Of a DNA stretch of 64,000 nucleotides, positions 1 to 64,000 are shown one piece after another (within the stretch, counting starts at the first letter, position 1; each line of letters opens with the position of its first letter). The notes beneath the pieces were generated by a model, which worked only from the letters and a program-made list of their open reading frames with translations, did no database searches and was not told the origin of the DNA. The DNA comes from Magnolia sinica (Eukaryota > Streptophyta > Magnoliopsida > Magnoliales > Magnoliaceae). The stretch is taken from assembly GCF_029962835.1 (NCBI RefSeq), contig NC_080588.1, positions 64,008,001 to 64,072,000 on the forward strand. The letters are read 5' to 3'. The position numbers and the translations under genes are program-made.

Positions 1-337
1 GAGCCCTTCCAATATGGTAAATAGTCCGATTGAGACAAGTCCTTTATACCAAGTCAATCTTCTGACAACTCATCTCAGCAACTCATTCCTGAGTTATGGG
101 AAACTACTCATCCCCGGCCGGTGGCTTCTATACTCAGACCTCAGTTGTAGATAACCATTGCTCTTCTTGCGTGAGTAACAGGTTTAGATTTCCCCGCACC
201 AATACTCACGTTAACAAACCTCACGTCTCCATCTCTCATTCGTCCCTCCTCTCCTTTTTGTTTTGGAGGGACTAACTTTACTTGTATCTCCTCTGTAAAG
301 TTGCCTCATGATAGATGAAATATACAACTCTTGATTT

Positions 338-338
<1 letters not shown>

Positions 339-372
<34 letters not shown>
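339..372. repeat. (AAT)n microsatellite
   Basis: About eleven AAT units lie here, followed by a short A tract, roughly 300 bases upstream of PR-1 copy 1. Confidence 0.95.
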
Positions 373-373
<1 letters not shown>

Positions 374-456
374 CAAAAAAAAAAAAAAAACCTCACGTCT
401 CTCTCCTGCTCGTAATTGGCTAGTTTTTTCTTCTTTTTTTGCGTGTAGCCCAAAGG

Positions 457-597
457 TGACGGCAATGACTTAGACTAAGAGTGAAATTTCCAATCAGACT
501 TTTCATGGAAATAAAAAGAGCTTCGAACAGTTCCCATTAGCCTTTGGTTTTTTGTTGATTACCCATGATATTTCGTGTGTGTTTGCAGCTATAAATA
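457..597 (+). promoter_or_regulatory. Proximal promoter of PR-1 copy 1
   Basis: A TATA box (TATAAATA) sits at 590-597, 57-64 bases before the chosen ATG at 654. A TGACG core at 457-461 resembles the as-1/TGA-factor site known from salicylate-responsive PR-1 promoters. The stretch with ATCAGACTTTTC just upstream of the TATA box is shared with PR-1 copy 2, so part of the promoter was duplicated with the gene. Salicylate response is an inference from the motif and the gene family. Confidence 0.6.
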
Positions 598-653
598 ACC
601 CTCCCACAATGCTAATTTCTGCCAAGCAATCCATCCCAACAATAGCTAAAAAG

Positions 654-1145
654 ATGGCATTCTCCAGCCTTGCACTCGCTTTGATGTGTGTCATGGGTCT
701 AGCCCTGGCTCATCTTACCCAAGCCCAAAACTCCCCCCAAGACTTCCTCGCCGCTCACAATGCGGCACGCGCACAGGTCGGCGTGGGCCCCATGACATGG
801 GACCCCTCTGTGGAGGCCTTCGCTAGGAACTACGCTAATCAGCGGATTATTGCCAATTGCCAGCTTGCCCACTCAGGTGGGCCCTACGGTGAGAACATCT
901 TCGGAGGTTCCGGGGCCGAGTTCACAGCCACTGATGCTGTCAACTCGTGGGTCGGCGAGAAACAGGACTATAACTATGACACAAACACGTGTGCAAGCGG
1001 AAAGGAGTGCAGACACTACACTCAGGTAGTGTGGCGTAACTCTGTCCGACTCGGTTGTGCACGTGTGAAGTGCAACAGTGGTGCAATTTTCATCACTTGC
1101 AACTACGACCCTCGTGGCAATATCAATGGGCAAAAGCCTTACTAG
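654..1145 (+). CDS. PR1: Pathogenesis-related protein 1 (PR-1), copy 1
   Basis: Secreted CAP-superfamily defence protein of 163 residues, the usual PR-1 length. The ATG at 654 is chosen over the in-frame ATGs at 552 and 609 because the TATA box lies at 590-597 and because a typical signal peptide (about residues 1-24, ending LTQA) starts here; the mature protein then begins QNSPQDFL, the classic PR-1 start. The CAP domain follows, with [15 protein letters not shown], the His and Glu of [11 protein letters not shown], the CAP1 motif RHYTQVVW (usually GHYTQVVW, so the Gly is replaced) and the CAP2 motif [10 protein letters not shown]. Six cysteines match the three conserved disulfides. The C-terminal 11 residues, [11 protein letters not shown], fit the CAPE peptide pattern PxGNxxxxxPY after CNYD. 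PR-1 proteins bind sterols and act in the apoplast. There is no intron, as is usual. About 85% identical to the copy at 34998-35486. A polyadenylation-like AATAAA lies at 1227-1232. Confidence 0.96.
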
Positions 1146-2014
1146 AGCTCTATAATCCATATTATTATAATTCCAATCTTCATGTCACTCTATTAATCTT
1201 TTAGTTAAACAAGTCTGGTAATATTAAATAAATTGAAGTTTTATTTTATTGTTTCTTTATAATTACCATGAGAATGCTAAGATATTCATGGCCCATGTGA
1301 GAATGGATGGATGGTTATGATTGTCTAATTTTTAGATTGGGCCACTGTAAGATTTCCTAGTATGAACGGGAAAAAATAAGTGATGTTGATCCTACTATAT
1401 ATAATACTGTTATATTGGGCCACTGGCACAAGAACAACATCATCCAAACCGTTTGTGTAGTGTGTATCACATTGGATTAGACACGGCCATAAAATGGTTA
1501 TGATTACACGATCCTATCTGTCCAATCGCAGGATTTAAGTGATGGTGTATATTCGATAAAAGAATTCCTTGATTCAGATATATGGTTAGGATCATCTGAC
1601 CGGATTTTAGCCACTACATGTTGGTCACCAGTTGTTGAACAGTCTGGATCTGTTTGATGTCATGAGGGGGTGGCCCAATCACGCAAATCCTCTTTGAAGA
1701 TGAAGGGTCTATATTTTCCAGCATCTCCACCGTCTAGACAATCAGAACCATTGGTTTAGTGATAGAAAAACCATTAGTACAGTTGATTTGACAATCCTAG
1801 CAATCCGATTGACTAACAGATGCTTCTATTGCTCAACATTTACAAACCGTCCATTTTTAGGCTAATTATAGTCCCTTGGTATGGGACCTAACAGATCAAC
1901 GGTCATGATTGACCCAGTTGGGCCCATGATTTCCTGAAGCGGATTGGCTGGTGTACCACACAGCAGCTGTATAGCTGGTGCAGGTACGTGTCGTGCGACG
2001 AGCGCTGACGCTCC
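1146..2014. other. PR-1 copy 1 downstream region, no gene seen
   Basis: The first part is the 3' UTR and flank. The stretch around 1415-1480 (GGGCCAC, then CCGTTTGTGTAGTGTGTATCAC) is also found behind PR-1 copy 2 near 35944-36005, so the duplication unit extends at least 300 bases past the gene. I see no convincing coding region or element in the rest. Confidence 0.6.
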
Positions 2015-2300
2015 TCGAGCTCCGGGTTGTACGAACGGTTCAAAGGAGATCAAAGTTACATAGGCCCCACAATGATGTATTTATTATATCCACACTGTTC
2101 ATCCATTTTTTGAGATCATTTTAGATTAACTATACAAAAAATGAATCATATTCAAAGATCAACCCAACCACACCACAAATAGCAGTAGAGATAATGATTT
2201 TTACTGTTAAAAATTTCTTAGGGCCAAACATAAAGTTTGTTTTCCATCCAATATGTTCATAAGGTCACAAAAACCTAGATGAAGGGGTTTCAATTGGGAC
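2015..2300. mobile_element. Left half of a palindromic MITE (GGGCCCCAC family)
   Basis: The stretch starts GAGCTCCGGGTTGTACGAAC and runs through the usual GGCCCCACAATGATGTA core. It shows only the left half of the family consensus; the right half found near 3366-3566 has the matching inverted end and may be the same element split by later insertions. Confidence 0.6.
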
Positions 2301-2410
2301 TAATGTTATTATTTTGAAAAGAGATGACACGGTTAGATCTAGTTTAGAGGATTTGTTTTTTATTTTTAATATCAAATTTATAAACTAATTTTTAAATGTT
2401 CCTAATTTGT

Positions 2411-3010
2411 ACAATTTGACTGGTCAGGGAAAATGCTAAGTTGCTAAAAAAAAAAAAAAAATCATAAATAAAGTGTTTTAGGAAGAACCGAAGCTGTATG
2501 CATGCACTTTTTTGAATGCGCTAGACTTCTAAGAAGTTACCCACCATTTAAGAAATGGTGGTGACACTTCAACCTTATGCATGGCATCTGTAAGGCAATC
2601 AGGAACATCCAGTTCGGTGACCCAACATGCATGGAGCATCAACCAGTAAATATACGAAGATGATGACAGGAATATATTTTTACCTACGGAGTTTGGACTA
2701 TGAAAATCTAATTCTCCATTTGATAGCCATCAATTGGATGGTTAAAGGTCGTTTAATCCATGTGACTTTAGATATTTTCTCCATCCACAACTTTTCCCAC
2801 GCTTTAGATGGTTTGGATAGCTTTACATGAGTGCCACATGTGATTAAGACGAGTCAAAATGGTGGTGAACCAACAAAGGGCTCTCACGCATTCTAATTTT
2901 TGGTATAGTTGGATATTCCAAGCATCTCTTACGGGGAACTCACGTGATAATGGTCACCATAGCACGTGAAACACACGATAAAAGATGGGGAGGGAGGGAG
3001 CGTGCGTTAC
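2411..3010. repeat. Segmental duplication block A, first part
   Basis: About 600 bases from TTGACTGGTCAGGGAAAATG to AAGATGGGGAGGGAGGGAG recur at 14161-14766 in the same orientation with only scattered substitutions and small indels. No gene is visible. It is the upstream end of the collinear A/B duplication. Confidence 0.85.
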
Positions 3011-3147
3011 ACTCGAAACGGCTCGTTTGGATTATAGGTTATTTTACACAAATTAACTACTTATCCCACGGGTAGCTTATCTTGGTTCCACATATTTAAC
3101 CAACAAATATACTGAGTGTATAGTCCAAATGGAATAGCATCCTCTCT

Positions 3148-3365
3148 TAGTTAAAACTAGGCATCGGACCAAGTCGGATCGAATTGGGTCCAACCCGATC
3201 CGGTCCGAAATGCAAGTAGTCTGACCTGAATCCGATTCGATCCGGGACAGAGTTAGGGAGATCTGGCTCGATCGGACCCGATGCGCAGTTGACCTGACCC
3301 GACCCGAGTCCGACTCGGCCAGGGAAACCGAGTCAAATCGGGTTTGGCACGATTCGGATAAAAAA
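3148..3365. repeat. GC-rich GGATCGGGTC-type degenerate repeat
   Basis: Short degenerate units of GATCCGACCCGA/GGGTCGGATC dominate. The same low-complexity sequence occurs at 4735-4930 and in the arms of the element at 27739-28511, so it is probably part of a dispersed non-autonomous element. No clear terminal repeats were found here. Confidence 0.6.
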
Positions 3366-4085
3366 ATTTAACAATGAAAATCATTATCCTCGTTGTTATT
3401 TTTGGTGTGGTCTATTTGACCTTTAAATATGATTCAACTTTTTTTCAAATGATCTAAAATGATCACCAAGATTGAATAAACGGTATGGATATAATAAATA
3501 CATCATTGTGGGGCCCATGTAATTTTGATCTCATTTGAGCCGTTCATACAACTCAGAGCTTGAGGCGCAGACTCCATTGGCCTTTGCACAACACGTGGTG
3601 TAGACTTGCTGGGCACGAAAGCACAGCGGCTTGCTTAACAAGAAACCACTGCGACACGCTTCACAGTGCATTGCACTGTATTGACAGTAGCAAGTTCTGT
3701 GAATTTGATCATGGGGTATATGTTGTATCCAAACCATCCATGCATTTTACAAGCTCGTCCTAATGTTTGAGACGAAAAATGAGACAGATCTAAGTATCAA
3801 ATGGACCACGTGAATTGTTTAAGGTGAAAATCATTATCTCTCATGCTATTTGTAGTGTGGTCCAGATGATCTTTGGATATTATTCGTTTTTTGGATAATG
3901 CTCTAGAATGATCTCTAAAAATATATAAACGGTACAGATATAATAATACATCACTATGGGGCCCATATAACTTTGATCTCCTTTGAACCGTTCGTACAAA
4001 CCGGAGCTCAAGGAGTGTCAGAGACGTCATTTCGTCTTCCCAGGACTCGGATTTCCTGCGAAAGTCTTTCGCAGGTGCGCAATTA
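3366..4085. mobile_element. Two partial palindromic MITEs
   Basis: A right half (3366-3566) and a second, more complete but internally shortened copy (about 3710-4030) of the GGGGCCCAY family. Both end with TTTGATCTC and an inverted GAACCGTTC-type tail. The segment between them (3567-3709) has no recognisable content. Confidence 0.6.
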
Positions 4086-4089
4086 TTCC

Positions 4090-4585
4090 GGATGGGACCC
4101 ACTATGATGTTCGTGAGAAATCAAACCTGTCTATCCGTTTTTAGATCTCATTTTAGGACACTAGAGAAAAAAATAAGGTGGATCCAAAACTCAAATGGGC
4201 CACAAGAGATGAAAAAGTGGGGATTTATTTTTTACCGTTGAGATATTTATATGGCCATCAAAGTTTTGTATTAATCTAAGTTTTTAGTGTTTTCACTTCA
4301 TCCCAATAAAAATGACCTTATAAGCAGTTTGGATGGCATATAAACATCAAGTCAGATCCTATGAAGGTTTCAACGGTAGGAATTCCTTTTCCCACTATTT
4401 CATCTTGTATGGCCCAATCGAGTTTTGGATCCTCCTAATTTTTTGGCGTTTCTGTTTGATCAGATCTTTCACTTTGACGGAAGCTTTTAGACCTAGCAAA
4501 AATCTGACGCCACATATTCTAAAATGAGCTCAAAAAAAGGATGGACAGGTTAGATTTCTCGTAAACATCATGGTGGACCACACCT
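4090..4585. mobile_element. Palindromic MITE, near full length
   Basis: The left end GGGACCCACTATGATGTTCG is mirrored at the right end by AACATCATGGTGGACC; the AGAAATC and GATTTCT tracts are also inverted. About 495 bp, matching the size of the family. Confidence 0.7.
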
Positions 4586-4599
4586 TACATCCCAGCACA

Positions 4600-5278
4600 G
4601 GAACTTCCTGAGAAAGCCTTCCGGGTCGTCTCTCCGTCTTCGCACGACACGTACCTACAGCAGCTTATATAGCTGGTGTGTAATGAGTAAACTCTAATGG
4701 GCCCCACCACGAATACATGTGGTTTATCCACCCCGAATCGGGGTCGGGTCGGATCGGACCCATTCAGATCGGGTTTTGGGTCGGGTCGGTCCGGATTAGC
4801 CACGACCCAAACTCGATTCGTAAACCATTTGGATCTGGATGGTCCAACTCGACCCGCACCGATCCAAGCTGTCGGTTCGGGTAGGATCGGGTCGGGTCAG
4901 GTCAGATCCACCGGATCGGGTAAGATATGTCCAGCTATACTCTTAGTTCAACAAACAAGTGTCTATGAATGGTAGAGCCCTTTCCCCACTGTACACGTAG
5001 CAGGGTGAATTATCACTAGGGAATCTGGACCATCCGTTAGTTGACCCTACTATGTGACTTATCATAGAGATGGAAGAAGATACAAATGATGAACGACTGA
5101 CATTTAGCATGGGAAGGTAAAGAAAATTGATGTAGTTATGATTTTTGGAAAATGGACCATCCATAATGCGTTATGCACGATGAACCAATCTGATCAATGC
5201 ATCGCCTTATCACGTTTACTGTGGCGAGATGGCTCTACCGTATTTTGGTTTCAAGCGATGGAACGTATCATCTCTAGT
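4600..5278. other. Intergenic, GC-rich degenerate repeat at 4735-4935
   Basis: 4735-4935 is another block of GGGTCGGATCGGACC-like units. The remainder carries no gene, RNA or element that I can recognise. Confidence 0.5.
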
Positions 5279-5586
5279 TAGGGTTGTACATCGAGCCGAG
5301 TCGAGTCGATGTGGGCCAAGATTGGTTTGAGTCATCCATGCTCTACTCGAGTTCGGGCTAGAGCTTATCATTGGAGCTTGGCTTGTTTGTCAAATCTTTT
5401 GAGTCGAGCTAGTAGATCGAGTCAAAGTGAGCTTATCTCGAATCGAGTCGAGCCTGCTCTCAACCTGACCCAACTCAACACCTAACCCAACACCCAACCT
5501 ACACCCAACTCAACCCAGCAACCTGACCCAACTACTTAACTCAACTGACTCAACCCGCATCCAACCCAACTCCAAAATCAAATATT

Positions 5587-5642
<56 letters not shown>

Positions 5643-5805
5643 GAGCTCTGAGTTTTGAGTTTAGTTGAATCAAAATATCGAACTCAGCTCTTTTTCAAAG
5701 CAAGCTGAATTATATAAGGCTGGGCTTGCTCGAATAGTTGTTACAGCTGAGTCATGCCAAGCTAGATCGAGTGGGCCCAGCTAGCTTCGCTCATGTACCG
5801 CCTTA
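5279..5805. mobile_element. hAT-like non-autonomous element with (AT)n core
   Basis: The left end TAGGGTTGTACATCGAGC is mirrored by the right end, which reads TAAGGCGGTACATGAGCG in reverse complement. The body is full of TCGAGTCGAGC-like units and holds a 52-base (AT)n run at 5588-5640. I could not find a convincing 8-bp target duplication. A related 5' end lies at 25218. Confidence 0.6.
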
Positions 5806-6390
5806 CCTCGGCTTAAAAGCTGAAGGGATAAGAGGCGGCCGGAAGGCGTGAATGACGGCCACGGACTCACAGGAGTAAGACTGGGGGTTGACGTGACCAA
5901 GTTTTGTCAGGTTTTTCGTGAAGCCCACCTCTATGTCTGTTGTATATCCATACCGTCCATCCGTTTTTCCAGCTCATTTTACGAGAGAAAAAGAAAAATG
6001 AAGCAGATCCAAATCTGATATGGACCACACCATAAGAAGCAGTGATCATTGAACGCCTACCATTAAAACTTCCTAGCGTCCAACGTAATTTTATTTCCAT
6101 CCAACCCGTTGATGATGTCATAAAGATCTTGACCAAGTGAAAAACAATTATAATCTTGACCCAAAACTTGTTAATGGTCTATCACCACCGTTTCCTGTGA
6201 TGTGGTCCAAATGAGACATGTATCTGATTCATTTTTATGTCTAGGACCTTAAATTATCTAGAAAAACGGATGGACGGCGTGGATATACAACAAATACATC
6301 TCTAGGTGGGCCCTATGGAAGAGACTTCACGGAACTCGGTCTGGTACCGAACTGACTGAATCCGCGCCTCGCAAGACTGACGTGGGTCGT
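5806..6390. repeat. Segmental duplication block A, second part, containing a MITE
   Basis: From GGCTTAAAAGCTGA to GCGCCTCGCAAGACTGACG this block matches 15020-15590 in the same orientation. It contains a GGGCCCAC-family MITE at about 5915-6325 whose two ends (GAAGCCCACCTCTATGT and its mirror) are both present in each copy, so that MITE was there before the duplication. Confidence 0.8.
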
Positions 6391-7390
6391 TGCCTTGTCG
6401 AAGAGGAAGGCTATTTGCAGTCGCGGCTTCGTACAACCAACCCACGCACCCTGCCAACGTGGCACACATGTAAGATATCTGGGATTGTAATCCAAGCAGA
6501 CCCCTTCTGTGGATGACCCATACATAAAAAAAAAAAAATCTCAGATATTGAAAGATCCTACCCACCGAATTTTTTTCTTTCACCAGTAGAATGTAGGCCG
6601 TTATTGTATTCCTCTTAACCGTCTATCTGTTGTCTAGAAATACAAAGGTTACGATTGACTCATCGAGGAGAGGAAATTACTGGCGAATAGACCATCATCA
6701 TTGGACTACAATGGGCTAACGGTCTGGATTAAAGTAAATGTGATCCACTTGTCAGAACAAAAAACCCGTGTATCTTGCGCATAGATGCGGATCGCGTTTC
6801 ACATGATCCCTTAACGTATGGGGCCCGGAATCGTCTGCAACACCTGTTAGACGCAGCGCGTATAACAAACGTGGCCCGTTGTATTTTACGTGGGAGATCC
6901 ATTCCGTCCATCACGTTCGCCACACAATGGTAGGCTACGGTAGAAAAAAATTTCCAGATCCGCAACTCAGATGGTCCACACATGGGGAGAGGACGCCAAC
7001 CATAGGTATATCCGGAGCTACCGTCAAGTATATAATTCCATCCAATCTGTTTATCAGATGGGCCTCACAACGATTAACGGAGACTCTAAAAATTGGTATC
7101 ATCTAAAATGTAGGCGGATCACACCGTGTGAACTTGGAGATTTTAGTGGTGATTTTACATTTTTCCCGTGGCTTGGTCCACCTGAGTTTTGGATGATTTT
7201 TTTGGGTTGTACAGTGAATGCAGAAAAGGTCACATTCTAGACGGATTTGATGTTACACTCACAGCACGGTGGGCCCACATAACTCTCGCGTTTTACGGCG
7301 GTGGACCGCAATTGTTGAAGAGGATACAGGTCCAAGATATCCGTAGACAATCTACAGCCATGAATTGCGGGATGGGCATGTTAACTCGTG

Positions 7391-8471
7391 GGACGCGGAT
7401 TAGATAATGACAGGTTGAGTAGCGAGACTGCTGCTAAAGTGGAAACGGATTGGCTACTCCCCCTGACACCATCCCCGTGGCTGGTGGTCGGTGCTCCGTG
7501 GGCCCCACCATGATGTATCTATTTCATCCATTCAGTTCATACATTTTTATAGATTATTTTAGTGCTTGATACTAAAAATTATATGGATATAAATCTCAGG
7601 TGGACCACACCACATGAAAACAATAGAGATTGGATATCCACCATTAAAATATTCCTAAGGCCTAATGTACTGTTTATTTGACATCCAATCTGTTGATCAG
7701 GTCATACAGGCCCGGATGAAGGGAAAAAACAAAAATCAGCTCGATCCAAAACTTTTATGGCCCCCAAAATGTTTTTAATGGTCGAAGCTTATTTAACACT
7801 GTTTCCTGCAATGTGGTCCCCTTGAGATTGGAATATAACTAGTTTTTGGTCTCATACTTTAAAATGATCTGTAAAAATAGATGTACGGAATGGATGAAAC
7901 ACATACATCATACTGGGGTCCACATAGCACCGACCACCAGCCATTGGCTGGTGTCAGGGGGAGTAGCCAATCCGTTTCCTGCTAAAGGACGTTACCACGT
8001 TTTGTGGGACCCAAAATGATGAATGTGTTGTATCCACGCGATCCATCCATTTGGAGAGATACTTATATGACATGGGATAAGAATGAGTCGGATCTAAATC
8101 TGGAGTAGACCTACGCCCCACCGTTGAAACCTTCACCAAGGTCTACTATGATATTTATTTGTGATCCAACGTGTTCATAAGTTAAGACAGACATGAGAGA
8201 AGGGAAAGCACAAATTTCAGATTGATCGAAAACTTTTTTGGCCCTTAGAAATTTTTAATGGTGGGTGTCACTCTCTCCACTATTTTCTGTGGTGGGGTCC
8301 AAAATAGCTTAGGATCTGACTCATTCTTTGGGTAATACCCTAAATTGATATCTCCAAATGGATGAACGGTGTGGATACAACACATACATCATGTTGGGTC
8401 CTAGAGAACTTGCTGACGTCACTTCAGTAGCGAGTCTCGCTGCTCAAACTGTCAGCGCCTAATCTGCGTCC
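7391..8471. mobile_element. MULE-like MITE, outer element of a nested pair
   Basis: Ends GGACGCGGATTAG and, inverted, CTAATCTGCGTCC, followed by mirrored GAGTAGCGAGACT. Flanking 9-mers TAACTCGTG (7382-7390) and TGATTCGTG (8472-8480) match at 7 of 9, consistent with a Mutator-type 9-bp target duplication. Without the inner insertion the element is about 533 bp. The paralogous copy at 22395-23003 lacks the inner insertion. Confidence 0.75.
7441..7979. mobile_element. MULE-like MITE, inner element of a nested pair
   Basis: A 539-bp near-palindrome with ends GGAAACGGATTGGCTACTCC and its mirror, and arms that continue through GGCTGGTGGTCGGTGCT and GGGCCCCACCATGATG. The flanks TGCTAAAGT (7432-7440) and TGCTAAAGG (7980-7988) match at 8 of 9. 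It sits inside the element 7391-8471. Long inverted repeats plus a 9-bp duplication are the known signature of Mutator-like elements; no transposase is encoded. Confidence 0.85.
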
Positions 8472-8544
8472 TGATTCGTGAGGACTATCCCCGTCCTGAC
8501 TCGTGAGAACTGGTGCGCAGCTGGGCATTATGCAACGGGAGGTA

Positions 8545-8850
8545 TGCTCACCTTTGTGCCTGCGCACGTGTGCACATTTTCACACATGTCACAAGCCTAA
8601 AATCCGAACGGTCCATGTGATGTTGCACTCCATGAAATTTCCATGGACCAATTTTCACCCTGATCCAAAACTTTAGTGGGCCATAGAAAAGAGAAATGCA
8701 AATTAAAAATATTACTTTATTTTCCACGGTCCACCAAAGTTTTAAATCAGGGTAAATGTTGGACCATGGGTGTTTCATGCGGTTCTACGTCACGTGGATC
8801 GTTCAGAATTTTGGACTCACATCACATGTGATGAGTAATCAAACATGTGT
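8545..8850. mobile_element. MITE of the ATGCTCACC family
   Basis: Begins GGTATGCTCACC and carries the ACGTGTGCAC / AATCCGAACGGTCCATGTGA core; the second half mirrors the first (TCACGTGGATCGTTCAGAATTT). The same family occurs at 23615-23945 and, best preserved, at 32255-32616. Confidence 0.65.
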
Positions 8851-8924
8851 CTACGTAATCATCTGCATGTCATCTTTGGAGCTGATTAAGTGCGGCGGAC
8901 CTTACCCAAGACGGTGCAGGGGTG

Positions 8925-9440
8925 CAGTCCTTACCGTAGGGCCCACCTTGATGTATGTATTCTTTATCCACGCCGTCCATCAAATTTGCTAAATCATTTA
9001 AGTGAATGAGCTCAAAAATGAAGTAGAACGAACGTTGTATAAGAAACAGTGATTGATTAACTATTTATTGGCCACAAAAGTTTTGGACCAGGCTGATATT
9101 TGTTTTATCCTTTCATCCAGGTTTATGTGGCCTTGTCAATGGGTTGGATGGCAAATAAACATCGCAGAAACCTTAAGTTTGTCTGAGGGCGGCTACGAAG
9201 CTTTTAATGATGAGGCGTTCACTCGCTATTTTTTTCATCTAGTATGGTCCACCTAAGATTTGGATCTTCTTCGTTTCTAAGGCCATACCCTACAATGATA
9301 TGAAAAAACAAATGAATAGAATAGACATGAATTACATATATCAAGGTAGGCCATACGGTACGGGAGGCAAACAAATGAATAACATGGATATGTATTACAT
9401 GTATTGACGTAGGCCACACGGTAAGGGACGCACACTAGTC
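8925..9440. mobile_element. Palindromic MITE (GGGCCCACC family)
   Basis: The left end GTAGGGCCCACCTTGATGTA has a mirrored right end TATCAAGGTAGGCCATACGG at about 9340-9360, and a second, partly duplicated right end follows at 9395-9430. The paralogous copy in block B is at about 24080-24590. Confidence 0.65.
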
Positions 9441-10383
9441 TTAACTATGGTAGAGTCCTGAAGTTGGCAGTGAAAATTAATTAAAATAACTCTCAATGAT
9501 AATGATAAAGTAACGGTGGCATTGACATCACAATTTTAATTTATATACTTTTTTGTTCCCTAGATATTTTTTTTGGCTTTTCAAAGGACAAAAATGTCCT
9601 TTCATCCATTGTTCCTTTGCACCACTTAAGAATGGGATGTGGGCCCACTAAATTAATGATTGGGGCCACCCTTGGGCCAATCAGATTCGTTTTCTTTTAT
9701 CGGATGACCATGAATTCACAATTTGGTCATTTTAAAAAATAAATTGGACATGTTTGTAGCCCATAAGTATATGAATGATGTGAGTTAATTTCAAATTATT
9801 TCCTCTAGTGTGGTCCATCCACAATGAGTTTTGCCCTCAAATTTGAGCAGGTAATATGAAATGAAAATCCCTTTCATGTGGACAGCTTAGATATGCTAAA
9901 AGAATATCTAGTAAGCCCTACACAAGATTTGGGATGAGTTCAATAGGTAAGTCCCTTATGTGAGAAGACCATTTGGCATTTTCTTTCTTTCTTCTTTATT
10001 TTTTTCACGACAAGGGGACCATGTAGCCGCAAGGACCATTGCCACCTATGTGGGATCCACTTTAGCAAGCTTTCGACATCATTCCCTCCAATTTACTGAG
10101 CTTTTAAGTTTTTTTTTTTTACGCCACACTCTTCGACGTATAAGTCATGTCGGCCAAATGTAAGTTTAGATTAGGATAATAATGGCTTTTGTATGTTTTT
10201 TTTATCGTTATCAATGATGGGGGTTTGTGAAAGGGAGGATGATATAGTGGTTCATTTTATAATTATTATTTTTATTTATCTTTTTATAAGTATGAATAGT
10301 GAGAGTTTGTGAAAGTGATAGATTTTTTAACAAAAAAATGTTGCAATTGATAAATGTGATGAATGTTGAAATTGATAAATGTT
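9441..10383. other. Spacer, duplicated up to 10075, no gene seen
   Basis: 9441-10075 has a close copy at about 24600-25217. The AT-rich remainder up to 10383 shows no recognisable gene or element. Confidence 0.5.
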
Positions 10384-11118
10384 GCCCAAAAGTGAGCCCA
10401 AAGTTATTGTGGATCACCTATACTCACCGTGAATTGCCGATACTCAATATGAATCGATAGTCCCACGAAAGCGGTTATAACTCCTTCATTACATGTCCGA
10501 TTTGAGTGATCTTATACTCATTTAAAATGTAATTTGATGAAATTTCAAATAGATTTAGAATCACCTCATTTAGACATAATTTGATTGCCCGAAAATGTGC
10601 CCAATTTTATTATGGATCGTCGATACTCACTATGGATCGCCGATACTCACCATGGATCGTAGGTCCAACGAAAACAATCATAACTCCCCCGTTACATGTG
10701 TAATTTTCATGATCTTATACTCGTTGGAAAGATAATTTGATGAGCTTTAAAATGGCTTTAGAATCACCTAATTTGAACACTATTTGATTATGTAAAAGTA
10801 AGCCCAAAGTTAATATGGATCACCGATACTTACTATGAATTGCAAATCCCACAAAAGTGGTCATAACTCACTCATTACATGTCCAATTTGAGAGATCTTA
10901 TACTTGTTGATAAGGTAATTTGATAAAATTTTAAATGGATTTAGAATCACCTCATTTGGGAACCATTTAATTGTTTAAAATTGAGCCCAAAGTTTTTATG
11001 GATCGCCAATACTCACTGTGAATCGCTGGTACTCACTATGGATCGTCGGTCCAATAAAAATGATCATAGCTCCCTCATTACATATATGATTTGGGTATTA
11101 TATTTGTATTGCGGAATT
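10384..11118. repeat. Tandem array, about 180-205 bp period
   Basis: Four units start near 10384, 10583, 10792 and 10975, each with GCCCAA(A/T)(G/T)TT, then TGGATCNCCGATACTCACTAT, TCATAACTCC, ATTACATGTCC and TTTAGAATCACCTCATTT. The last unit breaks off at the retrotransposon LTR that begins near 11119. Satellite-like but short; no coding content. Confidence 0.85.
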
Positions 11119-12868
11119 GTTGGATCGTTTATGCATCAAATAATGGAGATTCAAAACCATAAACTGAAAGCGTACCTGATTAGGAAGATATTCTGCCGAC
11201 AGGAATCTTGATCTTCCGCACCTTACACCTTTAGGAGAACCTTCAATGGGACTAGGGTTTCTCTCATATGTTGGTGAGGGGACCAAGATGTCTATTTATA
11301 GGAAAGATGACTAGAAGCTTACCCATCACACTTCTCCCTCTAGGGTCTCCACACCGTAGGTTTCCATATCTGACTTAATAACCGAGTATAGGGACATCGG
11401 TTCAAGCGTCTCGCCCCAAACCTATTTATAATGATCACAACTGTAGTAGGGCTTACTGAATCACTCAATCTGAATAATATAACGGTCAGATCTGATGATC
11501 ATATGTCGCCCACCTAATAGGAGTCTTACATTCTCCCACTTGGGCTGCACTGATCTCTAAAAGAAAACAAAACATTTTATTTTGATTGTGAAAATAAATT
11601 TTAAAAAATGCATTTGCTTTTGAAAAGTTCTTAATGGGCGCCCTACTGAATTTCAAAACAATACCGTTGGATAATTATGAGCAACGCTTGTCAGATCCGG
11701 TCCATCAAGACTACAGATATTGAATCGTGGTAGTCAACACAACATTTATATATTTCGAAGTGCGACGAATCACGGTCACGAATACCAATAGCCGCAACGA
11801 CATGGATCAAAGATATGGGGTGTGGTATGAAGATTGCACATCTAAATGTGTTTACACGTGCCTATCTTCAAGTGGTCCATCTGAACGTGTCACTAAGACA
11901 CAAACCAAATTCTTGCTTACTCATAACTGAAAGTGCACACTAAAGGAGTGAATAATCGAATCATCAATGTATATAAAAGTGATCTCTAAAATGTCTGTAC
12001 ATAATCGGATCAAAAAATGAAAAACTCCCACTACTGAAATACATTCTTGGGATCTACAACTCTCATAGACGTCACATGTTCCTTAAAGAGCATAATAGGA
12101 AGACCTTTAGTGAGAGGATTCGCTATCATCTACCTCATGTCGATAAGTTCTACAGACACCTGACAATTCTGAACTCTCTCCTTCACAACAAGATACTTAA
12201 TGTCAATATGTTTAGACATTGATGAATGCTTGTTGTTGTTGGAGAAGTTAACTGCAGCTGAATTATCACAATAGATTTTCAATAGTGTCGAAATCATCTG
12301 CACAACCCGTAAACCAGAGAAAAAACTCTAAAGACAGATCGCCTGACTTGTAGCTTCATGACAAGCTACATACTCTGCTTCCATGGTGGAAGATGCCATA
12401 ATCAATTTTTCACACTCTTCCAAGATACGGCTCCACCACCCATCATGAATACATAGCCCAAGGTGGACTTCTTGCTGTTGACACAGCCCGCAAAAAATGC
12501 ATCTGTATATCTAACCAGCTCCAAATGGTCGGATGTCCTATACGTGAGTGCGAAGCCCTTTGTCCTTTGCAGGTAGCTCAATACTTTCTTAACAGCTATC
12601 CAATGGTTTATCCCTGGATTGCTAAGGTACATGCCCAACATTTCAACCACAAAAGCAATATCCGGATACGTACAGACCTGAGCATACATGATGCTCCCTA
12701 CTACTAACGCATACGAAATATCTTTCATCTTGTCCATTTCTAGGTCATTCTTAGGACACTGATATTGGCCAAACCTGTCACCTTTTACAATAGGTGCTTA
12801 GCTAGGAGCACAACTTTGCATGTTAAACCTTTCTAGAACCCTATCGATATAGGCCCTCTGCGACAAGC
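11119..12868 (-). mobile_element. Ty1/copia retrotransposon fossil, partial
   Basis: A partial, broken copia element read on the minus strand. Parts seen: one LTR (about 11119-11530, beginning TGTAAGACTCC on the minus strand, with a TATA-like CTATAAATAG), the adjacent polypurine tract CCCAAGTGGGAGAA at about 11531-11545, and the end of reverse transcriptase with RNase H (about 12400-12868; recognisable by GSIMYAQVCTYPDIAF and STLGYVF). The 5' half and the other LTR are absent. It interrupts the tandem array on its left. Age cannot be judged with only one LTR; it looks old. Confidence 0.85.
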
Positions 12869-12869
12869 C

Positions 12870-13012
12870 AAAAGGGTTTCAATCGCAGACGTTCAATCCC
12901 CCACTGCTTTTTACAGTGTGGTCCACTTGGATATAACACATGCCTCATGATGGGATCCACAGAACTTGTTGACGTCAATACACCAACTATATAGCTGGTG
13001 TGAGGTACGCCA
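12870..13012. mobile_element. Right half of a palindromic MITE
   Basis: Starts in the family's middle (AAAGGGTTTCAATCGCAGACG) directly at the edge of the copia fossil and runs to GATGGGATCCACAGAACTTG and beyond. Its tail is split by the hAT-like element 13013-13789 and resumes at 13798 with GCCAATCCGCTTCC. Confidence 0.65.
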
Positions 13013-13540
13013 TAGGGGTGCACATCAAATCGATAGAACCGTATAACTGGACCAGAACAATTGGATCGGTCCGGTTCTAGAGTGCTAATAGTCCGGTTCC
13101 CGTTCCAAAATTTCGAGAACCGTTGGATACGGATCGGTTCTGGTTTAGGGCTCTGTAGAACGAAATCGAACTATTGATCCTAACCTTTAGTTTAAAAAAT
13201 AAAAAATAAAAAAACCTAAATATATAATCTCTCTCACCCAACTGGTGCTGCCCCTGCCCTGCCCTGCCCCTACCCTCTCTCTCGCCTGATGCTGCCTCTC
13301 TCTCTCTCTCTCATATGGGAAGAGCTTCATGTTGCCCTAAGGTGGGATTGCATAAGGGTCAATGGACTGCAACAGAAGACGCACTGCTAACCAAGTATAT
13401 TTAGGAAAATAGAGAAGGGCATTGGAGATCTTTGCCCAAGAAAGCAGGTGTGATTTCCTTCGCCCATCTCCACATCTTTATCGTATCTTCTTTACTTTCT
13501 CAAGGTGGCTTGATAGTTTTTTTTTTTTTTTTTTTAAATG

Positions 13541-13584
<44 letters not shown>

Positions 13585-13789
13585 TCTAGATGCTGCTGTG
13601 ACACCTGCAAATCCCTGCCCAGAACCGTGGAACCGATCCGGAACCGAACCGTTTTTCACGGTCTGGTTCCGGTTCAATTCTAGGGTGCTAACGGTCTAGT
13701 TCCAGTTTCAAAAATTGTAAAACCATTAGGAACGGTTTGGTTCCGGTTTCACCCCACAACCGGACCGGACAGAACCATGTGCACCTCTA
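13013..13789. mobile_element. hAT-like non-autonomous element with perfect target duplication
   Basis: Terminal repeats TAGGGGTGCACAT and, inverted, TAGAGGTGCACAT; a perfect 8-bp duplication GTACGCCA flanks it at 13005-13012 and 13790-13797, the known hAT size. The 777-bp body carries GGTTCCGGTTC-type degenerate repeats near both ends, a (CT)n run at 13546-13580 and a T tract. No transposase reading frame is seen. Confidence 0.92.
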
Positions 13790-13797
13790 GTACGCCA

Positions 13798-14160
13798 GCC
13801 AATCCGCTTCCATGATTTCCTAGGCCTAGAGGGTCAAGAACGCATGTCAGTTGACCAAAGTTCATTGCCCCTAAAAGCCAAGAGAAACGCGTTGGCTACA
13901 TACGGTGTCATTTTGGCGCATGAGCGATCTGGGCTATTCGTCTATGGGCCTTAAATTAATGTGTGGCAGCACCAAAAATAAGGCAGCCTGATCATCAGGT
14001 GTGCTGCACGTAAATGACACACTAAAATAGAATGGCCAACTGTCCATTATGACTTTACCGTCCTGATTTTCAGACCAACTACATTGTGGGGCCACCTGAT
14101 GAACGGCCTGGATCTCGCACACAGAGAGAGACTACTCTTTCAAGGAGACATACACCCGGA
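13798..14160. other. Spacer, no gene seen
   Basis: Holds the last bases of the MITE tail and a stretch around 13830-13900 (AGAGGGTCAAGAA, TTGACC) with weak likeness to 36215-36290 behind PR-1 copy 2. No recognisable gene. Confidence 0.4.
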
Positions 14161-14766
14161 CCTTGACTTGTCATGCATTTGACTGGTCAGGGAAAATGCA
14201 AGTTGCTACAAAAAAAAAAAGAAGAGAGAGAGAGAGTTTAGGAAGGACCGACGCTGCAGGCATGCACTCTTTTGAATGGGCTAGACTTCTAAGAAGTTTC
14301 CCACCATTTAAGAAATGGTGGTGACACTTCAACCTTATGCTTGGCATGTCTGTGAGGCAATCAGGAACATCCAGTTCGGTGACCCAATCACGTACGGAGC
14401 ATCAACCAGAAATATACTGCGAAGATGATGACGGGAAAATATTTTTACCTGTGGAGTTTGGACTATGATAATCTAACTCTCCATTTGATAGCCATCAATT
14501 GGATGGTTAAAGGTCGTCTAATCCATGTGACTTTAGATATTTATTCCATCCATAACTTTTCCGAGGCTTTAGATGGTTTGGATAGCTTTACATGAGTGCC
14601 ACATGTGATTAGGACGAGTCAAAATGGTGGTGAATCAACAAAGGGCTCTCACCCATTCTAATTTTTGGTACAGTTGGAAATTCCAAGCATCTCTTACGGG
14701 GAACTTGCGTGATAATGGTCACGATAGCGCGTGAAACACACGATAAAAGATGGGGAGGGAGGGAGT
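14161..14766. repeat. Segmental duplication block B, first part
   Basis: Direct copy of 2411-3010. The following stretch to about 15019 contains a T-rich tract and no gene. Confidence 0.85.
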
Positions 14767-15019
14767 GGAAATAATTAGCACTGTATACGCTTACCTTTTA
14801 TGCTTTTTTTTTTTATTTTTTTTCCTTTCTGAACAGTCAAAAACTTACGGGACGAAAGTAAAATTTTCAGATACGGGTAGATTTTTCAGATTGGATCCTC
14901 TCTACGGGTAGGAGTCTGGATTAATGAGCTAAGTTTTGTTAGGGTCGACGAAAGGAAGCTGGATGGATGGTTGCGTCTATAGGAAAAAAAGTATCCGGGG
15001 CGAGGGTGCGTTAGTGCTT

Positions 15020-15590
15020 GTCTCGGGCTTAAAAGCTGAATGGATAAGAGGCGGCTGGAAGGCGTGAGCAACGGCCACGGGTCGCGGTTTCAATCAGATC
15101 GAGACCTGACCGAGTTTCGTCAGATTTTTCGTGAAGCCCACCTCGATGTGTTGTATATCCCTACCGTCCATCCGTTTTTCCAGCTCATTTTACGAGAAAG
15201 AAAGAAAAATGAAGCGGATCCAATTCTGATATGAACCACACCGTAGGATGCAGTGATCATTGAGCGCCTACCAATAAAATTTCCTAGGGTCTAACGTAAT
15301 TTTATTTCCATCCAGTCAAAAAGATCTTGAATAAGTGAAAAACAAATATCATCTTGACCCAAAACTTGTTAATGGTCTATCACCACTGTTTCCTGTGATG
15401 TGGACCAAATGAGAAATGCATCTGATTCATTTTTAGGTATAGGACCTTAAATTATCTGGAAAAACGGATAGACGGCGTGGATATACAACAAATACATCTC
15501 TAGGTGGGCCTTATGGAAGAGACTTCACGGAACTTGGTCTGGTACAGAACTGACTGAATCCGCGCCTCGCAAGACTGACGTGGATCGTTG
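15020..15590. repeat. Segmental duplication block B, second part
   Basis: Direct copy of 5806-6390, including its internal MITE (about 15110-15525). Similarity to block A stops at about 15590 and resumes at 21357, so about 5.8 kb was inserted or rearranged in between. Confidence 0.8.
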
Positions 15591-15789
15591 ATGAAGACCA
15601 TGACTTCCCGAAGGGAAATTTCCAACTGTACGACCCATATACGGCCCACCAACCTTTTTTAGCCCACTTGCTTTTTACCTCCCAAGAATAAGCCCCAGCT
15701 TTACGGCCCCATTTCTCAGGTCGAAAATGCCTCTGCTTCCCTTCCTGAGGCGGATCGCCTGGTGCTCGAAAACGAGCGCTGACTCTCCT

Positions 15790-16860
15790 CGAATTTCGAG
15801 TTGTACGAACGGTTCAAAAGCTATCAAAGTTACATGGGCCCCACCGTCATGTATTTATTATATCCACAACGTTCATCCATATTTCGAAATCATTTCGGAG
15901 CATTATCAAACAAAAAAAATCATACCCAAAGATCAGCTGGACCACACCACAAAGAGCAGCGGGGAAATTGATTTTCACAGTTAAAAATTTTGTAAGGCCC
16001 ACCATAACATTTATTTTCCATCCAATCTAAGGTCACAAAGACGTGGATGAAGAGGAAAAACAAATTTCATAATGATCCAAAACTTCTGTAACGCCTCAGG
16101 GTCTGTTTGGGCAGTGGGATTAGAAGGGATTAGGCGGGATGGGATTCATCTGGTTCCGTGCCAATTCCACTCCATGTTTGAGAAGAATGGAGAAGCTTGG
16201 AATTACATTAAATGGAATTGCATTGGTCTCGTGCCAATTTCACTTAATATTTGGAAAGTTGTGTGGGTCCCACCATGATGTGTGGGCTATATCCACACCG
16301 TCCACCCATTTATCTAGATTATTTTAGAGCATGGACCAAAAAATCAGGTAAATCTAAAGCTCAAGTGGACCCCACCATAGAAAGCAATGGGAATTGAATA
16401 TTTACCGTTGAAAACTTCTTTGGGGCCACATAAGTTTTGGTTCTACCTCATTTTTAGGCTTATGCCATAAAATGAGATTACAAAACAAATGAACAATTTA
16501 GATATAACACATGTATGTTATTCTAAGTAATTTCAAATGATGGTGGGCATATCCATTCAATGCACCACCGTATTATCAACAAAGCATGACATTAATTTTA
16601 TCCCATGGCAATAGGGGACAATCCCTGCCATGGGTAATAATTATGTCTTCTGAATCCCATCCCACCTGATCCCTTCTAATCCCACTGCCCAAACAGACCC
16701 TAAAAGTATTTCAATGGTAGACATTCAATTCCCTACTACCTTTTACAGTGTGGTCCAGTTGATAGTTAGATCCATTTTATTGTTTGTCTCAAGCCTTAAT
16801 ATGAGCTCACCAAATAGATGGACGGTTTGGATATAACACAGACCTCATGATGGGACCCAA
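15790..16860. mobile_element. Palindromic MITE split by a Tourist-like MITE
   Basis: The left half (15790-16098) begins GAATTTCGAGTTGTACGAAC with GGGCCCCACCGTCATG; the right half (16701-16860) resumes exactly in register at AAAAGTATTTCAATGGTAGAC and ends at ATGATGGGACCCA. The intervening 602 bp is a separate element. The right end runs straight into the foldback region. Confidence 0.8.
16099..16700. mobile_element. Tourist-like (PIF/Harbinger) composite MITE, copy 1
   Basis: Terminal inverted repeats of 32 bp are identical, starting GGGTCTGTTTGGGCAGTGGG. The flanking trinucleotides are TCA and TAA, close to the known TWA duplication. The middle (about 16255-16520) is a shortened copy of the other MITE family, recognisable by GGGTCCCACCATGATGTG and ATATCCACACCGTCCACCC. 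The same composite occurs at 32805-33395, so it multiplied after the body was acquired. Confidence 0.88.
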
Positions 16861-16959
16861 AAAAATAATAAAACAAAAGGAAAAAAAAAAACACTAACTG
16901 CGGCGGCACTACCGCCGCGGCAGTCGAGCAGATTTTTATTTTTTATTTTTCCTACCGGA

Positions 16960-19900
16960 GAACTATTTCTCCCTTACATTTTTCTCTAATACATAATTAT
17001 GTAAATATGTATATATAAGTATATAAAAATATTTTTCTCTCTCTTAATTCATTTCTTTGCCTATTTATTTAACAAGCATATCTTCTAAACTAGAATGAGT
17101 TACTTAATATACCATATATGATTTTGGGTAGGAGAAACTAATTTAGCCAACCAACATAGTAGTTTTTCAAGATTCCATCGGGTTGATGGTCAAAAATACA
17201 TTTCATTCACCTTGCGGTCAATTTTATTCATTTTATTCATTTCGCGGTCAATTCGCTTCCCTTCATGGTCATTTCCATGCATTTCACAGTCATTTCCGGT
17301 GATTCCGTTTAGATTTACTGTCATTTCCATGCATTTCACGGTTAATTTTCTTCATTTCACTATCATCCGTTTAGATTCATGGTCAATTTTCTTCATTTCA
17401 CGGTCATTTTCATGCATTTCACGGTCAATTCACTTTATTTCACGGTCATTTCCATGCATTTCACAGTCATTCCCAGCGATTCCATGTTGATTCACTGTCA
17501 ATTCCCTTCACTTCACGGTCATTTCCATGCATTTCGCAGTCAATTCGCTTCACTTCACCATCATTTCCATGCATCTCACGGTCATTCCTGGCGATTCCGT
17601 GTTGATTCACGGCCAATTTCCTTCACTTCACGGTCATTTCCATGCATTTCATGGTCATTTCGCTTCACTTCACCGTCATTTCGCTTCACTTCACCATCAT
17701 TTCCATGCATTTCATGGTCATTCTCGGCAATTCTGTGTTGATTCACGGTCAATTCCATGCATTTCACGGTCAATACGCTTCACTTCACGGTCATTTACAT
17801 GCATTTCACGGTCAATTTGCTTCACTTCATGGTCATTTCCATACATTTCATGATCATTTCCGACGATTCCGTGTTGATTCACGGTCAATTCCATGCATTT
17901 CACGGTCAATTCCCTTCACTTCACGGTCATTTCCATGCATGTCATGGTCATTCTCGGCGATTCTGTGTTGATTCAAGGTCAATTCCACGCGCTTCACAGT
18001 CAATTTCCTTCACTTCACGGTCATTTCCATGCATTTCACGATCAATTTGCTTCACTTCACGGTCATTTCCATGCATTTCATGGTCATTCCTGCGCGATTT
18101 CGTGTTGATTCATAGTCAATTCCATGCATTTCACGGTCAATTCCCTTCACTTCACGGTCATTTCCATGCATTTCGAGGTCAATTCGCTCCACTTCACCGT
18201 CATTTACATGCATCGCTTCACTTCACGGTCATTTCCATTCATTTCACGGTCATTTCCGATGATTCCGTTTAAATTCATGATCATTTCCATGTTAGTTCAC
18301 GGTCAATTCACTTCACTTCATGGTCATTTCCACGCATTTCACGGACAATTCACTTCACTTCAGGGTCATTTCCATTCATTTCCCAGTCATTTCCGGTGAT
18401 ATGACTCGTACTCCATTTTGGTGGGCCCCACGTTTAGATTCACGAGTCATGACCGCGAAATGCATGGAAATGACCGTGAAGTGAAGCGAATTGACAGTGA
18501 AATGTGTGGAATTAACTGTGAATCAACATAGAATCGCCAGGAATGACCGTGAAATGCATAGAAATGACGGTGAAGTGAAGCGAATTGACCGCGAAAAGCA
18601 TGGAAATGACCATGAAGTGAAGGAAATTGACCGTGAAATGCGTGGAATTGACCATGAATCAACACAGAATCGCCGGGAATGATCGTGAAATGCATGGAAA
18701 TGATGGTGAAGTGAAGCAAATTGACCGCGAAATGCATAGAAATGACCATGAAGTGAAGGGAATTGACCGTGAAATGCATGGAATTGACCTTGAATCAACA
18801 CGGAATCGCCGAGAATGACTGTGAAATGCATGGAAATAACGGTGAAGTGAAGTGAATTGACCGCGAAATGCATGGAAATGACCGTGAAGTGAAGGGAATT
18901 GACCGTGAAATGCGTGGAAATGACTGTGTATCAACACGGAATTGCCGTATATGATCATGAAATGCATGGAAATGTCCGTGAAGTGAAGAGAATTGACCGG
19001 GAAATGAGTGGAAGTGACCGTGAAGTGAAGTGAATTGACCGTGAAGTGCATGGAAATGACTGTGAATCAACACGGAATTGTCAGATATGATCGTGAAATG
19101 CATGGAAATGACGGTGAAGTGAAGCGAATTGACCGCGAAATGCATGGAAATGACCGTGAAGTGAAGGGAATTGGCTGTGAAATGCTTGGAATTGACCGTG
19201 AATCAATACGGAATCGGCAGGAATGACTGTGAAATGCATGGAAATGGCGGTGAAGTGAAGCAAATTGACCGTGAAATGCATGGAAATGACCATGAAGTGA
19301 AGGAAATTGACTGTGAATCAACACGGAATCGCTGGGAATGACCGTGAGATGCATGGAAATGACGGTGAAGTGAAGCGAATTGACCGCGAAATGCATGAAA
19401 ATGACCGTGAAGTGAAGGAAATTGACCATGAAATGCGTGGAAATGACCGTGAATCAACACGGAATTGCCGGATATGATCGTGAAATGCATGGAAATGTCC
19501 ATGAAGTGAAGAGAATTGACAGTGAAATGAGTGGAAGTGACAGTGAAGTGAAGTGAATTGACCGTGAAGTGCATGGAAATGACCGTGAATCAACACGGAA
19601 TTGCCGAATATGATTGTGAAATGCATGGAGATGATGATGAAGTGAAGGGAATTGATCGCGAAATGCATTGAAATGACCGTTAAGTGAAGGGAATTGATCG
19701 TGAAATGCGTGGAATTGACTATGAATCAACACAGAATCGGCGGGAATGACCGCGAAATGCATGGGAATGACGGTGAAGTGAAGTGAATTGACCGAGAAAT
19801 GCATGAAAATGACCGTAAAGTGAAGGAAATTGACCGTGAAATGCGTGGAATTGACTGTGAATCAACACGAAATCGCCGGGAATGACTGTAAAATGCATGG

Positions 19901-20310
19901 AAATGACGGTGAAGTGAAGCGAGTTGACCGCGAAATACATGAAAATGACCATGAAGTGAGGGAAATTGACCATGAAATGCATGGAATTGATCGTGAGGAA
20001 AATGAAATGAATGAAATTGACCGCGAATTGATTGAAATTTACCGCGAAGTGAATGAAATGGATTTTCGACCATCAACCTGATGGAATCTTGGAAAATAAA
20101 GAGGTTGGTTGCTAAAGTAGCTTCTCCTACCCCAAAAATCATATAGGGTACATTAAGTAACTAATTTTGGTTTAGAAGATATTCTTGTTAAATGAGTAAA
20201 GAAATAAATGGAAAAAAGAGAGAGAAAATTTTTATATACTTATATATACATATTTATATAAATATGTATTAGATAAAAATGTAGGTAGAATAAAGTTATC
20301 TATGCTAAAA
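16960..20310. repeat. Giant foldback structure with minisatellite arms
   Basis: A 3.3-kb inverted repeat. The outer arms (about 16960-17193 and 20068-20310) are inverted copies of one AT-rich sequence and contain CAAGATTCCATC(G/A)GGTTGATGG. The inner arms are arrays of a 45-bp unit, TTCACGGTCATTTCCATGCA / TTCACGGTCAATTCGCTTCAC: plus-oriented from 17194 to about 18400, minus-oriented from about 18451 to 20067. Every third unit carries GATTCCGTGTTGATTCACGG, giving a 136-bp higher-order period (GTGTTG at 17735, 17871, 17965 and 18102). The hinge is a perfect 9-bp stem, ATGACTCGT (18401-18409) and ACGAGTCAT (18442-18450), around a 32-base loop. Long reading frames exist in several frames on both strands only because the unit has no stop codons. 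It resembles Foldback-type DNA elements; outer limits are uncertain, as GCGGCACTACCGC motifs at about 16900 and 20455 may belong to it. Confidence 0.93.
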
Positions 20311-20329
20311 GAAGAAAAAAAAAGTGCAC

Positions 20330-20875
20330 AGGTGGATGTAGGGCCCACCAAAATCATGATTATTGAGTGTGGGGCCCCTTCAAAATTATGTGGGGCCCAT
20401 GATGGGACCCACCCAATTTTTTAACAAAAAAGCGGGTGGAACTACTACACCCGGACGGCACTACCGCACAGATGTCCAGATGTCGGCGGCATTACTGCTG
20501 GATCGGTGGTACTGCTGCCAATATTTATCAGTCAATGGGTTCGGCTACTGCTGCGGTTATAATCCGTAGTAATAGGTATCCCAGCCTTCATCCATCAACC
20601 GATTCGTTGGAGGAAAAAAGCAGAGGCATTTTCTACCTTTGGGATGGCGTCCGTACAACCGGGGGTTATGCTTGGAAGGTATAATGAGGTAGGCTTCGTC
20701 TCGGAAATGGGTCATAAATGGGTCGTGATGTATCTTTACATCCAAGCCGTTTATCCCTTTTTTCAGGTTATTTTAAGGCATCAAAACAAAAATTAGTCAG
20801 GTCCAACGTTCAAGTGGACCACACCAAATAATAAGCTTGGTTGCATTAAAATGCACAAAGCATTAAATGTCAATT
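20330..20875. other. Spacer with GGGCCCACC motifs and GCGGTACTGCC motifs
   Basis: 20338-20415 has three GGGCCCAC motifs. 20450-20540 has GGCACTACCGC, GGCGGCATTACTGC and GGTGGTACTGCTGCC, which echo the GCGGCGGCACTACCGCCG next to the left arm of the foldback. A partial MITE left end lies at about 20715-20870. No gene seen. Confidence 0.5.
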
Positions 20876-21350
20876 GGATGGCTAGTGGTCGGTGCTACGT
20901 GGGCTCCGCCGTGATGTATGTATTTCATCCATTATGTTCATCCATTTTTAAAAACCATTTTAGGTATTATTCCAAAAATAAGAGGTATATAAACTTCAGG
21001 TGGACCACACCACATGAAAACAATAGTGATTGGATACCCATCGTTAAAATCCTCCTAAGGCCCATAGTACTGTTTATTTGATGTCTAATCTGTTTATTAG
21101 GTTATACAAGCCCAGATGAAGGGGAAAATAAAAGCCATCTCGATCCAAAACTTTTATGGCCCAAAACATTTTTAATGGTTGGCGCTCATTCAGCACTGTT
21201 TCATGTAATGTAGTCCATATCAGATCGGGATATTTCTCATCGGGATATTTCTCATTTTTGGTCTTATGCCGTAAAAAGATCTTTAAGAATGCCCACGGAG
21301 TACCGACTACCAGCCATTGCCCGGTGTCAAGGGGGGTATCCAATCCGCTC
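20876..21350. mobile_element. Palindromic MITE (GGTCGGTGCT subfamily)
   Basis: Closely related to 7441-7979: begins GGCTAGTGGTCGGTGCTACG and ends with the mirrored GAGTACCGACTACCAGCC and GTATCCAATCCGCTCCC. The left extreme is shortened. Confidence 0.7.
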
Positions 21351-22394
21351 CCTTTGCAGTCGCGGCTTCGTACAACCAACCCACGCACCCTGCCAAGGTG
21401 GAACACATGTAAGATATCTGGGATTGTAATCCAAGCAGACCCCTTCTGTGGATGATCCATACATAAAAAATCTCAGATGTTCAAAGATCCCACCCACCGA
21501 ATTTTTTTTCTTTCACCAGTAGAATGTAGGCCGTTACTGTATTCCTCTTAACCGTCTATCTGTTGTCCAGAAATACAAAGGTTACGATTGACAGATCGAG
21601 GAGAGGAAATTACTGCTGAATAGACCATCAACATTGGACTACAATGGGCTAACGGTCTGGATTAAAGTAAATGTGACCCACTTGTCAGAACAGAAAACCG
21701 GTGTATCATGCGCATAGATGTTGATCGCGTTTCACATGATCCCTAACATTTCGGGGCCCGGAATCGTCTGCAATACCTGTTAGACGCAGCGTGTACAACA
21801 AACGTGGCCCGCTGTATTTTGCATGGGAGATCCACTCCGTCCATCACGTTCGCCACACAATGGTAGGCTATTCAAGTAAAATCGTACCGGATCTGGAACT
21901 CAGATGGTCCACACATGGGGAGAGGATGCCAACCATAGGTATGTGTTTGGGGCTACCGTCAAGTATATAATTCCATCCAACCCGTTTATCAGATGGGCCT
22001 CGAAACGCTTAACCAAGACGCTAAAAATTGGTATCATCTAAAATGTAAGCAGATCACACCGTGTGAACTTGGACATTTTAGTGGTGATTTTACATTTTTC
22101 CCGTGGCATGGTCCACCTGAGTTTTGGATGATTTTTTTGGGTGGTACAGTGAATGAAGAAAAGGTCACATTGTAGACGGAGTGGATTTTATGCTCACACC
22201 ATGGTGGGCCCACATAACTCTCGCGTTTTACGGCGGCGGACCGCAATTGATGATCAGGATACGGGTCCAAGAAGAGGATACGGGTCCAACAAGCTAACTC
22301 TTAGATTAAAAAAAAAAAAAAAAAAGGGAAACGGGTCCAACGTATCCGTAGACATTATATAGCCATGAATCGCGGGATGGATATGTTAACCGTG

Positions 22395-23003
22395 GGACGC
22401 GGAGTAGATACCGGTAGGAGTGTGTACTAACAAGCTAACTCAGAAAAAAAATATAAAAAATACCGACACGTTGAGTAGCGAGACTCGCTGCTGCAGTGGC
22501 ATCACCAAGTTCCGTGAAATCCACCATGATCTATATGTTGTATCCACACCATTCATCCATTTGGAAAGATCATTTAGGGTATGAGACAAAGAATGAGTAA
22601 GATCCAAATATGGAGTAGACCTCACCACAGAAAATAGTGGGGAGAGTGACGCCCACTGTTGAAACCTTCCTAAGGTCCACTGTGATGTTTATCTGTGATC
22701 CAACGTGTTCATAAGTTAAGACAGACATAAAAGAAGGGAAATCACAAATTTCAGCTTGATCGAAAACTTTTGTGGCCCTTAGAAATTTTTAATGGTGGGT
22801 GTCACTCTTTCCACCGTTTTCTGTGGTGGGGTCCACTCGAGCTTTGGATCTTACTCATTCTTTGGATCATATCTTAAATTGATATCTCCAAATGGATGGA
22901 TGGTGAGTATACATCACATACATTATAGTGGGTCTCACGTAACTTGATAACGTCACTTCAGTAGCTAGTCTCGCTGCTTAACCTGTCGGTAGCTAATCTC
23001 GTG
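22395..23003. mobile_element. MULE-like MITE with undisturbed interior
   Basis: The paralogue of 7391-8471. Ends GGACGCGGAGTAG and, mirrored, CGGTAGCTAATCTCG; the arms contain GTTGAGTAGCGAGACTCGCT and its mirror. It shows the uninterrupted GAGACTCGCTGCTGCAGTGG where block A has an inner element. Some extra A/T-rich sequence lies near its left end. Confidence 0.7.
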
Positions 23004-23041
23004 CCGGTGACAACTAGTCCACAGCTGGGCGTTAGGCAAGG

Positions 23042-23605
23042 GAAGCGGATTCCGTAGTGAGTAACTCACTATACTTTAGCTAACTGAGTAAACTCCGTGA
23101 GGTCCACCATGATTTATGTATTTTATCTACTCCGTCCATCCATTTTACCAGATCATTTTAGAACTTCAACTCAAAAATCAAATATAAAAAATGTTCAAAT
23201 GGACCACACCACAAGAAACAGTTGAATTCAATGTCCACCGTTGAAAACTTCTCGGGGGTGACAGAAGTTTTGGATCAAGCTTATATTTGTGTTTTCCAAA
23301 TCGATATCTGTATGATCTTATTAACATCACTTCAATGTCTATATGATCTTATTAACCGGTTGGATGACAAATAAACATCACTATGGAGCCCAACAAGGTT
23401 TCAATGGTGAAAATGATTATCCCCACTGTTTCCTGTGGTATGATCCACTTGTGTTTTGGATATACTTCAATTTTGGGCTCAACCCTTAAATTAGATGGAA
23501 AGACAGATGGACTGCGTGGACAGGCCACATACATTCAAGGTGGGCCAATTGAGTTTACTCAGTACGATAAGAGCGTACAGTAACTCAGCACACAATCCGA
23601 TTTCT
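23042..23605. mobile_element. MULE-like MITE (GAGTAACTCAC subfamily)
   Basis: A 564-bp element with ends GAAGCGGATTCC and, mirrored, AATCCGATTTCT; arms contain GTGAGTAACTCAC and the inverted GTTTACTCAG. Flanks TAGGCAAGG (23033-23041) and TATGCAAGC (23606-23614) match at 7 of 9. Block A has the empty site near 8530 (TTATGCAACGGG). Confidence 0.8.
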
Positions 23606-23614
23606 TATGCAAGC

Positions 23615-23945
23615 TGAGGCATGCTCACCTCACCTGTGTGTCTGCACACATGTGCACGTTTTCACACGTGTTACACGCCTAAAATCCGAACGGTGGTCCA
23701 TGTGATGCTGCACTCCATGAAATCTCCGTGGACGAATTTTCACCTGATCCAAAACTCTGGTGAGCCATAGAAAAGAGAGATGCAAATTAAGGAAACTGCT
23801 TTATTTTCCATGGCCCACCAAAGTTTTAGATGATGGTAGATGTTGGACCATGGATGTTTCATGCGGTTCTGCATCAGGTGGACCTTTCAGAATTTTGGGC
23901 TCACATCACATGTGATGAGTTCTCAAACATGTGTCTACGTAATCA
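23615..23945. mobile_element. MITE of the ATGCTCACC family
   Basis: Block B copy of 8545-8850: GAGGCATGCTCACC at the left, the ACACGTGTTACACGCCTAAAATCC core, and a mirrored right part ending in the CATGTGTCTACGTAATC region. Confidence 0.65.
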
Positions 23946-23961
23946 TCAGCACATCATCTTC

Positions 23962-24118
23962 GGAGTGGATTAAGTGCGGTGGACCTTAACCAAGACAGTG
24001 CAGCCATTACCATGGGGTCCACCTTGATGTATATATTCTTGGGAGTGGATTAAGTGCGGTGGACCTTAACCAAGGGTGCAGCCATTACCATGGGGTCCAC
24101 CTTGATGTATATATTCTT
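23962..24118. repeat. Tandem duplication of about 80 bp
   Basis: Two nearly identical units, each from GGAGTGGATTAAGTGCGGTG to TTGATGTATATATTCTT, start at 23962 and 24042. They differ by a small indel (ACAGTGCAG against GGTGCAG). Block A has only one unit, so this is a recent local event in B. Confidence 0.9.
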
Positions 24119-25217
24119 TATCCACGCCGTCCATCACATTTGCTAAATCATTTTAGTGCATGAGTCTAAAAATGAAGTAGATGGACCGTTGTATAAGAAA
24201 TAGTGATTGATTAATTATTTATAGGCCACAAAAGTTTTTGACCAGGCTGATATTTGTTTTATCCTTTCATCCAGGTTTATGTGCCCTTGTCAAGGGGTTG
24301 GATGGCAAATAAACATTGCAGAACCTTAGGTTTGTCTGAGAGCAGCTGTGAAGCTTTTAATGATAAGGTGTATAATCACTATTTTTTTCATCTGGTATGG
24401 TGCACCTAAGATTTGGATATTTTTCGTTTCTAAGATCATACCCTAAAATGATATGAAAAAACAAATGAACAGCATAGACATGAATTACATATATCAAGGT
24501 AGGCCACACGGTAAGGGATGCAGACAAATGAATGACATGGACGTGGATGACATATATCAACGTAGGCCACATGGTAAGGGATGCATAGTCTTAACCACGG
24601 TGGAGTCTTGGAGTTAGCAGTGGAAATTAACTAAAATAACTCTCAATGACAAAGTAACCATGACATGTACATCACATTTTTAATTTATATCTTTTTTTTA
24701 CCCTAAAATATTTTTTAGGCTTTTCAAAGGATAAAAATGTCCTTTGTCCATTGTTACTTCGCACTGCTTAAGAATGGGATGTGCCCTACTAAATTAATGA
24801 TTGGAGTCACCCTTGAGTATATCTAATTCATTTATTTGAATCGGACAATCATAAACCTCCAGTAAATTCATTTCAAAAAACAAATTGAACCTGTTTGTGG
24901 CCCATAATTGTATTAATGATGTGAGTTAATTTAAAATTATTTCCTCTAGTGTGATCCATCCACAATAAGTTTTACCCTTAAACTTGAGCAGGTAGTATAA
25001 AATTAAAATCCCTTTTATGTGGATAGCATAGATTTACTAAAAGAATATCTAGTAGGCCCTCCACAAGATGTGGGATGAGTTCACTGGATAAGTCCCTCAT
25101 GCGAGAGGACCATTTAGCATTTTCTTTCTTTCTTCTTTATTTTTTTCACGGCAGGAAGACCATGTAACCGTAAGGACCATTGTCACCTATGTGGGATCTA
25201 CTTTAGCGAGCTTCCGG

Positions 25218-25405
25218 TAGGGGTGTACATAAACTAAGCTAGCTCGGTTAGCTCGCTCGACTCGACTCGAAAAAGCTCGATTCGACTTGGTTCAAAGCTG
25301 AGTTCGAGCCGATTTTTTGAGCTCGAAAATGAGTTCGAGCTGGCCCCAGCTCGACTCGACTTGAATCGAATCCAGCTCAAATCGAACTCGGATTGAACCA
25401 GTTTC
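25218..25405. mobile_element. hAT-like element fragment
   Basis: Begins TAGGGGTGTACATAAACT and continues with CTCGACTCGACTCGAAAAAGC-like units, as in 5279-5805. The right terminus is not seen, so it is a fragment. Confidence 0.5.
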
Positions 25406-25419
25406 CACACATGACGCTA

Positions 25420-26240
25420 TCACGTGTGAATGTATGGAGAGGTGCGTGTGGCAATGGTGCATATAAGCTACACTAAAGCCCAAACTTCCCCTTTGGATCT
25501 TATGCACTCATTATTTTACTCTTAATCCTCGACTTCATAGCCATTAATTAGATGGTTGTGATTACTTGATCAATGTGATTCTAGAGATGTGCTCCATACT
25601 TACAAGTCAGCTCCACATTAGAAGGCTGAGACGCCTCTTTAAGCACATCCCAAAACCAATAGATTTTTGGCATCCCCCATCCATTATAGCACCCATCAGA
25701 TCAACGGCCTAGATTAAGTAACATGGACCCACTTGTATATACAGTGCCCATAGAACAGCGGTCCTATCCTATTGCAATTGGATCCCATAGGTCCTTTGGA
25801 AGATAATCCTCAAGAAAGTAGGTCAGATAATAGATAATACTTAGACTATATGGTCATATCACTTTTATCAAACATGGGTGGCTGAATAAAAACATAAAAG
25901 TGAATAAATAAATAAATGAAGATGGGCAAGCACGGAATTTCGTTGGTGCACGTAATCTTTCTTCTGATGAATTATAGGAATATGGATCATGCGTGTTCAC
26001 GAGGTTTTAATTCGTTCAAGTGGGTCCATGATTCATCATTTCGGACCATTTGTGTATGGATCCCAGTTTAGATGTATCATGACCTAAAAAATTAGGATTA
26101 CTTGGTGATCTGAAATTTGAGTTTATGAACATTTATTGGACCGTTAAAGTGAAATATGAAGGAAAAGGTGGTGAGCCTCCTGTAAAGATTCTTAAGAACA
26201 TGGGGAACAATCTTGCTTCACCTACCTAAATGGATAAAGG
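25420..26240. repeat. Duplicated block D, undisturbed copy
   Basis: From GGAGAGGTGCGTGTGGCAATG through TTTTTGGCATCCCCCATCC to about 26240 this matches, in order, 37917-38095, 38735-38800 and 44260-45070. Here it is continuous and thus shows the state before two retroelement insertions. No gene seen. Confidence 0.8.
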
Positions 26241-26304
26241 GATTAATTGATGGTTCTCTCTCTTGAAATCCAAAATAAAATTTTAAAATTTCAAAAATCT
26301 AATC

Positions 26305-27640
26305 GTTATAGTGGGGCCACCATAATATATGAACTTATATCCACACCGTTCATCCATTTTGAAAACTTATTTTCAGGTATGATCCAAAAATGAAGTAGAT
26401 CCAAATCTAAGGTGGACCATAAGATAGGAAACAGTAGTAATCGACCATTAAAAACTTCTTCCGAGCCACAAAAGTTTTGGATCAAGTTGATATTTGTGTG
26501 GTCTCTTCATCTCAGTTTTCTTGACCTCATCAAGATGTCGGATGGCAAATAAACATTCTTGTGGCCCCCTTGAAGTTTTTAATGGTGGGGATTCGATCAC
26601 CACTGTTTCATGTGGAAGGGTAACACCTAATCCGCAATCCTATACGGACCAACTGGGATCCACATAAGCTACGCTCGCACCAGAGATGGACGGTCCTGTC
26701 AAGAATTCTGTGAGGCCCACCATGACATATATGTTTTATCCACACTGCCCATATTTCTTTCCATACTATTTGAGGGCATAATATGAAAAACGATGCAGAC
26801 GTAATGCTCAAGTGGGCCACACTACAGGAAATAGTGGGAATTGGGTGCCTAACCATTAAAAACTACTTGGCCCACAAAAGGATCTGATGAAGCTGATATT
26901 TGTGTTTTCCTTTATCGAGGTCAGTGTGACCTAGTCAATAGGTTGGATTGGAAATAAACATTACAGTAGGCCATAGGAAGTTTTAATGGTGAGTGTTCAA
27001 TCGCCACCATTTTCTAACGGTATGGTCCACGGAGACTTGGACCTGACTCTTTTTCGGTGTCGTGCCCTAAAAAGATCTTGAAAAATGGATAATCTGTCTT
27101 GATATAACACATACATCAGGGTGGGGCCACATAACTTGGTGACGTCATGAAAATGGTGTGCTGCACACCATGCAATCCACTTCGGCTACTGACCAAGTTA
27201 ATACTGTCCATCCATTTTTACGTATCATTTTAGAATATAATAATTAAAAAAAAAAAAAAGGAATAGATCCAAATCTCAGATGGACCACACTACAGGAAGC
27301 AGTGATAATTGAACGCGAGCCATTAGAAACTTCTTAAGATCTACCGTAATTTTATTTCTCATCCAACCTGTTGATGATGTTAGAACTAGATTAATATAAA
27401 AGACAATTATCATCTTTACCCAAATTAATGGAAAACACAAATATCATCTTAACCCAAAACTTTTGTGGCCCACAAAAAAATTAACCGCCAATCACCACTT
27501 TTCCTTGTGGTGTAGTTCACCGGCGTTGTGGATCTGCTTCAATTTTGGTCCGATTTGAAAAAGTGTATGTATGATGTATATATACAAGAAACATATTCGA
27601 GTGAGCTCCACAGAAAAGATTTGATGGAACTCATTTAGGT
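26305..27640. mobile_element. Three adjoining palindromic MITEs
   Basis: A left part at 26305-26620 (GTGGGGCCACCATAATATA), a near full copy at about 26622-27180 (GAGGCCCACCATGACATA, mirrored at CATCAGGGTGGGGCCAC) and a shortened copy at 27190-27640. The middle one starts and ends with TAACACCTAATCCGC-like and GACGTCATG tails. Confidence 0.6.
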
Positions 27641-27920
27641 CACGACATTACAGGGATCCTTACTCTCGCTCTGGTGGTAGACTCTTAGGAGTTTCAACAC
27701 CTAATCAAGGGTTCGAGTATCCATAGGTGGTAACACCATGAGCTGGTCATGTCTGACCTGATCCGGTGGATCCGACCCGACGGCCTAGATCAATGCGGAT
27801 CGACTAGGGCGATCTAGATCTAACAGTTTTTCAGATCGAGTTCGGGTCGTGGTCAATTCGAATCGATCCAATCCGATCCGATTCGACCCGATCCGAATAG
27901 ATACATGCACAACACGCAAT

Positions 27921-28238
27921 TTAGATGTCAACGAGGATTTGGTTGCTTTGGAGAGGATGCTCTGCTCTGCAATAGAATCTGTTGTAGCAGAAGCTGTTTT
28001 GGCTGCTGCTGGGAAATCTCTAGTTTTGCTGCTCTTGGTGATGGGTTTGCTGTCAAAGCAAATAGTTGTTTTGCCAAGAGCAGCTAACTTAAACGAGAAG
28101 AATGTTCTAGCTATCATCGGCAGAAGCAAACCCATAGTTGTTGCTCCAGAAAACAAAGATGATGATGAGGCTGACAAAGGAGAGGAAAAGGATGATAATG
28201 GAGGTGAGGATGAGTGTAGGAGGGGTGGCAAAAAATGA
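27921..28238 (+). pseudogene. Captured fragment of an unidentified host gene
   Basis: A continuous reading of about 105 codons in which the sequence stops looking like the degenerate flanks. It encodes a segment starting LDVNEDLVALERM, a hydrophobic stretch (SLVLLLLVMGLL), then LPRAANLNEKNVLAIIGRSK and an acidic tail rich in D, E and K. Plant proteins with a hydrophobic segment followed by an acidic low-complexity tail exist, and I half-recognise the RAANLNEKN motif, but I cannot name the family with confidence. No own promoter or start is evident, and it lies inside a mobile element, so it is treated as a captured piece rather than a gene. The opposite strand is also open but reads as Ser/Pro-rich low complexity. 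Confidence 0.45.
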
Positions 28239-28248
28239 AAAAAAAAAT

Positions 28249-28311
28249 GCGATAGCTTTTGAGGATTTCATTCCTCTAATGGCAGAAAAGCTTGGAGAAA
28301 AGGTCTTATGG
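28249..28311 (+). pseudogene. Captured fragment like the start of a KIC/PBP1 EF-hand protein
   Basis: Encodes AIAFEDFIPLMAEKLGEKV, which resembles the N-terminal part of small plant EF-hand proteins such as KIC and PBP1 (pattern F-x-D-F/M-hydrophobic-P-x-MA-x-x-hydrophobic-G). It lies in a different frame from the fragment just upstream, and the EF-hand itself is absent, since the sequence returns to GATTCGACTCGA-type repeat after it. Only about 19 residues support the match, so this is tentative. Confidence 0.35.
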
Positions 28312-28594
28312 ACCAATCCGAATCATGCCCAACCCGATTCGACTCGATTTTCCTGACCAAGTCAGACTTGGATTGAATTAGGCCAGACGTGCATCGGATC
28401 AGTTTGAGTCAGATGTCCTGGATCGGATCGAGTTCAGGTCAAGCCATATAAATTTTAGACCAAGTCGAGTTGAGCCCAGTCCAATCCAACTTGGTTTGAT
28501 GGCCAGCTCTATGTGTGTGGGGGGTGTGTGTGCGTGCCTTTCAAATAAAATTAAAAAAAAAAAAAAAAAAAAGAAAAAGATCACGACCATACAG

Positions 28595-29640
28595 AAACCG
28601 CGCCCCGCAAGACTGACCTGGGTCGGTGGGGGAGGGCCATTCCTTCTCGAAGAGAACGGCTATTTACAGTCGCGGCTTCATCCAACCGACTCAAGCGCCC
28701 TGCCAACGTGTCACAGATGTAAGATATCTGGGATTGTAATCCAAGCAGACCACTTCCGTGGATGGCCCGTTAATAAAAAAATCTCCCATATTGGAAGATC
28801 GCAGCCATCGAATTTTTACTTTCACCAGTAGAATGTAGGCAGTTACTGTATTCCTCTTCTTAACCGTCTATCTGTAGTCTAGAAATGTAGAGGTTACGAT
28901 TGACAAATTTTGGAGAGAAAATTACCAATGGACAGACCATCATCATTGGGCTACAATGTTCTAACAGTCTGGATTAAAGAAATTGTGACCCACTTGTCAA
29001 AAAAGAAAACCCGTGTATCCTGCCCATAGATACTGATCGCGTATCACATGACACCTCCTTTGTCGTATCCGGCACGGAATCCTTCGCAACACCTGTTACA
29101 CGCAGCGCGTACGACACACGTGACCCGCCATATCTTTTGTGAGAGATCCACTCCGTCCATCACGTTCGTCACACAATGGTAAGTCTTGGAAGCAAAAATA
29201 AGCCCGATCTGCGACTCAGATAGTCCACACATGGGGAAGGGACGCCAACCATAGGTAGGTGTCTGGGGCTACCATCAATTATATAATTCTATCCAAACCG
29301 TTTATCAGATGGGCCTCACCACGCTTAACGGATACTCTGAAATTTGATCTCAATTAAAACTCAGGCGGATCACACCGTGTGAACTTGAAATTTTACTGGT
29401 GATGGTGGCCCAGCTGAGTTTTGGATTTTTTTTCGCGTTGTACGGTGAATACAGAAAAAGGTGACGTGATAAACGGAGTGGAGGTTACACTCGCAACACG
29501 GTGGCGGCCACATAACTCTCGCGTTTCACGGTGGCGGACCGCAATTGTGGAAGACGATTCTGGTCCAAGATAAGACGTTTCCGCAGCCGGCCGCACGTTT
29601 TTCTCATGTGTCTACGTAATCTACGTCATCCACGGAGTGG
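28595..29640. repeat. Segmental duplication block C
   Basis: A third copy of the sequence at 6360-7400 and 21357-22380, recognisable by GCAAGACTGACCTGGGTCGG, ACAGTCGCGGCTTC, GTAAGATATCTGGGATTG and CTCGCGTTTCACGGTGGCGG. It is more diverged than A and B are from each other. No gene seen. Confidence 0.8.
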
Positions 29641-29670
29641 ATTAGGTGGGCCCCAGTCTCACCTAAGATT

Positions 29671-30196
29671 GGAAACGGATTGGCTACTCCCCCGGCCACC
29701 GGCCAATGGCTGATGGTCGGTGCTCTGTGGGCCCCGCCATGATGTATGTGTTTCATCCATTCCGTCCATCTATTTTTCTAGATCATTTTAAGGTATGAGA
29801 CAAAAAATGAGTTATATACCAATATCAAGTGGACCACATTATAGGAAACAGTGTTGAATGAATTTTGGCCATTAAAAACTTTTTGGGGGCCATAAAAGTT
29901 TTGGACGAAGCTGATCTTTGTTTTTTCCCTTCATCTGGGTTTGTATGACCTAATCAACAGACTGGATGTCAAATAAACAGTACAGTGGACCTTAGGGGGA
30001 TTTTAATGGTGGATATCCAATCAATATTGTTTTCCTGTGGTGTGGTGCACCTGAGATTTATATTCCTCTCATTTTTTGGATCAATCCCTGAAATGATCTT
30101 TAAAAATGGATGAAGCATGTACATCAGGGTGGCGCCTACATAGCATCGACCACCAGCCAAGTTGCTGGTGGCATGGGGAGTAGCCAATCCGTTCTC
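29671..30196. mobile_element. MULE-like MITE with perfect 9-bp target duplication
   Basis: A 526-bp near-palindrome, ends GGAAACGGATTGGCTACTCC and mirrored GTAGCCAATCCGTTCTC. The 9-mer CCTAAGATT is repeated exactly at 29662-29670 and 30197-30205. Body: GGGCCCCGCCATGATGTATG left arm, mirrored right arm with GGTGGCGCC. Confidence 0.92.
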
Positions 30197-30214
30197 CCTA
30201 AGATTGTGCTGCCC

Positions 30215-30590
30215 TCACCGGGCCCCACCTTGATGTATGTAGTATATATTTTGTATATCCGTGTGGACCGTCCATTTTGCTGAATCATTTAAATTCATGA
30301 GCCCAAAAATGAAGTAGATCTAAAAAGTAGTGATTGACCTTTAATGTGCCACAAAAGTTTTGGATCTTTTTTATTACCGTGTTATCATCAACAAGTTGAA
30401 TGGAAAATAAATATTATAAAAAGAAGTTTTAATTGTGAAGCTGTTAAGTATAGTATAGTTCACCTGAGATTTGAATCTTCTTAATTTTCCAAATTATGTT
30501 AGGCAGATTGAATCTTCCTAATTTTCTAAATTCTTAAAAATGATATGGCAAAACAATTGGAAACACTGGATATCCCATTGCATCCATCAG
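30215..30590. mobile_element. Partial palindromic MITE
   Basis: The left end CGGGCCCCACCTTGATGTATG is clear; the right part fades near 30590 (GATATCCCATTGCATCCATCA). Shares its left arm with 8925-9440. Confidence 0.55.
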
Positions 30591-30605
30591 GTGATATCCT
30601 TCATG

Positions 30606-30755
30606 GGATCCTTACTCTTCCTCCTGCGGTAGACTCTCACGAGTTTCAACACCCGGTCAAGGGTTTGAGTATCCATGGGTGGTGAAATCCCACTATGATA
30701 CGTGTGGGGGTGTGTGCACGTGTGTGTTAAAAAATAAAAATAAAAAGAGAGTGAC
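30606..30755 (+). mobile_element. tRNA-derived SINE, copy 2
   Basis: Uninterrupted 150-bp copy: GGATCCTTACTCTTCC, A-box-like GCGGTAGACTCTC, B-box-like GGGTTTGAGTATCC, then GTGTGGGGGTGTGTGCACG and an A-rich tail. It shows the empty version of the site occupied in copy 1. Confidence 0.75.
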
Positions 30756-30759
30756 TTGT

Positions 30760-31867
30760 TCATGTTGACGGCAAGGCTAAAATTCATCAAGATCCGCAGC
30801 TTATGTAGGAGACACATAGGGAACAATGTGAATGGGATGCCAAGCACGGGTTTGTATGGGGCAACCATGGTATATATCTTTTATCAAACCCGCTCATAAG
30901 GTGGAACAAGCAAAAATTCGTGTCACCCAAAATTCTGATGGGATTAAATGCATAAGTTAGAGGTTTTAGGTGTAATTTTATATTTTTCCACTGGTTTGGC
31001 CCAATTTTGTTTTTAAACAAACTGATTTTTTTAAAGCATATGATATGGAATGAGTGGATTACACATACACAAGATGGTTCATCCCAAATGATTTGAGTGT
31101 TTTTTTCCCGTACAGAGAGATGCATGGAACGTGCCATGACGCGATGTTCGGTAGAAAGGCGAGACCCAGCAACATGCATTTTCGTACAAAGGACTAAATT
31201 CCGAAATCGCACCCATAGGACATATGCACGACGATCCAGACCGTTAATTAATATTGTGGTCCCAATGTATCCCAGATGTAATGTAGTAGGAAAAAAGCCC
31301 CTCTATTTAAAGGGTCAGATTCATAGTTGAGCTGTAATGTCGACACCTGACCACTGCCGTGCTACTGGAAATGTGGATCATCCATCACGTGGTATCTGCT
31401 CTCTGCACATGATAAGAATACAATTACTGTTGTTAAATGAACAGCAAATATATAAAGGAACGTACGATAGTACTGATGATCAGGTCAGTCTGATCAATGA
31501 CTTAAAAAAAAAATGGCAATAAACTCTAAAAGAAATAAAAAATATTATTAAAAGAGACCCGGCACACATCATGCATAAAATCATATTCATCTTACAAGGA
31601 CAGTTAAAAATTCTACATTATATTATCTGTCGTTGTATCCCATAAATCTTGAAGTGCTTGAAGTGGGATCACTTCGGCTTCGATGTAAGACGGTTAGAGG
31701 ACTAAACAAGAGACTAAGAATGAATGAAATCGAGCCGGAAGGTTCAAACTATGGGGAAGAAAGCCCAAACGCGCATTAAGGCTGTAGACTGTCATGATTT
31801 TATGAATGGTCATCTGTTTAACACATGACTATGATGTTGAAATTGATAAAGCTGCTTTCCCTTTCAC

Positions 31868-31870
<3 letters not shown>
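30760..31870. other. Intergenic, no gene recognised
   Basis: Short open frames are present on both strands but none resembles a known protein or has a supporting context. A weak likeness to the 6960-7200 region is seen around 30830-30960. Confidence 0.4.

Positions 31871-31908
<38 letters not shown>
31871..31908. repeat. (GA)n microsatellite
   Basis: About 19 GA units. The following 340 bases are AT-rich and hold nothing I recognise. Confidence 0.95.
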
Positions 31909-31912
<4 letters not shown>

Positions 31913-32254
31913 CCATTTTCTAAGTTAAAACTATATTTTGGTCTAAAACTTTTCTCAAAAAGAGGAGAGAAATGATTCTCTAGGCTAAAATTATATTTTG
32001 GTACAAAACTTCACTTTCATTATCTTTAAAGTTTTAATAGTTTGATTGTAGACAGTTTCTTTGATTTTGTCATCTAACAATTATTTTTTTTTATAAGTTT
32101 TGGTATGATTAGTATGATTAGAATTTTATTTTTTTAAAACTCTATTTTTTTAAAACTCTTTGTAATGATTTTTACTATTTTCAAAAAGTTTCCTAATTCT
32201 TTAACTCATATAATTAAGTTAGATACCATTCTATAATATTATATATAAAGAGAG

Positions 32255-32616
32255 AGGAATGCTCACATGTGCACCTTCTTATGTGATCACCTGTGTGCAC
32301 CTTTGCACGTGTTATGGGCACAAAATCTGAACAGTTGTTCAAGTGATGTGGCACCCCTTGAAATCTCAAAACCCAACTTTCAGCACGATACGTAACTCTG
32401 GTGGGCCATCGAAAAAAGGAAACAATTTACTCCATTGATTTGTATTTCTCTTTGCTATAGTCTACTAAAGTTTTTAATCAGGCTAAAAATTGGATCGATA
32501 GAGTTTCAAGGGGTTCTGCATCATGTGGACCATTCACATTATGTGCTCATGACACGTGTGCAAAGCTATGCATGGGTGCTCATGTAAGAAGGTGCGCAGG
32601 TGAGCATTCCTCTGTA
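32255..32616. mobile_element. MITE of the ATGCTCACC family, best-preserved copy
   Basis: The left end GAGGAATGCTCACATGTGCA is mirrored by a right end that reads GAGGAATGCTCACCTGCGCA in reverse complement; the inner parts (CACCTTCTTA) are mirrored too. The 362-bp element is a near-palindrome. No clear target duplication. Confidence 0.8.
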
Positions 32617-32767
32617 CACACGCATGTGGATTGAAGGTCTACCATAGAGAAAGAAGATAGTGATCTCAGTGCCCCTTTATCACCGTACATGTACTAGTTG
32701 TTAGGTCCCGTCCATATCTAGTTATGTCTTTGTCGAGTAGTACCCAATCTGCGCCGATACTATACAT

Positions 32768-33873
32768 GGAAGCGGATCGGGTCGTGAGTAACTCACGACA
32801 CTTAAGGCCTGTATGGGCGGTAGGATTAGAAGGGAATAGGTGGGATGGGATTCATCTGGTTCCGTGCCAAATCCACCCCATGTTTGGGAAGAAATGGAAA
32901 AGCTTGGAATTACATTAAATGGAATTGCATTGGGTCCTGATCCAATTTCACTCAATGTTACCAAGTTGTGTATGATGTGTGGGCTATATCCACACCGTCC
33001 ACCCATTTATCAAGATTATTTTAGAGCATGGGCCAAAAAATTAGTTAAATCTAAAGCTCAAGTGGACCCCACCATAGAAAGCAAGGGGGATTGAATATTT
33101 ATTGTTGAAAACTTCTTTGAGGCTACATAAGTTTTGGATCTACCTCAATTTTAGGCCCATGCCATAAAATGAGGTTACAAAACAAATGAATGGTTTAGAT
33201 ATAACACGTGTGCTATTCTCGGTAATTTCAAATGATGGTGGGTATATCCATCCAATGTACCACGGTATTATCAACAAAGCATGGCATTAATCTCATCCCA
33301 TGGCAATAGGGAACAATCCCTGCCATGGGTAATAATTATGTTTTTTTAATCCCATCCCACCTAATCCCTTCAAATCCCACCGCCCAAACAGGCCCTTCGC
33401 GTACTGGTAAACTCTGTGAGGTCTACCATGATTCATGTATTTTATCTGCTCTGTTCATCCATTTTACCATATAAATTTAGGGCTTGAGCCAAAATATGAG
33501 GCATATCCACTATTCAAATGGACCACACCATAGGAAACAATTGACTTAAATGTCTACCGTTGGAAAATTCTTGGGGGCCATAGAAGTTTTGGATTAAGCT
33601 TATATTTGTGTCTTCCTTTCCCTTCATCCATGTCTATATGATCTTATGAATAGGTTGGATGACAAATAAACATTGCTGTGAGGCCTAGAAAGGTTTCAAT
33701 GTATCACCACTATTTTCAGTGGAATGATCCACTTGATCTTTGGATATACTTAAATTTTGGGTTCAACCCATTAAATTAGATGGAAAAACAGACGGACGGT
33801 GTGGATAGACCACATACATTTAAGGTGGGCCTAGCTGAGTCATACCGAGTAACTCAATACGCAATCCGATTTC
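32768..33873. mobile_element. MULE-like MITE split by a Tourist-like MITE
   Basis: Ends GGAAGCGGATCGGG and mirrored CAATCCGATTTC, arms with GTGAGTAACTCAC. Flanks ACTATACAT (32759-32767) and ACTGTACAT (33874-33882) match at 8 of 9. Without the 591-bp insert it is about 512 bp. Same subfamily as 23042-23605, which is uninterrupted. Confidence 0.82.
32805..33395. mobile_element. Tourist-like (PIF/Harbinger) composite MITE, copy 2
   Basis: Ends GGCCTGTATGGGCGGTAGGA and mirrored GGGCCTGTTTGGGCGGTGGG. Flanking trinucleotides TTA (32802-32804) and TTC (33396-33398); the uninterrupted relative at 23042-23605 reads CTTTAGC at this point, which fits insertion at a TTA-like site. The interior again contains the shortened GGGCTATATCCACACCGTCC body, as in 16099-16700. 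Confidence 0.87.
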
Positions 33874-33898
33874 ACTGTACATATGGTATGGACGTTTT

Positions 33899-34555
33899 TA
33901 GGGCTAAAAGTTAGATGGGTTTGATTAGGTTGGTGCTCAAGCCTAGCCCAACCCAAGATTTCCATACCTCAACTCTAACCCAACCTTGGTTGGGAATTCT
34001 CAACCCAAGCGGGCTCAGCCAAGTTGGTCAGGTTGGCTAGCCGGATAAGTGCTAATAACTTTCATTATTGCATTAATGTATTATATTTCAATACATGTCT
34101 TATCTTTTTGTATCTATGATTTTATTAATTATATATAGAGTTATTTATGGTAAAGAATTTCATTTTTTCTAAACAAACAAGCTAAAATATAAGACAACTC
34201 TTCTTTTAAAAGTCATCTTGTGTTGCATGCAATCTATTTGGGAGAGAGAAATCTAGTGTATCTTATTAGCTTGAGTCATTGTCAATGACATGAATAAGTT
34301 AAACTTGACGGCACTGTAATTTCTTGTGCCTTCAACACAAACCATCCACACCCAATTATAATTCATAAGTAACTTATATATCAATAGGGTTCAGTTTGGG
34401 TCAGCCAACCCGAGCCGGTTGGACCCAAGTTTAATAGGGTTGGTGTTTGTATAGCCCAAGCCTGAGACCGAACCCAATACACCGTGCTCGAGCCCAACCC
34501 AATGTCAGGTCAGTCACAGGTCGGTCAGGTTGAGCCTGCCTAACTTTCAGCCCTA
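33899..34555. mobile_element. hAT-like non-autonomous element
   Basis: Ends TAGGGCTAAAAGTTAGATGG and mirrored TAGGGCTGAAAGTTAGGCAG. Flanks GACGTTTT (33891-33898) and GTCGTTTT (34556-34563) match at 7 of 8. The 657-bp body has CCAACCC/GGTTGGG-type degenerate repeats at both ends and an AT-rich middle; no transposase. Confidence 0.88.
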
Positions 34556-34746
34556 GTCGTTTTATCCGTATTAGGCCATTTGCTTGGGCCTCACCTTGGA
34601 TCGGTATTGATCGAAATTTAAATTGATCGTACGTCATTAGCTATGCAATGAGAGGGACAACACTGCCACAGCGCAGATATTTTTCTACTAATCAGGCCGT
34701 TTAAACAGTGTACAAAAACAAATGAATGGCTAGGGAAAATAATTGT

Positions 34747-34771
34747 TGTGCGCTCTCTCTCTCTCTCTCTC
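34747..34771. repeat. (CT)n microsatellite
   Basis: A short CT run about 160 bases upstream of the PR-1 copy 2 TATA box. Confidence 0.85.
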
Positions 34772-34877
34772 TTCTGAATTTTTTGTCCATGTAACCCGAG
34801 AGTTCACGGCAACGATGAATATTTTATCATAGAAATTTTCCTATCAGACTTTTCAAAGAAAGAAAAAAACAGAACGG

Positions 34878-34941
34878 TGACGTGGCCTTTATCTTTCCAT
34901 GGCCACCCATACCATGTCATGCATGTTTGCAGCTATAAATA
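34878..34941 (+). promoter_or_regulatory. Proximal promoter of PR-1 copy 2
   Basis: TATAAATA at 34934-34941, in the same GCAGC-TATAAATA-ACCCTCCCACAATG context as copy 1. TGACGTGG at 34878-34885 combines a TGACG (as-1-like) core with an ACGTGG G-box-like core and lies about 50 bases before the TATA box. In copy 1 the TGACG lies some 130 bases from its TATA box and has no ACGTGG, so the proximal promoters differ. Confidence 0.6.
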
Positions 34942-34997
34942 ACCCTCCCACAATGCTAATTTCTGTCAAGCAATCCATCCTAACAATAGCTAAAAAG

Positions 34998-35486
34998 ATG
35001 GCATTCTCCAGCCTTGCACTCGCTCTGATGTGTGTCGTGAGTCTAGCCCTGGCTCATCTTACCCAAGCCCAAAACTCCCCCCAAGACTTCCTTGCTGCTC
35101 ATAATGCCGCACGTGCGCAGGTTGGCGTCGGCGCCATGACATGGGACCCTACCGTGGAGGCCTTTGCCAGGAACTACGCTAATCAGCGTATCGGTGATTG
35201 CCGGCTTGTGCACTCAGGTGGGCCATATGGTGAGAACATCTTCTGGGGCTCTGGCCGTGAATTCACAGCTGCTGATGCAGTGAATTCATGGGTCGGCGAG
35301 AGACGAGACTATAACTACAACGCAAACACGTGTGCAGCCGGAAAGCAGTGTGGACACTACACTCAGGTAGTTTGGCGTGACTCGGTCCGACTCGGTTGCG
35401 CACGTGTGAAGTGCAACAGTGGTGCAATTTTCATCACATGCAACTACAGCCCTCCTGGCAACATCGTTGGGCGAAGGCCGTACTAG
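34998..35486 (+). CDS. PR1: Pathogenesis-related protein 1 (PR-1), copy 2
   Basis: Secreted CAP-domain defence protein of 162 residues. The ATG at 34998 is chosen because an upstream in-frame ATG (34899) precedes the TATA box at 34934, another (34953) lies too close to it, and the signal peptide [10 protein letters not shown] begins here. Signal peptide about 1-24, mature start [11 protein letters not shown] features: [15 protein letters not shown], His and Glu of [14 protein letters not shown]1 motif GHYTQVVW (canonical, unlike copy 1), CAP2 motif [10 protein letters not shown]. All six disulfide cysteines are present. The C-terminal [11 protein letters not shown] fits the CAPE peptide, but the residue before it is Ser (CNYS) where copy 1 has the usual Asp (CNYD). 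It lacks one residue relative to copy 1 near residue 66. It carries more Arg near the C terminus, so it is probably more basic. No intron. An AATAAA lies at 35611-35616. Confidence 0.96.
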
Positions 35487-36635
35487 AGCTCTATAATCCA
35501 TATTATTATGTTGCTACTCTTGATTATCTCTCCAATAATCTTTCTGTTGAATAAGCTCAAGGATCATGTATCCTAGATGAGTGTTTGTTTTTATTACTAA
35601 TAATAATAATAAAAAAGTAATGTTTTCTTTTACCATTTTTGTTAATTAGCATGAAAATGCTTAGTGGGTTTGTGGTACACGTGTGGATATGGCACATGTA
35701 TTTGAATTGAGGGTCATACATCAGGTAGGGAGCACCGTGAACATGCCCTAAACCAAACAATAAAAAATTAAAATTAAAGAAGGGTGGTCCACTCATCAGG
35801 TATTTCTGAGTTTTTGATGGTCTATGGTTCTCTAAATCATTCAACTGGGGCCACCCTGATTGACTTTTAAGAAGTGGGGATAAAAAGAAGTGCTATTGAC
35901 CGTACTATAAGTCTCTTACATAAGCTTCGGTTGGAGATGCTTGATTGGGCCACCCGCGCAAGGACCACATCATTCCAACCGTTTGTGTAGCGTGTATCAC
36001 CTTGGATTGGTCATGGCAAAAAAATGGCTGTAATTTAGATGATCCGATTGTCTATATTCAACTGTAGAAGTGCTTCATTCAAGTCACTAATGTGGTGGCC
36101 TACTAGATCAACAGTCACGATCGATCAACCTAGAAGTGTGCCGATCACATGGACCCAATGAGGACATGAATCTATATGCGGGGGAACGTGCAACAAGCTA
36201 ATAAGGAGAGGCATTATGGGTCCAGAGGGTCAAGAAATCATCTAGTTTGACCCAAGTACATTGAACTAGCAAGCCTGTGAAACCTGATGGCTACCAAACA
36301 AAGTACGTGATTTGAGTCCTTGTCACAAGTAATTTTCCAGCTGAGTAGCAATGGATACAATAAAATGAATAAAGACACAACATGAGCCTAATCACCCCAA
36401 ACTTATTTTTAACAATCACACATACAGTGGGGCCCTATAGTCGAATGATCATGTGGGGCCCACCAAACAAAAGTCCTGCGTGGCCTCCTCAATTGTCATC
36501 TATGGGTTGGGGGTCACAGAGAACAAAAGTCCAGGCTCTCCTCAAAACGTACCTCTCATAATAGCGTACCACTCATAAAGGCAATATCCTAGGTTCAAGG
36601 GCCCTGCTTCAGTTTCCTTTTGGTACATGAAATTC
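35487..36635. other. PR-1 copy 2 downstream region
   Basis: Shares short stretches with the region behind copy 1 (TTGGGCCAC, then CCGTTTGTGTAG, 35940-36010). GGGGCCC motifs occur around 36430-36465. No gene recognised. Confidence 0.5.
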
Positions 36636-36639
36636 CTAT

Positions 36640-37015
36640 AAAAAGCAGTGGGGATTGAACGCCTACCATTAAAATCTTCTTTGGGCCACCGTAGTTTTTG
36701 ATCAAGCTGATATTTATGTTTTACCTTATTCCATCTATGTTTTAACTAATAAACAGGTTGGATCTCAAATAAACATCATGGTAGGCCCTAGGAAGGTTTC
36801 AACCGTGGGTGTCGCTTTCCCCACTGTTTTTTGTGGTGGGCTCCACTTGAGCTTCAGATCTGCCTCATTCTTTAGATCTTGACCTAATTAAAGTGAGGTC
36901 TCCAAGTGGATGGACTGTATGGATAAAACACATACATAATGGTGGGCCCCAAAGAATGTGGTGACGTCACTTCAGTAGCCAGAATCGCTACTTCGGTTCA
37001 ATAGCTAATCCGTGT
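36640..37015. mobile_element. Right two-thirds of a palindromic MITE
   Basis: Starts in the family body (AAGCAGTGGGGATTGAACGC) and ends with ATGGTGGGCCCCAAAGAATG and the GACGTCACTTCAGTAGC tail typical of the GAGTAGCGAG subfamily (7391-8471, 22395-23003). Confidence 0.65.
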
Positions 37016-37904
37016 CCAACAATTTCAACCAAATCGTTCAAAAAGCAAGATATATGCTTAGAAAATGATAACCATGTACTACTTTTCCCTTGGAATTTAG
37101 AGCATTCATGATTTTACTTTTGACCATCCATTTGACAGCCATCAATTGAATGGTTAAGGTTGTTAAATTAGCATGACTTTAGAGATATGCACCAAACACA
37201 ATTTACCCATCACTTTCGATGGCCAGGATAGCTTTACATGAGTGACAAATGTAATAGCGATGATCCATAAACATTTTCGTAATGTTGTCATAACGGTGGT
37301 GAACTATCACTGGAGTTTAAAGCATTCTAGTTTTTTGTTTGTACGCCAGTCCAGCCGTCGTTTTTATACCAGGTACGTTGGACTTGAATTGTCTGCGACC
37401 CCCTACTTCACGCAACAAGACCAAGATTTTATTTCCACCATGCTGCATATGTAAAATTCAGTCCATCATATTATAACTGTTTCTTGTACTACAAAAGCAA
37501 GTGACAACGGTATCCTGAACAACTCTGATTTTTATATCTTATCTTGGACCGGTGAGTTAGACCTGATTAATGGATTTGTCAGAAGATACATCTCATGTGA
37601 CCCTGAAGATTAACCTATGGTTGGCATCTCAACCCCACCGTTCTGTGGTGTGATCCATGTAAGTTGTGGGTCTAGTTGATTTTTAACCCTAACATCAAGC
37701 ATTAAACTTGATTGATGGAGTGGATTTTACATATATAATATGGTGGGACCGCAGGTATGAGTGTTTTACGTTGAGAATTCCGCCACGGGTCTAGCCTCTT
37801 ATATATATATATATATTGTTTTTTTTTTTTTCTACATCTACAGCAACATATCCTCTAGACCTACCTCATCCAAGTTGCCATTTCCAGACATGACTCAGAC
37901 AGCC
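37016..37904. other. Intergenic, no gene recognised
   Basis: 37080-37320 weakly resembles the 2690-2870 part of block A (GCCATCAATTG, GGTTGTTAAATTAGC, GATAGCTTTACATGAGTG). A short (AT)n run lies near 37803. Nothing else is recognisable. Confidence 0.4.
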
Positions 37905-38095
37905 AATCTATCAAGTGTGGATGTGTGGAGAGGTGCGTGTGAGAAGGGTGCATATAAGCTACGCCTAAAGCCCAAACTTCTCCTTTGGACTTTATGCACT
38001 CATGATTTTACTATTAATCATCCAATTTATAGCCATTAATTGGATGGCTGAGATTACTTGATTAATGTGATTTTAGAGATGTGCTTCATTCGTAA

Positions 38096-38729
38096 TGTTG
38101 GGCGCAATCACTACACATTAGGTGTGGAAGTAACCTTAAAACGAATCGAACGACGTGCGAATAGATAAACAAAAATTGAGCAATTACGAAAAAATACAAC
38201 GATTTTACATGGAAAAAAAATCCTTATAGGAAAAAACTACAGCACCAATCAACAAATAATCCATTATGAATCGAGAATTACAAGAGATACATATTCGAAA
38301 CCCTCACTTCTAAAAGCGAAATCCCTTTCTCAAAAATCTAGTTCTTTCTAGCACATGTTAGAATACACTAATCTCACATAAAACAAAGTTTATATAACCC
38401 ATTTTCATAATTAAAAACAAAACCACACACTTACGTAGAAGTTGCGCACATTGTCGATCAATCCTTCGATCAATTGATGACCTTCGATTGATCGACGACC
38501 TTTGACTGAACATGCACAAAAGTATTTAGAGACCTCATTTGGTTTTTCCTAATTATTTCGATTGATCAAACCCTAATGGTCGATCAATCAAATATGTCCA
38601 AAACTATCCAGAGACTGAATTGATCTATTCGGTATTTTCTCGATCGATCAACCAGGCTGTCGATCAATTAAAGACCCTGAATTTCTCCTGATTGAAGGCA
38701 CCTTGATCACACACACAATGGGATGCACA
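38096..38729. mobile_element. Solo LTR (copia-like)
   Basis: A 634-bp TG...CA unit beginning TGTTGGGCGC and ending GGATGCACA. It has an LTR-like layout similar to the LTRs at 38992 and 43555 but a different sequence. CGTAA (38091-38095) and AGTAA (38730-38734) match at 4 of 5. The paralogue near 25590 is uninterrupted there. A solo LTR is the usual remnant of recombination between two LTRs; old. Confidence 0.7.
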
Positions 38730-38757
38730 AGTAAGTCAGCTCCACATGTGGAGGCTG

Positions 38758-38803
<46 letters not shown>

Positions 38804-38991
38804 ATCTTTTAGGTTCTACAAAACTAATAAAGGTGGGGAAATGATATACTACAACACGATATATTGTAATAAGGTAACCACTAATGTTATGGCAAGTGGC
38901 AAACAAAGTCACTTTTTCCTTTCAGTTGTATTTTCAGATTTACTTTACCTTTTAAATTTCAAGATATAACAAGTGAAGCATATGTCTTAGA

Positions 38992-41900
38992 TGTTAGGAA
39001 ATTGTCGAAGCAAATCTTGAATTCGAATCAATCAAGAAAAAAATCAAACTTATACAAAGCACACATAGAATACATGAATTTATGTGGAAAAACCCTAGCA
39101 TAAAAAAACCACAGCACAAAGCGACAATGAATCCACTATGAAATTGAATTTATAAGAGATGGATGGACTTACCGATTCAGAAAACCTCAAAATCCCTTTA
39201 CAAAATTCTATCTTTGCTTTAGAACACCTTAAGAATGTCTTAGCCTACCTTAATCCCTATTAGACCCGCTAATATAGTGTTACAATCGAATTAGGAAATA
39301 AAATACACATTTTTTGCAAAATCACATAATTTTGTCAATAGGACCTTCGATAGTTTCGATAGCTATTGAGACCTATCAATAAGATCAAAGCCACCTTTAA
39401 TGGGATCGAAAAATGCCCTAAAAACTATTCAACGAGCATAGGGAATAAACTAAGTTTTTCTCAATATGATTGAGTGGATCGACAGATGCTTGATGGATCG
39501 ATAAACCCCTATTCCAGTCAGATTGAAGACATCTGACAACAATCTTCATCATGACTTTAATCATCATGAACCACAACTCCAAACTCCATCTCTAATTGCC
39601 TCCATCATAGCTTCACCATCATCATTGCTTCTAATGCACACTCTGTCTTCATTAAACTTTTGTTAAGCTTAGTGAAATCATATAGAACTTGAACTTCTCT
39701 TTAGGAACCACCTTTGTGAGAATGTCAACGGGGTTCGTGCTTATGTGAATCTTCTTTAGAGTAACACCGCCTTCCTTAAGCACTTGTTAGATAAAATATT
39801 AACAAACATCAATGTTTAGTACGCAAATGATAAACTGAGTTCTTTATCAAATTAATTACGATTTTGCTGTCACAATTAACGGGCACAGCCTCTTGCTGAA
39901 GCTCAAGATGATTTATCATTTCTCTTAATCAAATACCTTCCTTGAAAGCCTCTATCACCGCCATGTACTTAGCTTCTATTATAAAAAGATCAACTACAGA
40001 CTGAAGTTTTGATATCTAATTGATCGCTCCACCCGCTAATAAAAATGAATAATCAGATGTCAACTTTCTATTATCCACATTTCCTATATAGTCCGAATCC
40101 ACATAGCCTGCCAACTTTTTTTCTGATTTCTGAAATGTCAAGTAGTGCACATTACCTAGTAGATACGGAAGTAGTCATTTCATTGCTTCTCAATGTTACT
40201 TATCATGGTTTAACATGTCTCTTCTCACAACACCAACTGCATATGAAATATTCGATACCATAAAGACCATGACATACATCACATTGCCAACTGCGGTCGA
40301 ATAGGGCACACTAGACAGAACCTGCTTTTCTTTATTTATAATAAGACATTGCTATGAAGAAAGTCTGAATTGAGCATAATGAGGTGTGTTAACTGGTTTA
40401 GCTTTGTCCATCCCAAACTTTACAAATACATTCTCAAGGTATTCATCCTAACTAAGAAAAATGTAATATGCTCATCTCCTATCTTTATGTATGTCTTTGT
40501 AGCCCCCGGATCTTTTATTTCAAATGTCTCTGATAGTTGAGTACTTCATTATATTGATCTCAGATATGCTATGGCTAACGATAAGCATGTCATCAACATA
40601 TATTACCGGTAAGATGAACTTTCCATCACTTAGTTTCTTAAAGTATACAAAGTGATCATATTCACTTATAGTAAACATCTGATTCACCATGAAAGTATCA
40701 AACTTTTTATACCATTGCCTAAGCGACTGTTTCAAGCCGTACAACGACTTCTTCAACCTACAAACCTTATTCTTAGATCCATTTACTTCAAACCATTCTG
40801 ATTGATCGCTTTATGTAGATTTACTATTCCAACTTCCCATGTAAGAAAACAACCTTCACATTTATTTGGTCTAATTTTATGTTGTATTGGGCAACTATCG
40901 CCAACACAAATATGATAAATACCTGCTTGACAATTGGTGTGAATATCTCACTAAAGTTGACGCCTTCTTACTGAGCATATCCCTTCGTAACCAATCTTGC
41001 CTTATACCTATCCTGTTTCTTTTTGTAAATCGACTTACATCCAATCGTTTTACATTAAAAGAAAAATTCCACCAGCTTTCACGTCTCATTCTTGTAAAAA
41101 TAGTCCATCTCGCCATGCAAGGCCATCATCCACTTCTCAGCATTAGTGGCATTTAATGCTTCCCGAAAGCTAGACGGATCTCCCTCATTCGTAATGAGAG
41201 CGAATGTAATGTTCGAGTCCTCTTTGTATCTCACCGATAATCTGCGATATCTCAGTAGATTTCTTCTAAAAGGTGGCTGCTCCACCTATTCCTGTACCTC
41301 TGCTTGCGGCTCGGGCTCTTTTTGTGTATCAACTTTTTCAATCTCGATATTAGTAAATGTTAATTTCTTTGGTTCCTTGTATTCGTCCTTATGGAAGAAG
41401 GAATCTTCATCAAACCTGACGTATCGGCTAATTATGATTCTTTAGTGACTCGGTTATATAGCTTGTATCCATTCACTCCATCACCATAGCTTACAAAAAT
41501 ACACTTTTTCTCCCTTTAGTCTAGCTTATCTCTCTTAACTAACGCTACATGAGAGTAAACATTACAACTAAATACGCGCATCTGTGAGTAATTTACATTA
41601 TGATCACTCCACACTTCTTCTGGAATCTTATAGTCTATTGCCATACACGGGGTCCAATTGACAGGATAACAAGCTGCATTAACAACCTTAGTCCATAATC
41701 CCTTCCTCAAGGAAGCATTGCTCAACATGCTTTGGGCTCTCTCTAAGAGAGTTCGATTCATCTGTTTTTCCGCACTATTTTATTCAGATGTGTGCCTTAG
41801 TGTATTGTTCCTTATAATTCTCTTATTTTTACAAAACTGGTTGAAATCCTTTGAAGTGAATTAATTGTTATTGTCTGTCCTTAAGACTTTCAATTTTTGC

Positions 41901-44152
41901 CATGTTTGCTTTACAACCATTTCCTTTCACACCTTGAATGTGGCAAATAAATCAAATTTATTTTTCAGAAAATAAACCCATACCTTCCTGGAGTAGTCAC
42001 TATGATGAGATAAGAAATGATGACCCCCAACAAAAATAATGAGCGATAGATTCCATACATCTTAATGCACATATTCCAGTATTCCCTTACATACATGCTT
42101 TCTAGTCTTAAAAGTTAACCATAATTGTTTACCATATATATATATACACAATACTCGATTATATTGAAATCAATGCTTTTAAATATAGGAATCAAAGAAC
42201 GATTAGAAAATACCTTCATATTGCACTCCCTCATTTGGCTTAGACGCATATACCACAAACGTGTCGACGTGAACTCTACTACAGACATTGTATCTCCACC
42301 CGATATAGTATTTTCAATCAACTTGTAAATGTTATTGATCTGTTGTGCTTTCATCACTATGAGTGCCCCCTTTAAAACTTTAAGAACATGATCAAACGCG
42401 ATGAACTTGTACCCAAGTGCCCAAAGCGGGACCAGATTCTTCCTGAGGTCAAGAACGTGTTTCAACTCTGTCAGAATATACTTCACCCCATCAAAATATC
42501 TTAATGCACACTAAACTGACACCAACAACCTTATAATATGTAATGACATTGCCCATAAACACCTGTCCATCATTGCACTCTCTGTAACTGGTGAACCAAT
42601 CTTACTAAAAAATCATGTAATACGAGACTCCTGTATCTAAAACCACTCGTTGCTGAAATACTAGAATTTAAATATAGTCCGAATACCACTATCATTAACT
42701 TTCTTATTAAATTCCATTACGTTGGCTTCCTTGGGCGTATTATCAGATTTCTCTCCCTTTTAAGCTTTAAGATGTCCACACTCATTCTTCATGTATCTTA
42801 TCATCCCACAATTTCAGTACTTCATCTTGTCTTTTTCTTTTGATTTGGACCTCAATCGATAATTCCTCTTTCTCTCATTCAGAATCACTTCCTCTTGCGA
42901 CTAATGCATTCGTAGAAGAACCCTCGCAGTTGTCCATCTTTCTCAATTGCTTTGCATAAAGGGCTAAGATGACAATTCGATGTCTATGAATTCCCTACCA
43001 TGACACATAGTGTTTAGAAGATTTTCGTAAGATGATGGAAGAAAATTCAGTAGAATTAAGGCTTGATCTTCTTCTTTGATCATCACCTCCGCATTCGTTA
43101 GTCTGTAAAGCGATTCATCAAATGTGTTAATGCGTTCATTGATATCAGACTCCTCTATCATCTTAAGATTGTAGAACTGTTTCATAAGTTACAGACGATT
43201 GCACAGAAATTTCTTTATGTACAAACTATCAAGTTCCATTCATTCCACTGCAATAGTCTTTTGATTCAAGACATTATAGAGAACATTGTCTACTAAACAC
43301 AATTGGATTGAAGTAGTAACCCCCTCATCAAGTTCATTCCACTCTTCATTACTCATAGACATGAGAGCTTCGCTATACCAACGAGAGCATATTACACTCC
43401 TTATTAAACTAGAATGCCTCTCATATTTACCTTCCATATATAGTTCAAAGTTATTTATACCAGTGAACTTTTCTATTTCATATTTCACGTTTGATTTCTT
43501 AGATGACACGTTTCGTATTATAACTCGAAACTCAATGTTAGTTCTAATATCACTTGTTAGGTAATCACGGACGTAAACCCCAAATTCAAATCAAACAAGA
43601 GAAAATCAAACACGAACAAAGAACATAAAGAACACACGAATTCCTGTGGAAAAACCCTTGCGGGAAAAAACATTGCACAAAGCGACAACAAATCCACAAT
43701 GAAATCGAATTTATGAGAGATGGATGGACTTACCAATCCGAGAAATCTCAAAATCCATTTACAAAATCCTAGCTTTGCTCTAGAACACCTTACGAACGTC
43801 TTGGCCAACCCTAATCCCAATTATATCCACTTATATAGTGTTGCAACCGAATTAGAAAACAAAATACGCACTTCCACAAAATTGCACAATTCTGTCTATA
43901 TGACCTTTGATAGGATTGACAATCATTGAGGCCTGTCGATAGGATAAACCCACCTTCGACAAGATAAAAAAATGCCTTAAAAACTACCTAACGAGCATAT
44001 GGAATAAATCGGGATTTTCTCGATATGATGGAGTGGTTTGTCAATGAGATCTATCTCTGTTGCTGTGATCAACACACACTCGATAGGATCAAGTAGTTTG
44101 TCGATGCCATCGAAACTCCTCTTCCAAGTCAGATTGGAGACATCTGACAACA
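38992..44152 (-). mobile_element. Ty1/copia retrotransposon fossil with both LTRs
   Basis: Minus-strand element of about 5.2 kb. LTRs at 38992-39541 and 43555-44152, both starting TGTTAGG and ending TCTGACAACA on the plus strand. TTAGA and TTTGA outside the LTRs match at 4 of 5. Parts in order on the minus strand: initiator-Met-type primer site (like GTGATATTAGAAC) next to 43555, gag with UBN2-type sequence (about 42960-43510), gag-pre-integrase (about 42115-42490), integrase (about 41500-41950), reverse transcriptase (about 40450-41290; includes YVDDM) and RNase H toward 39700. It is broken in many places. The LTRs differ clearly in sequence and length, so it is old. Confidence 0.9.
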
Positions 44153-45070
44153 TTTGACCCACCAAAATTAACGAAATCTTTAACACATTTGACTATCAAC
44201 GAACAATTAATAAACAACGTCAGCAATGGCTAGAAAACCAACAAAGACTCCACGCAAGCACATACAAATCCAAAACACTTTTGGCATCCCCCATCCATTG
44301 TGGCGCCCATCAGATCAATGGCCTAGATTATGTAACTTGGACCCACTTGTACCTACCGTGCCTACAGTGCCCATAGAACATTTGTCCTGTCCTAATGCAA
44401 TTGGATCCTATAGGTCCTTTGGAAGATAATCCCTTGAGACAGTAGGTCAAGCCATAGAAAATACTTAGTCCATATGGGCTGCATTGCTTTTATCAAATAT
44501 GGGTGACTGAATAAATTAAAAGACAAAAGTGAATAAAAATAAAAGGAGTTGGCCCAGCACAGCATTCTTTTGGTGTACCTAACAGAAAAATGGTTGCACA
44601 TGAATCTTTCTTCAACGGAATTATGGGAATGGATGGTATAGTAAGGTTTTAATTTGTTCAAGTGGGGTCCATGATATCATCATTCCAGGCCTCCCACGCA
44701 CATCCGCATGTGGTCCCTAAATGCAATCCAGCCCCAGCAACGGAACCCTCTTACAGCCAACAGGCCCCATCATAGGCCCACAAGGGATATTCAACGATCC
44801 GGCCCACTAAATATCGTAATGGGACCATCATTTTATTTTATTAGAAGAACTTTAATACTCTTGTAGAGTGTGGCTGCTGATGGCTTTTTGATAGCCGGAC
44901 GGATGATATTTAGAAATTACTTAAAATTGCATACATGGAGTGCATAAAATTGCAATTAAACCGTCCAAGATATGTGTCCCCGTTTAGATGTACCATGACC
45001 TAAAAAATACACTTGGTGATTGGAATTTTGGATTGATGGACATATATTGGACAGTTAAAATGAAATAAAT

Positions 45071-47394
45071 ACATACCTAATTAAAGGTTAAGATTGTTCA
45101 ACTAATTTGATCTGGTGACTTTAACTTAGCAACAATAGTCCTTATTTTGTGGCCTGTGTGTGGATGGACAGGATCTTTCTGTGTTGAAACTTTTAGAAGC
45201 ATTGTCTCATCCAACATCATATCAATGTTCTTAATTAAGCAATAAATTGTGGGGTCCACTTGAATAATTGAAAACTAGATCACTTTATATGTTATGCTTA
45301 TCCTCAGGTATAGAAGAGAATACAGTCACCTAGTTTACACAGTCAATAATGGCAACGTTGACGATGAAGCACCATGGATGGCAAAATGGCATACCGCGAA
45401 AAAGGTATGGAAAATGTCCATGTTTGAATCAGCGTCAATTGTTGAAAATATGGCTAATATTTTGGTAAAACAAATGAAAATGCTAGAATTTTGGAGAATG
45501 AAACGTTTGGGTTTAACAGGTTTGGATTTGAGGGGGAAAAATCGGGTCGAAAGAATGGCTAGATGTATGCATGAGTTCTCCCTATTGCAGCATTAGGTAT
45601 CCTCTCCTCCCAACACTTAAAATAATTCTCAATGGGGTCTATCATAATGCATATGTGATATCATATCCATCCATCACTTAAGCCAGCTAATTTTAGGAGG
45701 TGAGCCTGAAAATCATGTGGAATGCGTGATGAGAGACGCCAACCGTTGAAACCTCAGGGGCAATTTGCAGTTCATACACCTAATCTGAGAGTAAGGTAGT
45801 ATACGGACGATGAAGGGAAAAACCAAATTTCTTCTTCATCCCAGACTTTGGTGGGTCCTAGAGAGATTTCAATGTTGTGCATCTTATCCTGCTCTTCCAT
45901 GTGGTGTGGCCCATTTATGTTTTGTCTGGGTCCGATTGGTGGGGCCAAGTCTTGCAATGATATGCTGCGAATGGTGAATGGTTTTCACGCAAACATCCAA
46001 TGGGCACGTAGGTATTTCCGCAGCACCCTTTTGACCCCATTGGAACAAAGGAAACCTGTAGCATTGCTTCATGCGCATATGTTAATATTATATATAAATA
46101 AAGTTAAAATTGACTAGCGAGTCTTTAACAACCTTGAATATCCATAAGATAAGTTCCTGTGTTGACTAGAAATAAGAGAGGAAATTTGTATATTTTATTG
46201 AAATAATTAATAATTGTAATATATTTTTATAACATCACTAATTATATAGATGACTAAAACTATAGTCTAATTAAAAAGTTACACAAAATAGCAAAATCTC
46301 TCCAAAAGATTAATTTGGCCACAAATAGAAATGTCAATAAAATTTTGTGGAATATTTCTAGCATGATCAGAATCAACTTTTAAAAAGATGAAAATTCTAA
46401 AACTCCAAACATCGGAAGATATGATCATAATAAAAATTATTCAAAATGGTAAAATTTTCTTAAAATTTCAATTTCGACACTTAAGACGAACTTTTCTCAT
46501 AAAACAGACGTTCATGACCAATGTAGCAAATCAGTTGACCCTGGATCTATCACTACATAAAGATTGATAGGTCATACATTTCATGACAATGCAGGATCAA
46601 AAGTTACGACTCTCTTACGATAAAAACTTTGAATGACAATTCCATCATATCTATAATGAATTTCTTCGAACCAAATATGCCCATGATCCAATTGCATCAT
46701 GTATTACGCATGATTAGGTCTGATTCTGATGGACTATTTTCACTTTTGTTCGAACTTCTTTAGGTCTAATTATGTTAAAATGCATCTACAGTACACTTGA
46801 CATTAAAAAAATATAATATTTTAGTTATTACAATTATAATTTTTTAAATGTACGAAAAATAATGTATATAAATAGTTAAATGAAGTTCTTTACCTCTCCA
46901 AGTCCTTTTTATCTTCACGTAAATTAATCGGACTATATTAGAACTTCTCTCTTTCTATTTAATTCTATCAAATTTTTAAACGGTCTCAAAAAGTATTTTT
47001 AAAAAAATATGTATTTTATTGAATGTTTAATTTAATTGGTCTAAAATTGAGCTCTTTTTTTTTTTTGTTTTTCCAAATATATTGAGTTTTACTTTAAAAA
47101 ATATAAAATTTTAAACTAAGTTTTTGCTAACTATGCAAGGGATTGAAACTTTAGGAATATCCTAACTCTATTCGTTCGGAAAGAGATGGACCCAGGGCTT
47201 CATGTGGAGGCACGTGTGTGAGTATCTGGGCTATCCATCGGATGGGCCCAGCATGAACATGAACCGACCCCGAAGTCATGCCGTGCCATCAAGCTATGGC
47301 ATAATTGTTGAAGGTGCATGATTTACTCGTGTGCACGCGAGCCAACCTAGCAAGTTTGCTAGATCACTTGCCTATTGACGCGATGTGGCTATTG
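45071..47394. other. AT-rich intergenic region with one MITE remnant
   Basis: 45294-45596 is open for 100 codons on the plus strand, but the product resembles nothing I know and there is no promoter or splice context. 45630-45930 is a weak GGGGTCTA-type MITE remnant. From 46100 to 47170 the sequence is strongly AT-rich with no recognisable element. Confidence 0.4.
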
Positions 47395-47850
47395 GACAGT
47401 GCTGTGTGGGCCCAAAATAATATATGTTTTATCCACGCTGTCTATCTATTTTTTCATATTATTTTAGGGCATGAGCCCAAGAACAAGACAAATTCAAATC
47501 TCAAGTGAACAACATGTAAGAAAATAATAGTCATTGAACACCCACTATTAAAAACTTGCTAAGTCCCACTGTAATGTTTATTTTTCATCCAACTTATTAA
47601 TTATGTCACACAGACTTGAACGAAGGGAAAACACAAAAATCAGCTCATCCAAAACTTTTGTGGCCCTCAAGAAGTTTTTAATGGTGGGTGTTTATCCATG
47701 CGAGATTTGGATTTTGCTCAATATTTTAGGGTAAAATGATCTATAAAAATAGATGGGCAGTGTGGATAAAACACATACATCATTGTGGGGTCCACAGACC
47801 ACCGTCCAGTATCTATTAGCTACTGACAGCATCAGTAGGCAATATGTGTC
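47395..47850. mobile_element. Palindromic MITE
   Basis: The left arm GTGCTGTGTGGGCCCAAAAT is mirrored at CATTGTGGGGTCCACAGACCACC; the outer parts (GGCTATTGGACAG and CTGTCAGTAGC in mirror) suggest longer terminal repeats. No clear target duplication. Confidence 0.65.
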
Positions 47851-48409
47851 CGTGAGGCATATGCGTACGGGAGAGAAATGTAGTATGAGGGTTTTGCTAG
47901 GGTTCAACGGCGATGTACTGGTATGTTATTGTGGCTAGTTTTAACTCTTAAGTTGCATCTTAAATAATGATTTGAGGCACTCATGTTTTAAAATCTACCT
48001 ACCCATACCATGGTAAGAAAAGACCTCTGGAACATGTGATTTTGTTCAAGATGAATGCTTAATGGCTCATAATCCAATTCAAAATTTAAATCCATTAGTC
48101 CAAAATTCTACCATATCATAGGAAAGAGAGGCCTTTTGTAGATAAAATCTAAGCCATTAATAATACAATGAGCATAATTTTTAATATCCAAATATCACTA
48201 ATATATTTTGAAATTTCTTATTATAGCCTAATATTCAAAGCTCTCTTTAAACCAATTGCATTCCAAAATGTCCAAACCTTCTTGCGTCCATGATGCATTG
48301 CACCATTCCCTCAGGGCCAAGGGAGAATGTCACTTCTCACAGGGATAGGCGCTGGGCACAGATTTGGTAAGTCCCGTGTGATACCTTAGTGGCTACGTCT
48401 CTGACTGTG

Positions 48410-48670
48410 GGGCGTACCTCGTGTTGTATATCTGCATTGCACATCTATTTTGCTAGCTTATTTTAGGTCATGTGCTCAAAGTTGAAACAGATATAAATCA
48501 GAAGAAGCAGAGCATACAATAGGAAATTATTGTGCATGCCGACCATTAAAAACTACCTGAGAACCATTGTAATATTTATTTACCATCCAATCTTTTGATG
48601 AGGAGGCCAAAAAGACTTAAAACACTAATATCCACTTGATACAAATTCTTTTTAGCCCATAAAAAGTTAT
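48410..48670. mobile_element. Left half of a palindromic MITE
   Basis: GGGCGTACCTCGTGTTGTATATCT through ATCCAATCTTTTGATGAGG to AAAAAGTTATCTATCACCAC follows the family consensus and then stops at the tail of the SINE 48680-48797. 47851-48409 before it holds no recognisable feature. Confidence 0.55.
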
Positions 48671-48679
48671 CTATCACCA

Positions 48680-48797
48680 CTTTTTCCACACCCACACCCC
48701 ACCATAGTGGGATTGGGGCTCACCACCTATGGGTCTCGAGCCCCAGATCTTGTGTCCGAACTCTTGGAGTCTACCACCAAGGTAAGAATAAGAATCC
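48680..48797 (-). mobile_element. tRNA-derived SINE, copy 3
   Basis: Minus-strand copy: GGATTCTTATTCTTACC, GGTGGTAGACTCC (A-box-like), GGGGCTCGAGACCC (B-box-like), CATAGGTGGTGAGCCCC, then a GGTGTGGGTGTGG stretch and a short A tract. More diverged than copies 1 and 2. It seems to have landed in a MITE. Confidence 0.7.
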
Positions 48798-49017
48798 AGA
48801 GAGAGCATACACTCAATAATTATACACATGGTATATATTTCCTCAAGTAAAACCAGCAAGGATGGGCAGTCCACCGTTGTCCAATCATGGTCTAATATAA
48901 TGTTGGTTGGACAATCCTAACATTTGATTCATAGATACTTGCTGGTGAAATAAGATGGTCTGATATTTTTCATTCTTAACCGTTCAGTAAATCCCCAAGA
49001 ATCAGATATTCAGATAA

Positions 49018-49462
49018 GGGGGGCTTTTGGCGCTTGGTATTAGATAGGATTGGAATTGCATTTGATCCTGCTCAAATTTCGTTTGAAAAGGATTGGAAAA
49101 GTTATGATTAAGTGGGATAGAATTGCATTTGGTCCCACGTGGGATTCCATGGATTTCAAAATCCAATACACATGTAGGCTCCACATTGATACATGTGTTC
49201 TATTTGTACCGTCTATCCATATATGCCCTTTACACGTAACATTACAAGTGGCCTTTGATCTGTTATGAATTCGATTCGTTGGTTATATTTCTATGGCCGA
49301 TCAAATGATATTTTTATTAATATATTGTTTCCCTTTATCCCAAACATGGGGAAAGAATGGCCAAAATATCTTGATATTTCCAAAGACCAATCATTTTACA
49401 ATAAGTGTTAATCCCATCTAATGGGGTTTCATGCCATTTAATCCTGCGGACCAAACAGGCTC
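49018..49462. mobile_element. Tourist-like MITE with TAA target duplication
   Basis: TAA at 49015-49017 and 49463-49465. Ends GGGGGGCTTTTGG and mirrored GAGCCTGTTTGGTCC, inner arms with TATTAGATAGGATTGGAATTG and mirrored ATTAAATGGCATG. It belongs to the same superfamily as 16099-16700 but does not contain the GGGCCCAC body. Confidence 0.7.
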
Positions 49463-49533
49463 TAAATGAGCTTATTTTTCTTGCTAAAGATGCATCTGCA
49501 CTGTATACATACGTTAAGACGGTTTGATTTGAC

Positions 49534-49542
49534 TATTTATAT
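49534..49542 (+). promoter_or_regulatory. Possible TATA box of the carboxypeptidase gene
   Basis: TATTTATAT about 118-126 bases upstream of the chosen ATG, which would leave a 5' UTR of about 90 bases. Motif only. Confidence 0.4.
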
Positions 49543-49659
49543 GCCACGTATTCAATTTCTAAGTGCATGCGTATCATCCATTCCATTCTGCCAGAGTACC
49601 GAATTATTTTCCTGGTAGAAAAAAGCTCGCCTCTTTCACACGCTCCCGATTCTAACGAG

Positions 49660-50058
49660 ATGGAGAAAAAAACACCCTCCTTTTTGCTTTTACCCCTCCT
49701 CTTCTTCTCCTCATCTCTAATCGCACTCGCACAAGCAGCCCACTTCCCTTACTCTTTCAAATCCACCCCTCGTTTCCTCGCAAATTACGCAAATGCAAAT
49801 CGCAAAACCCCCTACTCGAAAGTTCTTCAATACGAGACCCACTACTTCACACAACAGCTCGATCACTTCAGCTTCTCGAATCTCCCCACCTTCGAACAGA
49901 GATTCCTCATCAACAGCGTCCATTGGAGTGGACCCGATCGGACGGCCCCGATCTTCTTTTACTGCGGGAATGAAGGAGATATCGAGTGGTTTGCTGAGAA
50001 CACGGGTTTCGTTTGGGAGATCGCGCCTCGATTCGGGGCCATGGTTATATTCGCCGAA
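49660..50058 (+). CDS. Lysosomal Pro-X carboxypeptidase-like (S28) protein, exon 1
   Basis: First exon, 133 codons, of a serine carboxypeptidase of family S28, the plant relatives of prolyl carboxypeptidase, which cut after Pro near the C terminus of peptides and are vacuolar or secreted. The ATG at 49660 opens a signal peptide (MEKKTPSFLLLPLLFF through IALAQA). Then come the family's N-terminal landmarks: YETHYFTQQLDHFSF, RFLINSVHWSGP, PIFFYCGNEGDIEWFAENTG and PRFGAMVIFAE. The exon ends at a good donor, GAA|GTAAGC, in phase 0; in relatives the next residues are HRYYGES, so the position fits a known intron site. The catalytic Ser motif (GGSYGGM) and the rest of the roughly 500-residue protein are not in the window. 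The in-frame ATG at 49567 is unlikely because it lies near the expected transcription start. Confidence 0.9.
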
Positions 50059-50848
50059 GTAAGCACTTCGAAAATTACTGTATTTTCTCCCTTTCTTTTG
50101 GGGATTTTTTTGGGATTTTGTGTGTATACGAAATTACAAAAATATCCTTTTTTTGGTAAAGTTTACTACTTCTAACGAAGTCGTAAATTACCAAAACGAT
50201 TTTCACCGCATAATTCATTAAAAAAATACTTATTTTACAAAAGACCAAAATCCATGAAGTAATTCTTGAGGGATAAAAAGACCAAAATACCCTTTTTGTA
50301 TGTGTGTGTGTGTGTTTTTTTTTTGAGTCGGGCCCATGTTGTGCTGACTCCTTGCTTGTGGACCTCATCTGGGCTTGGCTCTTTTTATCGTGGATTGGCT
50401 GGGCTTGTACGTCGGTCCTTAGGTCATGCTTCAGCCCAGCTAACGTATCCAGACCACACATCACTCGTGGATGGTCTAGATTTTGATCCAACATGTGATG
50501 CATCGTGCACAGTGTGACAGTCGATTGGAATGTTGGGCCATTGTGATGTGTGGTCTGGATGCATCGCTAGCCTGGTTGAAGAGGTACTGGAACGATTGTA
50601 TAACCACTGACCAATAACTTACTTTTCAAAAGTCAGTATAATTTATAGGCAAGAGTAACCAGAGAGTTCATTTGGACCAGTTTGGATACCACCCAATAAG
50701 TGACTTTTTAACATGTATCAAGTTAATGAGTTATTTTTTTTAAAAAAAACTTAAGTTAGTTTGATAAGCACCGTTATAAAAGTAACTAATGTGATAAAAG
50801 TTAATTATCCAATTATTTTTTGTCTTTTCAACTTTTAACTTTTCTACT

Positions 50849-50852
<4 letters not shown>

Positions 50853-50881
<29 letters not shown>
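50853..50881. repeat. (CT)n microsatellite
   Basis: A CT run directly before the minisatellite. Confidence 0.95.
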
Positions 50882-50883
<2 letters not shown>

Positions 50884-50884
50884 G

Positions 50885-51985
50885 TAATGGATGGTCCATA
50901 TCAAAGGAGGCCCACATGATGGGCGGACCATATCAAAGGTGGGGCCCACATGATCGAGGGTCCACATTAAAGGTGGGCCCCACATATGGATGACCCACAT
51001 CAAAGTGAGCCCACATAATGGATTGTCTGGATCAAAGGTAGGTTCCTGATGATAAGTGGCCCACATCCAAAGCGGGCCCCATATGATAGACGACCCACAT
51101 TGAAGGTTGGGCCCACACGATGGACGGTCCATATCAAAGGTGGGCTCCACATGAGGAGTGGTGGATATGGAAGGTGGCCCCACGTGATGGACAATAGCAT
51201 TAAAGGTGGGCCCCACATAATGGACAGTCCACATCAAAGGTCGACCCCTAATGATGAATGGCCCAGATCCAAGGTGGGCCCTGCATGATCGACAACTCGC
51301 GTTGAAGGTGGGGCCCACACGATGGATGGTCCACACCAAAGGTGGGCTCCATAGACATTAAGTGGGCCCACATGATGGACAATTTATTTTGATGGCGGGC
51401 CCTAAATGATGGATGACCTGCATAAAGGTGGGCCCCATATAATGCACAGGCCACATTAAAGGTGCCGATTATGAATGGCCCCCATCCAAGGTGGGCCCCA
51501 CACAATGGACAGTGGTCCACATCAAAGGTGGGCTCCACATGATGGGCGTTGGATATTAAAGGTGTGCCCGACATGATAGGTGACCCATATCAAGGTGGGC
51601 CCCGCATGATAGATGACCCATATCAAGGTGGGCCCCACATGAGGACAGTCCACATGGAAGGTCAACACCTAATGATGAATGACCCACATCCAAGGTAGTC
51701 CCAATTGATGGATGGTCCACTTCGAAGTTAGGCCATACATGGTGGGCGGGCCAAATTAAAGGCGGGCCCGCATGATGAATGGCCCACATCCAAGGTGTGT
51801 CCCACATGATGTATGACCCACATCCAAGGTGGGCCTAGCAAGGTGGATGGTCCACGTTGAAGGGAGGCCCCACACCTTGGATAGTTCACATTGAAGACAG
51901 GAGCAAGGTGGGCCCAATATAATGAACACTCCACATCAAAGGTTGGGCCCACGTGATGGACGATGTATATTAAGGGTGGACCGAA
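50885..51985. repeat. Minisatellite, about 34-bp unit
   Basis: Roughly 32 degenerate copies of a unit such as CATCAAAGGTGGGCCCCACA / TGATGGACGGTCCA. Copies vary in length by a few bases, and every unit keeps a GGGCCC-like core followed by ATGATGGA. Frames without stops on the minus strand give a GPTFDMDHPSCGP-like repeat, which is a by-product of the unit. The core resembles the end of the local MITE family (GTGGGGCCCACCATGATG). Confidence 0.9.
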
Positions 51986-52362
51986 CATACTTTAGGGATA
52001 AGTACTTAGGCGATGTTGGAAACCAAACATACACATCTACTTTTTGGTTGATAAGTATGTTGTTTACCAAAGGTACTTATCTACCGAATAAGTAGAAACC
52101 AAGTTAAGTTACTTGAGGCAATGTGTGGGGTCTACCTTACAATCCAAATGCCCTTATGGTTTGTAAGAATTTTCAGCTATGGTCCATCCAAAAAGTGGGC
52201 CACCCATTGGATGATCTTGATCAATGGTCATATGTGCATCATTGTATATATGGCTTCTAGATTGATTCCTTTATTCTAATATGTTATGATGTTATTGCCT
52301 AAGAGTTGCAAATCTGCCTTAGGATTTTTGCACTATGTAATTTAATCATGCTTTCTTGCATC

Positions 52363-55300
52363 TAGTGACATTCTTGGATGAGATGCTTTAGTGGGATTTG
52401 CACCTTCATTCTTTTTTAAGGTAGTCGTATGAAGAACACAGAATTATGCCAAAGGGGATGAGGATGCTCGAATGTAGCATGAGAGTCTGACCAGTAACCT
52501 GCTATGAGGATCATGCAAAGAATTGCTATAATTTGGAAAGAGGGTGAAGAAGATATTACTTGCACTTAGCGTAATCTGAAGAGTACAAATGATAACTTGA
52601 ATTTTTTTAACAAGTAGAATTAGATGCCAATGACTAAAGAAGGGAAAATATTTCGAGGAGATACTGATTTTAAAATATGTATTATGATTTAGCTCATGGG
52701 AGTAGGACAACCATTCGCTAGAAGACTATTCCAGTAGGGCAACCTTATATGACTCCAAAGTAAGAAGGTGGATTAAATGATCAGAGTTACAGAAAGAAGA
52801 CTGTAACTAGACAAACTATGAACAACCTCATGCTAACAGTCCCAATATACAGTCAGGTAAACTAGTCATTTAAATCAACTGTAAATTATGTTTTCAGCTT
52901 ATTCTGTCAAACCCAGTTTTCTGATACAAAAGATCCCACGAAGGGCAACTGTAGAGCATACTAATCAGGACGTCGGAATAAGACTTAATGATAATCATAA
53001 TAATAGAAAGTAGACAACAAGCCATGATAACAATGTAGTCGTAAAATCAAATTTATCTATCAATAAGAACCCTAATTAGTTATTAACAGAAAAACTTACT
53101 TAGAAATACATAAATAACACATAGCTTTGATGAAAAACACAAGACCAACAAGAGCAATTATACAGCCATAACACATAAGGGATTTAAATCTTCATTCAAA
53201 TGTTTTTGTTCATACAATGGGCTACGACAGCTACATTACTCAAACAAGGAATTACACAACTCTCACCCAAGAATTACTTTGCCAAACTAAAGCGAGGATG
53301 TTTCCTTTTATAGATGGAGGAACTCGGATTTTACAATGTTTCGGGTCTGCTACTATGCTCAACAGATAAGGATCCAGATTTTATAGCATTTTAATTCCGT
53401 TACAATGCTCTACTGATACTATACTGACACGCAAAAGACAAACTGCTATAGTGTTATACAGTGATATTATTTATTGATTGTATAGCCATGGGACTTTGTA
53501 CCTTGATGTCGGGCTGTCTTGATCAGTTGTTGGACTCTGAAGAGAGAGGGTTGCCATTAGAGTCTAAGTCGTTTCCTATGCCGACTCATGGGGAGTCTGG
53601 TTCTTCATCTACCCCATCTTCACTTCCATTATGTTCTAGGAAGGTGACCAGCCGTTCGATAAATTGAGCATTCAGGGACTGTTGGGGGTTGGCAAATGGG
53701 TGTTTGAGAACTTTGCTGGGGACAGAGGCAAAATGGACATTGTTGAGGTGCAGCATGTTGCTCAGGAAGACATTAAACATGCCTCGATTGTTTTGATGAT
53801 GTCGAGAGAGATTGAATGACTTCCATACTTGAATCTCTGATTGGGCATCAGTGAGTGCATATTTTTCGTTAGGAGTGGTGACAAAATCTCTGGAAATATG
53901 AAAGAAATCAACACATATCTGCTATGATGAGTTGTTAGGAGATTTTCCCCATTCGTGCAAAGGGCGGAACCATTGCAACCACTTCAAGGTGTTCACTTAG
54001 GAATCCGAAAGAGGGTGGTGTCGCAGTTGTACCTGGAAAATATATGCAGATAACTGGGGAGCATCGAAGATGACAACCATAGTATGGGCCTAAAAAAGGT
54101 TGTAAAGAACACACAAGGCTTCCTTGGGGAGATGGTATAAGTTTCTGAAAGATACGAGAGTGAATAAAGGGTTTTTAGGGTGAGGGATCCTATCAATGAT
54201 AGGATTGTTTCGGTAGAGATGTATTTCCAGGAAACTTTGGAAATTGTGAGAGCTTCTGCGGGCGAAGAGGAGGTGGCCAATAGAGTCTATGACTTCCTAT
54301 GGAAGCTGAGGGATACGCTCAATGGGATAGACAGATAGTCGAGTGGGAATGTGGACAAGAGTCTGGTCAAGAGTCGGTTGGCGGGGGAGGAAATCCGCTA
54401 GAGTGTTCGTCTTTCCTTTGATATGCTTGACTGTGAATGTCCACTGGGAAAACCATTCTGCCCATCTGAGGAGTTGGGAATGGGGTAACATTTTCTATTT
54501 AAACTATAGCATCTTTGGAAAAGAAGACATGTCCATTTCAACCTAGAAATGGTGGCTAATAAGGTGGAACTGGAATTTGGAAATGGCTTTTTTGACGGTA
54601 AGTATTTCTTTAAAAGTGGAATGATAATGCTGTTCTGTTTGGGAGAAGGTTCCACTTTTGTATCCACATAGCTTCTGCTGGCCATTTATCTCTAAAGAGG
54701 GCTGAACCCCAATAGAGATCACTGGCATCTGTTTGCAGGATTCGAGTATCGAAAGTACTTGGGATATGCAGTGGGGGTAGATGGGTGAGGTGAGCTCTTT
54801 TAAGGAATCTGACTGCTTCTGTACGCTCGGTTGTCCATGGAGGAGGTTGTTTCTTTAGTTGTTGGGAAAGAAGGCTGCGGTGGTGAGCGATATGGGGAAT
54901 GAAGTTTGATACATAGTTGATGATTCCAAAAAATTGCTCAATCTGTTTGCAGCTTGTCAGCGTGTCTGGAAACTGATGCAGGTGTTCTATAATATGAGAC
55001 TATGATTGATAATGTCACAATCCTTGTGAGAGTTTCATGCCCAGAAACTCAATGGTATCGGTGTAGAGAACTATCTTCTTTGGAGAAAGCACGATACCAT
55101 GGTGTTGTACAAGCCGATAGAATTTGTGGAGCAACTGAATATGAGCATCAACAGTCTTAGAGAAAAGGGGTATGTCATCAATGTAGATGAGAGCATTCTA
55201 CAATATCAGCTGAAAAATTCGAATCGTTGCCTTTTCAAATACACAGGGAGCAGTTTTTAAGCCGAAAGGGAGGACCGTCCACTGATAACATGCATCAGGG

Positions 55301-55655
55301 ATTGTGAACGCGGTTTTGTGCCAATCTTCTGAATAGATGCCAAGTTGCCAAAATTTTGCTTTAAGATCAAAATTTGAAAAAATATGAGCATTAGAAAGTT
55401 GTTGATGTAAAGATGATTTATGAGGGATTGGGAACTTGTCATTAGCAAGGAAAGCATTGAGAGACTGGTAGATGATGACAACTCTCAATTTTCCTTGGGC
55501 TTGCTTTGCTCGTTTGTGGACATAAAATGCCTGACAAGCCCACTGAGAGCTAGTGGGTTTAATAAGTACCTAGGCCAACAATTCAACAATTTCTGAATGA
55601 GCCAGTTGGGACATAATTTGGTGACATTCCTGGATGATGGCTTGCCAAACTGTAG
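52363..55655 (-). mobile_element. Endogenous pararetrovirus fossil, partial copy (florendovirus-like)
   Basis: A partial Caulimoviridae copy in minus orientation. Parts in minus order: reverse transcriptase (from about 55655; includes KFPIPHKSSLHQQLSN and VLPFGLKTAP), RNase H (about 54290-54730; WFSQWTFTVKHIKGKTN), the C-terminal region of the polyprotein (about 53480-54290), the intergenic leader with a TATA-like CTATAAAAG at about 53305-53314 and, after the leader, part of the movement protein. It begins and ends at the same place in the viral genome, so it is a circularly permuted, shortened copy. It is broken, with several breaks. It lies head to head with the copy at 55680-63665. Confidence 0.85.
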
Positions 55656-58600
55656 CAATTACTGTAGATAAGTATTGATTACCATTGTAATCCAGTACTG
55701 TAGAATACAACTGTTATGTTGGTAGCATTGTAGAAAATAGTGTCATTGTATGACACTATAGCAGTTTGTTTTTTGCATGTCATTGTAGTGTCAGTAGAGT
55801 ACTGTAGCGGAACTAAAATGTTGTAAAATCCAGATCATTATCCGCTGGACACTATAGCAGATCCGAAATGTTGTAAAATCTTGTTTCATCCATCTATAAA
55901 AGGGGACATCCTCTCTTTATCCTGATAGAGTAAGTTCTGGCCGAGAGTTTTGTGGCTCCTTGTTTGAGTAATGTAGCTATTGTAGTCCATTATGTGGACA
56001 CAATGTTTGAATGAAGATTTGAATCCCTTATGTGTCTTGGTTGTATAATCGCTCCTGTTCGTCTGGAGTTTTTCTTGATAATTTTTTTGTGCATAGTTGG
56101 TATTATAGCCATGTGCTCTTTGTGAGTTTGTTTCTCTGCCAATAACTAATTAGGCTTCTTATTGGTAGATGATATTGATTTTATGCCCGTATTGTTATTA
56201 TGGCTTATAGTGTCTACCTTCTACTATTATTATGCCTAGTAAGTCTTATTTCGGCACCCTAATTAGCATGCTCTACAGTTGCCCTTCGTGGGATCCTTTG
56301 TAACAGAAAACTGAGTTTGACAGAGTAAGCTAAAAGTATAGTTTACAGTTAATTTAGATGATCAATTTACTTGACTGTATGGTAGGACTATTGGCACGAG
56401 GCCATTCATAAACTGTCTGGTTACAATTTTTTTTTTTTCCGTAACTCTAATCATTTAATCCACCTTACTTTGGAGTGTTATAAGGTTGTCCTGCTGGATT
56501 AGTTTTCCAACAAATGGTTGTCCTACTCCCATGAGCTAAATCACAATACAGATTTTAAAATCGGTATCTCATCAACATGTTTTCCCTTTAGTCATTAGCA
56601 TTTGATTTTACTCGTTCAAAAATTCATGGCTTCATCCCTTCTAGGTATCCTTGAACCATATCAACCTTCTATTTCTTCCATTCATTCTACCTCTTCTTCT
56701 AAATTAGAATATTTATATGAAATAGAATACCAGTATTCAAAGTCCAAAATTCCCATCACCGATTATCTAGTTGTAAATCTGTACCATGTTTATGTAAACC
56801 CTAAAGGTTCTCTGGCCAAGAAAACCAATAAAAACTCATTTCTTCCAAGCCCTCTTGTCCTCTAAAAGAATATGTGATGTCATCCAAATTTGATCAACAT
56901 CTGATCCATGCTGGACCCAAGGAATCCTTTGTTTCTTTAGATTTGCCTGCACATCTCCATTCCCAGTGGCTTGATGGCTTTACTCATCTTCATCTTAGAG
57001 CGATCAAAATCACTCTCACTTTCCATGGATGTCATGACATGGAAATAACAAGTAATCTAACTCTTCTAGACATTCAGTTCCTCAAGTACAATCAAGTTGT
57101 CATTGGTACTCTTCAGATTACGCTAAATGTAGACATCATCTTCTTCACCCTCCTTCCAAATTATAGCATTTCTTTCCGTGATCCCCACTTCTTTGATGCA
57201 CTTAAGGCTCAAGTCCAAATCCTTGGAGCCGACATGCAAGAGGGAGCAACCGCAACTACTCTTCATTATCAGATGGCTTTCCGACTTCAAATTCATGCTA
57301 TCAACTTGCCAATCAATGGCCTCAGTCAATCCCAAGCTGCCTTGCTCCTCAAGGTAGAAGAAACATGAGTTCCTCATTGCACATTTGTGCCCAAACAACT
57401 CAATAATGAGCAACTCAAGTCATTCTTCCTTCAAAATGGATCACTGCCTATGAGCAACATTAGTCTACATCCCGGGTACTGCATAATACTGAACCCACTT
57501 TCGTCCGAAGACAAGATGACAATGTTAAAGCCTGATTTTCATCCCAAACAATTGAAGAACATGTCTTCCCTACGACCTTGCTAGAATAAAATTTGGATGA
57601 ACCACTTGGTCCAGTCCCAACAAGTGTTTATTATACAAATCTTCTCAGGCAACAAGGCAAACATATCTCATGGGATGTGTGTGATTGTGATGAATGCTAG
57701 GAAGATCGGTTTGATGATTCCCACAACTCTTCAAAGCAGAAGCCCTCCTTTCAGCAACAACTTAAACAATGATATGAAGCAGGAGACCCTGAAGTTGGCC
57801 TCCCAGGGGAACCTTCTGGAAATTTGATTTTTATGTGTTTTATCCTAGAAATAAGTCTTCTCCAACATCTCCATCCCGTTGCCATCCACCTACACCAATT
57901 AAACCTCCACCACCTAATCCTGCCTTAGCTCCATACTACTGAAAAACCATCTCTCATCTCACTACCAAACCACCTTGCTCTCCACCTACTCCCATGATTC
58001 CTATTCCCCAAATACCTAAAGTTTGCATGATGGAATCCTCAACACCATCTGTCTCATTCCCTTCACCTGAAGACTTTGAATACCTGCAAGCATGAGAAGC
58101 ACATACTTGGAAAATCAAAACCCTAGTTGACAAACAAATCTCCATAATTGAAGCTGCTTTACATTGGCAAGCAAATAATAGTGTCAAGCAGAATCTAGCT
58201 CTTCAGCAGCTCTTAGCAAATCAGAAGCATTTGCTGACTAACCCAAGAAGCACATAACCGTACAATTCTTATTGACATGCTTCAGGCTAAACTTGATCAG
58301 CTCCATAATGAGCTTATGCAGATCGTCACCACTGTTAGAGATTGGAAGATTGCTCGCACAAAAGGAAGTTGAGAAGAAGTCACTTAAAAACTAGCTCAAG
58401 TCGGTGATGCCCCCTCAGATCACCCACCTCCAAATCATCTCCGAGATTTTCCTCCTTTTACCTCTACTTCATTACCATATGTCCCACACTATCAACATCA
58501 ACCTCTCAAAGAATCACCTACAACCTCTAACCCTTTAAAAGACCCGATCCCTGCAACCTTCCAAACCTACCTTCAACAACAAAAAGCCTCATTATCCTCT

Positions 58601-58866
58601 ACCTCCAGATCTAACCGCTCTAAAAGACATCCTAACTCACCCAAACCGTCTATACCAAAATCTCCTCCCCTTGCATTTCTCATAGAACAACCCAATGCCC
58701 CTTCCAATCCTAACCTATTCGTCATTCCCACAACCGACCAAGACCTTAACCCAATCCCTTCCTTTCTCCAAACCCTTACACTTCAACCTTTAAAAACCCT
58801 CTCAATCTCCGAAAATTCCTCCTTTGAAGATGTCTCCGCCACTTTCACTTCATCCCTGTTCTCATT

Positions 58867-59845
58867 CAGTGTTCGAAATATTGGTATCGCGTTACGTATT
58901 GCATCCTTGGGATACAGATATGTATCGGTTATCACATGGGATATATCGTTTGTATCGGGTAATTTATTGCACTTTTTGGGAAACATGGGGAAACATTGGG
59001 AAAATGGTTGAATTTTTCAATAAAACTTCAGGGATTGTTAAAAAAGACCTTAATACATACTCTTAAATTATAACATTTCAAAAAAAGTGCACATAATAGG
59101 TTTCCTTTGTATATGGTCCTAAGTTATGCGTTGTTTGACTGAACTAATGCAACTATATTCAAATTGAATGCATACCATTTAGAGTGAATGTGACGATCAT
59201 TTCATCAAACACTCCTAAATACTTCAAAATTAGTTTCAATTGATAGTTGGTTGAAGGGAAATTTCGAAAAAACTAATATTTGAATAATTATTTTATTAAT
59301 TTTTAATTAAAAATGATTTTTATTTTCTAAAACTTGACAAGGACTTGACAAATCAGTAAATCAGCCCTCATACATGCTTGATTTCATATTTGGAGTGCAA
59401 CATTGCAAGCAATTAGGGAGAAATTTAGAAAATTTTGAATTTTATCCATTTTTTCCCAAATCGGACCACCGGCATTCAAAATTTGAAATTAGAGGCTATG
59501 TGATGATCATTTAAATACTCCTCAATACTATGAAATTAGTCTTAATTGACAGCTAGTTAAAAGAAATTTTTGATAAAAACATGGAGAACATGAAGAACCA
59601 ATGGATATCGAAATCAAAGCTCCAACTCCATGATTTTTCATGCAAAACATGAAGAACCAATGTATTTGTAACCATTTGACAATGATTTAACATATTTCAA
59701 CAAAAAAGGATAAAAATTTGAAAATGCTTACCAGATCGAACATATCGGATATATCGACACTACTCGTGTGTTTCGTATTGTACGAGTGGGATACAAGATA
59801 TATCGTGGGATATATCGGCCGATATCGTCGATATTTAAAACACTG
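58867..59845. mobile_element. hAT-like non-autonomous element inside the pararetrovirus
   Basis: Ends CAGTGTTCGAAATATTGGTATC and mirrored CAGTGTTTTAAATATCGACG. Flanks TTCTCATT (58859-58866) and GTCTCATT (59846-59853) match at 7 of 8. The 979-bp body has GGGATATATCG-type repeats near both ends, AT-rich in the middle; no transposase. It must be younger than the virus copy it sits in. Confidence 0.85.
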
Positions 59846-61821
59846 GTCTCATTCCACTTGGCCAACCACCCAGTTGATTTCTTCATGCATGTAAAAGCCA
59901 ATCCTCAACCGACTGCACATTGGGCATCTGACGATGCACACTTAACGATTGAAGATCCCCCGCGCTAGACTCCCACCCGAGTCAATTACATGGAAACAAT
60001 TGATAGAAAGCATCTCTTTAATCTTGACGACATCCTTCCATCTCAATGGCATTGCTGTATTTTTTAGATGTATTCCTAGTGTAGTGCTGAGCTACATACT
60101 CCAAAGACAGCCATTGCTCACACCATTCGGAAGTTTGTTGATCGTCTTACTGGATGTCTCAGAGACTAGTGGAAATTCTTGGAGAATATCGACAACTTCA
60201 AGCTCTCCAGATGCAATCCATCGATACTTTTATGGGCATTCTCTTTGGTGAATTCATAGGATTTCTAGATACATAGAAACAGCTTGAACAGAGTTCCTCC
60301 AAGCCAAGTTATGTTCCTTTAATAAAAAGGATCTGGAAAGACATTATAATGCCTAGTCTAAGAGATTTTCTATCCTAAACGACATCAATGATTCAAACCT
60401 CAAGCAGAAGTGAATTCTCTCCTCGAACCTTTGGGAGATGAGACCTTAAAGCTTCTCAACTTGATAGGCCACGATCTCCAACAGATATCCTTCGGCTTGA
60501 TCCATCAGTTCAGCATCCAAGCAATAGAAAAACTTTGCAACCAGCATAAGTTCATGAAACATATGCAACGCCTGGGAAAATGTCTCGGTTCAGCATATGA
60601 TCGACCTGATCTTTTGATCAAATGTAAAGATGACTGCAACTATGAATGCCATATGAAAAAGAAGCATCATTTCAAGAAATTTAGTAAACCTTTGGCTTGT
60701 CGTATTCCTTCCACTAGGCGGAAAAGATGCAAGTTCTTCAAGAAGAAACAATTCTGGCCAAATTCGATTGACAGATGCTTCCTTTGTGGCAAACGAGGAC
60801 ATTCCTCTAAAAATTGTCACAACCGTTCAAAGAAATGCAATATGGGCAAAGGACACTGAGTTCTCCGATATTGAATTCGTCTTTTCAGTCACTGATGACT
60901 TTTATCCTGATGCAATTCTTGTCCTCCAATAGGAATCCTGTTCAGTTTCCAGCAGTTAAGATGAATCCTTTGAAGTTTCTAAATTTCTTCTGACCATCTT
61001 TCCTGAAGCCTTTCCAATACTTTAACCAATCCCTCTTATCCATGTGCATATCCTTCTTGAACCATATAGCCAACCTATCCTTGCTATAGCCCTTCTCGAT
61101 ACCGGTGCCTCTGCCTCCCTTCTTAATCCCAAACTCCTCCTTCCTCCTGCTATGTGGCAATCGCATATCCAAGCCTTTCGTGCTGCAGATGGAAAGACTT
61201 TCCACACCTCTCAAATCAGCCGCACCATTACCCTTAAACTCTTTCCTCATCTCAAAGACTATCATAAATTCCTAGCCTCCAATCTTACCCAGAAAAGACT
61301 TCATCATCGGGTTTGACATTCTCCATCAGCTTCACAACATGCGGTGGACTCCCCATAACCTGGTCCATAAACAAGTTACCTTACCCTGGTCTTCCATTAC
61401 CAACCTTTACTATCTCCTACCTTCCCTTGAAGATATCAGATGGAAACTCATCGCAGACTGCTGCTCAGACTCTCATGTTGCATTCAAGCATCCTCTTCCC
61501 CTCTAGCATAATTCCGAGTTCTTCATATGACTACCTTTTAAAAAGAATGAACATGCAAATCCCACTAAAGCATCTCATCTAGGAATGTCACCAGAGCATC
61601 TCCAACTGGCTCATCCAGAAGTTGCTGAATTTTGGCCCAAGGACTTATTGAACCCACGACCTCTCAGTGGGCTTGTCAGGTATTTTATGTCAACAAACGA
61701 GTAGGGCAAGCCCGAGGAAAATTGAGAGTTATCATCAACTACCAACCACTCAATGCTTTCCTTGCTGATGACAAGTTCACAACCCCTCATAGATCATCTT
61801 TGTTTCAGTAGCTTTCTAATG

Positions 61822-61824
<3 letters not shown>

Positions 61825-61859
<35 letters not shown>
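61825..61859. repeat. (AT)n microsatellite within the pararetrovirus
   Basis: About 17 AT units; the minus-strand copy has no such run at the matching place. Confidence 0.95.
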
Positions 61860-61864
<5 letters not shown>

Positions 61865-63665
61865 TTCAAAATTTGAGCTTAAAAACTGCTCCCTATGTAT
61901 TTGAAAGGCAACGATTCGAATTTTTCAGCTGATACTGCAGAATGCTCTCATCTACATTGATGACATACTCGTCTTCTTTGAAACTATTGATGCTCATATT
62001 CAGTTGCTTCATAAATTCTATCAGCTTGTACAACACCATGGTATCATACTTTCTCCGAAGAAGATGGTTCTCTGAACTGATACCATTGAGTTTTTGGGCA
62101 TGAAATTCTCATAAGGACAGTATCAACCACAACCTCATGTTGCAGAACACCTGCATCAGTTTCCAGACATGCTGACAAGTAGCCAATAGATTGAGCACTT
62201 TTTTGAAATCATCAACTATTTATCAGACTTCATTCCCCATATTGCTCACCATCGATGCCTTCTTCCTGACTACTAAAGAAATAACCTCCTCCGTGGATGA
62301 CCAAGCATACAGAAACAATCAAATTCCTCAAAGCTCACCTCACCCATTTACCCCAATTGCAGATTCCGAGTCCTTCCAGTACCTGAATCTTGTAAACAGA
62401 TGCCAGTGCCCCTCTTTGGGGCTCATCCCTCTTTGAAGACATAAATGGCTAGCGGAAGTTATGTGGATAAAAATGTGAAATCTTTTCCCAAGTTGAACAA
62501 CATTATCATTCCACTTTTAAACAAATACTTGCTATTAATTTTTTTTTTTTTAATTAAAAACCCATTTCCAAATTCAAGTTCCACCTTATTAACCACCATT
62601 TCTAGGTTGAAATGGTCATGTCTTCTTTTCCGAAGATGTTGCAGTTTAAACAGAAATTGTTGCCCATCCCCAGTTCCTTAGATGGGCATAATGGTTTTCC
62701 TAGTGGACATTCACAGTCAAAGCATATCAAAGAAAAGACGAACGCTCTAGTGGATTTCCTCTCCCGCCATCCGCCCCCTTACCAGGCTCTTGTCCACATT
62801 CCCACTCCACTAGGTGTCTATCCCATCGAGCGTATCCCTAAGCTTTCACAGTAAGTCACAAACTCCATTGGCCACCTCTTCGCTCGCAAAAGCTCTCACA
62901 ATTTCCAAAGGTTCCTGGAAATACATCTTTGCTGAAACAATCCTGTCTTTGATAGGATCCGTCACCCCGACTACCCTTACCTCTCTCCCATATACTTCAG
63001 AAACCTATACCATCTCCCCAAGGAAGCCCTGTGTGTTCTTTACTCCCTTTTTGAGGCCCATACTATGGCCGTCATCTTCGATGCTCCCTAGTTATCTGCA
63101 TGCCTTTTCCTGGTGCAACTGGGACACTGTCCTCTTTTGGATTCCCAACCGAACACCTCGAAGTGGTTGCAATGGTTTTGGCACGAATGGGAAAATTTCC
63201 TCACATCTCATCATTGCAGATATTTGTTGATTTCTTTTCATATTTGCAAAGATTTTGTCCCCATTCCTGACGGAAACTATGCACCTGCTGATGCCCAATC
63301 AAAGATTCAAGTATGACAGTCCTTCAATCTCGCTTGACATCATCAAACAACCAAGGCATGTTTTCTGTCTTCTTGAGTAACATATTGCGCCTCGACAACG
63401 TCCTTTTTGCCTCTGTACCCGACGAAGTTCTTGAACACCCATTTGCCAACCCCCAACGGTCCCTAAATGCCCATTTTATTGAACGACTAGTCACCTTCCT
63501 AGAACATCATGGAAATGAAGCTGAGGTAGATGAACAACCAAACTCCCCATGGGTCGGCATAGGGAGCGACTTAGACTCTGATGGCAACCCTCTCTTCAGA
63601 GTCCAACGACTAATCAAGACAGCCCAGCATCAAGGCACAAAGACCCATGGGCCTTGCAGTGGTAC

Positions 63666-64000
63666 ATGATATCCTGAAACAAATAAACAATGAAAATGGT
63701 AACCTATCATCATGACAAATGTAAGAAAGATTAGATAAATGAGAATAAAACATCTAACTACTTTTAATGGAGAAATGATCACATACGGCTCATCATGAGG
63801 ATCACATGGTGCGAAAATCAGGCCAATCCACTCACTGAGCAGGACGTAACATAAAAATCAATGGACAGCCGATAGTATTATGACCCACCCAATGTATGGA
63901 TCAGCCTGATTTTCGTACTCAGTGACTGTCGTGGTGTGGCCTGCCTTTCGCATGGATTTGATGTTCTATACATGGCACATTGGTGGGAAGGAAAATGCAC
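63666..64000. other. Spacer to window end
   Basis: Contains a mirrored pair, GAAAATCAGGCCAATCCACTC (about 63812) and GGATCAGCCTGATTTTCG (about 63898), suggesting a small inverted-repeat element. No gene. Confidence 0.4.

Follow-up and report, generated by a model that had tools for sequence, protein, structure and literature searches.

A long palindrome in the genome of Magnolia sinica is very probably a non-autonomous foldback transposon of the Mutator-like (MULE) type and, to judge from its sequence, one old and damaged member of a large family of this species. The copy lies in a stretch of 64,000 nucleotides (the window, C16:64008001-64072000), and the genome searched for its relatives comprised 1,838,573,281 bases in 127 contigs. 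The sequence-only reading of this DNA had proposed a foldback-type DNA element; this is supported, and the common termini of the family, together with the 9-bp target-site duplications of the relatives, refine it to a Mutator-like one.

The copy in the window

The palindrome of the window copy is larger and built otherwise than had been described. Its limits had been placed at 16960 and 20310, which is wrong: the element extends beyond these positions at both sides, from 15613 to about 20726, and is interrupted by an unrelated insertion (Table 1). It opens at 15613 with GGGAAATTTCC, which differs at one position from the end motif of the family, GAGAAATTTCC, and its right tip is lost. The insertion, whose ends are mutual inverted copies (51 bp, 96%), is foreign to the original element. 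The last 102 bases of the insertion have a 92% copy at 33295-33396 of the window.

Table 1. Parts of the foldback element, in window coordinates
Feature	Position	Strand	Remark
Left outer terminal module, piece 1, left end GGGAAATTTCCAACTGTACGACCCAT	15613..16098	+	at most 92.8% identity to the module of relatives
Nested insertion of about 602 bp, inverted ends (GGGTCTGTTTGGGCAG...)	16099..16700	.	interrupts the outer module
Left outer terminal module, piece 2	16701..16932	+	81-89% identity to relatives
Left T-rich lead and AT-rich arm	16933..17208	+	83% to the inverted right arm
Left 21-bp array, 115/136-bp higher-order periods, less regular	17209..18400	+	
Turning point, 9-bp stem, 32-base loop containing GGTGGGCCCCAC	18401..18450	.	
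Right 21-bp array, chiefly 136-bp higher-order unit (5 x 21 + 31)	18451..20050	-	
Right AT-rich arm, of an arm lineage other than that of the left arm	20051..20323	-	
Right outer terminal module remnant, outermost 17 bases unrecognizable	20593..20726	-	

The inversion of the arrays, which read plus at about 17200-18400 and minus at about 18451-20050, was confirmed, and the 9-bp stem with its 32-base loop at the turning point is seen in the sequence as it had been described, ATGACTCGT at 18401-18409 pairing with ACGAGTCAT at 18442-18450. The best inverted match in the window copy scores 1950 bits, whereas none of 40 first-order Markov sequences exceeds 40.1 bits; the inverted structure is far beyond chance. 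The two AT-rich arms match as inverted copies, with identity in 232 of 281 alignment columns (E 1e-74), and are thus related outside the tandem unit. These arms had been recognized in the sequence-only reading, but had been called unique, which is incorrect: a search of the genome with the arm gave 4773 candidate places, and among the best 40, which were scored, the left arm is 89-94% identical to 39 other places.

Ends, target-site duplications, and arms of the family

The same architecture is found at many loci on different chromosomes. A search of the genome with the whole element gave at least 207 matches (the best 29 of 7671 candidates scored), and a search with the end gave 1452 candidates, the best 40 of which were scored; the counts of all family searches are lower bounds and do not give an exact copy number. 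The loci that we read are biased towards the left arm of the window copy, because they were chosen as best hits. Upstream of the arms, many of 43 arm records stay similar to about 700-800 bp, where similarity is lost, and most of 23 aligned ends have the common start GAGAAATTT, which is absent in L012 and offset by one or more bases in some others. We take this end to be similar to that of maize Mu. From the outside inward, a full end has the GAGAAATTTCC motif, then an outer module whose length is very roughly 300-800 bp, a T-rich lead, and an AT-rich arm (about 230 bp), followed by the 21-bp array reading inward, and the opposite end is its inverted counterpart. The family therefore has the long terminal inverted repeats with a common terminal motif that mark MULEs (the GAGAAATTT end and the outer module), as well as the long inverted repeats of tandem units, with little or no spacer, that mark foldback elements. 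Parts of the outer module also recur elsewhere in the window, at 65-84% identity and in both orientations (scattered in 1997-9159, and at 15137-16511 and 20888-21191), and these many recurrences place the module in a wider repeat set.

The other mark of MULEs, a target-site duplication of 9 bp (8-10 allowed), was found in the relatives. Among eight end pairs, three have a perfect 9-bp duplication, three have an imperfect one, and two have none. The perfect duplications (9/9) are CGTAAATTC in E17, AAAAGAATC in L007, where the outer of two candidate left ends is the one that matches, and CAGGTTAAA in the element at C7:23048352-23056023. The imperfect ones are those of the L058/L032 pair (8/9, with a 2-bp offset), a pair on C11 (7/9), and the L059/L016 pair (6/8); no duplication was found in E02 or in a pair on C1, and the latter lacks an array in the middle and perhaps does not represent a single element. 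Where the flanks are AT-rich, a partial duplication taken by itself is weak evidence, and the case for a MULE is carried by the three perfect duplications. Between the ends of L058 and L032 (C10:17757000-17764140), the arrays switch direction several times, as if elements were nested or rearranged.

The window copy, without its right tip, has no testable target-site duplication, and it could be thought that the structure is a local inverted duplication of a satellite, or an artefact of assembly, instead of a mobile element. However, many loci, on different chromosomes, have this architecture, with common ends and some perfect duplications, and the nanopore reads of the assembly average 22 kb in the available part of the source, which is longer than the element (PMC10999834). 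For the family, the satellite or artefact reading is already refuted by the target-site duplications, and as an account of the element it is extremely improbable.

No member of the family bearing a transposase was found among the candidate MULE domains of the genome (the best 150 of 1104 scored, and 30 inspected with 1.5 kb on each side), and the assignment to the MULE class therefore draws solely on the ends and the duplications. When the 150 scored domains were compared with 80 places of the family, none was within 54 kb. In three of the 30 inspected MULE-domain loci (L066, L078, and L088), a stretch of 75-99 bp is 76-80% identical to the outer module, but this stretch is also common elsewhere in the window.

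The arms of the family split into two lineages, and the window copy, E02, and L007 each have one arm of either lineage. Five elements have both arms in full, and in four of them each is nearer to arms elsewhere than to its partner; gene conversion homogenizing both arms is unsupported in these four, whereas it is possible in E22, whose arms are 96.8% alike.

The likeness of the arms also bears on another explanation, in which double-stranded RNA from the window copy would silence the copy's own family in the manner of the Mu killer locus of maize: its transcript would fold back and be processed into small RNAs directed at the arms and arrays. The central 1451 nt, taken as RNA, are predicted to form a nearly continuous duplex (-953.9 kcal/mol, a value without a shuffle control at that length); to the extent of a fold prediction, this bears out the RNA duplex of more than 1 kb that had been expected from the sequence. 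Mu killer is an inverted repeat derived from MuDR and is proposed to act through a hairpin RNA, although the same paper, in its available part, describes short antisense transcripts that are unable to form a long hairpin (PMC3440606). However, folding of this kind is expected of any long inverted repeat, no match was found in Rfam, and the outer arms of the four elements mentioned above are 78-83% alike, less than each is to arms elsewhere. Modelled in this way, a role of the window copy in silencing seems unlikely, and we prefer to see it as a non-autonomous MULE.

Arrays of two unrelated-looking units

The basic unit of the arrays is 21 bp (e.g., TTCACGGTCATTTCCATGCAT) and has halves of 10 and 11 bp. 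The autocorrelation at lag 21 is 0.608 in the left array of the window copy and 0.613 in the right array, whereas at lag 45 it is 0.185 and 0.166, respectively, under the mean of 0.28; the unit of 45 bp given in the sequence-only reading is therefore to be replaced. The 136-bp period of the same reading is strong in the right array (0.813), but in the left array it only equals a period of 115 bp (both 0.532). This higher-order period is 5 x 21 + 31, that is, each cycle is closed by one 31-bp unit, and 152 of 210 segments, from 16 elements, are exactly 136 bp long. The nearest neighbor of 161 higher-order units was found in another element for 110, in the same arm for 34, and in the other arm for 17. 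Since the nearest neighbors are mostly in other elements, the arrays look older than the element copies. Protein coding by the arrays was rejected, the frames being repetitive with stops at the 31-bp units (judged by eye).

To compare the arrays behind the arms, we took the 48 arm records in which the interior extends for 400 bp or more, and left out shorter or less complete arms. These are 47 distinct arms, as L006 and L008 overlap; furthermore, L014 and L018 are not independent, because both are in copies of one larger duplicated stretch. Directly inside 46 of the 47 distinct arms there is a 21-bp array, which belongs to the unit class of the window copy in 33 and to a second class, GCGGGGCAAACATGAAATTGA, in 13; L019 has no 21-bp array within 500 bp of the arm. 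The strand of the array relative to the arm is constant, none of the 46 being on the opposite strand. In the three elements read at this point, the second class starts in the same 21-bp register just after two first-class units. The possibility that it is the first class reversed was rejected, as in all three the class changes within one 21-bp unit and the strand is opposite to that of the match. The best match between the two classes, 14 of 21 positions (p 0.0064), is weak because it is the best of nine comparisons. The two units look unrelated, and yet both occur behind the same arm, in the same place and on the same strand.

The arrays are most likely amplified passengers and not a working part of the element, because the sequence of the unit is replaceable by another. 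In the mechanism that we propose, a MURA-type transposase from elsewhere would have cut the element at its GAGAAATTT ends and so moved it. The array would already have been within the terminal repeat of an ancestor, and its strand would be fixed because it was inherited as a component of the inverted ends; its length may have changed by unequal exchange or slippage, yielding the 136-bp higher-order unit.

The spacing of the units raises the question of whether the arrays could instead be a binding platform, which we regard, from the sequences compared, as quite improbable. Among 2160 unit spacings in 33 arrays, in which the element of the overlapping L006 and L008 is counted twice, 1648 are 21 and 317 are 31; of the 472 that are not multiples of 21, 355 fall within about half a base of multiples of 10.5. 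A Fourier peak at 10.5 is present in both window arrays, and secondary sites within the tandem repeats of the terminal repeats have been proposed for Galileo in the available part of its description (PMC3573991). However, the unit is a dimer of 10+11, so that half-unit exchange yields equal spacings without selection, and most of the 31 spacings may be copies of one event. Furthermore, the sequence of the unit is wholly different between the two classes, and a resemblance of the unit to the element end was rejected, as 12 comparisons showed no likeness (p 0.11-0.85).

A different view of the same arrays would make the dispersed, many-copy elements hairpin loci of the Mu-killer kind, in which the cutting of a kilobase duplex would yield a small set of repeated species, the period of 21 bases being a size class of plant small RNAs. 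The unit would then be replaceable, with period, place, and strand kept, because only these matter to the process. We consider this view very improbable, and retain amplified passengers of a MULE as the reading of the arrays.

Related elements and other repeats of the window

The inverted repeats of the Drosophila FB element contain nested tandem units of 10, 20, and 31 bp. In size, these are much like the 10, 21, and 31 bp of the Magnolia family. The general kind of element is already known, since foldback MULEs with tandem units occur in nematodes, mosquitoes, and plants; the following comparisons refer to the available parts of the respective papers. Tm1 of root-knot nematodes (Mutator/Foldback) shares with the Magnolia family composite terminal inverted repeats built largely of short tandem units in variable number, 9-bp target-site duplications, and members that are mostly non-autonomous (PMC3169594). 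However, the units of Tm1 are 13-15 bp and its elements about 0.5-0.9 kb, compared with 21-bp units and 3-8 kb in Magnolia, and Tm1 has a transposase-encoding member (PMC3169594), whereas none was found for the Magnolia family among the 30 inspected MULE-domain loci. Muta1 of Aedes aegypti, a type 2 foldback MULE, likewise has duplications of 8-9 bp and tandem repeats in a subterminal position within its terminal inverted repeat, but its terminal repeats are 145 bp with nine copies of a 12-bp unit, and it is autonomous and active (PMC5225508). MuTAnT of Medicago and FARE of Arabidopsis are, similarly, plant MULEs that fold back over most of their length; MuTAnT differs in its size of 0.2-1.6 kb and in inserting into TA microsatellites (PMC4486113). 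The foldback element Tetris of Drosophila virilis shares the tandem arrays within the terminal repeats and an outermost domain free of arrays; its target-site duplications are 8-10 bp, its unit is about 220 bp, and this unit has also escaped from the element into free-standing satellite arrays (PMC4079207).

The Magnolia family differs from these known systems in its kilobase length, its regular higher-order period, and the presence of either of two units at a single place and strand, and a literature search, mostly of papers accessible without subscription, found no description of it. It is a plant case, on a kilobase scale and in many copies, of satellite-like arrays with a higher-order period being carried and spread by a transposon. 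As units that look unrelated share place and strand, the family allows us to ask whether period or sequence is kept, and also whether long natural hairpins of DNA transposons feed small RNAs.

Elsewhere in the window, virus-like fragments at 56832-60859 are probably the relic of an endogenous pararetrovirus; they include a movement-protein domain at 56832-57368 (PF01107, E 7.4e-10) and a zinc-knuckle piece below the cut-off at 60392-60859 (PF00098, E 0.0049). Two similar PR-1-like frames with a CAP domain (PF00188), about 34 kb apart, are found at 474-1145 and 34881-35486 (E 1.7e-22 and 3.7e-21, respectively). Two adjoining minisatellites of 33-34 bp, rich in GGTGGGCCCCACATG, occupy 50887-51835, next to part of a Peptidase_S28 frame (49528-50175).
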